Positions 1-64,000 of a DNA stretch of 64,000 bases are shown in pieces. Source of the DNA: Candidatus Thorarchaeota archaeon MP11T_1 (lineage in GTDB: Archaea > Asgardarchaeota > Thorarchaeia > Thorarchaeales > Thorarchaeaceae). Each line of letters starts with the position of its first letter. Positions within the stretch are counted from its first letter, which is position 1. Under the pieces are notes generated by a model. The model was given only the letters and a program-made list of their open reading frames with translations, did no database searches and was not told the DNA's origin. The DNA is taken from assembly GCA_002825515.1 (NCBI GenBank), contig PJET01000003.1:29887-93886 (forward strand), read 5' to 3'. The translations under genes were made by a program, and so were the position numbers.

Positions 1-208
1 CACCTTTCTTTGGAAGAGATAGTTTCATCCCACCATCAGGACTGACTATTCTGATACTACGTTCCTTTAGGTCCATATCAACTCGTCCGGGAGCTGCGGC
101 ATAAACAATACCATCCTTCTCATAAGTACCAAAACTTGGCATCAACTCTTCGATAACACAAAGTTGATCTCCAGGTACTACGATATCGCCGCTCTTTACA
201 TCTGCCAT
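1..208 (-). CDS. csl4: Exosome RNA-binding subunit Csl4 (N-terminal part, runs off the window)
   Basis: The reverse strand encodes an ATG-initiated reading frame beginning MADVKSGDIVVPGDQL and continuing with VIEELMPSFGTYEKDG. This is the typical N-terminal domain of archaeal Csl4, a cap subunit of the RNA exosome that binds RNA and recruits DnaG. Only about 69 residues lie in the window; the S1 domain and zinc ribbon would be off the left edge. The start lies one base beyond the stop of the METTL5-like gene, so the two are almost certainly co-transcribed. The family assignment is firm from the motif; the downstream domains are not visible. Confidence 0.88.
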   Translation of the reverse strand, partial: MADVKSGDIVVPGDQLCVIEELMPSFGTYEKDGIVYAAAPGRVDMDLKERSIRIVSPDGGMKLSLPKKG

Positions 209-209
209 T

Positions 210-848
210 CTATTCACGCTCTTTGACACATATTCGATACAGATCTACATCCACCAAGTGTTTCGGTTTTTTATGGTATTCGAACAGTCGACCAATTGGA
301 AACTGAAATGTTTCAAGCTGTGTCACTGTGGCACCTAGCTTCTCTATTTCTTTGCTCAGAAACACCCTGTTCTTGTCGCCAGCGAGGTGCATGCTGTATA
401 TCACATCAGCAATAGAGATAGCTGTTTTTAGGAATCTCAAATCGGCACCCCGATTTTTCACTCCGAACGGGGGATTACTTACCACTGTATCTATTGGACA
501 GCATAGCTGTAAGGAGGAAACATCTCCCAGAATCCAGTCTACGATGTCTTCTATTCCAAGCAATCGTGAGTTCAGTTGAGACGCCTTTAAGGCTTTGCTT
601 TGTACATCAAATCCAATGACCTTGTTTGCACCTAGTAGGGCTGCGCCAATAGCAAAAATTCCATCACCACATCCTAAATCAAACACTATTCTATCAGTGA
701 TGTCATTGTGTTCCATTTGTGCCGAATATAGAACAGAAGCAGCTATTGATGCAGGAGTTGGGTATTGTTCCAATGCAACACTATATTCATCAAGTCGTTT
801 CATTGATTCAAGTGCAATTTCAAGATCCCTAAGCCGCAAGAACTCCAC
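210..848 (-). CDS. METTL5-like class I SAM-dependent rRNA adenine methyltransferase
   Basis: 212 residues, GTG start. The N-terminus (LRLRDLEIAL, then LEQYPTP) matches the METTL5 layout, where the LEQYPT box precedes the SAM-binding fold. Motif I is DLGCGDGIFAIGA and the catalytic motif is NPPFG. In eukaryotes METTL5 makes m6A in 18S rRNA; the archaeal relatives are inferred to act on rRNA or another RNA. The C-terminus (EYHKKPKHLVDVDLYRI) matches the family end, so the gene is full length. It lies directly upstream of csl4, which fits an RNA-processing operon. The rRNA target is inference from the family. Confidence 0.87.
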   Translation of the reverse strand: MEFLRLRDLEIALESMKRLDEYSVALEQYPTPASIAASVLYSAQMEHNDITDRIVFDLGCGDGIFAIGAALLGANKVIGFDVQSKALKASQLNSRLLGIEDIVDWILGDVSSLQLCCPIDTVVSNPPFGVKNRGADLRFLKTAISIADVIYSMHLAGDKNRVFLSKEIEKLGATVTQLETFQFPIGRLFEYHKKPKHLVDVDLYRICVKERE

Positions 849-942
849 CGATTTGATGATTTGATTAATAACTGAAAAAAGTCTGTATTGATGAATTATG
901 CGATTTGTACATGAAAAAGAGCTGGGTAATACCTACTCTTAA

Positions 943-1022
943 CAGTTCCATATGCTCCATAGGTTCCAGTTGAAATCCAGTGGAACTTGCCTCAAGTTCT
1001 TATGGAAGTATTTATGTTCCAG
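943..1022. other. Candidate replication origin elements (ORB-like repeats) upstream of orc1/cdc6
   Basis: The intergenic region before the Orc1/Cdc6 gene holds repeated TTCCA/TGGAA elements. TTCCAGTTGAAAT lies at 964-976 and TCCAGTGGAAC at 976-986. Together they form a TTCCA...TGGAA inverted pair. Further half-sites are GTTCCA (945-950), TATGGAAG (1001-1008) and GTTCCAG (1016-1022). Archaeal ORB and mini-ORB boxes share a TTCCAGTGGAAA-type core, and archaeal origins commonly sit next to orc1/cdc6. AT-rich DNA lies on the left side. Assignment as an origin is inference. Confidence 0.5.
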
Positions 1023-1065
1023 ATTGTGCTTTTCATGATAGATTCAAACTGGAGAAGATGACGAG

Positions 1066-2313
1066 ATGGAGAAACCGCTTGATAAGCTATTTGACAAGTT
1101 CTTGCAAGGTCAGGCTATTTTTAGAGATAGGACAGCTCTAAGACCAACTTACGTGCCTCAGAGCCTTCCATACAGAGATGACCAAATGAGTCGAATTGGA
1201 TCCATCTTGGGACCAGCACTCAGAGGAGCTCCACCTTCAAACATTCTATGCTATGGAAAGACTGGAACTGGCAAGACTGTGGTGGCAAGATATGTACTTG
1301 AGATGCTAGTCAATAAAGCAAAAGAAAGTGGAATAACCGCACCCTTAACTGCATTTGTAAACTGCAGGATAGTTGGGACAAACTATAGAGTGTTAAAACG
1401 GTTGTGTGATGCGATTGAAGCAACTATGCCTGATGGGTCTGAAGTACCATTCACAGGTCTTCCCACTGATGAGATACGAGATGTTCTGAAGAATAAGTTG
1501 GACTCCGATACGAATATCCTTACAGTTGTGCTTGATGAAGTTGACAGTTTGTTGAAACGTGATGTGGGACAAGGTAACGATATTCTCTATGGATTGACTA
1601 GGATGAACGGAGAGCTAGAAAATAGTAGAATATCAATCATAGGCATAAGTAATGACCTGAAGTTCAAAGAGATGCTAGATCCAAGGGTTCTATCTACGCT
1701 TGGAGAAGAAGAGGTGATTTTCTCTCCCTATAATGCTGTAGAGCTGAAAGGCATTCTAAAACAGAGAGTAGAACTGGCCTTCAATAGAAGTGCCATAAGT
1801 GATGAGGGAGTGATTAATCTTGTTGGAGCTCTAGCAGCTCAGGAACACGGAGACGCTCGTAGAGCACTTGATTTGTTGAGAACTGCAGGCGAACTTGCTG
1901 AGAGAAGGGGTGATAGTACTGTTACCCAAGAACATGTCCGAGAAGCACAGAAAGTCATTGAACGTGACACCATAACTGAAACAGTAAAGACCCTTCCAAT
2001 GCAATCAAAGGCAGTTCTGTTTGCTGTTTATGTCTTAGCCAGTAAGGGCCAACGAGATATTTTCACTGGTGAGTGTTATAACATCTACTCGGAGATAGCA
2101 AAATCTCTCTCTATAGACACATTGACTCAGAGACGTGTATCTGATCTAATCTCGGAGTTGGATATGTTAGGACTGATTAATACTACAGTGATTTCTAAGG
2201 GGCGCTATGGTAGGACAAAGAAAATCAAACTGGCTGTGAGTAAGAAACAGATTGGTGTCATTTTGGACGATGATATTCGTCTCAGTAAGATGGCACAGGA
2301 CATCCTTGATTAA
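1066..2313 (+). CDS. orc1: Orc1/Cdc6 replication initiator (first copy)
   Basis: 415 residues. Binds origin DNA and loads MCM. An AAA+ domain carries Walker A GKTGTGKT (residues 64-71) and Walker B LDEVDSL (about 156-162), then a sensor 1 segment (ISIIGISNDL), a lid with GDARRALDLL (sensor 2), and a C-terminal winged helix from about residue 300. Length is normal for the family. ATG start. The upstream region has ORB-like repeats, consistent with an origin-linked initiator. It converges on the PolD DP1 gene, 17 bp away. A second paralogue is at 41319-42536. Confidence 0.95.
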   Translation: MEKPLDKLFDKFLQGQAIFRDRTALRPTYVPQSLPYRDDQMSRIGSILGPALRGAPPSNILCYGKTGTGKTVVARYVLEMLVNKAKESGITAPLTAFVNCRIVGTNYRVLKRLCDAIEATMPDGSEVPFTGLPTDEIRDVLKNKLDSDTNILTVVLDEVDSLLKRDVGQGNDILYGLTRMNGELENSRISIIGISNDLKFKEMLDPRVLSTLGEEEVIFSPYNAVELKGILKQRVELAFNRSAISDEGVINLVGALAAQEHGDARRALDLLRTAGELAERRGDSTVTQEHVREAQKVIERDTITETVKTLPMQSKAVLFAVYVLASKGQRDIFTGECYNIYSEIAKSLSIDTLTQRRVSDLISELDMLGLINTTVISKGRYGRTKKIKLAVSKKQIGVILDDDIRLSKMAQDILD

Positions 2314-2330
2314 ACAGGTCATGATTTTGA

Positions 2331-3971
2331 TTACAATCTAGACATATCGTAGAAGAATCTCACACCTGGCGCACCGGTCCGTAGATTCAGAAAAGTGATG
2401 ATACCAGGAGTTGGTACTACTCCCTGTTTGCGCATGAAATCGGTCTGGGACTGAAATGTCCCAGAGTTGATGATTTGAACTCCACGATAGTTATCAACTG
2501 CATTGTGATGGCAATGACCAAAGTGTACTATATCTGGAGGAATATCAATCACCATCCAGTCTCTATGAAGTGGAGCGAGTTCGGTCTTTCCTCCATACAT
2601 TGGTACAAGATGACGTTTTTTGAGAAGCTCTATCATTGGTTTTGCAGGTTCCGTGTATGAAGCTCCAGGAATGTTTGTGACAAGGTCATCCATACTATCT
2701 CCATGTGTCAAGAGAATATTTACACCTTCGACAATTACTTGACTCGGGTCGCCCAACATAGTGATACGTTTTCCAAGGTTGTATAATGGTTCTGCAAATT
2801 CCTTGGCAATGGGAGGTTTAGGAAGAGCTTGTCGGTTAGCATCATGATTGCCAGGAATGCAGAATATTTTGATTTGGTTAGGAAGTCTACTCAACTTACT
2901 CGCAAAAAGCGCATATTGTTCGTAAATACTCTCAATTCTCAGGTCGTTTCTCTGGGTGGGATAAACACTGATTCCATCAATCATGTCACCAGCAACGAAG
3001 AGATACCTGATTTGTTTCACAATTGCTTTGTCCTCTTCATCAATACCACGACCATTCATCCAATCAATGAATTTGTCAAACTCATCCTCTAGGAATTCTT
3101 TGCTTCCGCAGTGAATGTCTGAAATGAAGACGGCATAAACATCTCTTCTGGCTCTACCTACATCTCGGGCTGTTGGAATATCGGGGAATATCACATCATC
3201 CGCAATCATCCTCGCATCCTCGTCGACAAATCCAGATATACAGGTTATTTCATCGAGAAGTAGCGAGTTTGCCTTTTCAGAGAGCTGCTGTCCCTTTAGA
3301 CCCTCTCGAGTCGCAGGGACTATACAAATAATTGAGTCTTCTGCATCTTCAAGATCAATGATTACGTTTCGTGACTGAGAGATGCTCTTGTTCTTTACAA
3401 TTCCAAGTACTGTCTGAGTTGTGCGACTCGATGTACGTATCCCCTCCCTATTCATTGCCCGTCTCTGCTTTGTAGAGTCCTTTCTTAGTTTGGCAACCTG
3501 TGGTGAAACTGCATTCTGAGTGTCAATTCTGCTCAAGTATATTCTTTTGATGCGATTGAACCGGTCTGTAAAGAGTGCTAAGAAATCCTCTACTGTTCCC
3601 GCAGATCCCACCATTGCAGCCTCGGGGTTCTTCTCAATACGGAAAGACCATCCGTCTTCTTCATCAAGAGTAGAGGTTTGTAGTGATGGTTCACTGTCTT
3701 CTCTTTCAGAATTATCCATAGCTATCTCTACTTCTTCGACAGATACTGGTTCAGAGGTAATACCTTCGATGAGTGATTTTACATAGTGACGCGAGAGCAC
3801 TGCTGGGTGCTTTCCAACCTCATTAGTAATAAGAATGGATTTTATGGTTTCAATGGGGGCATCTAGATGTAAAATATATTCAAGTGCTTCAGGTGCTACT
3901 TGGAAGCCTGATTCAATTAGTAGTTTTAACAAATTACGTCGAGTTGAGGATGTCAATAGGTCACCATTCAA
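2331..3971 (-). CDS. polB: DNA polymerase D small subunit DP1
   Basis: 546 residues, proofreading subunit of the archaeal replicative polymerase PolD. The N-terminal part holds a helical domain and an acidic, low-complexity linker (around residues 75-110). The C-terminal half is an OB fold followed by an MRE11-like phosphoesterase. Metal motifs are complete: FISDIHCGS, AGDMIDG, PGNHDANR, LTHGDSMDD and FGHCHHNAV, so 3'-5' exonuclease activity is expected. The C-terminal GTFQSQTDFMRKQG segment is typical of DP1. The large subunit DP2 is not in the window. PolD is absent from Crenarchaeota, which helps limit the host lineage. Confidence 0.96.
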   Translation of the reverse strand: MNGDLLTSSTRRNLLKLLIESGFQVAPEALEYILHLDAPIETIKSILITNEVGKHPAVLSRHYVKSLIEGITSEPVSVEEVEIAMDNSEREDSEPSLQTSTLDEEDGWSFRIEKNPEAAMVGSAGTVEDFLALFTDRFNRIKRIYLSRIDTQNAVSPQVAKLRKDSTKQRRAMNREGIRTSSRTTQTVLGIVKNKSISQSRNVIIDLEDAEDSIICIVPATREGLKGQQLSEKANSLLLDEITCISGFVDEDARMIADDVIFPDIPTARDVGRARRDVYAVFISDIHCGSKEFLEDEFDKFIDWMNGRGIDEEDKAIVKQIRYLFVAGDMIDGISVYPTQRNDLRIESIYEQYALFASKLSRLPNQIKIFCIPGNHDANRQALPKPPIAKEFAEPLYNLGKRITMLGDPSQVIVEGVNILLTHGDSMDDLVTNIPGASYTEPAKPMIELLKKRHLVPMYGGKTELAPLHRDWMVIDIPPDIVHFGHCHHNAVDNYRGVQIINSGTFQSQTDFMRKQGVVPTPGIITFLNLRTGAPGVRFFYDMSRL

Positions 3972-4104
3972 GTTGATACGAGTTTTTCGTTTTAAACATC
4001 ATCTATCGTGAATGAGATAAGTACAGGAAAACATCCTGCGGGAAATGTAATAAGCCGCCTACATAGAGTTCAAATGGCAACTTCCTTTGTCAGGTGAAAA
4101 TAAT

Positions 4105-5082
4105 ATGGTTAACATCAGGAAACTCCAGCAGACTGGTGGAAAAAATGGAAGTTCCTTTCTGATAATACTTCCAAAGGATTGGATAGTTAGGCAAAAACTG
4201 AGTAAGGGAGACCCTGTAGTAGTTGCGGAACGAGAAGATGGTTGTTTGATTGTTGATCCGCGCCTTCCAAAAGCAGGTGAAAGAAGAACGACCACTGCAC
4301 AAATAGAACAAAATCTGAGATGGGAGATAACAAGCAGATATCTACTTGGTTTTGATGAGATTCGGATTGTCAGTAAAGACCCCATCACGAACGACCAGAG
4401 AGATGAATTAAAGCGGATAATCAAACGGTTTGTGGCTCTTGAAGTTACTGAAGAAGACGACCACCAGATAGTGGTACGATGTCTTGTAGATCCTGCAACT
4501 TTACCGGTGAATACAGCAATGCGTAGAATGCATCTCATCACTTCCAGAATGATTAGTGACTCATTGATGGCATACTTTGATGGAATCAAAGATGTGGCTA
4601 GTGAAGTAGTACAGAGAGATGAGGAGGTTGACCGTCTGTTCTTCTTAATCGTTAGAGAATTGAGGTCTGCGATTCAATACCCGAGAATGAGTGAAATGAT
4701 GAATATCACACCAGTTGAAGCACTTGATTTTCGACTAGCAGTGCAGTATATTGAAAGGATTGCGGATTTAGCAGTGGATATTGCACAGAGAGTTGGGGAC
4801 CCAATAGATGCTTCCCTGAAGAAAAAGATGGAACCATTAGTAGGAAAAGTAAGTGGGATGTTCTCAGATGCATTCAATAACTTATTCAAGTTTGATTCAA
4901 AGAAGGTAACGTCTGTGATAGAATCTGAAAGAGAACTGATTTCCGAAACAGGAAAGCTTAGACAGCATATTGTAGTTACTCCTAATGGACAACCACAGAC
5001 TCAAATTTTGGTTGTTGATAGTCTCTTAAGAATGGGCGAAGCTGCAAAGGACATAGTCGACTTGGCATTACCGCATTACTAG
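4105..5082 (+). CDS. AbrB-PhoU domain regulator (phosphate-uptake regulator-like)
   Basis: About 325 residues. The N-terminus (MVNIRKLQQTGGKNGSSFLI, then LPKDW) is a SpoVT/AbrB DNA-binding swapped hairpin. The rest contains two PhoU-like helical repeats with paired acidic clusters (for example RDEEVDRLFFLIVREL). Archaeal proteins of this layout are annotated as phosphate uptake regulators. No pst transport genes are nearby, so the link to phosphate is only from the family. An AGGTGA Shine-Dalgarno at 4092-4097 lies 7 bases before ATG 4105, favouring this start over TTG 4087. glmM follows after 11 bp, suggesting co-transcription. Confidence 0.87.
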   Translation: MVNIRKLQQTGGKNGSSFLIILPKDWIVRQKLSKGDPVVVAEREDGCLIVDPRLPKAGERRTTTAQIEQNLRWEITSRYLLGFDEIRIVSKDPITNDQRDELKRIIKRFVALEVTEEDDHQIVVRCLVDPATLPVNTAMRRMHLITSRMISDSLMAYFDGIKDVASEVVQRDEEVDRLFFLIVRELRSAIQYPRMSEMMNITPVEALDFRLAVQYIERIADLAVDIAQRVGDPIDASLKKKMEPLVGKVSGMFSDAFNNLFKFDSKKVTSVIESERELISETGKLRQHIVVTPNGQPQTQILVVDSLLRMGEAAKDIVDLALPHY

Positions 5083-5093
5083 AGGAATAAAAA

Positions 5094-6476
5094 TTGACTC
5101 AGAAACTGTTTGGTACATCTGGTATAAGGGGATCTATCGCTGAGAAATCGACCCCTGATCTAGCACTTGGACTTGGCAGGGGACTTGGTTCGTTTCTTGA
5201 TGGAAAGGGGATTGTGGGAGTGGGTGTTGATGCTAGAACTTCACGTGAGATGTTAAGGAGTGCACTTGTCAGCGGTTTAGTTTCAACAGGAGTCAACGTT
5301 ATAGATTTGGGAATAGCGCCAATGCCTACAGTCGCATATTATAGCACAATCGATGGGATAGCTGCAACTGTAATTATAACAGCTAGTCACAATCCTCCGA
5401 CGGACAATGGATTCAAGTTCTTCGCATCAGGACGAGAGTTCATCAGATCGGAGGAGAAATTCTTAGAGAATTCTATTTTCAATAGAGAGTACAAAGTAGC
5501 AGCCTGGGATAAGATTGGGTCAATTTCGAAGAAGAATATCAAAATGGATTATCTGTCTAGGGTGAAAAAATTCCTCTTGAATAGGGGAGGGTTAAGCAAG
5601 AAAACGAAAGTCTTGCTCGATTTAGCAAATGGTGCAGCTACAGATTACACACCTGAACTACTTACAGATCTTGGATTCTCAGTGACAACCATAAACTCTC
5701 ATCAAGATGGTCATTTTCCGGGGAGACCACCGGAACCATCACCTAGAAACCTCGGTGATGCAATGAGGATGGCTGCAGAGTCTGATTTCGCGGTGACCAT
5801 GTGTCATGATGGAGATGGAGACAGATTGGCTGTGATTGATGAAGCTGGTGAGTTCATTGATCAGAACCGTGTAATTGCAGTGTTTGCCAGAGATGAAGTG
5901 GAGAGGAAGGGAGAAGGAATTGTCCTTACATCAATTGATACCTCTAGTGTGATTGACGAGGTGGTAAACTCAGCAGGAGGTTCAGTGATTCGATCAGCTC
6001 TTGGATCACTTCAGGAATTTCTTGCAGGTGAGAGAGGAAAGGATGTGATATTTGCCTCCGAGCCTTGGAAACCGATATTCGCAGAATTTGGTTGGTGGAT
6101 GGATGGGATTACAGGAGCAGGTCGCTTTGCACAACTAGTTGATGAGCTTGGCGATGGCAGTTGCATGAAGTTAATGAAGACAATTCCAAAGTACCCCATT
6201 CTAAGAGACTTTGTACCTTGTCCTGACATGATTAAGCAGTCCTTTTTACCAAGAGTGAAGGAGTTACTTGTTCCTGAGATTAGTGGAGTAGAAAAAGTTC
6301 TCGAAGTTGACGGAATTCGAATAGACTACAAAGATGGGTCTTATGTGCTGATTAGAGTTTCAGGAACTGAACCAAAAGCGAGATTATATGTCGGCGCCAA
6401 ATCAGAACAGATATTGGATAAGACTGCTTCAGTGGCCAAGAAGATAATGGAACAGGTTTTGGACGAACTTCAATAA
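5094..6476 (+). CDS. glmM: Phosphoglucosamine/phosphohexose mutase (GlmM-like)
   Basis: 460 residues, TTG start. Member of the alpha-D-phosphohexomutase family. The four signature loops are present: phosphoserine loop TASHNPPTDNG, metal loop DGDGDRL, a sugar-binding segment around ASEPWKP, and phosphate-binding loop RVSGTEPKARLY. The archaeal GlmM-type start (KLFGTSGIRG) fits glucosamine-6-P to glucosamine-1-P conversion. glmS at 57066 encodes the preceding step of the UDP-GlcNAc pathway in the same genome. Substrate preference (GlcN, Glc or Man) cannot be settled from sequence alone. Confidence 0.85.
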   Translation: MTQKLFGTSGIRGSIAEKSTPDLALGLGRGLGSFLDGKGIVGVGVDARTSREMLRSALVSGLVSTGVNVIDLGIAPMPTVAYYSTIDGIAATVIITASHNPPTDNGFKFFASGREFIRSEEKFLENSIFNREYKVAAWDKIGSISKKNIKMDYLSRVKKFLLNRGGLSKKTKVLLDLANGAATDYTPELLTDLGFSVTTINSHQDGHFPGRPPEPSPRNLGDAMRMAAESDFAVTMCHDGDGDRLAVIDEAGEFIDQNRVIAVFARDEVERKGEGIVLTSIDTSSVIDEVVNSAGGSVIRSALGSLQEFLAGERGKDVIFASEPWKPIFAEFGWWMDGITGAGRFAQLVDELGDGSCMKLMKTIPKYPILRDFVPCPDMIKQSFLPRVKELLVPEISGVEKVLEVDGIRIDYKDGSYVLIRVSGTEPKARLYVGAKSEQILDKTASVAKKIMEQVLDELQ

Positions 6477-6482
6477 ATGAAT

Positions 6483-6614
6483 TGGCGCCGGGGATGAGAC
6501 TTGAACGACTTCACAAATTGTGAGACTCTTTGAACTCATGCGTCCGAAGACAGCGGTTACCTCGCTAAAGTAGACGATTCGAGACCGCCTCCATAGCCAC
6601 TAGGAGACCCCGGC
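6483..6614 (-). tRNA. tRNA-Ser(CGA) with two introns
   Basis: The acceptor stem GCCGGGG/CCCCGGC, discriminator G and genomically encoded CCA (6483-6485) are clear. The anticodon stem GCGGT/ACCGC brackets a loop read as CTCGAA|A after removing a 19-base intron at 6559-6577 (position 37/38, CTCG/CGAG central helix with 3-base bulges). This gives anticodon CGA. A class II variable arm (GTC-TTCG-GAC) supports serine. The T stem ATGAG/CTCAT is split by a second insertion of 29 bases (about 6506-6534). Removing it restores ATGAG-TTCAAGT-CTCAT. The exact splice point of that intron is ambiguous because TTCAA is duplicated at its borders. A TATA-like element lies about 30 bp upstream. Confidence 0.85.
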
Positions 6615-6791
6615 TTAGTCTGATTTGATAGTTGTGGAGATATAACATTAATTGTCTGCATTCTCAAAATGAAAGAATCGAAGATCACGACTGAACGAAC
6701 TTTAATTGCAGTATTTTTTCCAATGTTCCTGCATCCATAATACTCAATACAAGGTAGTACTCTTAAAATCAGGCTTGGAGAGTTTGCGATA

Positions 6792-7205
6792 ATGTCAGTA
6801 GAACAAGTTAAGAATTGGTTGAACTCACTTGAGATACCCTATGAGCTGTTAGAAGACATTAACACATTCGATCTGAAATGGGATGTTGAAGGCACCACAT
6901 TCGATATCAGGGTTGCAATTCGTGCTGACAAATGGATTCATGTCGCAGTACGTCTTCTTAGGCCAGAAGAAATCCCACAAGAGAGCAAGGAAGAGCTATA
7001 TGGTTTTCTGCTTCGTGAGAATTGGATGCTTGATGATGTAACATATTCCATGGATGAGAGAGGCAATCTCTATTCGGAAAATGACATACCCGAGCAGACG
7101 AATCTTGAGAACTTTAAGAGTGAGCTTGATGCTGTCATCTTCGGTCTCGAACGCTTTTTTACGACAGTGTCAAGTCGATTTGGGATTGAGCCAAGAGGTA
7201 TATAG
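6792..7205 (+). CDS. Small T3SC/YbjN-like fold protein (DUF2299-like)
   Basis: 137 residues with the pattern of archaeal DUF2299/YbjN-type proteins: an N-terminal helix (VEQVKNWLNSL), beta strands with alternating charge (FDIRVAIRADKWIHVAVRL), a short helix (EELYGFLLREN), then a strand pair and a C-terminal amphipathic helix ending ...ERFFTTV. No catalytic motif or membrane segment is visible. Related folds act as protein-binding chaperones, but no function can be assigned here. ATG start with a weak GGAG upstream. It stands between tRNA-Ser and a convergent membrane protein gene. Confidence 0.6.
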   Translation: MSVEQVKNWLNSLEIPYELLEDINTFDLKWDVEGTTFDIRVAIRADKWIHVAVRLLRPEEIPQESKEELYGFLLRENWMLDDVTYSMDERGNLYSENDIPEQTNLENFKSELDAVIFGLERFFTTVSSRFGIEPRGI

Positions 7206-7253
7206 AAAGTAATGATTCAAAGCAGTTCAATAGAACTTCATCATACTCTACAT

Positions 7254-7667
7254 CTATTCAATGAGTGCTCTAAGCAGGTCTGCCTTGTAAAGAAGGACAG
7301 CTGTTACTATTGCAAGGATAAAATCGAAACTTGTTGAAATGATTAAAATCAAACCCATCGAGGGTGTGTTAATCACCTCGAGTGCTGTTAAAACGGGCAG
7401 GAATAGCCGCACACAGATAGCTGCAATGGGAATTACGACGTATCTCTTGGGATTGAAAGAGGCTATGATTTGTAGCGCTCCTAAGGTGATTGCCAGTAGT
7501 CCCATTGTCCGCCAATACAATGGGTAGACGGGGACTGTATGCATTCCTGTAGCAATTGCTACAATCAAGTCACCCCAAAGAAGAATAATTAACCCCATGA
7601 TAGATTCAAAGACTCCACCAAAAGCAATGACTCCCTTGAGTAGACGATTTGAGTTCTTTTGCTCCAT
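7254..7667 (-). CDS. Small four-helix integral membrane protein
   Basis: About 137 residues, almost entirely hydrophobic, with four predicted transmembrane helices (around LLKGVIAFGGVFESIMGLII, the WRTMGLLAITLGALQIIA region, VVIPIAAICVRLFLPVLTAL, and LILIISTSFDFILAIVTAVL). No conserved enzymatic motif is recognised. An AGGTGA sits 5 bases before the second ATG of an ATGATG pair, which decides the start. The family is not recognised; the gene is likely real because of its Shine-Dalgarno and clean helix pattern. Confidence 0.6.
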   Translation of the reverse strand: MEQKNSNRLLKGVIAFGGVFESIMGLIILLWGDLIVAIATGMHTVPVYPLYWRTMGLLAITLGALQIIASFNPKRYVVIPIAAICVRLFLPVLTALEVINTPSMGLILIISTSFDFILAIVTAVLLYKADLLRALIE

Positions 7668-7731
7668 CATTTTCACCTTGAATCCACTGCCACTTCCTGA
7701 TTAGTATGTATGACAATTATTAATGGATAAA

Positions 7732-7819
7732 TGGTGCGGAGGGCGAGATTCGAACTCGCGAATCACTACTGAACGGGGACCTAAACCCCGCGCCTTTGAC
7801 CTGGCTTGGCAACCTCCGC
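7732..7819 (-). tRNA. tRNA-Leu(TAG), no intron
   Basis: Acceptor GCGGAGG/CCTCCGC, discriminator A and encoded CCA (7732-7734). The anticodon stem CGGGG/CCCCG closes loop TTTAGGT, anticodon TAG. A long variable arm (TCA-GTAG-TGA) and T arm GCGAG-TTCGAAT-CTCGC complete a class II leucine tRNA. A TTAAAAC TATA-like box lies about 30 bp upstream of the 5' end. It is unlike the other class II tRNA in the window (Ser) in having no intron. Confidence 0.95.
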
Positions 7820-7868
7820 TTGGTGAAGCAAGGTTGAGAGCAGACCAGTTTTAACCGTTTTGTATTTG

Positions 7869-8015
7869 TCAGTCTTCAACGGTTTCCCAAGTATTGCTAC
7901 AACGTGGGCAGCGCCACTTCTTCCTATACTTGCCGCCACCGAACATCTCTTTTCTTACTAGAGCGACGTCATTGAATCCGCATCTTGAGCATACTACATT
8001 TTCCATGGAGCGCAT
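7869..8015 (-). CDS. Small zinc-ribbon protein
   Basis: 45-48 residues depending on which of two in-frame ATGs (8015 or 8006) is used; a GAGG six bases upstream favours 8015. It contains two CxxC knuckles, CSRCG and CPRCS, separated by a basic strand pair (RKEMFGGGKYRKKWR), the layout of a one-domain zinc ribbon. It diverges from the eS1 gene. Such mini zinc ribbons occur near archaeal translation genes, but the specific role is unknown. Confidence 0.75.
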   Translation of the reverse strand: MRSMENVVCSRCGFNDVALVRKEMFGGGKYRKKWRCPRCSNTWETVED

Positions 8016-8075
8016 CTCAAGCCTCACAAAACATGACTATCATATCTAGTTTTGCTATCTGTATCAGGACACGTC

Positions 8076-8087
8076 ACAATGTTTTTA
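8076..8087 (+). promoter_or_regulatory. TATA-like promoter element for eS1
   Basis: A TTTTTATTAG box in an otherwise mixed-base region lies about 100 bp upstream of the eS1 start. With the usual 25-30 bp spacing the transcript would begin near 8105-8112, just before the hairpins at 8113-8156. Position and sequence only; no other evidence. Confidence 0.4.
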
Positions 8088-8112
8088 TTAGTCTCGTTAG
8101 TTGTCGGCGCGT

Positions 8113-8156
8113 TTCTATGGTTGGAAACCATAGAAGAATCCATGATTTTCTGGATT
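8113..8156 (+). promoter_or_regulatory. Two hairpins in the eS1 mRNA leader
   Basis: Positions 8113-8135 form a perfect 10-bp stem (TTCTATGGTT paired with AACCATAGAA) with loop GGA. Positions 8137-8156 form a second stem AATCCA/TGGATT with an 8-base loop, extendable by two more pairs. Both fall between the inferred transcription start and the eS1 ATG at 8181, so they would be part of a structured 5' leader. A regulatory role (for example feedback by a ribosomal protein) is inference. Confidence 0.55.
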
Positions 8157-8180
8157 TTCCAGTATGAGTGTGATATTCAG

Positions 8181-8834
8181 ATGTCCTCAAAAAGTAGACA
8201 AGCAGCGGCAAGGACCAAAGACAAATGGCGAGAGAAGATTTGGTACCAGATCCTTGCACCAGACTATTTCGACAATAAAGAGATAGGTAAAACACCAGCA
8301 GGCAGTCCTGAACTCTTGGTAGGTAGAACTGTACAACCCACACTCTACGACATAACAGGGGACTTTGATAGGATTCATGTCAAGTTGCGATTCAAGATAT
8401 TAGAAGTTGCAGGACAGCAAGCTAAGACTGTGTTCTATGGACATGAATGGAGTTCAGACTATCTAAGAGGGTTAGTGCGGAGAGGTACATCGAGAATTGA
8501 TTGGATTGGTCCGATTCTTACCAAGGACGACTATTTGATGCGAATTTCAGTCATTGTCTTTACAACTACTCGGGCTAAGACAAGCCAAGAACATGCTGTT
8601 AGAAAAGCAATTGAAATGGTCATTAGGGCTCATGCGAAGAAACACGTTTTTGATGAGCTTGTTACCAAGGTGATTCTTGGCGATTTAGCTAAAGAGGTCT
8701 ATGAAGAAGTCAAGAAAATAATCCCAATTCGACAGTGTGAAATTCGAAAAAGCAAGGTACTCAAAGGACCAGAAGAGGTTAAGATTCGAAGAGCTAGACT
8801 TCGAAGAGGCACATCAGCTGATAAAGAAGCTTAG
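8181..8834 (+). CDS. rps3ae: Ribosomal protein eS1 (S3Ae)
   Basis: 217 residues, starting MSSKSRQAAARTKDKWREK. Small-subunit ribosomal protein at the mRNA exit platform. Core segments typical of the family include KIWYQILAPDYFDNKEIGKT and FYGHEWSSDYLRGLVRRGTS. The frame is open further upstream, but the N-terminus matches the family at ATG 8181, and the upstream part would translate the hairpin leader. It lies near uS15, the DHH protein and Pcc1, a grouping common in archaea. Confidence 0.95.
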   Translation: MSSKSRQAAARTKDKWREKIWYQILAPDYFDNKEIGKTPAGSPELLVGRTVQPTLYDITGDFDRIHVKLRFKILEVAGQQAKTVFYGHEWSSDYLRGLVRRGTSRIDWIGPILTKDDYLMRISVIVFTTTRAKTSQEHAVRKAIEMVIRAHAKKHVFDELVTKVILGDLAKEVYEEVKKIIPIRQCEIRKSKVLKGPEEVKIRRARLRRGTSADKEA

Positions 8835-8849
8835 AAGCTCAATCATCTC

Positions 8850-9203
8850 TTAAGTTCCCATATTCTCAAGCTTGTGAAGTGCTTGCAGCAATAATACCAT
8901 GAGATTCGCAAGTTTGGTGAGAGCTTCAGTATCTGTTTCATTATCGACTACTTCATTTAGAGCCTTCAGTTTGTTGATCAGGGTCACTCTTAGTTCGGGA
9001 ATTAACGTTTTTACAGCTTGAGCTTCTACGTCTTGATCTGACTGAGCATATACTATTCGCCTATCACATTTGGCACAATAGATGTCGTCTTTCACCTTGA
9101 AAAGTGGAGAACCACATTGAGGACAAGCATCAGCAAGCATTGTAGCTCCTTGTCGTAAAAGATCAGCCATTCTCTTAACAGATGTGTCATCTTTATCGCT
9201 CAT
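8850..9203 (-). CDS. UPF0148 / autoantigen p27 (ZNRD2-type) zinc-ribbon protein
   Basis: About 117 residues. N-terminal helix (VKRMADLLRQGATMLADACP) leads into a zinc ribbon CPQCGSPLFKVKDDIYCAKC, followed by a long helical tail. This is the archaeal UPF0148 family, homologous to the human Sjogren/scleroderma autoantigen 1. Function is not established. The start was placed at ATG 9203 because GTG 9212 is part of a GTGAGG Shine-Dalgarno-like run. It is convergent with eS1. Confidence 0.82.
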   Translation of the reverse strand: MSDKDDTSVKRMADLLRQGATMLADACPQCGSPLFKVKDDIYCAKCDRRIVYAQSDQDVEAQAVKTLIPELRVTLINKLKALNEVVDNETDTEALTKLANLMVLLLQALHKLENMGT

Positions 9204-9393
9204 TATCCTCACTTGGGGTTAAATTTCTATTACAATATAAGATAAGCTACATGATTATTGAGGCTATTTGTGATTTAGACCAGAGCTCTCAAACTCGTTA
9301 GTTCTAATGAAAACGTTGATATGGTTAACAAGATGAAAGTCATTTGTTGTTCGCACTCCGTTTGTGCGCAAAGACCATTCAGAGGTGAGTCCA

Positions 9394-9657
9394 TTGGACC
9401 CCGAAACACAGAAGAGCATAGACCAGTCTAAGCACCTCCTAAAACAGATATCGGAGGATTCCTCAGTTCCCAGGAATATTAGGCGTGCAGCGAATGAAGC
9501 AATCGCTGTTCTTGAAAATGAAACAGACTCTCCAGCTGCGAGAGCGCAAAACGCAATAGCAATCTTAGATGAGCCAAGCCAAGACCCGAACTGCCCAAAC
9601 CATGCTCGAACTAAGATTTGGCATGTTTCCAGCTTGTTGGAGCCAATTCGTGACTAG
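9394..9657 (+). CDS. UPF0147 family protein
   Basis: 87 residues, helical, with the UPF0147 signature SSVPRNIRRAANEAI followed by ARAQNAIAILDEPSQDPNCP. This is a conserved archaeal family of unknown function. The start is taken at TTG 9394 because GAGGTGA (9382-9388) lies 5 bases before it; the longer GTG 9364 frame would place the Shine-Dalgarno inside the gene. The resulting length fits the family (85-90 residues). Confidence 0.85.
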   Translation: MDPETQKSIDQSKHLLKQISEDSSVPRNIRRAANEAIAVLENETDSPAARAQNAIAILDEPSQDPNCPNHARTKIWHVSSLLEPIRD

Positions 9658-9749
9658 CTCTGTTTGGTAAACAATAGTAAATCACTAAGACCAACCAGAA
9701 CCTAGCAAGGTAATGGAATGGCACCCATTTCCCGGGCCAGTGTTTGCTC

Positions 9750-11219
9750 ATGATAAAGGCGAGGATAAGAGGAATCTATTCGCAGTCGTTGACGCAGATT
9801 ATGCTGCAAAATCACTTTGACATAGTGCAGCCCACTCCAGAGGTGGCAAGAAGGTTTGGTCTCCCCTATCGCAGCGATATTCCAGATGTGGATATTTGGG
9901 ACAGAAGTGATCTTCAAGGTATTGTGGCTATTGCATACGAGTCTGTTTTGACTCGTCTTACAGAAGTATTGCGACGGAGATTAGGGGGTGTAATTACCAG
10001 AACACCGAGGGTGGCAAAGAGTTCTGTCTATAAAGGAACTGTTCTTGGAAAGGATGAAAGAACGGGACAGACAAAGATTGACCTAGGATTGATATCAGGA
10101 CTGCTCCCTGATAGAAGACTCCAAAGAGGACAACAAATCATGGTTCAAATACGGGCTCATGACTATGGACGAAAAGCCCCAGTTCTATCTTCAAGCATAA
10201 CTATTCCTGGACAAGCTGCAGTTCTCCTCCCTGAGCCAGTTGTACGTCTTAGTACAAAAATAAAGGATCAAGAGTCTCGCAGAAATCTTTTGAGCCTCGG
10301 TAGGAAGATTAGAGAGCATACAGAGAACTGGGGAGTGTTATGGAGAACTGCAGCAGAGAAACTCACCGAAGAAGAGTTGCGTGACGAGGTGGATGATCTT
10401 CTCGATACAGCACAACAGATATTCAATAAATATGATGAGATGGATTCTGCAGGTATTCTCTTCGAAGGTACTAGCAATGCAGATATTGAGTTTCCTCTAG
10501 AAGTAAAAGATGCACTTGATAAAACACGTGCAAAAATCAAGCCTACTCTAAAACGACATCATTTCTACAAAAGTGCAGGTTATGCAGCTCTGGTTGATTT
10601 GGCAGAGATGATTATTGAAGATCGTCCTGAAGAACGAAGCTATGTTATTTCTAAGCTTGAGAAGGTAGTTTCAAGGGATTTGCCCCGTGTTGATGATTCT
10701 ATAAACATAGAACATGTTAAGCTAGATGGGAGAAATATTGTGCTTTCTAGGGGAAGAATATCTGAAACTACTTCTAAAGGTTTCATTATTAGAAGACAAT
10801 TTAGACACACAAATCGGAAATTAAAAATGAATCAGGATGCACATGAAGGCGTTGATGTAGTAGGTGGCGAGGGCGACTATGCATTGACTCAGGTAATTCC
10901 AGGCGCGTTTTCGCTATCGACTAATTACTACTCTCGCGATGGTATTGTGAAGGGCACCTATGTCAACATTAACACAGGTGTTGAGGTATATCCGAGCAAT
11001 GGGAACAGTCCTGGAAGAATTCGATATGTTGACCTTGAGATTGACGTGGTAAAGGCACCAATCACTGAAGACCCGCGTATCATAGATCAGCATCTGCTAA
11101 AGAGGGCCGTTCAACGGGGGTTCATCACCCAAGAGATGGCAGATGAGTCATATACAAAGGCGCAAGCAATATGTGATGAGCTCATGGCGTCAAATGAGGT
11201 CAGTTCAGAGTCGACGTAA
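9750..11219 (+). CDS. FAU-1-like ribonuclease / AU-rich RNA-binding protein
   Basis: 489 residues. Archaeal FAU-1 family: an RNase E/G-like N-terminal part (KARIRGIYSQSLTQIML, S1-like strands around KIDLGLISGL) and a C-terminal DUF402 domain (residues about 350-470, with GVDVVGGEGDYALTQVIP and YYSRDGIVKGTYVNIN). The Thermococcus/Pyrococcus homologue processes pre-rRNA and binds AU-rich RNA. ATG 9750 was chosen over TTG 9744. Family membership is clear; RNA target in this organism is inferred. Confidence 0.85.
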   Translation: MIKARIRGIYSQSLTQIMLQNHFDIVQPTPEVARRFGLPYRSDIPDVDIWDRSDLQGIVAIAYESVLTRLTEVLRRRLGGVITRTPRVAKSSVYKGTVLGKDERTGQTKIDLGLISGLLPDRRLQRGQQIMVQIRAHDYGRKAPVLSSSITIPGQAAVLLPEPVVRLSTKIKDQESRRNLLSLGRKIREHTENWGVLWRTAAEKLTEEELRDEVDDLLDTAQQIFNKYDEMDSAGILFEGTSNADIEFPLEVKDALDKTRAKIKPTLKRHHFYKSAGYAALVDLAEMIIEDRPEERSYVISKLEKVVSRDLPRVDDSINIEHVKLDGRNIVLSRGRISETTSKGFIIRRQFRHTNRKLKMNQDAHEGVDVVGGEGDYALTQVIPGAFSLSTNYYSRDGIVKGTYVNINTGVEVYPSNGNSPGRIRYVDLEIDVVKAPITEDPRIIDQHLLKRAVQRGFITQEMADESYTKAQAICDELMASNEVSSEST

Positions 11220-11238
11220 TTCCATAAATCTGTAGGAT

Positions 11239-11478
11239 TTAGTCAACAGAGTCGGATGTTCTCATTGATAGATCGATGGCACTCATTATATCCTCAACCG
11301 TACCAGCTAAGCTTTCCAAACTACGTGATGATCGGATTGTGACATACACTTGTTGGTCATTAAGTGAACATTCAATCTCAAGACCTTCAGGTAATGGAGT
11401 GTTGTCAGGAGAGATGGCTAAAAGGGTTCTTCTTGCATCTTCTTTTGATTCGAAGTTTAGTTTAATGTGTACGCTCAT
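11239..11478 (-). CDS. pcc1: KEOPS complex subunit Pcc1
   Basis: 79 residues: strand-helix-strands (MSVHIKLNFESKEDARRTLL, then SLNDQQVYVTIRSSRSLESLAGTV). Pcc1 dimerises the KEOPS complex, which makes t6A37 in ANN-decoding tRNAs. The gene overlaps nothing and starts one base after the stop of the DHH gene. Kae1 and Bud32 are 2-4 kb upstream on the same strand, so three of the KEOPS subunits cluster here; Cgi121 was not found in the window. Confidence 0.9.
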   Translation of the reverse strand: MSVHIKLNFESKEDARRTLLAISPDNTPLPEGLEIECSLNDQQVYVTIRSSRSLESLAGTVEDIMSAIDLSMRTSDSVD

Positions 11479-11479
11479 G

Positions 11480-12823
11480 TTAGCCCTCCTTGCCGGTTTT
11501 GGAACTTATCAAACTGAGAATATCATCTCTTGATTCTGCTGAGAGTTCTTTGAACATCAGAGATTTGGGTGAAGTCAGAATTGGATTCAAACTCTTCTTT
11601 CTTACAAGTAACAGAACTTTGCTCATATCTATTTTTTCAGCTGCCCAGATTGCTACAGACGAATTGTCGTTGCTTATCAATAGCGGATGTTCCTGATTCA
11701 CTATACCACTCTCAAGAGCAATACGACCCACATCTGTTAGAATCTCACTCTGAACACCAGCAATCTCAATTGAAGTGCTAGTTTCGGTTGATTTCCCTTT
11801 CAATTTGGTTTCCAGTCTCATTATTGTTGAAATGACATCTTTATGATGACTCAAGTAAGTATCAATCAGATTTCGCAACGATCTTCCTCGGTCTCCAATC
11901 CATACACTCATTGAAGCTCCTAGCTCTTGTCTAGCCCAAGCAGTTTCTGCAATAGCCTCTAATCCTGATAGATATCTTAGCGGACTAGTTTCAGTTTCTT
12001 GGGTTAAAATAAAATCAGTTCCAAGAATATGAGAAATAATGCCTGGTTCGATTTTATCAAGTAGTTTGGAGGTCAGATGTTGGGTAAGATGTTGAGCTTC
12101 CTTTCTACTCAATGTACTCATCGGAGAACGAAGTTTGGTGATTGGGATTTCAGCTTCGTTAAGTAATTCATCACAGGCTTTTTGGTTCCCACTTATACCC
12201 TGAATGAACGGTCTCGTGTTGTATAGAAATAATTCATCAAGTGGTAGAAAACCAAAACCAAAAAGTCTGATTCCCTTGCGCTCCTCTATCAGTTTTCGCT
12301 CTTTGGCTTGCTCAATAATCTCTTTGTTCGCTTTCGGAGATATTTGAGTAGGTCCAGTATGAAGCATTGTTGCTCCTGCAGCAATCTGTAAATCATAATC
12401 ATGGGTTGTGAGATGTTCAGTAGCAAATGTATAGGCTGTAGCTGGTACTATCTGGTTCGTCCCGAGGGTTAGTGATTCTACCTGTTCAGACTCTGACTTT
12501 CCACCAAAGAATATTGGATAGCTTTTTCCCTTACGGATTTTTTTCTTTCCTGTGGTGTCGATGCCCACGAAAATAATAGATTCTGATTCATGTTTGGTCT
12601 GAAGATCATCGACTCTGTCTAAGCCTATGACAGACGATTCAAACGATACATGGAATGCTCCACCAGATTTCATGATCGCTCTGCACAAAATTGCAGTAGC
12701 AAGCGCGGAACTAGTATAAGGAGAAGAAACTAATAATACTTGTTTGTCATTTTTGAGTGCTGTTTCTGCACACTGTTTTTTCAGTGATGTGAGAGACTCT
12801 GAATCACGTGTTTTCTTACTCAT
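11480..12823 (-). CDS. Degenerate RecJ/DHH-family protein (Cdc45-like, probably inactive)
   Basis: 447 residues. By gene order (uS15, then this, then Pcc1) and by its fold pattern it is the archaeal RecJ-like DHH protein that associates with GINS. Yet the catalytic motifs are not conserved. The first motif region reads LLVSSPYTSSALATAI, without the HxDxD residues. The DHH position reads PIFFGGKSESE. The region after the GAGxAY-like segment (ATAYTFATEH) reads AAGATMLHTG instead of a GD-containing motif. The C-terminal DHHA1-like half is present. Known analogues are eukaryotic Cdc45 and inactive archaeal RecJ paralogues. Family assignment is moderately sure; lack of activity is inferred from missing metal ligands. 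Confidence 0.75.
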   Translation of the reverse strand: MSKKTRDSESLTSLKKQCAETALKNDKQVLLVSSPYTSSALATAILCRAIMKSGGAFHVSFESSVIGLDRVDDLQTKHESESIIFVGIDTTGKKKIRKGKSYPIFFGGKSESEQVESLTLGTNQIVPATAYTFATEHLTTHDYDLQIAAGATMLHTGPTQISPKANKEIIEQAKERKLIEERKGIRLFGFGFLPLDELFLYNTRPFIQGISGNQKACDELLNEAEIPITKLRSPMSTLSRKEAQHLTQHLTSKLLDKIEPGIISHILGTDFILTQETETSPLRYLSGLEAIAETAWARQELGASMSVWIGDRGRSLRNLIDTYLSHHKDVISTIMRLETKLKGKSTETSTSIEIAGVQSEILTDVGRIALESGIVNQEHPLLISNDNSSVAIWAAEKIDMSKVLLLVRKKSLNPILTSPKSLMFKELSAESRDDILSLISSKTGKEG

Positions 12824-12856
12824 TTCATGAGAACAGATTTATCGTGTATGATAAAA

Positions 12857-13318
12857 CTATCTCAAAAGAACAGCAGCTTGGTCAGGGCTGTATTTCCAAT
12901 CAGCAGGTAAAACCTTCTTTTTACGATAATATTTCGAGAGTCTGTGGATTTTGCTTTCGACAAGTTGAAGACCTCTCTTCGAAGCAAAATCCTTCTTGTT
13001 CTCTTCCAAATGGCGGCGGATGGTAGCAGCCTTTGCAATCATATTTCGAAGGTCTTCAGGTACACGCCGTTCAAGGTCATTCTCTCGAAGAATGTCTAAG
13101 ATGCGTTTCCCAGAAATCACTCGAACCAGAGGTACGCCATATTGATCTCGAAGAATTTGGCCTATCATAGAAGGACTATTTCCGGCTTTGGCAAGTTCAA
13201 CTACCTTTGCTTCTACCCACTTAGCGTCCTTTTCTTTTTCCATCCACTCAGGGACTGTCAATGTGGAAGGGCGTTTGCTTCCAGATTGGCCTTTGCGTCT
13301 TGTATGCATTCTTGCCAT
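12857..13318 (-). CDS. rps15: Ribosomal protein uS15
   Basis: 153 residues beginning MARMHTRRKGQSGSKRPST, the archaeal/eukaryotic S15 start. The C-terminal domain contains RRVPEDLRNMIAKAATIRRH and SKIHRLSKYYRKK. The frame is open further upstream (to 13462), but that region overlaps the promoter space downstream of Bud32 and does not match the family. ATG 13318 was chosen. It heads the uS15-DHH-Pcc1 run. Confidence 0.96.
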   Translation of the reverse strand: MARMHTRRKGQSGSKRPSTLTVPEWMEKEKDAKWVEAKVVELAKAGNSPSMIGQILRDQYGVPLVRVISGKRILDILRENDLERRVPEDLRNMIAKAATIRRHLEENKKDFASKRGLQLVESKIHRLSKYYRKKKVLPADWKYSPDQAAVLLR

Positions 13319-13439
13319 TGGAACTACCTCTGAGTCCAAAATACCCTCAAAAACCGGGTTTGAACCACGGCCTAAGGCTGTGGATATAAAGATTGCCTTG
13401 TGGCGAGTGATTTTATTTTGGGTGGTAAATACAGCTTTG

Positions 13440-14066
13440 TTAGTGATATCGTCCTCGTTCACGGATTTCTGTCATTCTTAACAAGGTTGGCTCTGCTGTG
13501 TTTCCTAATACATCAACATAACCCTCAAGGGTTGCATCTAACATATCCTCTTGGATATCCCAATGTGTTGTTTCTAGAGCTCTATGAATTAGATGAAGGT
13601 CAACACCCTTCATCTCAAGGGTTGCATTCATTTCGGAAAGGCCAAAATCTACAATCCATAAACGCGACTTTTCATCTACAATAACGTTGCTTGTTGTTGG
13701 GTCTCCATGGACCACATCACCTTCATGAAGATAAGCAATTAGTCGTCCAAATCTGTGACAGAGTGAGATTAGATTAGACCGAGATAACTGCCCAGCCAAT
13801 TGTTTGAATTGAGTACCTGCAATGAAGTCCATTAAAATTGTGTAATTTTCAAGGTCCACAGAATATACGGCAGGAGTAGGTACTCCAAGTGTTCGCGAAA
13901 TTGTCAGCATTTTACATTCTCTACTAGTTCGCGATTTTCTAAGTTGTGAGTCTATATCTTTCAGAAGGTATGACTTTTCTTGGCGCCATTTTAGGACAAA
14001 AGGAAATCCCCATTGGTCTATTTTGTAAATGACTGACTCAGCTCCTTTGGCTAGTATCTGTTTCAT
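13440..14066 (-). CDS. bud32: KEOPS kinase/ATPase Bud32
   Basis: 208 residues, the small PIWI-less RIO-type kinase of KEOPS. Motifs: KGAESVIYKI (glycine-rich entry), FVLKWR (ATP lysine), LHEGDVVHGDPTTSNVIV (catalytic loop) and WIVDFGLSE (DFG-like). It controls Kae1 activity. ATG 14066 overlaps the Kae1 stop (ATGA), with GGAGG eight bases upstream, so the two are translationally coupled. The tail ERGRYH is short, as usual in archaea. Confidence 0.95.
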   Translation of the reverse strand: MKQILAKGAESVIYKIDQWGFPFVLKWRQEKSYLLKDIDSQLRKSRTSRECKMLTISRTLGVPTPAVYSVDLENYTILMDFIAGTQFKQLAGQLSRSNLISLCHRFGRLIAYLHEGDVVHGDPTTSNVIVDEKSRLWIVDFGLSEMNATLEMKGVDLHLIHRALETTHWDIQEDMLDATLEGYVDVLGNTAEPTLLRMTEIRERGRYH

Positions 14067-15058
14067 TTTGGCGCCCTCCACAAAATATCTTGATCATCAG
14101 TGCGCCATTTAGGTAGTACATGAGAATTCTCAATTTTGATTTGATGACCTGAATTGTACTGAAGAATTCCATTCCAAGCTATCATTGCCCCTTGATCACC
14201 AGCTAAAGATGGAGATACTCGATGAAATGCTGCTTCATGTCTTTTTGCTACACCTGACAAAATTTCAGTAAGACGATTATTACGAGCAACTCCTCCTGTC
14301 AGGAGTAGCTCATTTTTCTTTGTGTGTGCTATTGCACGTTCTGCCACCTCAGCAAGCATTCCAAAGGAGGTTTCTTGTACACTATAACAAATATCCGGAA
14401 TTGAAACACCTTCTGAGCGAAGTCTTTTCGCTGCAGTGAGCATGCCAGAATAACTCAAGTCCATACCTTTCACTGAGTAAGGAAGATTGTGGTAACTCTC
14501 ACCATCTTTTGCATGTTTTTCAATCATTGGACCGCCAGGAAAATCCATCCCTAACTCACGACCAAGAACGTCTAGCATATTCCCGATTGCAATGTCCAGA
14601 GTTTCACCAAAAGTTCTGAATCGACCGCCTGCAAAAGCGATAACTTGTGTGTTTCCACCAGAAACATAAACTGTCACAGGATCATTGAATCTGGATTCTA
14701 GACAACCAATCTCAATATGAGCAACACAATGGTTGACATCAACAAGTGGAACCTCTAGCTTGAGTGAAAGGGTTCTGGCGATTGTTGCAGTCGTTCTTAG
14801 ACATGGACCCAATCCCGGACCTCGAGAGAAGGCGATGAAATTTATTTTTCCAAAGTCGATACCTGCTTTCTGAACAGCATCTTTGATTATTTTTGGACCC
14901 AGCTCTGAATGATGTCGACTGGCCTCACGCGGGTGGATTCCGCCTTGAGTCGGTTTAAGCATGTCCCACTCGTTTGACAGAACCTTACCTTCACTTGTCA
15001 CAACTCCAGCGCCAAATGAGTGCGCAGTTCCTTCGATTCCTAGACAATATAGTGTCAT
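14063..15058 (-). CDS. kae1: KEOPS catalytic subunit Kae1 (tRNA t6A transferase)
   Basis: 331 residues, ASKHA fold. Metal-binding motif NHCVAHIEIG, phosphate motifs YVSGGNTQVIAF and LLTGGVARNNRL, and C-terminal GDQGAMIAW are intact. It transfers the threonylcarbamoyl group to A37. In this genome Kae1 and Bud32 are separate overlapping genes rather than one fused chain. The start ATG directly follows the divergent promoter region shared with LSm. Confidence 0.97.
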   Translation of the reverse strand: MTLYCLGIEGTAHSFGAGVVTSEGKVLSNEWDMLKPTQGGIHPREASRHHSELGPKIIKDAVQKAGIDFGKINFIAFSRGPGLGPCLRTTATIARTLSLKLEVPLVDVNHCVAHIEIGCLESRFNDPVTVYVSGGNTQVIAFAGGRFRTFGETLDIAIGNMLDVLGRELGMDFPGGPMIEKHAKDGESYHNLPYSVKGMDLSYSGMLTAAKRLRSEGVSIPDICYSVQETSFGMLAEVAERAIAHTKKNELLLTGGVARNNRLTEILSGVAKRHEAAFHRVSPSLAGDQGAMIAWNGILQYNSGHQIKIENSHVLPKWRTDDQDILWRAPK

Positions 15059-15155
15059 CTTGTAATAACCTATGATGAGATGTTATTGGAAAAACATGTG
15101 TATCCTCACAAGTTGACTCTTACGCTTGGGATATATCTGAGTTTATGGTCATCTA

Positions 15156-15173
15156 GCAAAGGCTTTATAATAG
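15156..15173 (+). promoter_or_regulatory. Promoter (BRE/TATA) for the LSm gene
   Basis: The run GCAAAGGCTTTATAATAG contains a purine-rich BRE-like part and TTTATAAT. With 25-27 bp spacing transcription would start near 15193, giving a very short leader that retains the GAGGTG at 15194-15199. Confidence 0.55.
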
Positions 15174-15205
15174 ACTCATAGTGGCTCTTTAGAGAGGTGT
15201 CCTGA

Positions 15206-15433
15206 TTGCCTGAGAAAATGCCAATAAAAGCCTTAGAACAACAACTCAATGACATTGTTTCAATAAAATTGAAGGATCAGAGGATCTTTCGAGGGCGCCT
15301 AACAAGATGTGACATGTACATGAATCTCACACTTGCAGATGCTGAAGAACTTGAAGAGGAAGAAACTAAAGCTAAGTATGGTCAGGTTCTAATTAGAGGG
15401 AACAACATTCTATGGATTCAAATTCCTGAGTGA
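15206..15433 (+). CDS. Sm-like (LSm/SmAP) RNA-binding protein
   Basis: 75 residues. Sm1 motif (DIVSIKLKDQRIFRGRLTRC, then DMYMNLTLADA) and Sm2 motif (VLIRGNNILWIQI) are both present. It forms a ring that binds U-rich RNA. The TTG start at 15206 is preferred over ATG 15218 because GAGGTG ends six bases before it. It is divergent from kae1 and convergent with the DUF460 gene. Confidence 0.93.
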   Translation: MPEKMPIKALEQQLNDIVSIKLKDQRIFRGRLTRCDMYMNLTLADAEELEEEETKAKYGQVLIRGNNILWIQIPE

Positions 15434-15476
15434 TAAAGTTCTAGCAATCTCTGAGTGTATTCATCACTTATGGATT

Positions 15477-17498
15477 CTATCTCTCAATCTCACGGCGATA
15501 TCGCTCTACTAACTCTACTAGCTCTTCTTCGCCCTTCTGTCTAGCTTGTTCGCGTACTGTTCGCATGAATGTCTGTAGCTGTTGGTTAAACTTGCCACGA
15601 CTAATGAACGCAAATTCATCTACGCGTTGAAGCTCGACCTCTTTCGCATTGATAACTGGAATAAGTGCCTTAATCAATTCGTCTTGAGGAAGATGAGAAA
15701 GCGGTGTGTCTACAACTACGGCTCTTATTTCTCGGTCAATTAATATTCCCGCGGTCTGTGGACCTCCTCCTGATGCATCTTCAAAAAGAACAACATCACC
15801 ACTTTTCAGACCAACTTTTTTGAGGAATTCCTCGATACTTTCGCGAGTAAAGTGAGGGATTACTTTGACTGCTAGCATGTCCCCACGCATTTCTAGACGT
15901 TTTACGCCCTTTAGACGTTCAAGTCGTTTACTTAGAGTGTCCACTTGTTTCTTTAGAGATGTTGTTTCCCGTTGTGTCTTTCTTAGTGTGGATTTGATTT
16001 TCTCCACTTCACGATCTCGTTTGATTTTCCAATGGTTCTCACGATTTACAATCTCGAGACTCTCTTCAAGTTCACTCTCCCTAAACTTCAGGTATTCTAC
16101 AAATCGCTTCAAGTCATCAATCTTTTCTGCAAGCAGTCTGTTTTCAGATTCCAAGTGCTCAGTCTTTGATTTTAAAGCATCAAAACGTTCTTGCGTTAGA
16201 GGTTCGTCTTCAACAGTTGGCAGTTCTGGAACACTTTCTACCGGTTCTAATTCCTCGCTCTCAATCTTAGCTAAAGCCTCATTTATTGAAGATCCTTTTA
16301 TCACCAATGCTTTGAGATAGTTGCGATCAACTGATAGTTGTTCATCACGGATCATTTTGTCAATTTGTTGAAATTTCGGAAGAAGACTTTTGAATGCGAA
16401 GACCGCAGCTGTTAATGCATCTCGCTCGTGGGCATTTCGAATCTTTGTGTTAGTGCCATATTCCCGGGCAAGTTCTTGTTTATCTGCTACAGCAATGGGC
16501 TTCTTTGGAGTGAAAATAGCAGCATTCACTGTACTAGCAATTTTCTCAACAAAATGGGGCGCTTGTGGTACATCTGAAGCCACCATAGCAGGAATACCAT
16601 CTTCATATACTTCTCTGATTAAATCTGCTCTTGTGAGTCCCTTTTTACTTCTTAGAGCACGAATTTTTCCATCAAATGATAGAAGACAATAGGCTGCAGT
16701 TGTTCCAGGGTCTATGCCTAGAATGAAGTATTTTGGTTTCAAATCTAGTGGAGCAGGACGAGGTTCAAGGGAGAGAAATTCTACTCTTTTCCGAACAGGA
16801 GATATGATTACCTTGAAGTCTCCACCACGCTTTGTTTCAACAAGGCTATGGACAGCTGGCAGAGGCGCATATGTGATTAACCTTGCACTTGCATAGCCAA
16901 AATCAGATGCACGAATATCAAGATCATATTCAATTTCAGCAGCCTTCAACTGTGACTCAATGAAACGAGTCATCTGTTGTATCTGTGAGTGGACTCTACG
17001 GCGATATCTGTTTGCACTCTGTCCACCTCGTCCGGGTTTGCGTCCTCGAGTCACTTTGATTTCAGTCTGTTCGCCAAAACACTCTAGTGAGTGACCAACA
17101 CCTCTAGAAGCTAGTTGTGCTGCAATACGAGCTGATTCAAGAGGACTGGGCTTGCCTCGCGATATAAGACCATGACGTTTTGCTAGTATTTTGAGAGGCG
17201 TTTGATGCGGCGGGACTCCGGTCACTTGGACAATTTTAGTTTCTGTAGGGATTCTATCAACAAGATGAAAAAGTGATTTTGTGTCTGGAACAATCTCAAA
17301 GATGTTGTCGGTACAAAGCCATTTAGGAACAACTTCACGGACAAGTTTCAGTAGTGCGCTTCTAGATATTTCTGGATATTCATTCAAGACAACCTCGTTT
17401 CTGGTGATCACACACGCAAATTTTGGGGCTTTTTTAGAGGATGCACTATATGAGGGTAGTATATCGAAACCTATGATGAATACGCCATCTTCGCCCAT
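15477..17498 (-). CDS. DUF460 protein with RNase H-like domain and coiled coil
   Basis: About 673 residues. The archaeal DUF460 family. A ribonuclease H/RuvC-like domain contains ILGIDPGTTAAYCLLSF and the acidic segment NAHERDALTAAVFAF. A long coiled coil (about residues 430-550) and a C-terminal domain (GDVVLFEDASGGGPQTAGIL) follow. Related domain layouts suggest a nuclease-like or RNA/DNA-binding role, but none is established. ATG 17498 chosen over the upstream GTG. Confidence 0.83.
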   Translation of the reverse strand: MGEDGVFIIGFDILPSYSASSKKAPKFACVITRNEVVLNEYPEISRSALLKLVREVVPKWLCTDNIFEIVPDTKSLFHLVDRIPTETKIVQVTGVPPHQTPLKILAKRHGLISRGKPSPLESARIAAQLASRGVGHSLECFGEQTEIKVTRGRKPGRGGQSANRYRRRVHSQIQQMTRFIESQLKAAEIEYDLDIRASDFGYASARLITYAPLPAVHSLVETKRGGDFKVIISPVRKRVEFLSLEPRPAPLDLKPKYFILGIDPGTTAAYCLLSFDGKIRALRSKKGLTRADLIREVYEDGIPAMVASDVPQAPHFVEKIASTVNAAIFTPKKPIAVADKQELAREYGTNTKIRNAHERDALTAAVFAFKSLLPKFQQIDKMIRDEQLSVDRNYLKALVIKGSSINEALAKIESEELEPVESVPELPTVEDEPLTQERFDALKSKTEHLESENRLLAEKIDDLKRFVEYLKFRESELEESLEIVNRENHWKIKRDREVEKIKSTLRKTQRETTSLKKQVDTLSKRLERLKGVKRLEMRGDMLAVKVIPHFTRESIEEFLKKVGLKSGDVVLFEDASGGGPQTAGILIDREIRAVVVDTPLSHLPQDELIKALIPVINAKEVELQRVDEFAFISRGKFNQQLQTFMRTVREQARQKGEEELVELVERYRREIER

Positions 17499-17643
17499 CT
17501 GGCTCAGCACTTATTATTATCTGATAGAGAGAGCTATTGAACCTATTTGTTGGTTCAATCTTGTACAATTCGCTTTTCGAAATATCCTCAAACAACAACT
17601 ATAATAAAGCAATACTTGAGCAATCACGAAACACTCATTCGAG

Positions 17644-17934
17644 GTGCAAGAACTGTCCGAAACACTTGAAATCAATAATGACGACGCAATTTTGCGAATT
17701 GGAAGCGCTCTTTCATCAGGAACTCGTTTAAAGATACTGAAGATTTTACTTCAGGGAGAAAAAGACGTTACACGAGTGGCCAGACACCTCGGTGGAACTG
17801 AAGCCAACGCCAGCGCCCAAATTAAGATTCTAAAAGATGCAGACTTATTGGATTGCAGATACGAACCTGGTCAGCATGGTCTCAAGAAGATCTCATGGAC
17901 CAAAGTCAAACGCATCATAATAGACCTAGAGTAA
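17644..17934 (+). CDS. ArsR-like winged-helix transcription regulator
   Basis: 96 residues: helices ILRIGSALSSGTRLKILKIL, recognition region VTRVARHLGGTEANASAQIK and a wing (YEPGQHGLKKISWTKV). No metal-binding cysteines are seen. The start is uncertain: GTG 17644 lies inside a GAGGTG, which would be a well-placed Shine-Dalgarno for a CTG at 17653. It is divergent from the DUF460 gene, which it may regulate; that is a guess from position. Confidence 0.75.
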   Translation: MQELSETLEINNDDAILRIGSALSSGTRLKILKILLQGEKDVTRVARHLGGTEANASAQIKILKDADLLDCRYEPGQHGLKKISWTKVKRIIIDLE

Positions 17935-17984
17935 TTCTATTGGCCAGAGTAATAATCTACTGGCAAGTCTGTTGGAAAGCAAAA

Positions 17985-18548
17985 TCAAACAGCTAAATGA
18001 GCTTTCCAACGGCGAATTCTTTTCAGAATATTGTCACGTTCATCGGGGCGTATTGATTTTGTTCCGCGGGCTTTTAGAAAATTAAGAACTATATCCATGT
18101 CTCTAGCAACTTTGCCTTTTTGGGGCTCGTCATCATCATCAATCAGATATTCTCTTGCAGCTTGCAGATATTCATAGATTATCTCTGCAGGAGCCTCTCC
18201 CGTACGTAACTCATGGGCAATTGGATCAAGAACCCTGTTCACTTTTGCATTATTTCCGGTTTCTGAGTCTTCAGGTATCGTCATATCAATTGGTGCTTCA
18301 CTTTCCGTAGTGGGGGTTATGATTTCGTTATCTTTTGGAGAGGAATTTGGTTCTGAATCAACAGGGTCTGAAATGGGCATTTTAACTTCAGAGAAGAGAG
18401 GAAGAATTGATGGGGAGGTTTCTGATGCTGTATTGGAAACTAGGTTCAGACGACTGCGTAGTTCACGTAGTTGGTCGAAAAGCTCTACAAGACCTGATTG
18501 CATTGAATCGATAAGCTGTTTAATCTCGTTTAGGTCTTCATCGGTCAA
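17985..18548 (-). CDS. Hypothetical protein with coiled coil, acidic linker and basic C-terminus
   Basis: 187 residues, TTG start with a GGGGG run about 8 bases upstream. The N-terminal 40 residues form an amphipathic coiled coil (LIDSMQSGLVELFDQLRELR). A disordered serine/proline/acid-rich linker follows (about 45-100). A helical domain ends in a basic segment (RDNILKRIRRWKAHLAV). No known family recognised. It lies 82 bp downstream of herA on the same strand and could be a partner of the HerA-NurA complex. Confidence 0.6.
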   Translation of the reverse strand: MTDEDLNEIKQLIDSMQSGLVELFDQLRELRSRLNLVSNTASETSPSILPLFSEVKMPISDPVDSEPNSSPKDNEIITPTTESEAPIDMTIPEDSETGNNAKVNRVLDPIAHELRTGEAPAEIIYEYLQAAREYLIDDDDEPQKGKVARDMDIVLNFLKARGTKSIRPDERDNILKRIRRWKAHLAV

Positions 18549-18630
18549 CTATTGGGCCCCCTAATTCATTTCTCATCGTATCCAATTGGAACATCATTCT
18601 TTCGTCTTATCAGGATTGTTAGGAGATACA

Positions 18631-20145
18631 TCATCTGTCAGATTTTCTCATTGCATCAGAAAGACTCTTGAGTGCACCTGTTGGCTCAAACTTTCTTTCT
18701 CGTATCTTTACGAATGTAGGAACTGATACTGTTTCACCGACAAAGAGCGCTTCACCAATTTCAAGGGTGGTGATTGCATCAAGTGATGGCCGGTCAATCC
18801 CCTCACTTGATTTTCCAATATGATCCAAATCGTATGGGTTGGTACATCTAAAGATAGCTTGATTGCTACACTGGCTTAGAACTGTCGTGGAGAGTTTTAC
18901 TGGTCTCTGCGATATCAGACAAAGTAGGGCATAGAATTTTCGTCCCTCGCGAGCAATTGTTTCGATACGACTTTTGGGTAAAGCAAGCTCATGTCTGCTC
19001 TCAGGACAAAATTGGTGTGCTTCTTCGAGAACTAGCAAGAATGGAGGAATCATTTCACGTCTCCTAAAGTGAAGAAGTTCATTGGTCAGGTGAGAAACAA
19101 TGATTTGTTTCTTCTTGAGACTGATAAAATCACTCAAATCAATCAAAGTAATTTTTCCAGGTCTCACAACAGTCTTAATGCTTGGAACAGCTTCCTTCCC
19201 AAAAAGACCTGTTTCATCGAGATTAATCAACCAACCAGAAAGAGCTTCGCGTGTGTTCTTGCTTATCTTTTCGTCATTTTGTACGTATTCGATAACATCG
19301 GCTAATGTGTATCCTTCGTTCAACGAGTTCTTCAGTTCAGATATAACTCGACGTAAGTCTCGGATTTGAATTGAACTCATATCTGAAACAAGCGCTCCTA
19401 TTGCTTCTGCTGAGAGTGTCTGAACAGGGATTTGAAAATGTGATCCTCGAATGTGCTCTACTTCAAATTGGCCTTTGGATAATCCGAGAGCTTCAGGAGT
19501 TATGTCTTTCAGATAAGAGTACTCTCCATGTACATCAATGACAACAACCGAGAGACGACCTCTTTCCTTTGGTCTAGATAGTAACTCTTCCAAGAGGACA
19601 GATACAAAGTATGATTTTCCTGCACCACTCATTGCTAAAATTGCTAGATGTTTGGCTAACAACCGATCAAGTGATGGTGCAAACTCAAGATTCTGGTATG
19701 ATAATTGACCAAGATGAAGACCCTTTTCTAAGTCAAGTTTCAGAAAAGAAGCAAGAATGTTCTCATCGACTCTTCGAACAACAGCTCCTGGAGAAACTGC
19801 AAAGTATGGTCGGATTGTGCGGCCATCGCTCCATAAACCTAGAACACGGGCCAAGGCAACAGTATATTGCCATCTATCTGTAGGAAATATTGAACGTAGC
19901 GGTTCACCTCTGGATTGGTATTCTCGTACTGCTTCTGCGTGTTGATAATATCGATTTGTACGTACAAGATTTTGAACTCTTGCTATCACGGTTCCTACAT
20001 CGGTAACAACTGATACGAATTCACCACGTCGTGCAACAATCTCCCGAGGACCACCCTCGAGAACGAATGAAAATTCTATAACATTGGGACCAGAGTCAGT
20101 GGAAACAACAGTGCCAAGTCTTGTAGTTGTTGAAAATTCAGTCAT
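18631..20145 (-). CDS. herA: HerA bipolar DNA helicase/translocase
   Basis: 504 residues. N-terminal HAS barrel domain (residues about 1-140), then a FtsK-HerA ATPase with Walker A AMSGAGKSYF and Walker B FLLVLEEAHQF, and an arginine-bearing REGRKFYALLCLISQRP segment. HerA works with NurA in end resection of double-strand breaks. nurA lies 3 bp upstream on the same strand. The usual mre11-rad50 genes are not adjacent here. Confidence 0.95.
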   Translation of the reverse strand: MTEFSTTTRLGTVVSTDSGPNVIEFSFVLEGGPREIVARRGEFVSVVTDVGTVIARVQNLVRTNRYYQHAEAVREYQSRGEPLRSIFPTDRWQYTVALARVLGLWSDGRTIRPYFAVSPGAVVRRVDENILASFLKLDLEKGLHLGQLSYQNLEFAPSLDRLLAKHLAILAMSGAGKSYFVSVLLEELLSRPKERGRLSVVVIDVHGEYSYLKDITPEALGLSKGQFEVEHIRGSHFQIPVQTLSAEAIGALVSDMSSIQIRDLRRVISELKNSLNEGYTLADVIEYVQNDEKISKNTREALSGWLINLDETGLFGKEAVPSIKTVVRPGKITLIDLSDFISLKKKQIIVSHLTNELLHFRRREMIPPFLLVLEEAHQFCPESRHELALPKSRIETIAREGRKFYALLCLISQRPVKLSTTVLSQCSNQAIFRCTNPYDLDHIGKSSEGIDRPSLDAITTLEIGEALFVGETVSVPTFVKIRERKFEPTGALKSLSDAMRKSDR

Positions 20146-20148
20146 TAT

Positions 20149-21312
20149 TCAACCTCCAAAAGGGTTTCGTGAACGTCTTTTTTCAAGTGTCATATAGGTG
20201 AGCCCAGAGAGTGCCATCAGTCTGTCAATGACTAATCTTGCTTCATTTGCAGTAATCTTTGCACGAGCATCAGCCTCAAGAATTGGTGTTGGGATACCAT
20301 ACTCAGGATGTTGAGAAGAAAGTGGGAGTATTGCTGATAATGCTTTGTCCAGTCTATCAGTGACAGTTTCATCATCCTCCGCTGAGAGAAATTCTACTCT
20401 TATTGGCAAGTCATCTCTCGCTGTTTTTAGATAAGTGACCCAGATTGATGATGCCCAAGCAGAGGAATGATTACCAATTGAATTTGTATTATGAAGTAGT
20501 TCTGATGAATATCGGAAAACAAAAGATCGTTCCCCTTCTTCAAGAAAGGTATCAAGTAGGTCACAATCTCGGGATATTTTGAGTAACCATCTATAGTCAA
20601 TACCTTGCATCATTTCAAAGATTGCGGGTTTGCGAACAATATGTGGGAATATTTCGCCCATTATTGTGGCTACTCGAGTTGATTTGCTATCTTTTACTAT
20701 GCCAACTAAAGTTGTTCCTTTTTTCCTAGCCTTGTTGTAGAGTTGTTTGTATAGTGATAGAATCTCTTGGAATTTTTCGTAAACAATAGAACCAGTCGGG
20801 GGACGGTCTCGAGGATGATAAAATAAGGATCCATCAAGAAGTATTAGGTCCGTATGATATTCCTCAAGAACTGACAAGGCTACTCTAAGTTCAGCTGCAA
20901 TACGTTCTAGCGAAGCAAGCTGGTCTAATTCTGTGCTGGATAATGTGAGCAATAAGGGACTGATTTTTGGTTCGGGAAAAGCATCAGGATAGAAATCAAC
21001 AACAGGACCCTCTTCGGCACCAAATTGGAATATTACTGCAACCCCTCTTGTCAACACTAAATCCATAGATCTGAAATGCTTCCTGACCAGACCGCCATCT
21101 ATGCCTGCGATTCGGAGACCTGAGAGACTTGTAGGATTTATCTTAGTATAGAGCTGTTTGTCGATTATATTTGATGCAATTGCTGGGAACATGTTCAAAT
21201 CAATTTGGTTTCTGATATTTCTGAGAACTGTCCCAAATCCTTCTCTTGTTACCTCGATTTGCTCGATTTCCTCAACTAATTTTGATAATAACTTATCGAG
21301 GTTTCTTTCCAC
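20149..21312 (-). CDS. nurA: NurA 5'-3' nuclease
   Basis: 387 residues. The NurA motif RIAGIDGGLVRKHF (metal aspartate) and later acidic motif ILLDGSLFYHPRD are present, with the C-terminal ILEADARAKIT segment typical of the family. GTG start overlaps the CTP synthase stop by one base (TAGTG), so translation is probably coupled. Together with HerA it forms the resection machine. Confidence 0.93.
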   Translation of the reverse strand: MERNLDKLLSKLVEEIEQIEVTREGFGTVLRNIRNQIDLNMFPAIASNIIDKQLYTKINPTSLSGLRIAGIDGGLVRKHFRSMDLVLTRGVAVIFQFGAEEGPVVDFYPDAFPEPKISPLLLTLSSTELDQLASLERIAAELRVALSVLEEYHTDLILLDGSLFYHPRDRPPTGSIVYEKFQEILSLYKQLYNKARKKGTTLVGIVKDSKSTRVATIMGEIFPHIVRKPAIFEMMQGIDYRWLLKISRDCDLLDTFLEEGERSFVFRYSSELLHNTNSIGNHSSAWASSIWVTYLKTARDDLPIRVEFLSAEDDETVTDRLDKALSAILPLSSQHPEYGIPTPILEADARAKITANEARLVIDRLMALSGLTYMTLEKRRSRNPFGG

Positions 21313-22994
21313 TATTTCTTCACTCTCACCTTTTTATATTCAAGTGCGGCCCTTATTAGACCCAAGTAGAGTGGATGAGGATTATCAGGTCGTGATTTGA
21401 ACTCTGGGTGGTATTGAACTCCAATCCAGAAAGGATGGCTAGTGAGCTCAATTGCATTGATGATTTTTCCAGTTGAATCAAAGGCTGAAGCCCTGAGTCC
21501 CTTCTCACGCATCTTGTTTAAGTAACGTTCAATCAGATGATATCTGTGTCGAAATCTTTCGCGTGTCTTATTTTTACCATAGATTTTATGCAATCGTGTA
21601 TTTTGTACAATATGGATATCATGGCCACCAAGACGCATTGTTCCACCCTTGTCCTCTGTAAGCTTCTGTTCATCCATCAAATCAACAACAGGATAAAGAC
21701 TATCAATGTCTACTTCTGTGGTATGGGCACCTTTCCAACCCATAACATTCCTTGCAAAAGCGACTGTCGAAAGTTGAGCGCCATAGCAAATGCCTAAGAG
21801 CGGTATTTTGGAATTTAAAGCCACTGTAGCAGCACAAATCATACCTTCAACGCCTCGTTCCCCAAAACCTGGCGTAAGAAGAACCCCGTCTACATCCGAT
21901 AAATCGCTAGTAAGACACTTTTCGGTACTTCGTTCTTCAGTTTCAATCCATTTTATTGTAACCTTTGTGCTACAAGCTGCTGCAGCATGTGCTAACGCTT
22001 GGTTGATACTTTTGTAGGAATCGCCAAGTGTAGTATATTTTCCAGGCATCGCAATCACTATTGTTTCTGAAACTTCATCGAAAGACTGTACCATCTTTGT
22101 CCAGGATTCTGTATCAGGTCTTCTTGGTTCCAAACCAAAGTGTTCAACAAGTATGTTTCCGAGACCTTCGTCTTCGAAGGACAAAGGAAGCTGATAAATC
22201 ACAGGAATATCTGGATTTGAAATGACTCTCTCTCTCGGAATGTTACAGAATAGTGCAATCTTCTCCTTTGCAGGATCTAAGAGTTTTTTCTCAGCCCTAC
22301 AAATAGTGACATCGGGTTGGAGACCTAGGCTTTGAAGGGTTCTAACACTATGTTGTGTTGGTTTGGTCTTGAACTCTCCTACGGATTTTATGTAAGGTAC
22401 AAGGGTGACATGAACGACAGCAGTACGAGTTCGGCCTAGTTCACTTACAAGTTGTCTTACAGCCTCAAGGAATGGCATTGCCTCTATGTCACCAACTGTA
22501 CCACCTATCTCTACTAAGATAACATCTGGAATTGGATCTTTTTTTACTACATCCCAAATCCTCTGTTTGATTCTGTCTGTGATATGAGGTATGATTTGAA
22601 CTGTCCTTCCAAGGTATCCACCTTTACGCTCCTCAAGAATGACTGAAAGGTAGATTTGTCCTGAGGTGATATTCTGAGATGGATGTACATCCATTCCAGT
22701 GAAGCGCTCATAGGTTCCAAAATCCAAATCAATCTCAGATATATTGAATTCGGCATCATCAACTGGACGAAAAGTCCAAGTTTTGTCTGTTACAAAGACT
22801 TCCCCGTGCTCAATAGGGTTCAAAGTGCCAGGGTCAATATTGAGATATGGATCAATCTTGATTATTCTAATTGTGTATCCTCGAAACTGGAATAATTTTG
22901 CAATTGAAGCAGTAGTAACTCCTTTTCCAATACCCGAGAGAACTCCACCCGTTACAAACACAAAATTTGGTCTTTCTTGCATAGAATCTAACAT
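21312..22994 (-). CDS. pyrG: CTP synthase (with an unusual insertion)
   Basis: 560 residues. N-terminal amidoligase domain (VTGGVLSGIGKGVTTASIAK, EIGGTVGDIEAMPF) and C-terminal glutaminase (GICYGAQLSTVAFARN with the nucleophile Cys; GVQYHPEFKSRP with the catalytic His/Glu). Residues 71-88, between GEVFVTD and DLDFGTYERF, are about 13 residues longer than in standard CTP synthases, where a DGAET-like link is found. ATG 22994 was chosen because GAGG lies six bases upstream. It heads a pyrG-nurA-herA run. Confidence 0.94.
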   Translation of the reverse strand: MLDSMQERPNFVFVTGGVLSGIGKGVTTASIAKLFQFRGYTIRIIKIDPYLNIDPGTLNPIEHGEVFVTDKTWTFRPVDDAEFNISEIDLDFGTYERFTGMDVHPSQNITSGQIYLSVILEERKGGYLGRTVQIIPHITDRIKQRIWDVVKKDPIPDVILVEIGGTVGDIEAMPFLEAVRQLVSELGRTRTAVVHVTLVPYIKSVGEFKTKPTQHSVRTLQSLGLQPDVTICRAEKKLLDPAKEKIALFCNIPRERVISNPDIPVIYQLPLSFEDEGLGNILVEHFGLEPRRPDTESWTKMVQSFDEVSETIVIAMPGKYTTLGDSYKSINQALAHAAAACSTKVTIKWIETEERSTEKCLTSDLSDVDGVLLTPGFGERGVEGMICAATVALNSKIPLLGICYGAQLSTVAFARNVMGWKGAHTTEVDIDSLYPVVDLMDEQKLTEDKGGTMRLGGHDIHIVQNTRLHKIYGKNKTRERFRHRYHLIERYLNKMREKGLRASAFDSTGKIINAIELTSHPFWIGVQYHPEFKSRPDNPHPLYLGLIRAALEYKKVRVKK

Positions 22995-23109
22995 TAACAA
23001 CCTCAGAAATAGTTTTGGGAAAAGAGATATTCTCCAGGCTCAAAGTGCAATTTTGTCTTGTCTATAATTGGTTTATTTGATATTAATCAAGACTTGAGTT
23101 CTTTGCTTG

Positions 23110-23688
23110 TTATGCAGGTTGAGCAAGTACGCTTGCACGCATAGCACTTTGGAAGAGGTATTGAAAAGCTTCCATGATGTTACGACCCTCTCTTGCCACA
23201 CTTCTAAAGACAGGCACAGACGATGGTATTTTCAAATGCACTCTAAGCTGTTCCTCGTGAATTGCATTTGGAATATCTTGTTTGTTAAGACACACAATTA
23301 ATGGAAGAGGTCGTTCTTCCTCCTCAATCATCGACATTAGCTCATTCCAACTTGCTAGATTCTCATCTAAAAGATGTTCTTGAGAGTCTGCTACGAAAAT
23401 CACTCCATCAGCTCCAACTAACACTACCTCTCGTGTAGATCTGTAAAAATCTTGACCAGTAGCAGACCAAACATGAGCATTTATTGTCCAGCTATTACTT
23501 AGGGAGAAAGGAATAGTGCCAAAATCACAAAACATTGTCCTTCCAACAGTATTCTCTATTGAGGTCAGCTTTTCTGCATAGTCTAGTATTGAAAACAACC
23601 ATCGAATAGAAGTTGTCTTTCCACTCATTGCAGGTCCAAAAAAGACAATTTTAAGTCCCACAGTACGATTCCCATAATCGATTATCAT
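23110..23688 (-). CDS. MglA-like small GTPase
   Basis: 192 residues. P-loop FFGPAMSGKTTS (residues 16-27), switch II region VWSATGQDFY in place of DxxGQ, and guanine motif CLNKQD. The segments GADGVIFVADSQ and ENTVGRTMFCDFG are characteristic of MglA/Rag-type GTPases. It is the last gene of a three-gene operon whose first gene encodes a double roadblock protein. Roadblock proteins are the usual GAP/scaffold of MglA in bacteria, so a functional pair is likely. GGAGG lies just upstream of the ATG. Confidence 0.9.
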   Translation of the reverse strand: MIIDYGNRTVGLKIVFFGPAMSGKTTSIRWLFSILDYAEKLTSIENTVGRTMFCDFGTIPFSLSNSWTINAHVWSATGQDFYRSTREVVLVGADGVIFVADSQEHLLDENLASWNELMSMIEEEERPLPLIVCLNKQDIPNAIHEEQLRVHLKIPSSVPVFRSVAREGRNIMEAFQYLFQSAMRASVLAQPA

Positions 23689-23702
23689 TTCTTAACCTCC
23701 AG

Positions 23703-24623
23703 TCATGTTCCCCACATGCTATCTACCCATGCTCCAAGTCCAGACAAAGCTCCGCTTTTCACACAGTCGGAGAAATCTTCGTGCCATTCTGCTCTGATAA
23801 ACTGAATCAAATCAGGTAGTTCTCCTCCATCCCATCCAATAGCTTCGTAAAGGTTTCTTTCTGTGAGAGTTGTGGATGCACCAAGTTCTCTTGCCAGCCG
23901 AATTCGTGACAACAGAGTAACTGCTCTACGAGCTGCATGAACATAGTTATTGATCTCTTCCTCGAAAACATCTTGTGTTAGTTTCTCAGATTCATCATCA
24001 AGTTTGAGAACTGCTGTCAGAATATGATTCGACACATTAAGGCCACGAAGGGATTTTGTAAGAAGTCGTCTAATCCTCTCTAGTGATTGTTTCTTTCGAA
24101 CTAGGATTTTGTTCACAATTTTCTTCTCAACATCAAGACTGCTATTCGAAGATTTAACAAGTGAGAAAGTTATAGATGATGGCGAACTCACTCTTAAAAT
24201 ACCACAATTGCCAGAATTTTTTAAAATATGAGAAGTTACATCTTGAAGTGTGTTCTCAGTCACTTGTACACCTAGTACTGTAAAGCCTAAGGGTACAGCG
24301 AGAATCCAACCTGCAAAATGTGAAATTCTATCCATAGCAAGTCGAAGATTGCCTGATAGACCACATACAATGGTTCTGCTAACTTCATAGTTGTGTTTTT
24401 CTTCTTCCCATACCGCCAAAATCTCTGATTCTGATGTGAAGTCACGCCAAAATACTAGTTTATGTCGATGAGAACATAAAGTGGTTAGACTCTCTGTTAT
24501 GTCGTCCACTAGTTCGATATCTCCACCTGCTACAATAACTGGCCTTCGTTCAAGTAGTGTATTCAACAAGAGCGGAAATTGGTCATCCATCAACTCAATT
24601 AATTTCATAATCGAATATGTCAT
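23703..24623 (-). CDS. Uncharacterised partner protein in the roadblock-GTPase operon
   Basis: 306 residues, no family recognised. The N-terminal half looks like an alpha/beta domain with alternating strands and helices (ERRPVIVAGGDIELVDDITE, then HKLVFWRDF, RTIVCGLSGNL, GWILAVPLGF) but no P-loop. The middle is basic and helical (KILVRKKQSLERIRRLLTKS). The C-terminal 110 residues are helical (EEEINNYVHAARRAVTLLSR, TLTERNLYEAIGW). Its ATG overlaps the roadblock stop (ATGA), and the GTPase follows 14 bp later. Position suggests an effector, adaptor or exchange factor of the GTPase. Confidence 0.7.
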   Translation of the reverse strand: MTYSIMKLIELMDDQFPLLLNTLLERRPVIVAGGDIELVDDITESLTTLCSHRHKLVFWRDFTSESEILAVWEEEKHNYEVSRTIVCGLSGNLRLAMDRISHFAGWILAVPLGFTVLGVQVTENTLQDVTSHILKNSGNCGILRVSSPSSITFSLVKSSNSSLDVEKKIVNKILVRKKQSLERIRRLLTKSLRGLNVSNHILTAVLKLDDESEKLTQDVFEEEINNYVHAARRAVTLLSRIRLARELGASTTLTERNLYEAIGWDGGELPDLIQFIRAEWHEDFSDCVKSGALSGLGAWVDSMWGT

Positions 24624-25567
24624 GGCTCTCTCCTCGTTAGCATCAAGCTGCCATCCGTGCCCCCTGAAAGTAGTAGTTCTTTCAAATCATCTGGGACTGC
24701 AGGTTTCACAGCAGATGCTGCAGCCAAGACTCGTCTTATTTCCTCAATGTAATGTTTCAATAGAAGCCTCATGAGACCAAGCTTTTGGCTATCCCTTTCT
24801 ACCCATAGACTGAACACTCCGTTTGGAACTGCATAGATAAAATGGCGTGTTTCATCTGTTTCGCACAAAACAGTTTGAAGTGAACTGTTTCGGAGTGTTC
24901 GTACAACTCGTTCTGATGCATCATGTAGTGCAAAGGACATTGCAGCTAGTCGGTCGTTTGTGAATCCTTCTAATGAAACACGGACACCTCCACTTAGAGA
25001 TAGGAATACTGATCCGATATTTGGTATGCAGTCATGCACTTGACGCAAGAGAGCTCTGAGACTAAGTGCTTGAGAACGATCGAGTGAAATAATGGATCTT
25101 GAAACACCGTAACTTGTGTCACGCCCTTCAGCTACAGCAAATCCTTGTAATACTTTCTGAGTTTCGTCAAGACTATAAGATCGAAGAGGGGGAAGTCTTC
25201 CGTCTACATGCTGTCTAAGAAGAAATGAAAGTCTGGAAAGATTGTCTTTCATCTCAATGAATAAAGCTGCTAGATTGACTCGAGGTGCAGTTGTCACAGT
25301 CAAGAAATAGTCTGGGTCATTTGGTAACGAGGCAAGAAATACTTTGGATGTGTCAGACTCCATTAATAAATACTTGAAATCACCATGTATGAGTTTCGCT
25401 ACACCAAAGATTGCGCACGTTGAGGAAGCCACTGCAAAGACTTCATCCTTACTGAACCATACTCCTGCACTTGCTACAGGAAGTCCGTCTTTTTGAATCA
25501 AAACGACATTCTCAACGCCTGTGATGGTCTTAATGTTCTGTAAGGTTTCAGTAAGTTCGTCGCTCAA
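24620..25567 (-). CDS. Double roadblock/LC7-domain protein
   Basis: 315 residues, TTG start with a GGGG run eight bases before it. Residues about 5-115 form one roadblock/LC7 fold (LQNIKTITGVENVVLIQKDG, then SKVFLASLP). Residues about 160-265 form a second, more diverged copy (IPNIGSVFLSLSGG, FTNDRLAAMSFALHDASERV, HFIYAVPNGVFSLWV). A short C-terminal tail with basic residues follows. Roadblock modules regulate small GTPases; the tandem arrangement could act like an MglB dimer. First gene of the operon with the unknown protein and the MglA-like GTPase. Confidence 0.78.
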   Translation of the reverse strand: MSDELTETLQNIKTITGVENVVLIQKDGLPVASAGVWFSKDEVFAVASSTCAIFGVAKLIHGDFKYLLMESDTSKVFLASLPNDPDYFLTVTTAPRVNLAALFIEMKDNLSRLSFLLRQHVDGRLPPLRSYSLDETQKVLQGFAVAEGRDTSYGVSRSIISLDRSQALSLRALLRQVHDCIPNIGSVFLSLSGGVRVSLEGFTNDRLAAMSFALHDASERVVRTLRNSSLQTVLCETDETRHFIYAVPNGVFSLWVERDSQKLGLMRLLLKHYIEEIRRVLAAASAVKPAVPDDLKELLLSGGTDGSLMLTRREP

Positions 25568-25612
25568 GTCTTCAACCCCAGATGGAAAGTTGGATTCAAT
25601 GTAGAATCCATA

Positions 25613-25625
25613 TCGCGACTATATA
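25613..25625 (-). promoter_or_regulatory. TATA-like promoter for the roadblock operon
   Basis: On the reverse strand GATTATATAGTC lies about 50 bp upstream of the roadblock start. It is the best TATA match in the 138-bp intergenic space. Confidence 0.45.
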
Positions 25626-25647
25626 ATCACCACACAGAATTGAGTAC

Positions 25648-25674
25648 CTCAGAAACTTGTTTTGCAAATCTGAG
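25648..25674. repeat. Imperfect inverted repeat upstream of the roadblock operon
   Basis: CTCAGA (25648-25653) and TCTGAG (25669-25674) flank a 15-base core that also contains TTG/CAA pairs. It lies between the HD gene stop and the TATA box, so it could be an operator or part of a terminator. No protein is known to bind it. Confidence 0.35.
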
Positions 25675-25705
25675 ATGTGTATGTATTATATATTCGAAAA
25701 TAATT

Positions 25706-27004
25706 TCACATGTGTATTAGTGCAGTATCAGGAACTTCTTGGAAAACCTCACGTGCTGCTCTTCCTACTTTTATACGATTCTTGTCGAATGTATATACTC
25801 TGATTACATCAAGGTACGTCTTCATCATCTCAGCAATATTAGAATACTCTGAGAGTTTATGTGGAACTCGCTTTCCGTCAAAGATTTCAAAGATACCTAT
25901 CTCCATTGGATCTAGTTGATGAGGATTATATGGCACTGATGGTAATGTGGGAACATCAACAATCACCTCGTCATAATTGACTCCAGCGATAGATGCTATT
26001 TCTTCTTGGATACTTTCACGAACTTTTCCTTTAGTGAGAATTTTAGAAACGAATCGGTCTTGTGTATGAATAACTTTCTCAAAAGCTGATTTGTAAAGAA
26101 TACGAGAATCGAGGAGATTAACCATTTTTGATGCTTCTTTGGCTTCCTCTGATTCTGAAGGGTCTATGCCTCGAACTCTTGATATGAGGGACATATCATC
26201 TAGTTCTAGGAATTCTTCTGGAGAAGAGAAATTAGTAAGTCCTAACACTTTATCTGCAGCATCTATTAGTTTAACTAACATGACTTCTACGCTTCGAACC
26301 GTTTTGTGATAATATACATTGAGAAACATCTCATATCTTGCTACAAGAAACGATTCCAATGCACCTCTTGATGCGATATCAAATTGCATCTGATAATCCT
26401 TTGAAATTTCAATACTGTTAATCAAGCGGTGAATGTCAACTAATCCATAGTTTACTCCGCAGTAGAATGAGTCTCGAATTAAGTAATCCATCTTATCAGA
26501 GTCAATTTGTCCAGCAACAATTCCAGCTAAGATTGCATCCTTCTTGGTCTTCTGGCGACCTCGAACTAAGTCAGCGATTCTTTTCTTTGAGATTCCATCA
26601 GATTCTAACAAGTCACTTAGTTCACTCTTGAGGATTATCCACTCTGTCACATCCTCGTGATTCATTCCACGTTTCTCTATGAGTACTTCTTCAAAGACAT
26701 GGCTGAAAGGACCATGACCAATATCATGGAGTAAGCCCGCAATTCTTACTTCTTGGAGAATATCATTTCCAAGACCCATGCGGCTTAGAAGTCTTCTACC
26801 GCTGAGTCCTGCTAGGTACATCACACCGATACAGTGACCAAAACGTGTATGTTCAGCTGTGGGATAGACAAAATGACCGCCAGAAAGTTGTTTGATTCTT
26901 CGCAGTCTTTGATATGGTAATGAATTGATGATCTTAGCCTCAGTTTCAGTAATACCTATGAAACCATGGATTGGGTCATTAATCTCAATAGTAAATTTCA
27001 GCAT
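25706..27004 (-). CDS. HD-domain phosphohydrolase (dNTPase/SAMHD1-like)
   Basis: 432 residues. HD metal motifs in order: AEHTRFGHCIGV, LLHDIGHGPFSH, and IDSDKMDYLIRD. The N-terminus NDPIHGFIGITE is typical of archaeal/bacterial proteins related to SAMHD1 and dGTP triphosphohydrolases. Expected role is deoxynucleotide or nucleotide hydrolysis, consistent with its position among replication genes. Substrate is inferred from family. Confidence 0.88.
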   Translation of the reverse strand: MLKFTIEINDPIHGFIGITETEAKIINSLPYQRLRRIKQLSGGHFVYPTAEHTRFGHCIGVMYLAGLSGRRLLSRMGLGNDILQEVRIAGLLHDIGHGPFSHVFEEVLIEKRGMNHEDVTEWIILKSELSDLLESDGISKKRIADLVRGRQKTKKDAILAGIVAGQIDSDKMDYLIRDSFYCGVNYGLVDIHRLINSIEISKDYQMQFDIASRGALESFLVARYEMFLNVYYHKTVRSVEVMLVKLIDAADKVLGLTNFSSPEEFLELDDMSLISRVRGIDPSESEEAKEASKMVNLLDSRILYKSAFEKVIHTQDRFVSKILTKGKVRESIQEEIASIAGVNYDEVIVDVPTLPSVPYNPHQLDPMEIGIFEIFDGKRVPHKLSEYSNIAEMMKTYLDVIRVYTFDKNRIKVGRAAREVFQEVPDTALIHM

Positions 27005-27026
27005 ATTTCACCTTTTTGAGCAAGTA

Positions 27027-27770
27027 TTACATCTGGGGGTCAAACAACCGAATCTCGCGTATTAGTTCCTCAGCAGTATCTATTTCTGATATACATAAAG
27101 GTAGATGTATACTGTCAGCTATTCGTATCGCAAGTGGGTCTAATTCTTTTATCCCTTGAAGTATAACCACTGCGGGTTTTACTGCAGCAGAGGTGCCAAT
27201 CTGACTAGCTTTAATGGCCACCATTGGAGAACGGCCTGTTGTGACATTTGTAAGAATGGCGCCTCGTTGGGTTGTTCCACCATATAGCCGGAGAAGCTGT
27301 TGAGGGGTTAAGCTAACTATGGCTTTTATGCTATCAAGAGCTGTATAACCATAGATGTCTCTATCAAGTAAATTTCGATGAGTAAGAACTTTGCAGTTAA
27401 GATATTCTACAAGCAATCTTGAAGGTATTGGAAATCCAAATTCGCGACTGTCAAGAATTGCATCTGAAGCGATTTCGGGGACTATTAGTTTCTCAAGTGC
27501 CATAGCTACCCTTCCGCCATCAGAAGCATCCATCTCAATTAGCCCTTCGACAAACCGCTTAATGGTTTCAACTCGAGGTGATTTTCGTCTACCACTTTCA
27601 TAGTCACTGATGACTGAAGGTGATACATTAAGATACTTGGCGAGATTCTTCTGAGAGATATGAAATCTTTCGCGCCATCGTCGCATAACAGCGCCAGGGT
27701 CATTTTCAGCGAGACATATCTCACCAGCCATTGCTTCTGCTAGCCTTCGGAGAGCCTCACTAGTGTCCAT
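27027..27770 (-). CDS. XRE-type HTH transcription regulator (COG1709-like)
   Basis: 247 residues. Residues about 30-85 are an XRE helix-turn-helix (ISQKNLAKYLNVSPSVISDY). The remainder is a conserved archaeal ligand-like domain (GYTALDSIKAIVSL, GGTTQRGAILTNVTTGRSPM). The start was set at ATG 27770 (MDTSEALRRL); the longer frame has a hydrophobic stretch unlike the family. It diverges from the GPN gene. Confidence 0.83.
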   Translation of the reverse strand: MDTSEALRRLAEAMAGEICLAENDPGAVMRRWRERFHISQKNLAKYLNVSPSVISDYESGRRKSPRVETIKRFVEGLIEMDASDGGRVAMALEKLIVPEIASDAILDSREFGFPIPSRLLVEYLNCKVLTHRNLLDRDIYGYTALDSIKAIVSLTPQQLLRLYGGTTQRGAILTNVTTGRSPMVAIKASQIGTSAAVKPAVVILQGIKELDPLAIRIADSIHLPLCISEIDTAEELIREIRLFDPQM

Positions 27771-27922
27771 AATATGATTGCCCTTTAAAATCGCTATAAG
27801 AGTTGCGTAGACGCTAATTTGGACTCTGTTTAATGTGGATAGAGAAAGGAGGTTTATAGAAAATTGGAATCGTACCGAAGAACTCAAAGAGGTTGATTCA
27901 ATAATTCTTGCTGGTACTGCAG

Positions 27923-28687
27923 ATGTATTTCACATTCATTGTTGGTACAGCAGGCTCAGGTAAGTCCTTGCTGACCGCATCGCTGGAGAAGTGGTTGGTT
28001 GGCTCGGATTTGAGTGTGACTGTAGTTAATCTCGATCCTGGCGTGGATTCTCCCCCGTATACAAGTGATGTTGATATTAGAGAATACGTCGATTATGGTG
28101 AAGTTATGAGCTCGTTTGGCTTGGGTCCAAATGGGGCTCTTGTAGCTTCATTGGACATGGCTGTTAGCAATGTCAATGACATTAGAGATGAAATTATTGA
28201 TACTGACAGAGATTATGTGCTGGTAGACTGTCCAGGTCAAATGGAGCTTTTTGCCTATCGTAATTCTGGACCCCTAATGGTATCAAGTTTGAGAGGTAGT
28301 GATCCAGCACTCTCTCTATATCTACTCGATTCTAATATAGCTCGTACTCCCACAGGATACCTCTCATCGACTCTCTTAGGGATTTCAATCAGTATTCGAT
28401 TTAACCTTCCACAGTTGAATGTCCTGAGCAAGCCAGATATTCTGACTGAGGAAGAGGTAGAAGAAATTGTGGAGTGGGGTTCAGAGTTTTATTTACTTGA
28501 GGAGGCTCTTGAATCATCTTCGGAAGGACTGCCGAGAGAATACTCAAGATCCATTATGGAGATGCTTGAATCACTAGATACAGCTACAGCAAGTGTACCT
28601 GTTTCAGCAAAAGAAATGACTGGAATCGATGTACTATATGGAGAGATGCAACTTATCTTTGCAGGTGGCGATAACCTATACGAGTGA
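27923..28687 (+). CDS. GPN-loop GTPase
   Basis: 254 residues. P-loop VGTAGSGKSLLT, the GPN loop GPNGALVAS, DCPGQMELF (G3) and SKPDIL (G4 variant). GPN proteins are involved in RNA polymerase assembly in eukaryotes and form dimers in archaea. ATG 27923 chosen over TTG 27908. Its stop is 7 bp before the Trm11-like start, so the two are probably one transcript. Confidence 0.92.
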   Translation: MYFTFIVGTAGSGKSLLTASLEKWLVGSDLSVTVVNLDPGVDSPPYTSDVDIREYVDYGEVMSSFGLGPNGALVASLDMAVSNVNDIRDEIIDTDRDYVLVDCPGQMELFAYRNSGPLMVSSLRGSDPALSLYLLDSNIARTPTGYLSSTLLGISISIRFNLPQLNVLSKPDILTEEEVEEIVEWGSEFYLLEEALESSSEGLPREYSRSIMEMLESLDTATASVPVSAKEMTGIDVLYGEMQLIFAGGDNLYE

Positions 28688-28694
28688 TGACTGT

Positions 28695-29726
28695 TTGAGC
28701 AAATATTTTGTCTATATATCTGGTGAACATATTAGTGCGGCTAAAGCAGAAGTCGATGTTTTAGCTCGTTTATCGGAAAGTAATCCTGCAATTGAGTGGG
28801 ATGGACGAATTGGTCTTTTAGATTCTCAAAAAAATCCGATTCCATTTCTCCTTAAGAGAGCTGCATTGGTTAAGGAAGCTGGGGTTCTACTCGCAAAAAC
28901 AGATTTACAGAGTAACTTGCTTGAAAGTTTGTCTGATGATATTTTGATAAGTAATATCAAACCAAATGAAACATTCTCAGTGAGAACTGTTTCAGAGAAT
29001 AGGGAGTTAACAAACAGCGAACGGCTATCTCTTGAGAATGGTCTTGGAAATCATATCAAACAGCTTATTGGTGCGAGAGTTGATCTTGATAATCCTCAGG
29101 TTCGTATTCTTGTTATATTTACACAAGGGAGTATTCGAGTATGCAAGTCTTATGCTTCAATTCTAAGACCTATATTAAGAACCAGAGAACCAGGAAGAAA
29201 GCCTTTCTTTCATCCTAGTATGATGAATGCCATTCTTGCTAGAGTAATGTGTAATCTTGCGGGCGTCATGCCAAATGAGATTGTACTCGACCCATTTTGT
29301 GGAGGTGGTGGTATTCTATGCGAGGCTGCGTATATTGGTGCGAGAACCGTTGGAATCGATTTGAATTGGCGGTTATTAAAAGGAAGTAAAGTGAATCTTT
29401 CATCTGTTGGAAACAATTTTAGCATTGTTCAAGGAGATGTTCGTAATTTGCCAGTTGGCGGATGTGATTGTATAGTAACTGATCCACCCTATGGTAGAAC
29501 AAGTTCAACGAGAGGCGCTCAGGCTATTGGGCTTGTCGAGGCTCTTTTTGAAAGAGTTGATTCTATTCTTCGTCGTAATAAAGAGAGCGTGTGTATTTGC
29601 GGAAGCAGTGATATGAATCTTCAAAATTTAGCTGAAAATAAAGGACTTTTTGTGAGTAAGGTTATTCGAGTTAGAGTTCATCGTGGATTAGTAAGGGAGA
29701 TACTAACACTGGGGTTTAATGGTTGA
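28695..29726 (+). CDS. Trm11/Trm-G10-type tRNA guanine-N2 methyltransferase
   Basis: 343 residues, TTG start just after the GPN stop. An N-terminal THUMP-type RNA-binding region (residues about 1-150) and a C-terminal Rossmann methyltransferase with FHPSMMNAILARVMCNLA, DPFCGGGGILCEAA (motif I) and TDPPYGRTSS (catalytic NPPY-type motif). Archaeal homologues make m2G/m2,2G at tRNA position 10. It overlaps the convergent UPF0201 gene by 11 bp. Confidence 0.9.
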   Translation: MSKYFVYISGEHISAAKAEVDVLARLSESNPAIEWDGRIGLLDSQKNPIPFLLKRAALVKEAGVLLAKTDLQSNLLESLSDDILISNIKPNETFSVRTVSENRELTNSERLSLENGLGNHIKQLIGARVDLDNPQVRILVIFTQGSIRVCKSYASILRPILRTREPGRKPFFHPSMMNAILARVMCNLAGVMPNEIVLDPFCGGGGILCEAAYIGARTVGIDLNWRLLKGSKVNLSSVGNNFSIVQGDVRNLPVGGCDCIVTDPPYGRTSSTRGAQAIGLVEALFERVDSILRRNKESVCICGSSDMNLQNLAENKGLFVSKVIRVRVHRGLVREILTLGFNG

Positions 29727-30141
29727 TAATTCTCCCATTTTTTGTTGGAGGAGCAAACCAATTAATAAAATCCTCAAATTCCGATTTGGAATCAAAAGAA
29801 ATTATGATTTCAATACTGCCTAAGGGCGGCAATTCTTGATCATCATCAATGATTCGAGTCTTTCCTGCAAAGGCGGTCTGTTTATCGAAGTGGATTTTAG
29901 TAGATGTCCCATTCCAGTTTATGCTCAATCGTTTTCGAGCGGCATCAATGATTCGATTTTCATGGATAGTTTGACGTACGAGATTTAGAGTATCCCGATT
30001 AGTAGAGGAGAAAGAGATTTCTTGAGTTTGATTACTATCGATAATTGAGAGATCAGACCTACCTAGAACATTCTCAATACTTGTTGAAACTTTATTGATA
30101 TCTTCTGTAGGATTCACAGGGCATATTACAAGAACTTCCAT
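29716..30141 (-). CDS. UPF0201 family protein (predicted RNA-binding)
   Basis: 141 residues. Family features: an N-terminal strand CPVNPTEDINKV, a helix LVRQTIHENRIIDAARKRL, the FDKQTAFAGKTRI segment, then PPLGSIEIIISF. In some archaea this family is fused to the UPF0200 kinase-like protein, which here is the gene 1 bp upstream. The pairing supports both assignments. Function is unknown, with RNA binding proposed. Confidence 0.82.
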   Translation of the reverse strand: MEVLVICPVNPTEDINKVSTSIENVLGRSDLSIIDSNQTQEISFSSTNRDTLNLVRQTIHENRIIDAARKRLSINWNGTSTKIHFDKQTAFAGKTRIIDDDQELPPLGSIEIIISFDSKSEFEDFINWFAPPTKNGRIINH

Positions 30142-30142
30142 C

Positions 30143-30682
30143 TCAGATTAGCCTCATCACTAATTCTTTGGACTGTTCTTTGAATTCGGAGAGTGTACCT
30201 TCATTTACAAGCATGATATCACTTAGTGCGATTACTCCTCCTAAACCTACTGAGATTTCTCTGATATCACGTTCGCGAAATACTTCCCAACTAGGAGGCG
30301 CATCCTCACGATTTCGTTCACGGAGTCTTGCATAGCGCTCTTTTGGAGAGGCATGAACACAGACAATTACAACAGATTCAGCGCAGTCATCAAAGACATC
30401 GATTTCAGCGATGCTTCTACAACCCTCTATGACGATTATCTCAGATTCAAGTTTTTTCAATTCATCTACACAGAATAGAGCCACTGCGCCAGCACCTTTC
30501 TTTTCCCGAAGCTCCAACATGATATTTTTTGTATTCTCTGGATTTGGTTCAAGACCACGTCTACGAGTTTCTTCACGTATCACATCACCCATTACAATTA
30601 CTGGAACGCCAGCATCATGGAATGCTTGGGCAACTCCACTTTTTCCAGCCCCAGGCATACCAGTCACAATCACTAATTTCAT
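30143..30682 (-). CDS. UPF0200 P-loop kinase-like protein (dephospho-CoA/nucleotide kinase-like)
   Basis: 179 residues. P-loop MPGAGKSG near the N-terminus, then GDVIREETRRRGLEPNPENT and a lid-like ARLRERNREDAPPSW segment. Nucleoside/CoA kinase fold. ATG 30682 is chosen because GGTGG lies just upstream. Fusion of UPF0200 and UPF0201 in other archaea makes a shared pathway probable. Substrate unknown. Confidence 0.83.
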   Translation of the reverse strand: MKLVIVTGMPGAGKSGVAQAFHDAGVPVIVMGDVIREETRRRGLEPNPENTKNIMLELREKKGAGAVALFCVDELKKLESEIIVIEGCRSIAEIDVFDDCAESVVIVCVHASPKERYARLRERNREDAPPSWEVFRERDIREISVGLGGVIALSDIMLVNEGTLSEFKEQSKELVMRLI

Positions 30683-30845
30683 CTTTTCCACCAGGATTCT
30701 TTGGTTATATCATGTGATTAAGAAGCACTTTGGTTTGATATATACAACTACGCCTTCGTTTCGTAATTACCCTTTAAGAATTCACTTAGAACCATCTATC
30801 GTCATCGTAATATTGTGGACTAGTATATAGAATAGTCAGTCATTT

Positions 30846-31427
30846 GTGGATGTGTTAGATGTGAGTTCTATTGTCAGAGCTTTCTTGAGCATCAATATTG
30901 AGGATCAATCGTTATTATCTAAAATTCAAAACATACAGAAAACGCTTGACTTGACAGCTGCTAAGATGAAGATTATCAAGCGTGAAGAGATTCATTTTAC
31001 CCTACGTTTTTTTGGTGATACTCCACTGCAAAGACTAGATCAGATTCAAGCATGTCTTGAAAGAGTTGAGATTAATCCCTTTAAGATTGAAATTGCAGGG
31101 ATTGGGTCATTTCCCAATAAAAGAAGACCAAGAATCATTTGGGTTGGAGTTACCGAAAACGCATCTCAGGTTCTGAAACTAAAGAATGAGATTGACTCAT
31201 CTTTAATTGAGATTGGTTACCACCCAGAGAAAAAGTACACTCCTCATGCGACCATTGCTAGGGTCCGTTATGTGAAAGATTCAAAACGAATTACTGAAAA
31301 TTTGGAAAATCTGGCTGATGAAGTACTTGGAGAAATGACTGTCGAGAAAATCAAAATGATGAAGAGTACTTTAACGCCCTCAGGTCCCATCTACGAGTGT
31401 CTATGGGAGATTGGGTGTGAGGTTTGA
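30846..31427 (+). CDS. thpR: RNA 2',3'-cyclic phosphodiesterase (ThpR / 2H family)
   Basis: Up to 193 residues. Both HxTx motifs of the 2H superfamily are present: HFTLRF and HATIAR. Opens 2',3'-cyclic phosphate RNA ends; relevant to tRNA intron processing, and an intron-containing tRNA-Pro gene lies 6 bp downstream, convergent. The start is unclear: GTG 30846, 30852 and 30861 are in frame, while the family usually begins MVRAF-like, which would be an ATT at 30870. Confidence 0.9.
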   Translation: MDVLDVSSIVRAFLSINIEDQSLLSKIQNIQKTLDLTAAKMKIIKREEIHFTLRFFGDTPLQRLDQIQACLERVEINPFKIEIAGIGSFPNKRRPRIIWVGVTENASQVLKLKNEIDSSLIEIGYHPEKKYTPHATIARVRYVKDSKRITENLENLADEVLGEMTVEKIKMMKSTLTPSGPIYECLWEIGCEV

Positions 31428-31433
31428 ATAAAA

Positions 31434-31572
31434 TGGTGGGCCGGGGGAGACTTATTCCGGTTTGGGAAAGTCCCAAATCGTTTGAACTCCCGATCTCTTG
31501 CATTCTGTGACTTGAGGCTTGAATTCCTCAGTCGCCCCAAGCAAGAATCATACCAAGCTAGACTACCGACCC
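31434..31572 (-). tRNA. tRNA-Pro(GGG) with two introns
   Basis: Acceptor GGGTCGG/CCGGCCC, discriminator A and encoded CCA (31434-31436). Anticodon stem CTTGC/GCAAG encloses TTGGGG, then a 32-base intron (31503-31534, forming GACTGAGG/CCTC-A-AGTC hairpin), then T38. The spliced loop TTGGGGT gives anticodon GGG. The T stem GGGAG/CTCCC is split by a 30-base intron (31452-31481) with a 7-bp hairpin TTTGGGA-CTT-TCCCAAA. Splicing restores T loop TTCAAGT. The T-loop intron occupies the same place as the one in tRNA-Ser. Confidence 0.87.
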
Positions 31573-31671
31573 GTGCAAACATGAGGTTTGGGGTGACTCA
31601 TGACTAGGGATGCGGTGTTTCATAGTAAAGATAAACATTACCAATATTTGGACGATTTATGAAAATATCTG

Positions 31672-31683
31672 GAACACGTGTTC
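31672..31683. repeat. 12-bp perfect palindrome upstream of the HDAC-like gene
   Basis: GAACACGTGTTC is a perfect palindrome about 95 bp before the HDAC start and between the tRNA-Pro gene and HDAC. It could be a regulator binding site. A TATA-like TTTATGAAAA lies beside it at 31665-31674. Confidence 0.4.
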
Positions 31684-31778
31684 TGTGAATTTTTGTCTTC
31701 GATTGTCATGGCTTCAAACTTATCAGTAGCTTCATAATTCCCGAAGGTACTGGATTTGAAACTGGAGATGACAATGTA

Positions 31779-32828
31779 ATGGTCACTGATTTGGTATACC
31801 ACGATATCTTCGTTGAACATGTGATGTCTCCAAGTCATCCAGAAAGTCCAGATCGGCTAAGAAGTGCATTGAGTTCAATTAGAGCTGCAGGTCTACTGGA
31901 TGGTCAAAAAGCGAGTCTCCTAACTCCACACAAAGCTCCTCTAAGTGAGGTGCATCTTCTTCATAGTAAGGAGTATCTTGAGGGAATAAAAGCAAAATCA
32001 GAGAGGGGTGGAGGGATTTATACAATGGACACTTCAGTTAATTCATATACATATGATGCTGCATTACTAGCCGCTGGAGGAGGAATAGAAGCAGTTGATA
32101 GGGTCATGCAGGGAGATTCTGAAAATGCATTTGTATTATGTAGACCACCCGGTCATCATGCTGAATATGAACGAGCTTTTGGGTTTTGTTTTATCAATAA
32201 TGTGGCTGTAGCAGCTAAACACCTTTTGGAAAATCATGCAGTTGAACGTGTATTGATAGTTGATTATGATGCCCATCATGGAAATGGAACACAACGTAGT
32301 TTTTACTCTTCTAAAGATGTGTTTTATGTGGGACTTCATCAGGATGGCAGAACTTTGTTCCCAGGATCTGGTTTTCCAAATGAGATTGGAGCAGGTGAAG
32401 GAGAGGGATATACAATAAATTTGGCAATGCATCCCGGGGCAGGAGATCGTTCTTATGATCGAGCGTTTTCTCAGGTAGTCGAGCCTATAGCTGCGTCGTA
32501 TGATCCAGATTTCATACTTGTGTCAGTTGGCTATGATGGACATTTCATGGATCCCTTGACTAATCTTGGACTAACCACAACTGGTTTTGGAATGATGAAT
32601 ACCAAGCTGAAACAGATAGCTAGTTCATACGCTGATGGAAGAATTGTATGTTTTCTTGAGGGGGGTTATAATCTTGAGGTCATGGGTATGTGTTCATTGA
32701 ATCTTCTTCAAGAGCTAATAGGCATGAATGTCACTTCATTCGATGATGATTACAAAGAGAGCAAAATAGCAAGTGACTATACAGAGAAACTAATTGAGAA
32801 GATTATCGCAGATTCGCCTCTACTTTAA
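31779..32828 (+). CDS. Histone deacetylase-family amidohydrolase (class II-like)
   Basis: 349 residues. Zinc and charge-relay residues are all visible: RPPGHHAEY, VDYDAHHGNGTQRSFY, VGYDGHFMDPL and FLEGGYNLEV (transition-state Tyr). Substrate could be acetylated proteins or an acetylpolyamine/acetoin-type small molecule. GGAGATGA seven bases before ATG supports this start. It converges on the hel308 gene with 3 bp between them. Confidence 0.92.
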   Translation: MVTDLVYHDIFVEHVMSPSHPESPDRLRSALSSIRAAGLLDGQKASLLTPHKAPLSEVHLLHSKEYLEGIKAKSERGGGIYTMDTSVNSYTYDAALLAAGGGIEAVDRVMQGDSENAFVLCRPPGHHAEYERAFGFCFINNVAVAAKHLLENHAVERVLIVDYDAHHGNGTQRSFYSSKDVFYVGLHQDGRTLFPGSGFPNEIGAGEGEGYTINLAMHPGAGDRSYDRAFSQVVEPIAASYDPDFILVSVGYDGHFMDPLTNLGLTTTGFGMMNTKLKQIASSYADGRIVCFLEGGYNLEVMGMCSLNLLQELIGMNVTSFDDDYKESKIASDYTEKLIEKIIADSPLL

Positions 32829-32831
32829 TAA

Positions 32832-35066
32832 TTAATCACCAAAATCTTCTAACAGCGTCTGCATCGACTCTATATCATCATCTTCAAACAAATCTTCAGG
32901 ATCAGAGGCTGTTATTTTTATATCAATACCTAGTTGTTTTTTAATTGACTCTGCTATTGAAGTGCCAATAGTTGGTATTCGTGCTAATTCTTCTATGGGA
33001 ACTTGATATAGATTGGATAAGTTAATCAATCTATGATTGTGGAGCATTCTACCCCTTACTCGTCCAACTCCTTTGAGACTTACAAGTTCTAAAATATCTG
33101 AACGAACTCCATGACGAAGACGTAATTTCAAATTATTGAGAAACGGAATATGACTGGTTGCATTAGATATTCTAGAGATTTCATGTGCTGCATATGTCAG
33201 CCATTCTGCAGATTGTACAAATCGATGGACATCACCCATACCAACATTGTATCTTTCTGTAATATCCCTCTCAGTTTTTTCAGAGATCCAATCTTGAAGC
33301 AGCAAAGCAGTCTTTACCTGTGCCAAGAATTCTGAGTAGGCACGAGGACTCTCTTCGATAGGTGGTTCAATCATAAGATCATCAAGAAGATCATCTACAG
33401 TGACTTCATACTCTTCAGCCTCTGATCTTGTCACATATGTTAATGGTTGGTCTGGAGAATGGCATATTAGATGTAGAATCCCTATCATACTATGACTATC
33501 TGTTCCAGACAAGACATCGCGGAATAATATCGCTGTATAGGAATCAATGTATAACTGAGAAGTTCTCCTTCCAAGTAGTGTGGCATTATAAGAACCATCA
33601 GAGCTCGTTTCGATTAGACTACCTTCCTCAAGAAACCCTAAGGCTGATGAAACATGTTGATTAATCTCCCATTGGTCAAATTGATGCGAGAAGAATGTCC
33701 CTTTAATTAGAGAGTCTATCTCTTCACGATTTCTTGTCATTTCAGCGGCAATAGATGCTAGAAGATGAGCTCGAACTGCACGTGGAGAAGCTAATTTGGA
33801 TGTGATTTCTTCAGGCTCTGATAGGGTGTAGTTGTCAATAAGAAAATCATGTTCTGGTTCGGTACGGGCTATTAGAACGGCTTCTCCGTATTTATCATAT
33901 TTTGGCCTGCCGGCTCTTCCAGCCATCTGTTTATACTCGAGAACTGGAATAGGATAGCTACCACGATCTGTTTCAAAACGTCTGTAATCACGAATAATCA
34001 CACGTCTCGAGGGAAGGTTTACTCCAGCTGCCAAAGTTGGAGTAGCAACAATCACTTTCAACAGATTTTCTTTGAAATAGTCCTCGACAAGTGTACGTTC
34101 TTGGTTGTCAAGACCAGCATGATGAAAAGCAGCCCCATTTGCTATAAGTCGTGCAAGTATCTTGGAAGACTCTGGTGCTGAGGGGGCTCTTCCAATTTTG
34201 TTTGCACCTTTAGTAAGTTGTAACATCATTTCATTTGGGATATATCTTCGGAGAAAGGGTGCGAGTTTCTTTGCAATAGTGACAGTTGATCGACGACTTG
34301 AAACAAAGACAAGGACTTGACCATTTTCGTCAAGGGTGTCGCATACAACATCAGCTAATTCATCTCTTCGGGTCCTATTGATATTTCGAAATGTGTTTCT
34401 TCCATTTTTGTAGAAATTAATTCGTCCATCAAAATAGACGCCTTCGCTTAGTGGTACAGGCCTCCAAGTATCTCTGACGAGTTCAGCACCGAGCCAATCG
34501 GCGATCTGATTGGCATTTGAGATTGTTGCACTTAATGCGACGATTTGTATTTCTTTTACGATTTGAGTGAGCTTGGCCAGTACCATCTCAAGTGTAGGGC
34601 CCCTTTTGTGGTCATTGATAAGATGAATTTCATCTGCAACAACAATTCCAATATCATTCATCCATTCAGTCTTATGACGGATTAACGAATCAGCTCGTTC
34701 AGTGGTCACTATCACAATATCTGCATCATGTAAGTTTCTTCCAGGAGAATCATAGTCACCTACAGACATTGAGGTGGTAATACCTAGTGTTTGGTATTTT
34801 TTGAACTCTGTATATTTCTCACGAGCAAGAGATTTTAACGGTACAAGATAGAGCGCTTTCCCACGTCCATCAAGTATTGTTTTGAGCATACAAATTTCAG
34901 CGACTAATGTTTTTCCTGAGCTTGTGGGTATTGCAAGAACAAGGTTTTTTCCATCAAGGACTCCCGTTTTGAAGGCACTAATTTGTGGTGGAAAAAGCTC
35001 TGTTATTCCTTGAGCCTGAAGGTGCATGATTATTTTCCTGTTGATATCAAGCTTGTCAAGTCGAAT
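32832..35066 (-). CDS. hel308: Hel308 (Ski2-family) DNA helicase, probable ATT start
   Basis: About 744 residues. Motif I PTSSGKTLVAE, motif II ADEIHLI (DEIH), motif III LSATISNANQ, motif VI QMAGRAGRP, then winged helix, ratchet and helix-hairpin-helix C-terminal domains (LKGVGRVRGRMLHN, IPTIGTSIAESIKKQ). Unwinds lagging-strand forks. The first ATG (35027) begins at MHLQAQGI, truncating the normal N-terminus; in-frame IRLDKLDINRKIIMHLQAQG upstream matches the Hel308 start. No ATG/GTG/TTG lies between it and the MCM stop, but an ATT at 35066 has GGAGAGT seven bases upstream. Confidence 0.93.
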   Translation of the reverse strand: MRLDKLDINRKIIMHLQAQGITELFPPQISAFKTGVLDGKNLVLAIPTSSGKTLVAEICMLKTILDGRGKALYLVPLKSLAREKYTEFKKYQTLGITTSMSVGDYDSPGRNLHDADIVIVTTERADSLIRHKTEWMNDIGIVVADEIHLINDHKRGPTLEMVLAKLTQIVKEIQIVALSATISNANQIADWLGAELVRDTWRPVPLSEGVYFDGRINFYKNGRNTFRNINRTRRDELADVVCDTLDENGQVLVFVSSRRSTVTIAKKLAPFLRRYIPNEMMLQLTKGANKIGRAPSAPESSKILARLIANGAAFHHAGLDNQERTLVEDYFKENLLKVIVATPTLAAGVNLPSRRVIIRDYRRFETDRGSYPIPVLEYKQMAGRAGRPKYDKYGEAVLIARTEPEHDFLIDNYTLSEPEEITSKLASPRAVRAHLLASIAAEMTRNREEIDSLIKGTFFSHQFDQWEINQHVSSALGFLEEGSLIETSSDGSYNATLLGRRTSQLYIDSYTAILFRDVLSGTDSHSMIGILHLICHSPDQPLTYVTRSEAEEYEVTVDDLLDDLMIEPPIEESPRAYSEFLAQVKTALLLQDWISEKTERDITERYNVGMGDVHRFVQSAEWLTYAAHEISRISNATSHIPFLNNLKLRLRHGVRSDILELVSLKGVGRVRGRMLHNHRLINLSNLYQVPIEELARIPTIGTSIAESIKKQLGIDIKITASDPEDLFEDDDIESMQTLLEDFGD

Positions 35067-35111
35067 TTTTTTTACTCTCCAGGGTCTACTAGTAATATCT
35101 GGGAATCTGGA

Positions 35112-37178
35112 TTAGCTTTGAGAGTGTCTGATTTTGCCCTCACGTGGACTGTATAGTATTCCTTCAGCCAACAGTTTCTCAATAACTTCTTCAGCCCTTT
35201 CACGAGGCAAACCCATGGAAACTGCTCTCTGAATCAAAGCGTCTTTATTCACCGTTGAGGTTCCTTCAGATTCCATGTCACGGATAGCTTTGATTATGAT
35301 GTCTGAGGAACTTCGTTGTGATGCACTCATTTTGGAAACAAGACGATCAATATCGATTTTTCCTGTTATTCGGTCAAGTGCCACCATACGTAGTGACTCT
35401 TCCATAAGTCGAATTGCTGCCTGAGCGTCCTCTTTGGAAACTTTAGATTGTAAAGCTATTCGAGCCCGTGCCTCTGATAAACGAACAAGTGATTCTAGTT
35501 GACGTGCTGTGATTGGAACTGGTGAAGCTCCACCTTCTGCACTCTTTCGAAGATCTACATAGAAATTCTCTATCACCTCTGCGGCCTCAGGAGATAGTTG
35601 TGGAATAACATAGCGATTGGCATATCCAATATACTTCTTTAGGAAATCAGGAGGGATAGGTGGTGTCGAACTCTGATCTTGTGGCTTCTTCATCTGGTGC
35701 ATATCAAGTATGAATTTTGCAAGCTCACGGTCTCTGGTTGCTTCTACAGTATCAACCAAAATCCAAACCAAATCAAACCTTGAAAGAATAGTGAATGGTA
35801 GTCTAATATTATCTTGAATTGAAAGCGATGATTCGTAACGCCCTAAGGTTGGGTTGGCAGCTGCAAGAATAGAAGTTCTTGCATTAAGTGTTGCGACAAT
35901 TCCAGCTTTTGCAATGCTAACTGTGTGTTGCTCCATGGCTTCATGTATTGCAGTCCGGTCATTAGGATCCATCTTATCGAATTCGTCTATACACGCAATC
36001 CCTTGGTCTGATAGAACCAATGCTCCAGCCTCAAGAGTCATAGCACCAGATTCAGTATCATGAACTACAGCTGCTGTCAGCCCAGCTGCAGTGGTCCCTT
36101 TTCCGGAGGTGTAAAGCCCTCGTGCAGCCAGTCCCGCTACAAACTTCAGAATTTGACTTTTTCCTGTTCCGGGGTCTCCAATCATCAATATGTTTGATTT
36201 ACCCCTAAGACGAGTCCCATCAGACAATGTCTTTCCAACACCACCGAAAAGGAGGAGTGCAATTGATTCTTTGATTTGTTCATGACCTTGGATAGAGGGT
36301 GCTATTGATGCATTGATTCTTTCATGAACATATGGATCCTCAGCTAGCTCCTTTATTCGCTTCTCATCCTCCTCTGATATCTCAAGTTGTTCATACTCTT
36401 TCTCTGATATCTCGATACCATTTGCTTCAATGAATATGTTAAATGTTGCAAGCTTTCCTCCTCTTCTTGAGAAATCAGGAGATGTTTGAAGTATACCAGT
36501 CACTTTGACTAATTCACCAGGTCTGGAGATATCAACAATATCGCCTTCAAGAATGACATCGACAGATCTAGGCATTTGCCCTGGTGGAAGTTCCTCGGGT
36601 GATTCTTGGATTCTGACTTTTTGCCAATCTTTGAATTGCGATTTATGAGGAAGCAAACGCATAGGTGTTTTCTTTGTACAAACTGGACATAGTGCAGGTT
36701 CTGTATATCTTCCTTCTTCTTGGGGTTGTGGTATTTCCGCCTGACAAATTCTGCAGAGAAACATTGCTTGGACTAATAGTGGTTTAACCACACTGGCTCT
36801 CATCATGATTCCACTGATATGTATCAGTTTCCCGATATGGCGTGACCTAAGAGCACGCAATGCTACATGTTCAGGATAATTCACAAAGCGTGTTTTTATG
36901 AGACTGACATCAAGACTAGCGACGTAATCCGGATCTTCAACACGCAATACTGAAACAAGAGCATTATCTGTCATCTCCAAGAATCTTTGGGGGTCTTCTG
37001 CTGCTAATGCCATGAACACATTATCGAAGCTTGTCAGGTCTTGAAAATCGATAGTGATTGATATTTCATCATTAATTGACATTTGTTGGATTCTTGACCA
37101 ATAAATCAGAATTCCTTGTACATCTTTGTAGGTTCTTAGGAACTCCTCGAATCGTTCCTGTTCATCATAACCGGACAT
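35112..37178 (-). CDS. mcm: MCM replicative DNA helicase
   Basis: 688 residues. N-terminal domain with zinc ligands CRIC...CPVC (about residues 140-170), Walker A GDPGTGKSQI, Walker B CIDEFDKM, arginine finger SRFDLVW and a C-terminal winged helix (RERAEEVIEKLLAEGI). It is the core of the CMG-like complex with GINS. GINS lies 103 bp upstream on the same strand and Hel308 45 bp downstream, consistent with one replication operon. Confidence 0.97.
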   Translation of the reverse strand: MSGYDEQERFEEFLRTYKDVQGILIYWSRIQQMSINDEISITIDFQDLTSFDNVFMALAAEDPQRFLEMTDNALVSVLRVEDPDYVASLDVSLIKTRFVNYPEHVALRALRSRHIGKLIHISGIMMRASVVKPLLVQAMFLCRICQAEIPQPQEEGRYTEPALCPVCTKKTPMRLLPHKSQFKDWQKVRIQESPEELPPGQMPRSVDVILEGDIVDISRPGELVKVTGILQTSPDFSRRGGKLATFNIFIEANGIEISEKEYEQLEISEEDEKRIKELAEDPYVHERINASIAPSIQGHEQIKESIALLLFGGVGKTLSDGTRLRGKSNILMIGDPGTGKSQILKFVAGLAARGLYTSGKGTTAAGLTAAVVHDTESGAMTLEAGALVLSDQGIACIDEFDKMDPNDRTAIHEAMEQHTVSIAKAGIVATLNARTSILAAANPTLGRYESSLSIQDNIRLPFTILSRFDLVWILVDTVEATRDRELAKFILDMHQMKKPQDQSSTPPIPPDFLKKYIGYANRYVIPQLSPEAAEVIENFYVDLRKSAEGGASPVPITARQLESLVRLSEARARIALQSKVSKEDAQAAIRLMEESLRMVALDRITGKIDIDRLVSKMSASQRSSSDIIIKAIRDMESEGTSTVNKDALIQRAVSMGLPRERAEEVIEKLLAEGILYSPREGKIRHSQS

Positions 37179-37281
37179 TTTTGATAGCCTCGATATTCAT
37201 TATTCATGAGTATGCTTCTTCTGTCAACATTCGACTCCTAGTTCTTCCTGATTTGTATTTAACGGCACTAATTCTAACTAC

Positions 37282-37851
37282 CTATTCCAGAATATTTTGG
37301 CGCCATCCAGATAGTAGATCAATTAGCTCTTCACAGAGCCATCTTTCTTCATAAGCCATTTGTTTTCTCTTATCTTGGTATGCACCTGATTTGGCTACTC
37401 GAAGTATCTTTGATAATCGAGTTTCTACCAAAAATGGAACCATGCGTTGGAGTTTTTCGATTTCGTCGTATTTTCTAGGATCTATAGATGTTCTATCACT
37501 CTGTAGTCGAAGTACTTTCCTGTTAAGGGCTGTGTATAGATATGGTTGAAATGTTTGTAGTTTGTGAGGCTGTTTTTCTTCTTCTCGATAAAGGTTCTGA
37601 AGCCTTCTTAGTGAGTCGTATGCATCTTCAGGTGCAATGTCTATGAGATCATGTTTCAAAAATCGTTCTATTACCCAGTTGGGAAAGCTGGCCCGGTCAC
37701 CTTTCTTGTACGGACCCATTTTATTACCAGCCACAATAACCTCAGGCAATGGTTTTTGAATTATGCATTCTCGAGTTTCATTAAGAAACATCATCTCAAA
37801 GCGATCCATCTCATCTTTTGCTTCGCTACATATCTTCATGAGAAACCACAT
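37282..37851 (-). CDS. GINS complex subunit (Gins15/51-like)
   Basis: 189 residues. Typical small helical GINS chain: N-terminal MFLNETRECIIQKPLPEVIV with RASFPNWVIERFLKHDLIDI (the B-domain-like part), then YTALNRKVLRLQS and VPFLVETRLSKILRVAKSGA in the helical A domain. It sits directly upstream of mcm and divergent from rfcS. Assignment as Gins15/Gins51 type rests on domain order, and a second GINS gene is not seen in the window. Confidence 0.87.
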   Translation of the reverse strand: MWFLMKICSEAKDEMDRFEMMFLNETRECIIQKPLPEVIVAGNKMGPYKKGDRASFPNWVIERFLKHDLIDIAPEDAYDSLRRLQNLYREEEKQPHKLQTFQPYLYTALNRKVLRLQSDRTSIDPRKYDEIEKLQRMVPFLVETRLSKILRVAKSGAYQDKRKQMAYEERWLCEELIDLLSGWRQNILE

Positions 37852-37949
37852 TCACTTTCTGATTTAGTTGAGATAAAGCCCTTACTCTGTATCAACGAGC
37901 CAGAGTGATTAATCCTCTGTTTCATTTGAGCAATATGATTCTGTTGGCA

Positions 37950-37961
37950 GAGAATCTTTTA
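37950..37961 (+). promoter_or_regulatory. TATA-like promoter for rfcS-rfcL
   Basis: ATCTTTTAAAGC in the divergent gins/rfcS space, about 80 bp before the RfcS start. Sequence and position only. Confidence 0.35.
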
Positions 37962-38038
37962 AAGCGCCGAAAAGGAATCATCATGAAACCTGTAGAAATG
38001 TAAGGTCATCAGGACTTCAATATTGGCGGGAACTACCA

Positions 38039-38983
38039 ATGGATTTGGATTTATGGACTGAAAAATATCGACCTCCGACCTTAGGTGAGATTATTGGCCA
38101 AGAATCAGTAATTGATAGCCTAAAGAAATTTGTAGAAACCAGAGCTGTGCCTCACTGCTTGTTTGCAGGACCACCTGGAACAAGTAAAACTACTGCAGCA
38201 ATGGCTATGGCTAGGGACCTCTTTGGTGACACCTTTGAGCGAAATTTCATGGAGCTAAATGCAAGTGATGAAAGAGGAATCGATGTTGTGAGGAATCAAA
38301 TTAAGAACTTTGCGAGGACTATGCCTTCAGGCGATGCACCATTCAAAATACTTGTTCTTGACGAAGCGGATCACCTTACAGCAGATGCCCAGCACGCCCT
38401 AAGACGCACTATGGAGTCCTATGCTGTTTCTTGCAGAATGATACTGATTTGTAATTATTCTAGTAGGATTATTCCTCCCATCCAATCAAGATGTGCAATT
38501 TTTCGTTTTTCCCGACTCAGCAGTGATGACATCACAAGTAGACTTGATTATATAGCCAAAAAGGAGGGAGTAAAACTTCTTGTTTCTGGCACCGAATCTA
38601 TTCTGTATCTTGCAGAAGGAGATATGAGAGCTGCCATCAACCTTCTTCAAGCAGCATCATCAACAGGTCAGAAGGTGACTGATGAGATCGTCTACTCAAT
38701 CTCTGGAAGAGCAAATCCAGAAACTGTAAGAAGGATGCTTAGCGATGCGAAAGAGGGAGAATTCAATCAGTCTCTTGATAGTTTGAGAAGTCTGATATAT
38801 CAGCAAGGCATTTCACCTGTGGACTTGGTGAAACAGATGCATCGTGAGATTGAAGGTCTGAATCTTGATAATCAAAAAAGGCTGGATGTATTGAACCAGA
38901 CTGCTGAGATAGAATTCCGTGTGTCTGAAGGTGCTGATGGTGAGATTCAACTTTCATCACTTTTAGCGCGTCTAGGATTGTGA
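38039..38983 (+). CDS. rfcS: Replication factor C small subunit
   Basis: 314 residues. Clamp loader AAA+ ATPase. N-terminal LWTEKYRPPTLGEIIGQ box, Walker A reading GPPGTSKT (residues 44-51), Walker B LVLDEADHL, RFC box with SRC (IQSRCAIFRF), and C-terminal collar helices. The Walker A has serine where glycine is otherwise almost invariant. rfcL follows after 21 bp. Confidence 0.95.
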   Translation: MDLDLWTEKYRPPTLGEIIGQESVIDSLKKFVETRAVPHCLFAGPPGTSKTTAAMAMARDLFGDTFERNFMELNASDERGIDVVRNQIKNFARTMPSGDAPFKILVLDEADHLTADAQHALRRTMESYAVSCRMILICNYSSRIIPPIQSRCAIFRFSRLSSDDITSRLDYIAKKEGVKLLVSGTESILYLAEGDMRAAINLLQAASSTGQKVTDEIVYSISGRANPETVRRMLSDAKEGEFNQSLDSLRSLIYQQGISPVDLVKQMHREIEGLNLDNQKRLDVLNQTAEIEFRVSEGADGEIQLSSLLARLGL

Positions 38984-39004
38984 GTAAATGAGTAGTGATT
39001 CTAA

Positions 39005-40225
39005 ATGATTGATGAACATCTACCTTGGCCAGAAAAACATCGTCCAAAAACACTTGGAAAAGTTATTGGGAATCATGAAACAATCAAGTCATTGAAAGAT
39101 TGGGTTGAATCTTGGATATCAAAAATTCCCAGCAGAAGAGCTGCTCTTATAATTGGACCGCCAGGTATAGGAAAAACTGCATCAATTGGAGCCATGGCTA
39201 ACGATTTGAATATGGAACTTGTGGAATTCAATTCAAGTGATAAAAGGAACAAGGATAGTATAGAAACATTAGTTTGGAGAGCTGCATCACAACAAACTCT
39301 CGATGGTCGACCTCGACTTATTTTGTTGGATGAGGTTGATGGTCTTTCAGGGACTAGTGATAGAGGTGGTGTGGGAGCAATTCTGAATGTAATCAAGGAC
39401 ACTGTCCATCCAATTGTCATGACTGCAAATGATCCGAATAGCCCTCGTCTTAAAGATCTCATAAAAGTGTGTCAAGTCTTCAGTTTTGAGCTTATACAGA
39501 GTAGTGATATTGAGAAAATATTGAAAGACATATTATTGGAGAACAATGTGGAAGTGTCTAGTGAAGTACTGAATGATATTGTTGAGAGTTCAGGAGGCGA
39601 CCTTCGAGCTGCAATTTCTGATTTAGAGTCTCAGGTAAGGAGTGGTTTAACATCTGTAGTAGTTGAATCAGTCATTAGGGACTCAAAACGAGGGGATGAA
39701 GAAACTCTGAGGCATTTATTCGCTTCAGCAAGTCCGAAAATTGCAAGAAAGGCACTATCTGAATCAGAGCTAAATCATGATTCATTGGTCTTATGGCTAG
39801 AGGAAAATTTACATCTTCATCTTATAACTCCAAAAGAACTTGATGAAGGATTAGAACAGCTTTCTCTTGCTGATTTAACACTTGGAAGGATCATGACAAA
39901 CCAGAATTGGAAACTACTTGCATATTTTTACGATTTCTTATCATTGGGAGTATCTATAAGTCGATCTGAAACACCGTTCCGACGTGTTAAATATTCACAA
40001 CCCTCATGGCCGCTCCTAGTGTGGAAAGGTGATAGAAAACGAGATAAACAGATTGACGTGATTTCGTCTTTATCTGCAATGACAGGAGTTTCAAAGAGAA
40101 GAGTGCGCCAAACTCACCTTGACATCATTCATGAGATTCTCAAGATCAATCCAAAGGGTCTGACTGATTTCGCGTCTTGGTTGAATGTTGATAAGTCATC
40201 ATTGGTCCAGAAAAGTGGTCGATAA
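39005..40225 (+). CDS. rfcL: Replication factor C large subunit
   Basis: 406 residues. Starts with LPWPEKHRPKTLGKVIGN, Walker A GPPGIGKTA, Walker B LLDEVDGL and the C-terminal collar (SQPSWPLLVWKGD...). Length matches crenarchaeal RfcL. The last residues DKSSLVQKSGR do not form the PCNA-interacting box often found at the RfcL C-terminus. The final 80 bp overlap the convergent truA gene. Confidence 0.93.
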   Translation: MIDEHLPWPEKHRPKTLGKVIGNHETIKSLKDWVESWISKIPSRRAALIIGPPGIGKTASIGAMANDLNMELVEFNSSDKRNKDSIETLVWRAASQQTLDGRPRLILLDEVDGLSGTSDRGGVGAILNVIKDTVHPIVMTANDPNSPRLKDLIKVCQVFSFELIQSSDIEKILKDILLENNVEVSSEVLNDIVESSGGDLRAAISDLESQVRSGLTSVVVESVIRDSKRGDEETLRHLFASASPKIARKALSESELNHDSLVLWLEENLHLHLITPKELDEGLEQLSLADLTLGRIMTNQNWKLLAYFYDFLSLGVSISRSETPFRRVKYSQPSWPLLVWKGDRKRDKQIDVISSLSAMTGVSKRRVRQTHLDIIHEILKINPKGLTDFASWLNVDKSSLVQKSGR

Positions 40226-41015
40226 CATTACCTATTGTTCTTATTGATCGTTTATATTGTTCAAGTTGATTGTATAGCTGTTTCTGGATTAGTCGGATTG
40301 CATATCTACTTGGTTTCATTTTGATTGGTACTATTGTTTCAACAAGGACTAGGTTTTCTGGTGGAGCTGGTTGAATGCCGCTTTTAAAGACTCTCTGTCC
40401 TGAGAGAATATTCTCGATGGCTTCGAGTTTAATTCTTTCAGCTCCGATTTCCGTGAGTAATGTTACTATTTTACGTACTAATTTCCATAGAAATCGAGTT
40501 CCAAAGATATCCAAGAAGTAGTCGTTGTTAGACTCGCTAATTGATATGTTCAAAATTGTTGTGTTAGTGTTTCGATCATCATCAGGTTTTGAAAGTTCAA
40601 AGAAATTATTAGACCCGATTAATAGAGCTGCTGCTTTTTTAGTAATTTGAAGATTTAGGTCAGCCCAGGATTTGTCGAGATAATATCGATAATGTCGCAT
40701 AAGTACACTGTGGCGGGGTGAAAAATCGAGAGGCGCTTTTGTAGATGCCCATAAAATGATATCGTCTGGAAGATAACGATTAACTTTATCGATATTGAAT
40801 TGATTCTCAGTAACGATCATAGCTAATTGTCCAATACTATGAACGCCTCTGTCAGTCCTTCCAGAAAATTGTACTGTTTGAGTAGAATGGGTTTCTCCGC
40901 TCCAGCTTGTAAGAGCATCGATTAATTCTCCTTGGATTGTGGTAAGACCTGGTTGAAATTGCGAACCATGATAATCGTCACCAAGGTAAAACAAACGAGA
41001 GAGATAATTTGTCAT
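40146..41015 (-). CDS. truA: tRNA pseudouridine synthase TruA/Pus3-like
   Basis: 289 residues. Catalytic aspartate in FSGRTDRGVHS, and the conserved SPRHSVLMRHYRYYL and DIFGTRFLWKLVRKI segments. Makes pseudouridine at 38-40 in the tRNA anticodon arm. It overlaps the end of rfcL tail-to-tail by 80 bp, and lies 15 bp downstream of the small wHTH gene. The C-terminal tail past residue about 255 is within the overlap and poorly conserved-looking. Confidence 0.92.
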   Translation of the reverse strand: MTNYLSRLFYLGDDYHGSQFQPGLTTIQGELIDALTSWSGETHSTQTVQFSGRTDRGVHSIGQLAMIVTENQFNIDKVNRYLPDDIILWASTKAPLDFSPRHSVLMRHYRYYLDKSWADLNLQITKKAAALLIGSNNFFELSKPDDDRNTNTTILNISISESNNDYFLDIFGTRFLWKLVRKIVTLLTEIGAERIKLEAIENILSGQRVFKSGIQPAPPENLVLVETIVPIKMKPSRYAIRLIQKQLYNQLEQYKRSIRTIGNVIDHFSGPMMTYQHSTKTRNQSDPLD

Positions 41016-41030
41016 ATCATGGATACCTCA

Positions 41031-41318
41031 TCATGACTCCCAGAGATTGAATAAACTTCTTAGTGAACGTGCCCTAAGGTCTTCAATTTTGTATCGGTAG
41101 ATTTTGATTCTCGACCCATGTGTTTTCTCTTCTATTAGTCCAGATTTTATTAAAACCCTAAGATGCGACTTCGTTGAACTATGATTAAGACCTACTCTTC
41201 TGCAGAGCTCTGATATGAGTAGCTCATTGGAGTGTGCTAGCTCTTTCAGAATCTTAATTCTGCCTCGAGATGAGAATATGTCCTCAATGGTAACCCGGGA
41301 TGAACTTTTAGCGTCCAT
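41031..41318 (-). CDS. Small winged-helix DNA-binding protein coupled to orc1-2
   Basis: 95 residues. ArsR-type HTH: IFSSRGRIKILKELAHS, LLISELCRRVGLNHSSTKSH (recognition), then a wing (EEKTHGSRIKIYRYKI). Its start codon directly abuts the stop of the Orc1/Cdc6 gene with no gap, so it is co-translated with the initiator. It could modulate initiator expression or bind the same DNA; that is inference from position. Confidence 0.82.
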   Translation of the reverse strand: MDAKSSSRVTIEDIFSSRGRIKILKELAHSNELLISELCRRVGLNHSSTKSHLRVLIKSGLIEEKTHGSRIKIYRYKIEDLRARSLRSLFNLWES

Positions 41319-42536
41319 TTATTTTCTCATTGCCTCCTTAGATGTGTCGAGTAACCCTGAAAGAAATTGCTCTAACATCTCAGCTGGAACATCAGAGAAT
41401 CCAATAAGAGTAGTTTGGCCTCTCTGGCCTGTACCTGATTTCTTTGTGTCTATTATCCCATGAGAATTAAGATCTTGAACCCATTCCCAAATCTGAGTAT
41501 GTGCACGTGGTTCTTCATAGTATTCTTCACATATAGAACGATACATGTCTTCAACTTCACCTATGGTGACATAGGCACTACGAATCTCTCTAAGTTGCCT
41601 TGCTGCAGCTAATAACAGAAGTTTATGTTGTGTGGGTAGTGTTACAAAAATCTCCTTTCGGAGTTCGGGATGAGTATCAGCTTTAGCCAGACGAGCATAA
41701 TCAGGTATTACTATATTTGTTTGATCACTATCAGCTTTTTTACCAGCACGCCATAAGAGCTCTATTGCATAGCGCGCATCACCATGTTCAGAAGCAATAT
41801 CACAGATGACTTGGATTGCTTCATCCATGACGGCTTTTTTCTCAAAAGCCATTTCTACACGGTCTCCGAGAATATCATAAAGAGCTTCGCGATTGTACTT
41901 TGAAAAACGAAGAATATTACGTTGGAGTGTGCTACGAGTACTGGAATCAAGAATATCATCATCAAGAGGAATATCACGACCAATTCCTATTATTGAAAGT
42001 CGCTGTGTTGCATTAAGTCTATCATCCATAAGTCTTGTGAGATCATATAGAATGTCAGCTCCTTTCTGTCTGATGAAATAGTCAAGTTCGTCGAGAATTA
42101 GAAGAAGATATCGGTCTTCTTCATCTAGGACCTCTACTAGCATTTGCAGCAATTCGTCAGGAGAATGTCCACGTCTGGGGAATTTAGGAATGAATTCTCT
42201 TAATACTCGAAGAAAGACCAAGTATGCAGTTTTGCTGACACGACAGTTAATATGAATGCTATGAAGTCTGATGTTTCTTCTTTTTGCAGCTTGAATCATC
42301 TGTTCTGAGAATCGTTTAGCTACAGCGGTCTTTCCAGTTCCTACTGGTCCTTCAATAATGAATCTATTACTTGTTCTACCAGGTGAGCTGATTAAGGTCT
42401 TAAAACTTTGAACAAGTGTTCTAATCTCAGATTGTCGATGAGGCAGATTTTCGGGCACATAATCAATAGACAGGAACTGTTCTGATTTGAATACACTACG
42501 TTTACTGAGCTCATCTTCAATATAGTCGTGAGTCAT
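41319..42536 (-). CDS. Orc1/Cdc6 replication initiator paralogue (second copy)
   Basis: 405 residues. AAA+ domain with Walker A GPVGTGKT (residues 63-70), Walker B LILDELDYF, SIIGIGRD sensor 1 and GDARYAIELLWRAG sensor 2; C-terminal winged helix around IWEWVQDLNSHGIID. It is more diverged than the 1066-2313 copy. Together with mcm, gins, rfcS and rfcL it marks a replication gene cluster. The upstream 200 bp contain a palindrome but no clear ORB boxes. Confidence 0.93.
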   Translation of the reverse strand: MTHDYIEDELSKRSVFKSEQFLSIDYVPENLPHRQSEIRTLVQSFKTLISSPGRTSNRFIIEGPVGTGKTAVAKRFSEQMIQAAKRRNIRLHSIHINCRVSKTAYLVFLRVLREFIPKFPRRGHSPDELLQMLVEVLDEEDRYLLLILDELDYFIRQKGADILYDLTRLMDDRLNATQRLSIIGIGRDIPLDDDILDSSTRSTLQRNILRFSKYNREALYDILGDRVEMAFEKKAVMDEAIQVICDIASEHGDARYAIELLWRAGKKADSDQTNIVIPDYARLAKADTHPELRKEIFVTLPTQHKLLLLAAARQLREIRSAYVTIGEVEDMYRSICEEYYEEPRAHTQIWEWVQDLNSHGIIDTKKSGTGQRGQTTLIGFSDVPAEMLEQFLSGLLDTSKEAMRK

Positions 42537-42590
42537 AACCGTCTGAAAGTAACTCTATTGAAGCAACTTAAAAGCATTTGCCAAATGTAC

Positions 42591-42606
42591 GATTAAACGT
42601 ATAATC
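42591..42606. repeat. 16-bp near-palindrome upstream of orc1-2
   Basis: GATTAAACGTATAATC matches its reverse complement at 14 of 16 positions. It is about 55 bp before the second initiator gene, a plausible site for autoregulation. Confidence 0.4.
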
Positions 42607-42745
42607 AAAGAGGAGGTTGCCGAAAGTATTGGCGAGCTCCTAACTCAAGATCCATATCATCGTCATATTGACTCATAGGGGTCATAGCAATCATCGCTCG
42701 CCATAGTAATATTCAATTATTCTGCCTTAAACTTGACGAAAATAA

Positions 42746-42822
42746 TGGTGCGACCGCCGGGATTTGAACCCGGCTTGGAAGCTTGGGAGGCTTCCGTCCT
42801 AACCAGACTAGACCACGGTCGC
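42746..42822 (-). tRNA. tRNA-Gly(CCC), no intron
   Basis: Acceptor GCGACCG/CGGTCGC, D arm GTCTAGTCTGGTTAGGAC, anticodon stem GAAGC/GCTTC with loop CTCCCAA (anticodon CCC), T arm CCGGG-TTCAAAT-CCCGG, discriminator A, and encoded CCA (42746-42748). A CTTTTATC TATA-like box lies about 28 bp upstream. Confidence 0.96.
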
Positions 42823-42924
42823 TTTGTGACTCACGAATTTAAATTTGATAAAAGAATATCGGAACTCTAATGGCTGCAAGAGTATACTTATCTTGGACAT
42901 AATATTGAAAGCTTATTGGGAATT

Positions 42925-44055
42925 ATGCCTATGTCCAGCAGTAATGAAATGGTTGAATTTTGGCAGGGAAACCAAGCTTGTGCAGAAGCTGCTATTGCTG
43001 CAGGTTGCAGGTTTTTTGCAGGGTATCCTATAACACCGGCATCAGAAATTGCTGAAATCATGTCAGTCAAGCTTCCTAAGATCGGAGGAGTGTATCTTCA
43101 GATGGAAGATGAGATTGCAGCCATTTCTGCTGTTATTGGTAGTTCATGGGGTGGTGTGCTCTCAATGACTGCAACTTCAGGCCCTGGGTTTAGCCTGATG
43201 CAAGAAAATATTGGATATGCCATTATGACGGAAACACCTTGTGTTATTGTGGATGTTCAAAGAGCTGGGCCTAGTACTGGTCAAGCTACAAAGGCAGCGC
43301 AAGGAGACTTTATGCAAGCCAGATGGGGCACACATGGAGATTATGAGAGTATAGTACTTTCTCCCAATTCTGCTCAAGAAACTTATGAACTCACACTAAG
43401 ATCTTTTGAGCTATCAGAAAGATTGAGACATCCTGTTATTCTGTTATCAGATGAGATTGTAGCGCATTCGCGGGAAAAGGTTGTAGTCAATAGAAGTGAG
43501 GATATTTCAGTAAAAAGAAGATATGCAATGAGAGGAGATCTACCTTATGGAGCAGTTGATAGTGAAGGGCATGCACTCATGCCAAGATTTGGGGATGGAC
43601 ATGATTTACTCATTACAGGGTCTACTCATAATGAAATGGGACTGCGAAAAACCGCAGATCCAGAGGTGCATAATAATTTGGTTCGCAGATTATCGACTAA
43701 GATTCAGAATGCTTCTAGTTTCTTGGAAGATTATCAACTTACAGGTCCTGCAAGAGCTAAATGGGGGATTGTTTCATTCGGCTCAACATCAAGGTCAGTG
43801 GATGAGTTAATGACTAGTGACTCGAAGCCAACACTGCGATCTTTAAGACTTCGAACATTGTGGCCCTTTCCGGATGATGCAGTAAGAGAATTCGCCAAAA
43901 CTGTTGATAGGTTATTAGTTCCAGAGCTAAGTCTTGGTCAGCTATCAAGAGAAGTAAATCGGGCTGTGCAGGGGTTGGTGGAGGTTATTCCTTTGAATAA
44001 GATTGGTGGAGGACTGATGATTGAACCAGATGAGATTCTTTCTGTGATATCATAG
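42925..44055 (+). CDS. korA: 2-oxoacid:ferredoxin oxidoreductase alpha subunit (KorA-like), orphan
   Basis: About 376 residues. N-terminal pyrimidine-binding domain with CRFFAGYPITPASEIAE, MEDEIAAISAVIGSSWGG, and TATSGPGFSLMQENIGYA; C-terminal transketolase-like domain. The alpha subunit carries no TPP pyrophosphate site; that is on beta. No korB, gamma or delta gene is adjacent, so the partner must lie elsewhere. Start at ATG 42925 or 42931. The last 118 bp overlap the convergent Ig-like gene. Confidence 0.88.
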   Translation: MPMSSSNEMVEFWQGNQACAEAAIAAGCRFFAGYPITPASEIAEIMSVKLPKIGGVYLQMEDEIAAISAVIGSSWGGVLSMTATSGPGFSLMQENIGYAIMTETPCVIVDVQRAGPSTGQATKAAQGDFMQARWGTHGDYESIVLSPNSAQETYELTLRSFELSERLRHPVILLSDEIVAHSREKVVVNRSEDISVKRRYAMRGDLPYGAVDSEGHALMPRFGDGHDLLITGSTHNEMGLRKTADPEVHNNLVRRLSTKIQNASSFLEDYQLTGPARAKWGIVSFGSTSRSVDELMTSDSKPTLRSLRLRTLWPFPDDAVREFAKTVDRLLVPELSLGQLSREVNRAVQGLVEVIPLNKIGGGLMIEPDEILSVIS

Positions 44056-45749
44056 TCTTGACTTTCTTCAGAGATTGCATATTTTTTGGAAATCGTGGTA
44101 TCATCTGTTGTAATCACGATAGTGATATTTGTGCGCATCCAGACTCTAATAGAGACTGAAATATTGATTTTATTGAAAAACTGGCTACTAATTATGAAAG
44201 TGATATTATGAATACCTGGTAATACCCAAGTTGGAAGTAAAATTACTTGAGATGTGCTTGTATTGATGATGCCAGTTATTGCAAAAGGACTAGTAAAATT
44301 ATCGCAGAATAATGATATATTGGCCAAGGATACTATTTGATTATTATCATCGAGAATGTCTAGATTAAATTCTAAAGTTTCCGTATAATATGCGGTTTCA
44401 TCTGATATATTTGCTATCATTGTTCCAGTTACAAAAAGATTGATCTCAGGAGTCACCGTAAATTGGTAGTACTCATTTATGGAGGATATGTATACAGTAT
44501 GTTGTCCGACTGAGATGTTGGGCAAGATTAGAATTGCAATAAAACTTGGTAAATTAGGTTGAACATAAGATATTTGCTCAAAATGTAGCGCTTCATCAAT
44601 GAATTGAAGTTCTATTGATTGATTCCAATCAAGAAGTGGTTCAACTAGGAATTCTATAGTAACATTTTCACCTCTTTTGACATTCCAATATGGCCGGATT
44701 GATGAGAATTGTAGCTGGTTGGGTAGTACATCTACAACAGATGTTGTATTGACAGTCTGGTATTGAGAATTGATTGCAGTGAAATTGATTTGATAAAGTC
44801 CGGGACTAGTATTGAAAGGAATTATACTTGAATATCGACCATTTCCCAGATTTGTTAATATTCCAGACCCAAAAGTTGTGATCCATTGAATTGTACTATC
44901 ATTTATAGCTCTGGCTTCTAAATCAGTATGTTCTACTATTATTTCAGCCTGTTCGAACTGGTCTCCATCAGGTGATTGACAATATACTGATACAGGGGAT
45001 GTAATTATTGTCAAATTGGATATTGAGGGAAGAACTGTGACTTGAAACAAGTCCGTAAAAGGAAGAAAATCCTCGTTTCCATAGCTGGAAATTGTTAGAT
45101 TATATAAACCGGGAGATCCTAATGACTCGTTCCAATTGAATTGTAATACACCTTCTGAGGTTGTGGTTGTGTTCTTATGCAATATTGTCTGTGAATTCGA
45201 ATCCTCAATATGTAATGTAACAATTTCATTTGCATAGACTATGTTGTTGTTATGTGAACTAGCTATTAATAGTGAGAGCGAGGTGTTCAATCCATATTGA
45301 ACTGAGAACGGTGATAACGGAATTACAGTGAGATGACCCCTATTGATTGTAATTTCAATATTATCGCCAGCGCTCTGATATACTGTATCGAAAATTTCTA
45401 CTGCAAATATGACAAAAGATTGTACTCCAGTTTCGCCAGGAGAGGTGTGATTTGGCATAATGGTGTATGATGAATTTAAGTAACGGATTGTAGGAGATGG
45501 GGGAATGAAATACTCGTCCGCAAAAGATGGCCCAATATCAGTCACAACAGCGATTGAAACATAGCACCACCCTTCATCGCTAAAATCTGCGGTAAGTTTC
45601 GCAACCATGTCAATTGTTTCTCCAACCTCGTAAACCAATTTATCTGTTTCAAAGTATTGAAAATCAAAATAAAACGCTGAAACTGGAATAGTGAAGCATG
45701 TAATAAAGAGAACAGAAATCGTGAGAAATGCTGTTACTTTTCGTTTCAT
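43938..45749 (-). CDS. Secreted Ig-like repeat protein without membrane anchor
   Basis: 603 residues. N-terminal signal peptide (MKRKVTAFLTISVLFITCFT), then at least four beta-sandwich modules rich in N-x-S/T sites (for example FETDKLVYEVGETIDMVAKL and WNVKRGENVTIEFLVEPLLD). Unlike the paralogue-like gene at 49706-51673, no transmembrane segment is present at the C-terminus. The last 40 residues are read from DNA overlapping korA and look non-native (SSGSIISPPPILFKGITS). It is presumably a surface or secreted adhesin-like protein; family not recognised. Confidence 0.7.
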   Translation of the reverse strand: MKRKVTAFLTISVLFITCFTIPVSAFYFDFQYFETDKLVYEVGETIDMVAKLTADFSDEGWCYVSIAVVTDIGPSFADEYFIPPSPTIRYLNSSYTIMPNHTSPGETGVQSFVIFAVEIFDTVYQSAGDNIEITINRGHLTVIPLSPFSVQYGLNTSLSLLIASSHNNNIVYANEIVTLHIEDSNSQTILHKNTTTTSEGVLQFNWNESLGSPGLYNLTISSYGNEDFLPFTDLFQVTVLPSISNLTIITSPVSVYCQSPDGDQFEQAEIIVEHTDLEARAINDSTIQWITTFGSGILTNLGNGRYSSIIPFNTSPGLYQINFTAINSQYQTVNTTSVVDVLPNQLQFSSIRPYWNVKRGENVTIEFLVEPLLDWNQSIELQFIDEALHFEQISYVQPNLPSFIAILILPNISVGQHTVYISSINEYYQFTVTPEINLFVTGTMIANISDETAYYTETLEFNLDILDDNNQIVSLANISLFCDNFTSPFAITGIINTSTSQVILLPTWVLPGIHNITFIISSQFFNKINISVSIRVWMRTNITIVITTDDTTISKKYAISEESQDYDITERISSGSIISPPPILFKGITSTNPCTARFTSLDS

Positions 45750-45871
45750 TCACCTACACCGAAAGAGTGTCATTATCTTTCTTAAAAAACAGCACATGGA
45801 TTCAACGGTAGGTTTAATTCATAATAACATGCCGTCAGTTGTAGGCTTTAGCGGATAGAGGTATATCATCC

Positions 45872-46237
45872 ATGACAATTAGACTCAAGACTGCTGTCAT
45901 AGACTCTGTTGAGGAAACTGAAACAAGAAGATTAAAGCTATTGAAGGTGTCTTCTAAAAGTGATGGTGCAACGCTTACATTGGAACTGCCTGATGCACTG
46001 TCTGATACATTAAACACCAGTGATTCAATCACAGTTGTTATTGATTCTAAACCTATTACAAAAGGTGAGCAAGCAAAACTCTACATTGAGGGTAGTGTTT
46101 TCAAGAAATCGGAGAAAGATGGTCTAGAAGTTATTGGATCAGTAGGTGGATTGCGATTAGTCTTCTCGCTTGCAAAAACTACTCCAAGCCAAAGTAATGT
46201 TTTCAACTCTGAGAAGTTCTTTCTGGCAATAATGTAA
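45872..46237 (+). CDS. rpoG: RNA polymerase subunit RpoG (RPB8-like)
   Basis: 121 residues. Beta-rich; TIRLKTAVIDSVEETETRRLKLL, LTLELPDALSDTLNTSDSIT, AKLYIEGSVF and EVIGSVGGLRLVFSL match the archaeal Rpo8/RpoG pattern, where GSVGGLR corresponds to the RPB8 FGGL segment. It is found in Crenarchaeota, Korarchaeota and Asgard archaea. ATG with GAGG about ten bases upstream. Confidence 0.82.
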   Translation: MTIRLKTAVIDSVEETETRRLKLLKVSSKSDGATLTLELPDALSDTLNTSDSITVVIDSKPITKGEQAKLYIEGSVFKKSEKDGLEVIGSVGGLRLVFSLAKTTPSQSNVFNSEKFFLAIM

Positions 46238-46410
46238 AACTTCAATTAGAAATGTCATATTCGATTACTTTCGGCTATCTCTCTTTCTGACTGGACCGTC
46301 AAAGACTGCTTAATGTCGGATACAATTCGCTTGGACAGACTAATGTTCTCTGAGAATGTATGTTTAGTATCTGAAACTTAGTTAGGAATAATTGTGCACA
46401 CTCTTAATGG

Positions 46411-47454
46411 GTGTGGTTCTTGACTGATGGAACATGTGAATCTCGTTTGACAGATTCGAAGTCTTGTCCTGATTGCAGCGGCTTTCTAGTCACCAGTCGT
46501 GGACATATAGTATGTGCTGAGTGTGGTTTAGTACTCTCAAGAGAATATGTTTTACCCACATATCAGATGGGGGAAAAACCTAACAATGACACTCCTGATG
46601 CAAGTATGTATGTATCTCTGGGAAATCGTATGCATATTGTGGATGGTCTCGGTAGTTACATAGGTTTTCACAAAGACAAGTACTTTCAGGACGCTCAAGG
46701 ACAGGCATTGTCTGGAAGAATGCAAAAGAAGTTCAAACGTTTGAAGACAATATATAGTACTAGAATAAGAATTGGTAAAAATGAAGCAAAGTATAGAGCC
46801 TTGCGAACCCTCAATCATGTATCGAAACTTCTTATGATTAATGAGCAAGTTCGTGATCGAACAGCATATCTTTACAAGAAAGTGGTAAATGAAACTGCAG
46901 GAAATGTCAGCAATAACATTCTCTTGGTAGCAGTCTGTCTTCTTATGGCTGTAAGAGAGTTCAAGGATGAAGCTCCAATAACACTTGATGAGATTGCTGA
47001 TGTGTTTGAAAAATGTGGGCACCGAGTCAATGTGAGAGCAATTGTGCGAGAAGCTCTCAGACTCAAATCACTTACTGGTTACTCGCCTGAAATACGAAAA
47101 CCAGAGGACTATGTTCCGAGAGTTATTTCCATGTTGATGAATAACTCAAAAGTAGTCAATAAGATTCAATCAAGAGGCTGGAAAAAGAAAGACTATGAGA
47201 ATGCTCTTAGAAACAAGATACTGAGTGTTCTCAAGATAATTCCAACTTCGAAGCGAGGCGGAAGAAATCCTTTCATATTTACTGTTTCAGCAGCCTATGC
47301 CAGTGATCGGTTAATTGCAATGGATTATGGAAAACGGGCAGTTTTGACTCAGAAACTTGCATCAACTGCAACAGAAGTGGCTGAGTACAGTATCAGAGAC
47401 CATTTTGGTATGATGAAAAGAGTCATCGAATTGTCTCATGCAAGTATCCAGTAA
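46411..47454 (+). CDS. tfb: Transcription initiation factor TFB
   Basis: 347 residues. N-terminal zinc ribbon CPDCSGFLVTSRGHIVCAEC, B-reader/linker region, then two cyclin repeats (residues about 130-330) with NNILLVAVCLLMAVREFKDE and FIFTVSAAYASDRLIAMDYG. It recruits RNA polymerase to TBP-bound promoters. The cyclin repeats are diverged from typical archaeal TFB, suggesting a paralogue. GTG 46411 start; TTG 46420 is an alternative. Confidence 0.88.
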   Translation: MWFLTDGTCESRLTDSKSCPDCSGFLVTSRGHIVCAECGLVLSREYVLPTYQMGEKPNNDTPDASMYVSLGNRMHIVDGLGSYIGFHKDKYFQDAQGQALSGRMQKKFKRLKTIYSTRIRIGKNEAKYRALRTLNHVSKLLMINEQVRDRTAYLYKKVVNETAGNVSNNILLVAVCLLMAVREFKDEAPITLDEIADVFEKCGHRVNVRAIVREALRLKSLTGYSPEIRKPEDYVPRVISMLMNNSKVVNKIQSRGWKKKDYENALRNKILSVLKIIPTSKRGGRNPFIFTVSAAYASDRLIAMDYGKRAVLTQKLASTATEVAEYSIRDHFGMMKRVIELSHASIQ

Positions 47455-47528
47455 TCGAATCTGTTCACATAGGAGATTATCTTGGAATTCTATGTATGAA
47501 TGGCTGTAGCTATTAGGTGGATAATCAA

Positions 47529-49223
47529 GTGAACTCAAGTTTTCATGTGATTCATTGTTTGAGTAGACGGTGTGAAAAATGCCCTGAAAGAAGTGAGTAT
47601 GGTTGTTTGAAACTTAGGAGTATCAAAGAATCAGGAAATGGAAAATCAAAGATAATCTTAGCTGAAGCTGAGAGAGGATTAATACACTTCTGTGATTTAT
47701 ATGAGTTAAAACAGACTGAACCTTCTTGGAGAAGTGAAAGCTGGGAAACAGTTTTCATAGGTGTCAACAATCAACTATTCGAAGGATTAGAGGAAGTACT
47801 TTCAATATACAAAGTTGAATCCTATCTTTCGATATTCAAACGAAGTGAGTATAATCAGACGGAATTCATTACATATCCATTGGTTAAAACCGCTCTTGAG
47901 CAATCTCTCATTGTGGATCTAAGTCATATATCAGTTCAGATTGGAAGCAGTATGTCTTCATTGAGAGAAGGTGTTACTCAAAAACTGAAAAAGACTACTG
48001 AAGATATTTCTAATCACATTAATAATCTAATACCAGAGATTAACGCAGCTAGAAGAACAATACTCTCAGAAATTATTGCTCATCGTCGAAATGTTCTCGG
48101 ACCAATAATCCCAATCATTCTTGATGATATGATAGAAGAGATTTATCTTGACAGTCCTGAATCCTCTGTATACTTCGATCATCAAAAATTTGGTAGGTGT
48201 ATTACCAACATTGTTTTTGGAAAACATGAGATACCAAAGATTATCACATTAATTCGTGCTGAGAGTAATCTTCACCTTGATAAACGCAACCCTTCTCTAA
48301 AGACCGATTTACAGATTTATAATGCTTCAATGCGTTTTTCTGCAAGTGTGCCACCACTTAGCCCTGATGGGCTACACCTTGAGATTCGTAGAGCTAAAAA
48401 CAATGCATTTTCAGTTTATGATTTAATTGAAAATGAAACAATGACTCCAGAAGTTGCTGCGATTTTACTTTTTGCTGTTTCATGTCGATTTAATATTACA
48501 GTAACAGGGGGACCTGGAGCTGGAAAAACTACTTTATTGAATGCTTTAGACATGACGACTCCAAAGTGGTGGAGAAAAATCTACATTGAAGATGCTATTG
48601 AAAGCAGAGAACAAAAAGATTCTCATCAAGTTCGATTTAGAGTGGACCCCATTGATGAACAATTGATAAAATTTAGTAAGAGCGATGAAATAGTAAAATG
48701 TCTTCATAGATCACCAGATTACCTTATTCTTGGAGAAATACAAACAGCTGAACATAGTAAAGCTCTATTTCAGGCCATAACTGCAGGTCTTCGTACTATT
48801 CAAACCTGTCATGGTGAATCTGCTTCGGGTCTTGTATCCAGATGGAAGTTCGGACATGAAATTCAAGATGATAATCTTGCTTTAATGGATGTAATAGTCA
48901 CACTTGAGCGACCAATACCGGGTAAATCAAACCGTAGAGTAAGTGAGATTGTGGAAATAGAAAGAAGATTAGTAGATGGTTTATTGGAATTCTCGGGTCT
49001 GAATAAGGTGTATGATTATAATCAAGGAGTCAAAAACAACTGGTCACATGATGGAGCATTTATGACCCGTGCAAGAGACTTTGGAGTTGAAAGTCATATT
49101 CCAGCTCTGAGTTTCTTGACTGATATTATTCGTGACAATAAGTATCAAAAGAATCTTGACATACTGAGTGAAAAAATGTGGTCCTATGGACACCCCATAA
49201 GATTTGCTGAACGTGAAGCATGA
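47529..49223 (+). CDS. Type II/IV secretion (pilus/CpaF-VirB11-like) ATPase
   Basis: 564 residues. An N-terminal cysteine cluster (CLSRRCEKCPERSEYGC), a helical region, then a GspE-type ATPase: ARGPQ-like start at about residue 300, Walker A GGPGAGKTTLLN, acid box IEDAIE, Walker B LILGEIQTAEH, His-box region IQTCHGESA. Such ATPases power archaeal pili and the archaellum. GTG 47529 is preferred because AGGTG lies nine bases upstream. A pilin-like gene follows 3 bp later, supporting a pilus role. Confidence 0.9.
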   Translation: MNSSFHVIHCLSRRCEKCPERSEYGCLKLRSIKESGNGKSKIILAEAERGLIHFCDLYELKQTEPSWRSESWETVFIGVNNQLFEGLEEVLSIYKVESYLSIFKRSEYNQTEFITYPLVKTALEQSLIVDLSHISVQIGSSMSSLREGVTQKLKKTTEDISNHINNLIPEINAARRTILSEIIAHRRNVLGPIIPIILDDMIEEIYLDSPESSVYFDHQKFGRCITNIVFGKHEIPKIITLIRAESNLHLDKRNPSLKTDLQIYNASMRFSASVPPLSPDGLHLEIRRAKNNAFSVYDLIENETMTPEVAAILLFAVSCRFNITVTGGPGAGKTTLLNALDMTTPKWWRKIYIEDAIESREQKDSHQVRFRVDPIDEQLIKFSKSDEIVKCLHRSPDYLILGEIQTAEHSKALFQAITAGLRTIQTCHGESASGLVSRWKFGHEIQDDNLALMDVIVTLERPIPGKSNRRVSEIVEIERRLVDGLLEFSGLNKVYDYNQGVKNNWSHDGAFMTRARDFGVESHIPALSFLTDIIRDNKYQKNLDILSEKMWSYGHPIRFAEREA

Positions 49224-49226
49224 AAA

Positions 49227-49502
49227 ATGAATGTGACTTTTTTTGGGGAGCTTAAAAGGACTCGAAGAGACATGAGTTTAAGGTGGATTATTTTGGTAAA
49301 GGATGATAGTTTTCTACGTGATGAAAAAGGAGGACCATTGGTTGAAGAGAGTTTACTTCTTGGTCTTGCAGTGGTCACAGTTTCCATTGTGATAGCAGTC
49401 ATCCTTCAGGCTACCGGTTGGGCACAAGGTGTTGTAGAGGGGTTATTACAGCTTTTGCAAGACAGCTGGAGTAGTCTTACTCAATTGTTCGGTACACCAT
49501 AG
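49227..49502 (+). CDS. Pilin-like small membrane protein
   Basis: Up to 91 residues; the start is uncertain (ATG 49227, ATG 49272, or TTG 49350 with GGAGG four bases before). Residues KGGPLVEESLLLGLAVVTVS resemble a class III (Flp/type IV) pilin: G-G cut site, Glu at +5, then one hydrophobic helix VSIVIAVIL, and an amphipathic tail. It follows the secretion ATPase by 3 bp. Family assignment is inference from motif and position. Confidence 0.65.
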   Translation: MNVTFFGELKRTRRDMSLRWIILVKDDSFLRDEKGGPLVEESLLLGLAVVTVSIVIAVILQATGWAQGVVEGLLQLLQDSWSSLTQLFGTP

Positions 49503-49587
49503 TGAATGAGTTGTTTTTGTGGGGAAAGGCTTATTTGTAGAGTTCAAAACGAGCCCTATTGCGCTCCGGACTGGCAGTTCACCAACG

Positions 49588-49696
49588 GCTCCGGTAGAAC
49601 ATTGTATATTGATTACAGTGATACCGATTGTAGTCCGGCCCAGCATGGGGGACTCTCGATCCCCCGACCCGGGTTCGAATCCCGGCCGGAGCACCA
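49588..49696 (+). tRNA. tRNA-Glu(CTC) with a D-stem intron
   Basis: Acceptor GCTCCGG (49588-49594) with CCGGAGC (49686-49692), discriminator A and encoded CCA. Anticodon stem GGGGA/TCCCC around CTCTCGA (anticodon CTC). T arm CCGGG-TTCGAAT-CCCGG. The D stem GTGT/GCAT is interrupted between bases 10 and 11 by a 31-base intron (49598-49628). CGGT and ACCG form the central helix and 3-base bulges give cuts that restore GTGT. An earlier GCTCCGG at 49563 does not continue into a tRNA. Confidence 0.9.
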
Positions 49697-49705
49697 TTTT
49701 CATTT

Positions 49706-51673
49706 CTAGCCTACGAGATATCTTCGACGAATAATTGGTATGGACGAGATTCCAACAGAAACGATGATTGCGATTGTTAAGCCAGTGATGCCAATACCCT
49801 CTAATGATACTATATCAGCTATAGTTATTTCGATTAGGAATAATCCACTAGTCGAGAGTACTGATGTTGATGGTTCAGATTCATAGAATAAAACATAGTG
49901 ACCATTTGTAGATGGAACTCCGAAATGAAGTATAATCACACCTTTTTCATTGGTTATGGAAGAAAAGTTGAGATCTAGCCAAATGAAATTAATCTTGACA
50001 CCCTGAATTAATGAACCATTGAAACCCCTTAATGTGAGATGTACAGATAACTCATGGAGTGGAGTAATAATATCAAAAGAATTGAGCTCAAGTCGTATAG
50101 GCATTAAACGAGTAACCTGAAGACTATAATCATATTTGACAGGGGATTCGAATAGAGTGATATTCCCATTATATAATATCGAAATGATATACTGGTTTTC
50201 GATATATGGAACCGAAAAAGAAATGTTTGTTAGACCATTAGAGTCAGTTTCTAAAGAGAATTGGGATTCGTTGTTTATCAAAAGCTGGAGCTGTTTGAAA
50301 GAGAAATTTCCAGCCCAGTCTTCCATATGGATTTCGAAGAAAATCTCTTGACCTGGGGATGCATAGTGTTCAATATTGCAGTCAATGAGGGATATGTTTG
50401 GAGTTGACCAAGCTGTGAAATTACTTTTTGAACTAGTATTCATTAAGAAAGGGTTGCTTGTGATTTCGATGTTTAAAGTATGAATACCAGGAGGTCCATA
50501 GAGCTCATATTGGAAGATTGTAGTTAATTCAATTGAGCTTGAATATAGTGTGAGTCTCTGATTAGATACAGAATCGTGAATTATAATTAGGGATCTTGGA
50601 ATGGCTCTTGCAAATAAGTCAAAAACAGTTATTTCAACAACAATATTTGAACCAATATCAGCTGGAGTTGGTATATTGGTCATAATCTCTATTGGGCTTA
50701 ATACAGAAAGAGGGATTTCAAAATAGGACTCTGAAAACCGTTCTGTACCGTTATACTCAATTTTCAATATGTGAAGTCCTAATGTGAAACTTTCATCTAT
50801 TCTCATTTGGATGTGAGCAATTCCAGAATTGTTAGATATGGCAAAAAACAAAAATGTTTCATCTAAGAATACTTCAAGAAACTGATTCGGTAGCGAGTTG
50901 TTCTCTTGAGATAGCTCAATATACAAATCTACGGATTCATTAAGAGTAATTTCATTAGAAATTGGATTTTGAGGTATAAGCAAAGTAGGTTTTTTTGCTA
51001 TCTCGATTGTGAACACAATTTCTGATGAGTCTAAGAATTTATGCAGGTCTTGTTCGTAAACAACATGAATTTCATTATTTCCTATTGTTATCCATGAACT
51101 ATTACATTCTATATCGAAGTGGATGTTTCCAGAAGAATTGGTTGTACTTACTGCAAGAGGTATACTGTCCTTGAAAACTGTTATAGTTGCGTTTGATATC
51201 GAGTTGTTCGCATCATCCGATAAGTGGATGGTGAAAGATAGAATATCTCCTGGAGCTAGCAAATTGGGAACTTGGCTGATTTCAATGCTTGTAGATGATA
51301 CTATTGATAATACTACAAATTGACATGAGGGGGCTAGTGATAAAGACTCATTACCATAGAATGTTGCATTGATAATTGTAGGTCCGAGAGGATGATTTAC
51401 TGGAATACTCCAGTCGATGAATGCAATACCACTAGTATTTGTTCTGTCTGAACCTATGTAGGTATTATATGTCTGATCAAAAAAGAATATTCTCTGATTT
51501 GGTACAGGATCTCCATAAGTGCCATTTTGAAAGAGTGTTACAGTTATTGTAATTGTTTCCCCTCTAATTACAACTGTTCCGTCTTCTGCTATAACAGATT
51601 CAGTGTCAAGTACAGCTAATGAAAGCGAGAGTAAGACTATGAAAATACTTGGGAGCCAATATGATCGTTTAAT
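49706..51673 (-). CDS. Ig-like repeat surface protein with signal peptide and C-terminal anchor (ATT start)
   Basis: 655 residues when started at an ATT codon (51671-51673). Starting there gives a signal peptide beginning KRSYWLPSIFIVLLSLS, like the KRK start of the 43938-45749 protein. The body has several Ig/FN3-like sandwich modules with many N-x-S/T sites. A C-terminal helix (GITGLTIAIIVSVGISSIP) followed by RRRYLVG anchors it. AAGGGGGT sits seven bases upstream of ATT. No ATG, GTG or TTG occurs in frame between the upstream stop and 51262, which would delete the signal and first domain. Confidence 0.72.
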   Translation of the reverse strand: MKRSYWLPSIFIVLLSLSLAVLDTESVIAEDGTVVIRGETITITVTLFQNGTYGDPVPNQRIFFFDQTYNTYIGSDRTNTSGIAFIDWSIPVNHPLGPTIINATFYGNESLSLAPSCQFVVLSIVSSTSIEISQVPNLLAPGDILSFTIHLSDDANNSISNATITVFKDSIPLAVSTTNSSGNIHFDIECNSSWITIGNNEIHVVYEQDLHKFLDSSEIVFTIEIAKKPTLLIPQNPISNEITLNESVDLYIELSQENNSLPNQFLEVFLDETFLFFAISNNSGIAHIQMRIDESFTLGLHILKIEYNGTERFSESYFEIPLSVLSPIEIMTNIPTPADIGSNIVVEITVFDLFARAIPRSLIIIHDSVSNQRLTLYSSSIELTTIFQYELYGPPGIHTLNIEITSNPFLMNTSSKSNFTAWSTPNISLIDCNIEHYASPGQEIFFEIHMEDWAGNFSFKQLQLLINNESQFSLETDSNGLTNISFSVPYIENQYIISILYNGNITLFESPVKYDYSLQVTRLMPIRLELNSFDIITPLHELSVHLTLRGFNGSLIQGVKINFIWLDLNFSSITNEKGVIILHFGVPSTNGHYVLFYESEPSTSVLSTSGLFLIEITIADIVSLEGIGITGLTIAIIVSVGISSIPIIRRRYLVG

Positions 51674-51765
51674 TATGTGTACCCCCTTGGGGATAGTATG
51701 AGTGTCTTTTTGGTTGTAGTATAGTAATTGAGATTAAGAGAAGCAGTTTGTGTGTTCAGACATAG

Positions 51766-51773
51766 ATTATATG
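51766..51773 (-). promoter_or_regulatory. TATA-like box for the Ig-like surface gene
   Basis: ATATAATC on the reverse strand, about 95 bp upstream of the ATT start, in the divergent space with the VirB4-like operon. Confidence 0.4.
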
Positions 51774-51833
51774 GCATTGCTCCTCTAATGCTTCATCACC
51801 AATTCATCAGTTTGTTTCTAGGTTTTTATTCTC

Positions 51834-51841
51834 CTATATAG
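51834..51841 (+). promoter_or_regulatory. TATA box for the small ORF and VirB4-like gene
   Basis: CTATATAG lies 44 bp before the ATG of the 24-residue ORF. Expected transcription start is near 51862, leaving a short leader with a strong Shine-Dalgarno. Confidence 0.5.
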
Positions 51842-51877
51842 TGACTATCGTTGTGTGATTTGTTTGGGGGTGTTCTT

Positions 51878-51952
51878 ATGCTTAACAGGGGTACGATGGT
51901 TCGGTTCCTCAAGCAGTTAATCATGGACTTAAAAAAGAATGAGGATTCATAG
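51878..51952 (+). CDS. 24-residue leader/small protein coupled to the VirB4-like gene
   Basis: ATG preceded by GGGGGTG with a 5-base gap, a strong Shine-Dalgarno. The peptide starts MLNRGTMVRFLKQLIMDLKK and ends in NEDS; it is a basic amphipathic helix with no membrane span. Its stop TAG is immediately followed by the ATG of the VirB4-like gene, so the two are translationally linked. It may be a leader peptide or a small subunit. Confidence 0.55.
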   Translation: MLNRGTMVRFLKQLIMDLKKNEDS

Positions 51953-54900
51953 ATGCCATTTCACATTTCCCAATCAGAAGATACAGGAATAGTTTCTTCT
52001 CATGATGTATATCGAACTAGAAAATCGTGGTTGAATCTGATCTGGATTATTGGAACCATTTTTTCTGGACTCTATCTATTGTTTGTTTATATCTTGCCAT
52101 TGAGTGGATTGATTAGCACTCCCTTCATTCCCTTAAAGACGTTTGTTGAAATTCTTGTTTGTTTAATTCCAGTTTTTTCAGGATTGTCATATGTTATGAA
52201 TCAGATTCACCTTCAGATTCCTTTGGTTTATGTTGAGGATAATACATTACTAATTCAACTTGATGATTATATGATTGGTACGTGTTGTCTTGATGTTGTA
52301 TCAGTATCTGGTTCAGTTTATCTTGATGATAATGGAAAACCAAAGTACATTGATAGTCTATTATTGGCAATGCGTGCAGGAATGAGTGACTCAGTCACTA
52401 TGGCTTTCGAAGCAGGTGTATCAAATGATGAACCATACATACGTTTTTTCGTAACTACAACTGGTGATTACTCAGAGCAAATTCATGATATTCTGAGAAG
52501 AGAAGCTACCAGAATAGAAGCAATCCTTTTGTCATCTCTAAATAATGTAGAGCTGAAACTGTTGGAAAAGGAGTCATTACTACATGTTGTTTTGAGTCAT
52601 TTGGAGGAAGTAAGTATCGAATCACAAAAGGTAGTTACCAGAGGAGATATCGGGCTAACAGGTATAATGACATTGCAAGGATTGCCGCGGGTTTTCCCAA
52701 CTCAGGAAACTTCACAAGTAGGGACTTTTATCTCAACAGCTCTCAGACAAGGATATTCAACAAGTATGACCTGTGTATTTTCTGCAGCTAAACCAGGAAA
52801 AGAAACACGTTTACTTGAAAGTCAATGGAAGAATATTCAGGTAAAGGAAAAACGGAAAGAAGAGTCTCTAAAAGATTACGCAGAAAAGAAAAGACTCATG
52901 GCACGTTATGAAGAAATCCAAGATAAGGCTGGTTGGTTTGATGCTACTGTGTATTTTAAAACAAAAGTGCCTAACAGAAATCAAATTGATGCTCATTTAG
53001 ACGCGGTTAGCGGTCTAATTCATTCAATTTGGGGTAGTGATGATTCTCTTAAGCTTGCTCGTCATAAAGTATCAAAGCGAACTATATTTAGGATATTAAC
53101 TCGACGTCATTTGAAACGTCAACGTTTGCATATAGCTCGATTATCAGCTTTTATCAATACACCAATTCAACAGTTACCTGTAATCACTCCAAGAGAAACT
53201 CCAATCTTTCCAGTCCCTCAGAAAAAGTCGGTAGATAATGACCTTGTTATCGGAGAAACTGTATTTGGTGGTCGTCGATTATCGAGTGTAGGATTAGAAA
53301 TTAATTGGTTAAGGGAACATGTAGCTATCTTAGGTGCTACTGGAACTGGAAAAACAACAGTTGTGAAACATCTCATGGCTCAATTGAGTACGAAAACAGA
53401 AGTACCTTGGTGGGTATTTGATATCAAGGGTTCTGAATATCTTGATCTTATTGATTATGACGAATCAAATGTTCTCATTCTTAGGCCAGGTTTTGATACC
53501 TCTTTTGTGATTAATCTCATTGATGATGAAATGGTAGATGATGAAAACTATGCACATTCTACATTTGTAATATTGAGAGAGTTATTGAATGAAAGAGGGG
53601 ATTCATCTGAACTTTCTCCAGCAATGGAAAAATTACTTCGAGATTCTTTAATGAGAATGGTTGATTCACTTGATAGAGAAAATTCGGTTCAATCTTTAGT
53701 TAGTATAGTATCAGAATTGGCAAGTAATGATCGTTTAGGAAGTATGACTAGAGATGCTTTACTCAATCGTCTTGAAATACTGACTCGTGAACCACTGGGT
53801 TCAATACTTGGCGGTGGAACTACAACTGTACGATTTTCAGACTTGCTGAACAAACGTGTTATCTTCGATCTTTCATATGTTGCACGAATAGGAGGAATGG
53901 ATTCCGCTCGGCTTCTTTACAATCTTGTTGCTAAGCGTATATTTGATAGTGCAATGAAACGAGGTGTCACAGAAGGTTTGTGTCATGTTGTTGTGTTGGA
54001 GGAGGCAAGTAATCTCGTACCGGAGAGTTATACAAGACACTCTGCTGCAGATGTGACAACTGGGGAATCTATGGTGATGTTACAACGGGCTACTGGACAG
54101 GGTGTAATTGTGATATCAACAAGACCTAATATCTCTTCAAACATTCTCGCTAATACTTCAACTAAGATAGTATTTCGTTTACCATATGATAGTCAGGTTG
54201 GTGGAAGATTTCTCTCCTTGAATGAAGATCAAGAACAATATCTTAGGATGTTAAAACGGGGAAGAGCATTGATGAGTATACCCCACACTGAAACTTTTGA
54301 AATTGCTACAAAGCCATTTCATGATTCTTTGATACGCAAAAAGAAAATCATCCTATTTGAAGAGAAATCCATTCCTAGTACTGAGGAGTCTATATCAAAG
54401 AAGAACGAGGATTCTGTAAGCATACAAAATCAATCTGAATCTGATAAAGATGTAAAGGAGCAAACACTTGTCTTTAACAGACTCGATAGACTTGGGAGTC
54501 ACGTAATCGCATTCTTGGCATCAGAAGATTGGGCAACAGAAGAAGAAATTCGAAATCTTCTCTCAGTTATAGATACTAATGTTGTAGATGATGATATATC
54601 AGAAGTAATTCGGAACCTTGTATCATTGGGTAGCATAGAGAGAGAGGCTCTGTCGCTTGTCGATGGAGGATTTATTTTTGCCCTTCCAGGAAAAGCTCTG
54701 AATGCTGTAAAATGTGTGATTGCTGAGTATATATCGGGAAGACTTGGACTAGAATTCAATCATTCTATTGTTTCAGAGCATCCCGAGTGGCCAGATATTG
54801 TACTTGAAAATAGAGCTGTGGTAATTATTCCCGAACATCTTAGAGCATCATCATTACCATTAACATTAGAGAAGATACGTAAACAAATGAACCGGCTTCA

Positions 54901-55747
54901 AAATGGTGTAAACGAGCTTATTGTTGTTGTTAGAGGTAGTGTAGCTGCTGCTAAGTTGAGAGAATTAATGGATTCATCAGAGGAGTTTAATGACGTTAAC
55001 GTTGTTTCAGCATTTCCGAGGTCTCTAGATTCTGTGATTGAAGGCCTAACTCATGAAATTGATTTATCCAAAGAAACTTCGATTCAAACAAAATTAACAG
55101 ATGATGAAAAATCGAGTAGACAATTGGATTTGATTGGTGCTATGCATGATGTAGGATCTGCAACAAATCGAGCTATTCAGATTCGATTATGGTTTGGACT
55201 AATTCAGGATTTGGTTGACATTTCTAATGGTCAAGTTAAATGGGAAGAATTGTTAGAATTCATTGAAACTACAGCTTTACAGTCATTAAGAGGGAGAGCA
55301 GCTCCACTGAGTGTTGAAGAAGGAAAACGTGCCTTAACGGAGCTTTTAGCTGATGAGGTTTTGATTGCATTACGTGTTAATGAAGATTCTCAATTTGTGG
55401 AACTTACAGATGGTCTTTGGCTAGTAAATTCTTCAGTTCTAAAGAGCCTAAAAGAAAAGGCAATTCTGAATATGAAAGAGGAACTGAAAAAACGTTATTC
55501 CAAAGTTGAAAGAGATCATGGATATTATGACCTTTGTGTTAGTGAATCATCGTATGTTATTTTTCCAAATCAACAACAATTGAATACGCTTCTGCATTTA
55601 CATAGTGATATTGCATGTAGAGTATGTAAATCGAAAAAAGTTGTGTGTATCCTAACTGCAGCAGAATATCTGGAAGAGAGTGTGACAAAACCTAGTAATC
55701 TAATTGTCAAGACGATTGATGATAGAATATCAGCTTTTGCAACTTGA
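51953..55747 (+). CDS. Membrane-anchored VirB4/HerA-family ATPase (CedB-like)
   Basis: 1264 residues. Two N-terminal membrane helices (around residues 26-52 and 64-84). A large middle domain with a helical insertion and KLARHKVSKRTIF segment. ATPase: Walker A GATGTGKTT (about 461-469), DIKGSEYLDL, Walker B VVVLEEASNL (about 680), TGQGVIVISTRPN. A winged-helix pair (about 840-920) and a PD-(D/E)xK-like segment EHPEWPDIVLENRAVVIIPE (about 940, lacking a clear E-x-K) close the protein. The layout resembles CedB/VirB4 translocases with a large extra C-terminal part. GAGG precedes the ATG. Confidence 0.85.
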   Translation: MPFHISQSEDTGIVSSHDVYRTRKSWLNLIWIIGTIFSGLYLLFVYILPLSGLISTPFIPLKTFVEILVCLIPVFSGLSYVMNQIHLQIPLVYVEDNTLLIQLDDYMIGTCCLDVVSVSGSVYLDDNGKPKYIDSLLLAMRAGMSDSVTMAFEAGVSNDEPYIRFFVTTTGDYSEQIHDILRREATRIEAILLSSLNNVELKLLEKESLLHVVLSHLEEVSIESQKVVTRGDIGLTGIMTLQGLPRVFPTQETSQVGTFISTALRQGYSTSMTCVFSAAKPGKETRLLESQWKNIQVKEKRKEESLKDYAEKKRLMARYEEIQDKAGWFDATVYFKTKVPNRNQIDAHLDAVSGLIHSIWGSDDSLKLARHKVSKRTIFRILTRRHLKRQRLHIARLSAFINTPIQQLPVITPRETPIFPVPQKKSVDNDLVIGETVFGGRRLSSVGLEINWLREHVAILGATGTGKTTVVKHLMAQLSTKTEVPWWVFDIKGSEYLDLIDYDESNVLILRPGFDTSFVINLIDDEMVDDENYAHSTFVILRELLNERGDSSELSPAMEKLLRDSLMRMVDSLDRENSVQSLVSIVSELASNDRLGSMTRDALLNRLEILTREPLGSILGGGTTTVRFSDLLNKRVIFDLSYVARIGGMDSARLLYNLVAKRIFDSAMKRGVTEGLCHVVVLEEASNLVPESYTRHSAADVTTGESMVMLQRATGQGVIVISTRPNISSNILANTSTKIVFRLPYDSQVGGRFLSLNEDQEQYLRMLKRGRALMSIPHTETFEIATKPFHDSLIRKKKIILFEEKSIPSTEESISKKNEDSVSIQNQSESDKDVKEQTLVFNRLDRLGSHVIAFLASEDWATEEEIRNLLSVIDTNVVDDDISEVIRNLVSLGSIEREALSLVDGGFIFALPGKALNAVKCVIAEYISGRLGLEFNHSIVSEHPEWPDIVLENRAVVIIPEHLRASSLPLTLEKIRKQMNRLQNGVNELIVVVRGSVAAAKLRELMDSSEEFNDVNVVSAFPRSLDSVIEGLTHEIDLSKETSIQTKLTDDEKSSRQLDLIGAMHDVGSATNRAIQIRLWFGLIQDLVDISNGQVKWEELLEFIETTALQSLRGRAAPLSVEEGKRALTELLADEVLIALRVNEDSQFVELTDGLWLVNSSVLKSLKEKAILNMKEELKKRYSKVERDHGYYDLCVSESSYVIFPNQQQLNTLLHLHSDIACRVCKSKKVVCILTAAEYLEESVTKPSNLIVKTIDDRISAFAT

Positions 55748-55748
55748 T

Positions 55749-56543
55749 TTAACATTGAATCTTTGTGCAGGTAATTGATTCATTTTGTAGTAACAATCTA
55801 AGACGATTAGGTACTGTCAGATTAAAGATAATGATTTCACGATCTTGCTTTGCAATTGCAAGGAGCTCGTTTACTTTCTTCGTCATACCACCAGTGACAT
55901 CAGTATTGATTGAAGGTCCTGTTTTGGATAGAATAATTTTCTTGTTTTCTTGGTTTATGATGGGGACGTGTTTAGCTGAAGGATTAAGTTTTGGATTATC
56001 GTCCAAGACTCCATCAACATCAGTTCCAATGAGTACTGATTTTGCATTCATATGTTCGGCAAGAAACATTGCTATTGTATCACCACTGAGGATAGATGCT
56101 GTTCTTTTTTCATCAAAACAAACATCACCATGTGTTATTACGACTAGTCCATTATTCAATGATGTTTTAATAATATCAGTTGGAAAATTATGTATAAGGC
56201 CATTTTTTAGAGTAACAAAACAAAAAGGAGAAAATATTACTGCAGGTATTCCTTTTTTGTTTAGAATAGTTTCTACAGAAGATGCAAGTATTGACATATT
56301 ATGACGTATTGGTGGAATACCTTTCAAGAGAAGTTCTTTGGGACTTTTTGAGTCAGCAAATCCATACAAGTGAGCAGCCTGATGACCATGAGCTCCACCA
56401 CCAAGAACAATGATTAATTCACCTCTATATGTTTGTAATTCTTCAGCAATCCGGTTTAAATTCGCTTTGTTGATTTTTGGAGGTGATGATTCTTTGTAAG
56501 TTATCACCGATCCACCTAATTTTACAATTGTGAGGTATGTCAA
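55749..56543 (-). CDS. ipk: Isopentenyl phosphate kinase
   Basis: 264 residues from TTG 56543 (LTIVKLGGSVITYKESSPPK). Amino acid kinase fold with IVLGGGAHGHQAAHLYG (family glycine loop and catalytic His), ITHGDVCFDE, SGDTIAMFLAEHM and a DVTGGMTKKV end motif. Makes IPP from IP in the archaeal mevalonate route. The longer frame upstream (to 56660) has no convincing start. It is divergent from uS10. Confidence 0.9.
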   Translation of the reverse strand: MTYLTIVKLGGSVITYKESSPPKINKANLNRIAEELQTYRGELIIVLGGGAHGHQAAHLYGFADSKSPKELLLKGIPPIRHNMSILASSVETILNKKGIPAVIFSPFCFVTLKNGLIHNFPTDIIKTSLNNGLVVITHGDVCFDEKRTASILSGDTIAMFLAEHMNAKSVLIGTDVDGVLDDNPKLNPSAKHVPIINQENKKIILSKTGPSINTDVTGGMTKKVNELLAIAKQDREIIIFNLTVPNRLRLLLQNESITCTKIQC

Positions 56544-56625
56544 TTGTATCACGTATATCAAGAGGTGAGGCATGCTTATGGACGTTACTTTCTTTAAGTT
56601 AGAATACGTCACACACAAGACAAGC

Positions 56626-56637
56626 TTTTTATCCAGT
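56626..56637 (+). promoter_or_regulatory. TATA-like promoter for uS10
   Basis: AGCTTTTTATCC about 55 bp before the uS10 ATG, within the divergent space with ipk. Position and sequence only. Confidence 0.4.
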
Positions 56638-56685
56638 TCAGATTTGGAGGCATTTGACACCTCGTTATTATTGAGGGATTCTTAA

Positions 56686-56997
56686 ATGACACAAAGAGCA
56701 AGAATCAGATTATCAAGCACAAGTACAGAACACCTAGATGGTGTTTGTAATCAAATTAAGAGGATTACTCGCAAGACAGGTGTCCGGATGGCTGGTCCTA
56801 TTCCGTTGCCTACCCGTAGAATGGTTGTGCCTACAAGAAAAACTCCTTGTGGTCAAGGATCTGAGTCTTGGGACAAATGGGAAATGAGGGTCCATAAAAG
56901 ATTAATCGACATTGATGCAGATGAAAGAGCCATTCGTCAAATCATGCGTGTACGAATTCCTGACTCTGTGTATATTGAAATAGAATTAACTGGTTAA
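56686..56997 (+). CDS. rps10: Ribosomal protein uS10
   Basis: 103 residues; [40 protein letters not shown] and [15 protein letters not shown] are diagnostic of S10. It is isolated from the usual EF-1A gene, which is not adjacent. glmS follows after 68 bp on the same strand. Confidence 0.97.
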
Positions 56998-57065
56998 TTT
57001 CACTGATACAAACCCTTTTTGCACAATTATGCAAGAATTTCTACTACTCATGAGGTATCTCAGAG

Positions 57066-58889
57066 ATGTGTGGAATAATTGCTGTAGTGCAAGAACGTGG
57101 TGCTGTTGCTCCATTCCTTCATCAAGCCCTAAAACGGCTTGAGTATCGTGGTTATGATTCAGTTGGAGTGACAACTATTGCGAATGGAGTGTTATACACC
57201 AAAAAAGACAAAGGAAAAATCGAAGAAGTTCACAAACGACTCAATCTTGACGAGATGCCGGGATTAATCGGGATTGGTCATACTCGATGGGCAACTCATG
57301 GGGCACCATCTATGCCAAACGCACATCCGCATTTTGATTGTGATAATAAGATTGCGGTCGTTCATAATGGTGTAATTGATAATTTCATAGAATTGAGAGA
57401 AGAGCTAAGTGAGAAAGGACATAGGTTCAATTCAGAAACCGATACCGAGGTTATCCCTCACATGATTGAAGATTTTATGAAAGATGGGTTCAGTCTGATA
57501 GAGTCTATTAAGGAAGTTACCAAGCGTATTGAAGGCACTTACGCAATAGTGGCTATGTCAATCGAGGAAGGTGACAAGATAGTATGTACACGTGATGGTA
57601 ATCCTTTAGTCATTGGAACTAAATCTGGAGCCTCGTACGTTTCTTCAGATATTCCTGCATTCTTGCCTATGACTAGTGATATGATTCTGCTTTTGGATGG
57701 AGAGATTGCTAGTCTAACAACTGAGGGTATTCATATTGAGAAACTGTCAGATGGGGGAGTAGTAGAACGTGAAACTATCAAAATTAGTTGGACTGCTGAT
57801 CAGGCACAAAAAAGTGGATATCCTCACTTTATGTTGAAAGAGATACATGAGCAACCTAATGCAATTAAAGAAACACTTAGAATTCGGCCAGAGAACATTG
57901 AAGAAGCTGCCAGAATAATTAAAGAGTCTGAAAATGTGTATATGCTTGCAATGGGTACATCAGGACATGCTGCGCAGGCAGGGCGCCATATGTTTGCGTC
58001 ACTAGCAGGTGTACTTCCATCATTTGAACTAGCAAGTGATTTTCCAGATACAGTATATGGTTCATTATCAGAGAAAGATTGTATTATTGCAATTACACAG
58101 TCGGGTGAAACCACAGATACGATCACCGCAGTCAAATATGCTAAACAACATGGTGCAAAAATTGTAGCGATTACTAATGTGGTTGGAAGCTCGATAACTC
58201 GTCTTGCTAATCATACTATTATAACCCAAGCTGGACCAGAGATAGGTGTAGCTGCAACAAAGACTTTCATGGTTCAACTTACTTCTCTGGCTTTGATTGC
58301 ATTAGCATTAGGAGAAATGGTGAGTTTTAAAGAGTCTAAGGAGCTTTTAGAAAAAAGGGACTCTTTAGAGAAAATGCCTGAGCTTGTTTCTGAAGTTATT
58401 TCAAGAAATGAGGAAAAAGCTAGAAGATTGGCTTCAATCCTATATGAGAAACCAAGTCTTCTTTTCTTAGGAAGAGGTGTTTCTATAGCAACTGCTGAAG
58501 AGGGAGCACTGAAACTCAAAGAGATATCTTATAATCATGCAGAAGCCTATTCTGCTGGTGAGTCAAAACATGGTCCTATTGCACTTGTTCAGGACGACTA
58601 TCCTGTCATATTTGTGGCTCCTTCTGATGATACCAGGAATCGGATTGTTGGTAATATAATGGAAATGAAAGCAAGAGGTGCAAGAATAATATCTGTAATT
58701 CAGAAGGACGATTATGAGATTGCAGGTTTGTCAGATTATGTGTTCACAATTCCAGAATTGGTAGAATCGGAATTTTCTGTGATACCATATATTGTTCCTT
58801 TGCAATTGTTCAGCTATTATATGGCTTTGAGAAAAGGTTTTGATCCTGATAAACCACGAAATCTAGCAAAGTCAGTCACTGTTCTTTAG
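57066..58889 (+). CDS. glmS: Glucosamine-6-phosphate synthase (glutamine-dependent)
   Basis: 607 residues. The amidotransferase begins MCGIIAVVQERG with the catalytic Cys at position 2 (1 after Met removal), plus HTRWATHGAPS and NAHPHFD. Two SIS domains follow with MGTSGHAAQAG and QSGETTDTI. It makes glucosamine-6-P from fructose-6-P, and pairs with the GlmM-like gene at 5094. GAGG precedes the ATG. Confidence 0.96.
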   Translation: MCGIIAVVQERGAVAPFLHQALKRLEYRGYDSVGVTTIANGVLYTKKDKGKIEEVHKRLNLDEMPGLIGIGHTRWATHGAPSMPNAHPHFDCDNKIAVVHNGVIDNFIELREELSEKGHRFNSETDTEVIPHMIEDFMKDGFSLIESIKEVTKRIEGTYAIVAMSIEEGDKIVCTRDGNPLVIGTKSGASYVSSDIPAFLPMTSDMILLLDGEIASLTTEGIHIEKLSDGGVVERETIKISWTADQAQKSGYPHFMLKEIHEQPNAIKETLRIRPENIEEAARIIKESENVYMLAMGTSGHAAQAGRHMFASLAGVLPSFELASDFPDTVYGSLSEKDCIIAITQSGETTDTITAVKYAKQHGAKIVAITNVVGSSITRLANHTIITQAGPEIGVAATKTFMVQLTSLALIALALGEMVSFKESKELLEKRDSLEKMPELVSEVISRNEEKARRLASILYEKPSLLFLGRGVSIATAEEGALKLKEISYNHAEAYSAGESKHGPIALVQDDYPVIFVAPSDDTRNRIVGNIMEMKARGARIISVIQKDDYEIAGLSDYVFTIPELVESEFSVIPYIVPLQLFSYYMALRKGFDPDKPRNLAKSVTVL

Positions 58890-58922
58890 GTCTTTAAATT
58901 ATGTCAATCATTAGAGTATAAT

Positions 58923-59180
58923 GTGAAACCAATGTGGTTGTTTTCGATTCTTAGTCCTTTGACTGATTTCGCGAATCTGATAACGGGTTATTTTATGGAA
59001 ATTTGGGACTTCCTGATTTTCATAGGGAATATTTCAGCATTCATAGTCGTATTAGTAGGTGCAATTTTATGGTTTACAGGTATTAATGACAAGAGGGGGA
59101 AGGGATTGGTTTTCAGCGGCATACTTCTGGCAATCATTGTTCAATACTTTATTTTCTATCCACCTTCATTTATTTTATAG
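58923..59180 (+). CDS. Small two-helix membrane protein, VirB2/CedA1 pilin-like
   Basis: 85 residues (GTG 58923; ATG 58932 alternative). Two hydrophobic helices (IWDFLIFIGNISAFIVVLVG... and LVFSGILLAIIVQYFIFY) are joined by a short basic loop INDKRGKG, the topology and size of TrbC/VirB2-type pilins and archaeal CedA1. Its last 6 bp overlap the convergent NifS-like gene. The VirB4-like ATPase is 3.2 kb away. Assignment is inference from topology; no signature residues are decisive. Confidence 0.55.
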   Translation: MKPMWLFSILSPLTDFANLITGYFMEIWDFLIFIGNISAFIVVLVGAILWFTGINDKRGKGLVFSGILLAIIVQYFIFYPPSFIL

Positions 59181-60389
59181 TAGTTCTTTAATGATAATTG
59201 AAATTTTTTCTACAAGGCGATCTATGTCTTCTTTTGTATTATAGGCGTGAATTGATGCTTGAATCATTCCGTCTGTTGATAGGGATTGGATAAGGGAATG
59301 TGCACAAAGTACACCACTCCTCACTGCTATGTTTGACTCATCAAGAAATAGTGCTATATCATGACAATTGATTCCATTTCCATAGCTGAGATTAAATCCA
59401 AATATTGTGTTATTCTCATCAGGTTCACCATAAATCGTTAGACCATCTACCTCTGCAAGGTTTTTTACAAGATATTTAGAGAGTTTGCTAATGTGAGTTG
59501 CAAGTCCCATTGATTGAAGATTTTTGAGATATTCAAGAGATACTTGCAAGCCAGCAATTGCGGGTATATTGAGATAACCTGATTCAAATTTGTCTGGTTG
59601 TAATGCGATATCAAACGATTTGTAATCGACATTGGTAACGGAGGAGTTGCCCAAAATCCCTGGTATGTGTGCTTCTCCAATCGATTTGTCAATCCATTGA
59701 ATTGCCAAACCTGGTGGACCCATTAGGCCAATGTTTGCTGATAGAACTAGTATATCAGATCCAAGTGTTGTTAGCGTTTCATTAAAAAATCCTGCTGAAC
59801 GTGTAGCATCGGTCAATAAGAGTGCATTAGATTGATGAACAATTTTGGCAACTTTATGTATTGGGTTGCGTATTCCAATGCCAGGTGACACATGGCCAAT
59901 TGCCACTAAACCTGTGTTATCATCTACTACTTTTTCCAATTCATCAATGAGCAAATTTCCTTTGTTATCAATTGGAACAATTTCTACTTCCAATCCTAAT
60001 ATCTTGGCTGAATGTAGAAGTGAGATAAGAACAGAGTTTTCCTCGCCTTGTCCAACCACTATCTTGTTCTTTCTGTTGGTCTTCCAATCATATCCATACA
60101 CAAATGATGCAATTGCAGTAGGAATTGATTGTTGGAAAGATATCTGAGATTTATCGGTTTTAAAAAACGTAGCTAATGATTTTCTCGTGTCTTCAACAAT
60201 TGTACTACCCTTCACAGCTAATCGATGAGCGCCACGGCGTGAAGAAACTACTATAGAATCAAGAAAATTGTTTACAGCAAATACAGCTTTCCTTGGCACA
60301 AATGTTGTACTTGCAGAATCAAAATATGCCAAGTCCGGACTATGATCATAAACACCAAAATCGGATTTTATATGAAATTCAGCGGACAT
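59175..60389 (-). CDS. Cysteine desulfurase-like aminotransferase class V protein lacking the PLP lysine
   Basis: 404 residues, ATG 60389. Overall fold and order match SufS/NifS: LAYFDSASTTFVP start, LTDATRSAG (PLP aspartate), then SANIGLMGPPG (residues 217-227), where SufS proteins have S-G-H-K-x-x-G-P. The lysine is absent, and the HH of the PLP-stacking motif is EN (GQGEENSV). The Cys loop (IAVRSGVLCAHS) is kept. PLP-dependent desulfurase activity is therefore unlikely. The reading is unambiguous in DNA. It could be a pseudo-enzyme or bind another ligand. Confidence 0.85.
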   Translation of the reverse strand: MSAEFHIKSDFGVYDHSPDLAYFDSASTTFVPRKAVFAVNNFLDSIVVSSRRGAHRLAVKGSTIVEDTRKSLATFFKTDKSQISFQQSIPTAIASFVYGYDWKTNRKNKIVVGQGEENSVLISLLHSAKILGLEVEIVPIDNKGNLLIDELEKVVDDNTGLVAIGHVSPGIGIRNPIHKVAKIVHQSNALLLTDATRSAGFFNETLTTLGSDILVLSANIGLMGPPGLAIQWIDKSIGEAHIPGILGNSSVTNVDYKSFDIALQPDKFESGYLNIPAIAGLQVSLEYLKNLQSMGLATHISKLSKYLVKNLAEVDGLTIYGEPDENNTIFGFNLSYGNGINCHDIALFLDESNIAVRSGVLCAHSLIQSLSTDGMIQASIHAYNTKEDIDRLVEKISIIIKELL

Positions 60390-60451
60390 GATTAATACTT
60401 TTGAGAGAGGCGACTTTAATACAATGCTATACATTGAACGTCGTGGTTATA

Positions 60452-61450
60452 GTGACTGGGAATATTGTAGAAGGGTATTTCATAATTACAAAAGATGATC
60501 TCATATTTGAGGTCAAAGGTGTAGTTCATCCTAGAAACCGTGTTATCGCATATCTTCGATATGTTCCGAATATGAGTGAAAATTCTGAGTCGATTATAGG
60601 ATATGAGAAAGTGTATGCTCTACATGAGAGAGAGAAATATCTTCAGGTTAATTATCCATCTTATCTCTGGTTTAGCAAACAACATGGGAGAGTAGTGCAA
60701 TCAGTACCTAATGATAAAATCAAATCTATTCTTAATCCGATAGATTGTCTAACAAATCTTCGTAACTCTATTTACGACGTTTCTGATTTAGAACTTGCTT
60801 CCGTAAATCTATCTGAAAGGTTGGCGAAGTTTACAGGTATTGAACTATCTGACATTGGGATTACAGGATCGCAGCTTGTTGGTATCGCTAGAGAAGATTC
60901 AGATATTGACTTAGTAGTATATGGTTCAGATACATGTAGAAGATTCTATTCTAATTTATCGAGAAACATAGATTCGATTAAGGGCATCAAACGTTATACA
61001 GGTAATTTGCTTGATGAGCATGTTACTTTCAGATGGGGAGCTCATGAGAATATGAAATCAATACTTCAAAAGATTGAACATTCGAAGATATTGCAGGGTT
61101 TGTTTGAAGGATATCATTTCTTCGTGAGATTAGTTAAATTTCCAGATAATATCAATTATACCTACGGAGATATCTCATTCAAGATGATGGGCCAGAAGCT
61201 AGTTACAGGAAAGATAATGGATGATACTGATGCCATATTCACACCATGTGAATATCTCGTGGAATGCAACGAAATGCCTGATCTCAAGAAACTCGTTAGT
61301 TATAGAGGTCGTTTTACTGAGCAGATTACAAAGAGTGAATTTTTTGAAGCACAAGGAAGACTTGAGATGGTCACTAATCATAAAGAAAGCGAACAATATT
61401 TGCAGCTTGTCTTAGGCGAACTTCCGACTGATTATTTAATTCCAAAGTAG
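60452..61450 (+). CDS. Pol-beta-superfamily nucleotidyltransferase
   Basis: 332 residues. An N-terminal domain (VEGYFIITKDDLIFEVKGVV, then HPRNRVIAYLRYVP) and a minimal nucleotidyltransferase domain near residue 140: GITGSQLVGIAREDSDIDLV with the GS and DxD motifs. This is an archaeal family of predicted nucleotidyltransferases (COG1665-like). Several in-frame starts are possible (TTG 60401, TTG 60434, GTG 60443, GTG 60452); 60452 gives a family-like N-terminus. It is divergent from the NifS-like gene. Confidence 0.78.
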   Translation: MTGNIVEGYFIITKDDLIFEVKGVVHPRNRVIAYLRYVPNMSENSESIIGYEKVYALHEREKYLQVNYPSYLWFSKQHGRVVQSVPNDKIKSILNPIDCLTNLRNSIYDVSDLELASVNLSERLAKFTGIELSDIGITGSQLVGIAREDSDIDLVVYGSDTCRRFYSNLSRNIDSIKGIKRYTGNLLDEHVTFRWGAHENMKSILQKIEHSKILQGLFEGYHFFVRLVKFPDNINYTYGDISFKMMGQKLVTGKIMDDTDAIFTPCEYLVECNEMPDLKKLVSYRGRFTEQITKSEFFEAQGRLEMVTNHKESEQYLQLVLGELPTDYLIPK

Positions 61451-61463
61451 TCAAGATATTCTT

Positions 61464-61966
61464 TCACAGATTATTCATATTTACATTAATTCACACATCA
61501 GTCGTGTGAATGGCGCCTTTATTGTGAATGCTCTGGGAGAAATAGACTTCTTATCGCTCCGATAATGGAAAATAGATATGATATGTTTCATGATACCTGT
61601 GAATAGACACACCCCTTCGTTTCCTGTGGAAATAGGTAAATAGACATATGAAATACTTACATGTTCATTCACAAAGAGGATAAATTAGTGAATGATGAAA
61701 TGGCTGGAAAATATCTTTTATTTAATGAAAGAGGTGCTCATAATGCTTTTTTAAGGCAAAGAGAACCTGAGAGGACGTCAGCACAACAAAAACGAAATGG
61801 ACGAGCTCTATATGTGTACAGACACACTATGTAGCTCTTATCTTGGTATAGATAATTCACATACTCACACTTATTTGGGGTTTTAGTTATTGTGATTGTG
61901 AATACTAATGAGGAGTAAATTTGTTTGAGCGGTGAAGATAGGACTAATTATGTATATGAATTCACA
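61464..61966. repeat. Cluster of nine TGTGAAT-type boxes
   Basis: TGTGAA or its complement TTCACA occurs at 61464, 61491, 61506, 61524, 61599, 61669, 61856, 61897 and 61961 in about 500 bp. Eight of nine are flanked to give TGTGAAT. Two form an inverted pair TTCACAcatcagtcgTGTGAA (61491-61511). The last one is just inside the downstream wHTH gene. The 61451-61924 gene-free stretch otherwise holds only the small ORF at 61688 and AT-rich sequence. Confidence 0.6.
61688..61834 (+). CDS. Possible 48-residue basic protein
   Basis: GTG start preceded by AGAGG with a 9-base gap. The peptide begins MNDEMAGKYLLFNERGAHNA and is basic and arginine/glutamine rich (LRQREPERTSAQQKRNGRAL), ending YVYRHTM. 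No family recognised, no membrane span. It lies among the TGTGAAT boxes, and may be real because of the Shine-Dalgarno and full-length open frame. Confidence 0.4.
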   Translation: MNDEMAGKYLLFNERGAHNAFLRQREPERTSAQQKRNGRALYVYRHTM

Positions 61967-62554
61967 TATAGTTCAGCACCGGGTCTTCGAGAGATATTTC
62001 AATGTAAGTATGTCAAACCAGATGAAGCACTAAACAGGTTTAGAAAGATCTTAGCACTGACCGAGTCACCTTTTGATTTCAAAATAATCGTGTCTGATGA
62101 AACAATGGGAGAAGAATCTAGTTTTCAGGTAAAAGGCGGCAGTATTGAAGAGATGTTTGTCAAATTCAAGGTCTTTCTTGAAACAAGTACAGGATTTATC
62201 TTTGAACCAGTTAGTGAAGAAACTACTGAAGTCGGATTTGAGGATACTCGATTTGAGTCAATGAGTAATTATGATAAAATGCAAGTGATAATTTATGCAT
62301 CGTTCAAACATGGAAAATTCTCTTCACTTGATGTTACTGAGATATATCAAGATTCATTCAATGAAGATTTGCCAAAGAGCACAGCATCTACTTATCTGGC
62401 CAGAATGTGGAATAATGGCAAAGGACATCTAGAGAGATATGGAAATCGTTCAGGTTATACATATCGACTTCGAACTGAAATTGCAGAAGTTCAGAAAGAA
62501 ACTGAGAGGGCTGAAGAGCTTCTAGCAGCCATACAAATGCGTGTTCGAGATTAA
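61925..62554 (+). CDS. Winged-helix-containing hypothetical protein
   Basis: 209 residues, TTG start with GAGGAG nine bases upstream. N-terminal alpha/beta region (YVYEFTYSSAPGLREIFQ, FDFKIIVSDE), then a C-terminal wHTH-like stretch (KMQVIIYASFKHGKFSSLDV, SFNEDLPKSTASTYLARMWN, GHLERYGNRSGYTYRLR). The last part is a coiled coil. No family recognised; could be the regulator that binds the upstream boxes. Convergent with the SDH gene. Confidence 0.65.
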   Translation: MSGEDRTNYVYEFTYSSAPGLREIFQCKYVKPDEALNRFRKILALTESPFDFKIIVSDETMGEESSFQVKGGSIEEMFVKFKVFLETSTGFIFEPVSEETTEVGFEDTRFESMSNYDKMQVIIYASFKHGKFSSLDVTEIYQDSFNEDLPKSTASTYLARMWNNGKGHLERYGNRSGYTYRLRTEIAEVQKETERAEELLAAIQMRVRD

Positions 62555-62587
62555 GTCAAGACTATTGTGAGAATATTGTTTTCATCA

Positions 62588-63904
62588 TTACAAATCAAAT
62601 GTTTTCTCATCCATCATGATATCAAGTGTTTCTAACTCTTTGAGTATTGGTTCATAAATTTCTGGAATTATTGGCCTGTGGACACCAGCTAGAGTAATTA
62701 TTTCATCAAGAATCATTTTACTTGCTATGGCAACTGGAAGAGCAACAGTTCTTGACATTGAACTATCTCCATTTGGTATACCATAGTCGATGAGTGTAGA
62801 AGTGATTCTCTGTTTTTTGTCTGGATATTGTACTAAGAACTCATGATGCATGACTATCATATCACGTTCTCCAGGTGTATATTGTAATTTTTCTTCGAAA
62901 AGATTGCAAAGAGCGTCTAGGACTGTGTTAGTACCTGAAGGGATTTGTGTTTCTTGAAACAGACCTAGCCATTCTAGGCGTTTAATAATTGGATCACTGG
63001 GTTCAATATTGCAGATTTTGGCCACTGCAGATTTTATGTCTGAATCATTTGTTGACAACAATTCTTTCATCAAATCAGCATAGGTCATTCCTTCAAAAGA
63101 CCGTTCTTCCAAGTCTAAAAGACCTAGATCTGCGATTTTATCTAGTGTGCTACACCAACCAATATTTCTGAATGTTCCGCGAAGCATTGTCTTTGTTTCT
63201 GGAATGTTATAGATATCAATGTATGAAAGGCTATCACGATTTGGATATCCTTCAAAGGTACCCATTCCAGGGACTTCCATGAGTTCACAGTTCTCAAAAA
63301 GCTCAGAACCTGGTATGTTAACCTCATTTCCATCACGCAGAAATTTTGCATCGTTTCGTCCAGCTAAAAGAACTCCTCGTGGGCTCCATGATAGTTTGTA
63401 TCCGTAAGGGTTGTTGTTTGAATCAGGGGCTGGGAGACCTCCAGTAAAAGAAGTGAAACTTACAATCTTTCCATTATTGTTATGGACTTCATCAATTATT
63501 TTCATAGCGCTCATATGATCGATACCTGGATCAACTCCACATTCATTTAGAAGAAGAACTCCAGCTTTCCTTGCATTATCATCAAGAGCTTTCATTTCAT
63601 TTGAAATATATGAGGTGGTACAGAAGTGTTTCTTATGCCTTATCGCAACTTTAGCAGCTTTTACATGGTATGTGTAAGGTAAAAGAGAGCAAACAAGGTC
63701 AGCTTTTTTTGTGAGTTCTTCTAAGAGACTATCATCCTTTGCTATGTTAAAAGCCACAGCTTCGGTATTTTTGCAACCCTCAATTAGATGTTCAGCTTTA
63801 TTTATTGTACGACTAGCAACAATAACGTGGAACCCATTGTCAGACAAGTATTGTATGTATGGGTGAGCAACTAATCCAGCACCCAAGCAGACTATTTTCT
63901 TCAT
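62588..63904 (-). CDS. Saccharopine dehydrogenase (eukaryote-like, glutamate-forming)
   Basis: 438 residues. Rossmann start KKIVCLGAGLVAHPYIQYLS, SLLPYTYHVKAAKVAI, NECGVDPGIDHMSAMKIIDE and TSFTGGLPAPDSNNNPYGYK are those of the Lys9/SDH domain of animal AASS. The C-terminal extended domain is present. GGAGG lies ten bases before the ATG. Its upstream neighbour is the C-terminus of a LKR-like protein, forming a lysine/saccharopine operon. Confidence 0.92.
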   Translation of the reverse strand: MKKIVCLGAGLVAHPYIQYLSDNGFHVIVASRTINKAEHLIEGCKNTEAVAFNIAKDDSLLEELTKKADLVCSLLPYTYHVKAAKVAIRHKKHFCTTSYISNEMKALDDNARKAGVLLLNECGVDPGIDHMSAMKIIDEVHNNNGKIVSFTSFTGGLPAPDSNNNPYGYKLSWSPRGVLLAGRNDAKFLRDGNEVNIPGSELFENCELMEVPGMGTFEGYPNRDSLSYIDIYNIPETKTMLRGTFRNIGWCSTLDKIADLGLLDLEERSFEGMTYADLMKELLSTNDSDIKSAVAKICNIEPSDPIIKRLEWLGLFQETQIPSGTNTVLDALCNLFEEKLQYTPGERDMIVMHHEFLVQYPDKKQRITSTLIDYGIPNGDSSMSRTVALPVAIASKMILDEIITLAGVHRPIIPEIYEPILKELETLDIMMDEKTFDL

Positions 63905-63906
63905 TC

Positions 63907-64000
63907 TTAGTTATCCTCCTTTGGAAGGTATTGTTCAAGATACTGGAATTTCTCAGTTAGTTTTCCTCGGTATACTATCACAGCATCTTTGAGCTCCCGA
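63907..64000 (-). CDS. Lysine-ketoglutarate reductase-like protein (C-terminal end only)
   Basis: The last 31 residues are visible: RELKDAVIVYRGKLTEKFQY, then LEQYLPKEDN and a stop. The end AVI...GKLTEKFQY resembles the C-terminus of the LKR half of bifunctional AASS, just before the linker to SDH. It ends 2 bp before the SDH start. Identification rests on that short match and on the neighbour. Confidence 0.55.
   Translation of the reverse strand, partial: RELKDAVIVYRGKLTEKFQYLEQYLPKEDN

Follow-up and report, generated by a model that had tools for sequence, protein, structure and literature searches.

In Thorarchaeota-like genomes, a Tad-type pilus module, a T4SS-like module and Ig-like proteins share one block, and varying subsets of these parts lie near one another in other Asgard genomes. 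The gene set is chromosomal in Thorarchaeota-like Asgard archaea and reshuffled elsewhere in Asgard genomes. With moderate confidence, we propose that it encodes one chromosomal envelope machine, part type IV pilus and part VirB4/VirB2-like module, with genes that are partly scattered here. To judge from its parts, this machine would probably let cells hold each other and move DNA. The best reading is that it would work like Ups plus Ced, yet is not a Ced orthologue. No known prokaryotes are more closely related to eukaryotes than Asgard archaea, and a conserved machine whose parts can be named would open cell contact and DNA exchange in them to experiment. No earlier description of such a machine in Asgards was found in the open-licence literature.

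All named genes (Table 1) are present and intact in the window, the whole 64-kb stretch of DNA that was analysed, and the coding set is conserved in relatives, where the block is found whole or partial at 40 loci; this number and the homologue counts given below exceed what chance would produce. We set aside the possibility that the block is a mobile element, because ribosomal and metabolic genes sit within it and its synteny extends across the relatives. The Thorarchaeota-like set comprises 34 genomes that we picked from the ATPase matches. Gene distances were measured from start to start with all listed hits included, and the value of 1.4 expected by chance supposes genes placed at random in genomes of 3 Mb, with shared ancestry left out of account. 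Helices outside the two modelled proteins were counted with a simple hydropathy script.

Table 1. Features of the window discussed in the text, with the evidence for each assignment.
Feature	Position	Strand	Evidence
Candidate regulatory operon: Roadblock/LC7, 306-aa protein, Ras/Arf-like GTPase	23110..25567	-	PF03259 E 1.4e-10, PF00025 E 3.7e-12
Second Ig-like secreted/surface protein	43938..45749	-	Weak FlgD_ig and MG2 matches, under cut-off; kept in block
RpbG/Rpb8-like RNA polymerase subunit	45872..46237	+	PF16992 E 0.026, under cut-off; in relatives' syntenic block
TFIIB-like transcription factor (TFB), adjoins pilus ATPase	46411..47454	+	PF00382 E 4e-5 (over cut-off), PF08271 E 4e-4
Tad-type pilus assembly ATPase (TadA)	47517..49223	+	GTG start, 568 aa
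Flp-like short type IV pilin	49227..49502	+	91 aa, GGPLVEESLLLG motif; no family match
Ig-like surface protein, divergent neighbour of VirB4-like gene	49706..51682	-	Big_3_5 E 2.5e-6, under cut-off
VirB4-like membrane ATPase	51953..55747	+	1264 aa; AlphaFold2 model 1-801, Foldseek, VIA
VirB2-like two-helix hairpin, candidate pilin	58923..59180	+	85 aa; model; weak matches at family level

The pilus module has a TadA-type ATPase, with a PF00437 match above the cut-off (E 7e-21, 74.6 bits vs 24.9), a TIGR03819 match under it (E 3.5e-27) and PDB matches to GspE-like proteins, CpaF and FlaI. The initial annotation had recognised this gene, with a start at 47529 that falls 12 bases inside the frame. 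Four N-terminal cysteines (C14, C19, C22 and C30) are invariant in 11 aligned sequences. As the initial annotation had noted, a frame for a class III pilin-like protein begins 3 bp past the TadA stop; its true start is probably later, many homologues having 55-76 aa. Short Flp-type pilins are marked by a glutamate at +5, counted from the glycine at which they are cleaved. This protein reads GG-PLVEE with a predicted cleavage, and residues P37, E40, E41, L43, L44 and G46 are invariant in 12 aligned sequences; Pfam and NCBIfam searches gave no match. It resembles a Flp-type pilin, with the Tad-type ATPase as its partner. Among the matches listed, 116 genomes have both, and the two genes lie within 15 kb of each other in 90 of the 91 genomes that carry them on one contig.

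A TadC-like membrane protein had been called missing, yet one exists in such genomes; in the Thorarchaeota-like ones its gene stands apart from the block, and none lies within the 64-kb window. Members of this family are polytopic and match T2SSF weakly (E 0.0024-0.069, under cut-off). Outside the Thorarchaeota-like set, 63 of 69 genomes have a TadC-like gene 5 kb or less from TadA, against none of 31 inside it, among the matches listed (the first ones per genome, later pieces of the same gene dropped). An alignment of Asgard TadC-like proteins recovered the Thorarchaeota-like frames. For the complete Thorarchaeota chromosome G001, this was a fragmentary match only (E 5e-15, a frame of 222 aa where the sequence is partly masked), and PF00482 gave two weak matches there (E 0.065 and 0.11); we rejected the better of these two as TadC, its frame being taken by eye for a CorA-type magnesium transporter. 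The module resembles bacterial Tad/Flp systems in its TadA-type ATPase, TadC-like membrane protein and short Flp-like pilin, and differs from them in the linked VirB4-like ATPase and hairpin proteins. In the machine that we propose, a thin Flp-like filament, driven by TadA and TadC, would draw cells to each other.

The TFB gene recurs within about 4 kb of TadA at nine other loci (L097, L102, L106-L109, L111, L113 and L114) and at 8-13 kb from it at three more (L103, L104 and L112), and its product would act as a regulator. The RpbG-like gene heads an rpbG-TFB-TadA core. Clade 4D type IV pili of Thermoproteales, in the sections of Makarova et al. 2016 (PMC4858521) that treat them, likewise have genes for RPB8, a TFIIB-like protein and a secretion ATPase together, the ATPase with conserved N-terminal cysteines, and the loci are presented there as having no pilin or secreted protein. 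Compared by gene content rather than by tree, the core and the ATPase cysteines are alike; the systems described here differ in having a Flp-like pilin after the ATPase, as well as TadC-like and VirB4-like genes.

Both Ig-domain surface proteins of the initial annotation have genes in the block and weak Ig matches, under cut-off. The second had been called too short: its frame is open to 51682, with one-frame similarity to a 658-aa orthologue (L001). At every locus with both this type of Ig gene and the membrane ATPase gene, rearranged loci included, none of 15 other searched genes lies between them. The Ig-like proteins would support cell contact.

The membrane ATPase consists of two N-terminal helices, an alpha/beta N-domain, a HerA/VirB4-type ATPase and a long C-terminal part, and has 240 homologues among 7993 scored candidates (E<=1e-3). 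The helices, already described in the initial annotation, span residues 17-51 and 62-86 of the model. Foldseek, run on residues 1-801 together rather than on the N-domain alone, placed R388 T4SS VirB4 chains first (E 1.5e-20), above HerA. In VIA, the model aligned to VirB4/TrwK over residues 88-800, with a TM-score of 0.28-0.30 and an rmsd of 14-16. It differs from R388 VirB4 in being chromosomal and in having two N-terminal membrane helices and about 470 extra C-terminal residues, and its sequence falls far under the cut-off of the VirB4 model TIGR00929 (19.7 bits vs 643.1). No HAS-barrel was matched at E<=1. The cell has a separate, adjacent HerA-NurA pair at 18631-21312 in the window, in which HerA has a weak HAS-barrel match under the cut-off (18.9 bits) and NurA a match over it (83.6 bits). 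The ATPase is not the cell's HerA, and the modelled fold supports a position nearer VirB4.

The small protein encoded 33 bp past glmS is modelled as a two-helix hairpin (residues 5-52 and 56-78, mean pLDDT 88), as the initial annotation had read it, with 434 homologues among 438 candidates (E<=1e-3). Its genes are multicopy in Asgard genomes; the count of hairpin genomes uses 63 of 65, the last ones left out, and treats three genomes with strong hairpin matches and no listed ATPase match (G118, G130 and G142) as outside the Thorarchaeota-like set. Its proposed VirB2 likeness holds weakly and at family level: among 13 members, three matched TrbC/VirB2 (PF04956, best E 0.013) and two T4SS_pilin (PF18895, best E 6e-4), none over either cut-off. 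PF18895 was over its cut-off in none of 148 genomes, with weak matches in 28, mostly to longer frames. A fold search returned generic helical hairpins, and the absence of CedA1 and VirB2 pili from its best 50 matches excludes nothing; a PDB profile search gave no pilin. The last protein search (A9) found 397 proteins at E<=1, and since the named organisms among the best 120 were all Asgard, it provides no link to named pilins outside this group. Proteins of 74-77 aa with two helices at L101 and L113, alike by eye, had no hairpin-profile match and were left out of A9 (they are in A8). Within the proposed machine, hairpins would make up either a pilus like that of VirB2 or the lining of a channel, while assembly of this structure, or else the passage of DNA, would be powered by the VirB4-like ATPase.

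The modules are tied together by gene order in other Asgard genomes. Flp-like pilin and hairpin occur there in tandem or fused in one chain, TadA is followed by a longer hairpin protein, and in G016, G024 and G032 a hairpin gene stands immediately upstream of the VirB4-like gene. The fusion proteins matched PF18895 at 5.9e-4 and 0.0034 in the scan of 148 genomes and at 0.0021 and 6e-4 in other searches, values that are not discriminating alone. Such pairs and fusions of pilus parts, hairpins and VirB4-like ATPases favour the one-machine part of the initial annotation, in which DNA transfer remains inferred. The hairpin-ATPase order also matches that of virB3, which a section of PMC12857230 places immediately upstream of virB4, so the two-helix protein might be no pilin but a VirB3-like anchor that fixes the ATPase to the membrane, all other parts being as we propose. 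We regard this as unlikely, as the window ATPase already carries two membrane helices of its own and the hairpins are multicopy and fused to Flp-like pilins.

The same pairs and fusions, which join the modules directly, argue against two independent neighbours, namely a Tad-like adhesive pilus (TadA, TadC, Flp-like pilin, TFB and Ig-like proteins) and a membrane-anchored DNA translocase for segregation or repair, as do the Foldseek ranking and the separate HerA-NurA pair. Under this explanation, which we find doubtful, the modules would have stayed together through the slow rearrangement of a block that includes orc1, RFC and ribosomal genes. Consistent with it, housekeeping genes remain nearby at the rearranged loci L028 and L032, an orc1 relative and RFC-like and truA-like genes are near TadA at L102, and HerA-type proteins are common DNA translocases, the relatives in G016 and G024 scoring best with HerA_antiphage. 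At E<=1e-20, HerA-like proteins were found in at least 116 and TadA in at least 129 of 148 genomes, numbers that include more distant ATPases of both superfamilies.

Our preferred single machine shares its chromosomal location and its kinds of parts with Ced/Ups, which sections of PMC9905601 and PMC11868833 present as a chromosomal type IV pilus system accompanied by a two-helix protein and a membrane ATPase of the VirB4/HerA class. CedD was also the best NCBIfam match of the membrane ATPase (E 2e-16). Even so, we consider a true orthologue of crenarchaeal Ced/Ups DNA import highly improbable. The CedD match reaches 59.7 bits against a cut-off of 600 and covers the ATPase region only, and that to CedB reaches 18.2 bits (cut-off 700). 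We dropped CedD as its identity because another ATPase outscored it in all seven genomes searched (70 vs 23 bits in G001); the window's HerA, at 68.3 bits, is also above it. TrbL/VirB6 (PF04610) was matched in none of the seven genomes at E<=0.1, so the CedA/VirB6-like channel is missing as far as tested, as first reported; the longer hairpin-containing proteins are mere candidates for one. Neither CedA1 nor TedC was matched in sequence from the hairpin or was among the listed fold matches. The Ced membership first suggested is not supported: on the points named for judging it, VirB2 similarity is weak, the ATPase does not behave like HerA and CedA was undetected. Another difference from Ced/Ups is that the genes for pilus parts, hairpins and VirB4-like ATPases show linkage or fusion in these genomes. 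Ted of Thermoproteales, in the part of PMC9905601 that covers it, has a single ATPase of VirB4 type and a small protein that is like VirB2, with HerA helicase genes common in its loci. The block is similar in the first two respects, with the window's HerA 30 kb off, and differs in that no TedA-like channel was found and type IV pilus genes lie in the same block.

The likely outcome of the machine would be intercellular DNA exchange for repair, like Ups plus Ced. Contact-dependent transfer machines have a VirB4-like ATPase with hairpin proteins, and this resemblance weighs against DNA uptake (competence-like) or protein secretion by much the same parts, which we hold possible but not probable. 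Either would agree with the lack of a VirB6 match and of a clear relaxase in the seven genomes: PF03432, the sole relaxase family searched, had weak matches under the cut-off in two of them at E<=0.1. Flp pili are also named in DNA uptake in the abstract of PMC6370729.

A more specific and rather speculative form of our proposal is an Asgard-specific hybrid filament of Flp-like pilins and VirB2-like hairpins, sometimes in one chain, built by TadA/TadC and the VirB4-like ATPase and steered by the Ras-like GTPase and Roadblock proteins as MglA/MglB. If true, clade 4D-like pilus systems would gain the pilin that they lack and a function, and small GTPases of eukaryote type would prove to have been coupled to a surface machine early on, in archaea. 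Two filament superfamilies that are treated as separate would be joined by the fusions of a type IV pilin with a VirB2-like hairpin. In bacteria, MglA/MglB steer pili. The GTPase/Roadblock operon may regulate the machine, alongside TFB; a link between operon and machine would provide a definite candidate for what the small GTPases of Asgards act on. In five genomes (G123, G108, G020, G019 and G096, at L103, L104, L110, L111 and L112), a related trio occupies the interval from the TadA gene to that of the HerA-like ATPase.

The window comes from an Asgard contig of Thorarchaeota type, and its nearest counterpart among the named loci found is SMTZ1-45 (L001), with 82% identity in the 1264-residue VirB4-like membrane ATPase. 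The comparison sample comprised relatives of this locus, including the complete chromosome CP070658 (L009, also G001), and 148 genomes of the same phylum taken out of a larger group. All genes named in the initial annotation were present and intact. They lie in a block ordered porA, Ig-like surface protein (Ig_43938), rpbG-like, TFB (TFIIB-like factor), TadA (Tad-type pilus ATPase), 91-residue Flp-like pilin, second Ig-like protein (Ig_49706), VirB4-like ATPase, ipk, uS10, glmS, 85-residue hairpin protein and sufS. Most of the 40 relative loci, several being truncated by contig ends, conserve the positions of the ATPase, the hairpin protein and TadA within the block. Four loci (L013, L028, L030 and L032) are rearranged, and all four retain the Ig_49706-ATPase pair; the 91-residue gene lies apart from TadA in L028 and was not found in L032. 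Because housekeeping genes travel with block genes in the rearranged loci, synteny alone is weak evidence of joint function.

Main features in the window and in two relative loci
Feature	Sequence	Coordinates	Strand
HerA-NurA pair (HAS-barrel match of HerA weak)	window	18631-21312	-
Roadblock/LC7 protein, 306-aa protein and Ras/Arf-like GTPase operon	window	23110-25567	-
Genes resembling RFC subunits and truA (by eye)	window	38039-41015	
orc1/cdc6	window	41319-42536	-
TFB	window	46411-47454	
TadA	window	47517-49223	
Flp-like pilin, 91 aa	window	49227-49502	
Possible intron-containing tRNA	window	49513-49696	+
Ig_49706	window	49706-51682	-
VirB4-like ATPase, 1264 aa	window	51953-55747	+
Hairpin protein, 85 aa	window	58923-59180	+
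Hairpin paralogue and 1069-aa membrane protein	L145	3838-8219	
402-aa reading frame	L147	223-1431	

Among the matches listed, the best hits to TadA and to the ATPase (hereafter HerA-like) were at most 30 kb apart in 48 of the 105 genomes having both. Outside a Thorarchaeota-like set of 34 genomes chosen by ATPase matches, this held, among the matches listed, for 17 of 72 genomes, against 1.4 expected from random placement in 3 Mb genomes ignoring common descent, and for 17 of the 20 with both hits on one contig. Hairpin matches, likewise among those listed, lay within 30 kb of a HerA-like hit in 35 of 63 genomes and of a TadA hit in 33 of 63 (7 of 29 outside the set in either case). As the genomes are related, these counts cannot be treated as independent; the number of separate cases of linkage suggested by the types of arrangement is several rather than many.

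Closer associations were found at the level of individual genes. A hairpin gene precedes an ATPase relative on the same strand by 52 bp in G016, 62 bp in G024 and 55 bp in G032, where the aligned parts of the relatives share 29-36% identity with the window's ATPase (that of G032 being read in two frames). Three genomes (G026, G053 and G064) encode a single chain of about 150 residues with an N-terminal Flp-like pilin and a C-terminal hairpin. The two are tandem genes in G018, G034 and G059, and their matches are adjacent at a contig end in G041; TadC-like genes (polytopic proteins with weak T2SSF matches) follow in G041, G053 and G064. The gene after TadA in G086 and G146 encodes a protein of 173-180 residues with a hairpin match and, by hydropathy, 3-4 helices. 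G025 combines a hairpin, TFB, split TadC, TadA, a weakly matching Ig-like protein, orc1 and an ATPase relative within 15 kb. Within 18 kb, G108 has TadC-like, TadA, a weakly matching Ig_43938-like protein, Flp-like pilin, ATPase relative and TFB; no hairpin match was found in this genome.

The 85-residue protein is modelled as a helical hairpin and has 434 homologues. Thorarchaeota-like genomes carry up to four close copies each plus one longer relative, and divergent members occur in other Asgards, with matches in 65 of 148 genomes (E ≤ 0.01). When 13 diverse members were compared with known families, TrbC/VirB2 was matched by three (best E 0.013) and T4SS_pilin by two (best E 6e-4), all of these matches lying under the cut-off. 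These were the most frequent of 19 families by member count, DUF4134 and others also being matched by two. PF18895 scored other frames about as high in many genomes, the fold search was unspecific, and a sequence search of PDB found no pilin match. A VirB2-like protein is the best reading, short of proof.

Thorarchaeota-like genomes also encode a membrane protein of 169-172 residues with a hairpin match beside an apparent A-ATPase subunit B, identified by eye, as seen near the middle of each of L078-L082; proteins of similar size come after TadA in L098 and L100. The hairpin paralogue in L145 lies about 0.8 kb from a 1069-residue membrane protein, which weakly matches the ATPase profile (E 2.4e-5). 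Within the 402-residue L147 frame, which adjoins a 1048-residue gene, a part shares 60% identity with the window's hairpin across 75 residues.

TadA has four invariant N-terminal cysteines, and its gene lies downstream of the rpbG-like and TFB genes. In the Thermoproteales 'clade 4D' of Makarova et al. 2016 (PMC4858521), the ATPase carries an N-terminal cysteine domain and is accompanied by RPB8, a TFIIB homologue and a protein of 4-5 helices; the clade is described there as pilin-less and of unknown function. The Asgard cluster looks like a clade 4D-type core plus an adjacent pilin. TadC-like proteins were matched in 108 of 148 genomes (E ≤ 1e-5). Among the matches listed, their distance to TadA was at most 5 kb in 0 of 31 genomes belonging to the Thorarchaeota-like set and in 63 of the 69 others. 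The TadC-like gene of G016 (T2SSF E 0.0064, under the cut-off) overlaps an Ig_49706-related gene by 1 bp.

A TadA/TadC filament may draw cells together, while the VirB4-like ATPase and hairpins would form and power a conduit through which DNA would pass between cells. This resembles the Ups plus Ced model, for which a comparable filament-then-DNA-transfer scheme is proposed in PMC11868833. DNA transfer is a candidate function of the machine. The Ced/Ups-like apparatus originally proposed is partly supported, in that a VirB4-like ATPase and hairpins are linked to a type IV pilus in Asgards. Membership in Ced was not supported, and CedD orthology of the ATPase is unlikely. A TrbL match, sought for a CedA/VirB6 channel, occurred in 0 of 7 genomes. 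A relaxase search with PF03432 gave weak matches in 2 of 7; relaxase absence would be compatible with a domesticated chromosomal system and also with a non-DNA function.

Five other Asgard genomes (L103, L104, L110, L111 and L112) have trios related to the window's GTPase/Roadblock operon, each placed between TadA and the HerA-like gene. The BLAST comparison with the window's proteins covered the Roadblock protein of all five loci, the GTPase of four and the middle protein of three; Pfam was applied to those of L104 and L111. A hairpin match occurs in only one of the five genomes (G019). In Myxococcus, type IV pili are reported to be controlled by MglA/MglB; here, the operon is linked to the machine by position only.

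The window's HerA-NurA pair lies 30 kb from the VirB4-like ATPase. Between the pilin and Ig genes, ARAGORN with introns called the possible tRNA, with a doubtful anticodon; it was absent from the default scan and Rfam results. The frame of Ig_49706 is open up to 51682, with no ATG, GTG or TTG where its 658-residue orthologue starts. Genes resembling orc1/cdc6, RFC and truA also occur near TadA in L102, and this neighbourhood is possibly part of a wider conserved or replication-linked block.
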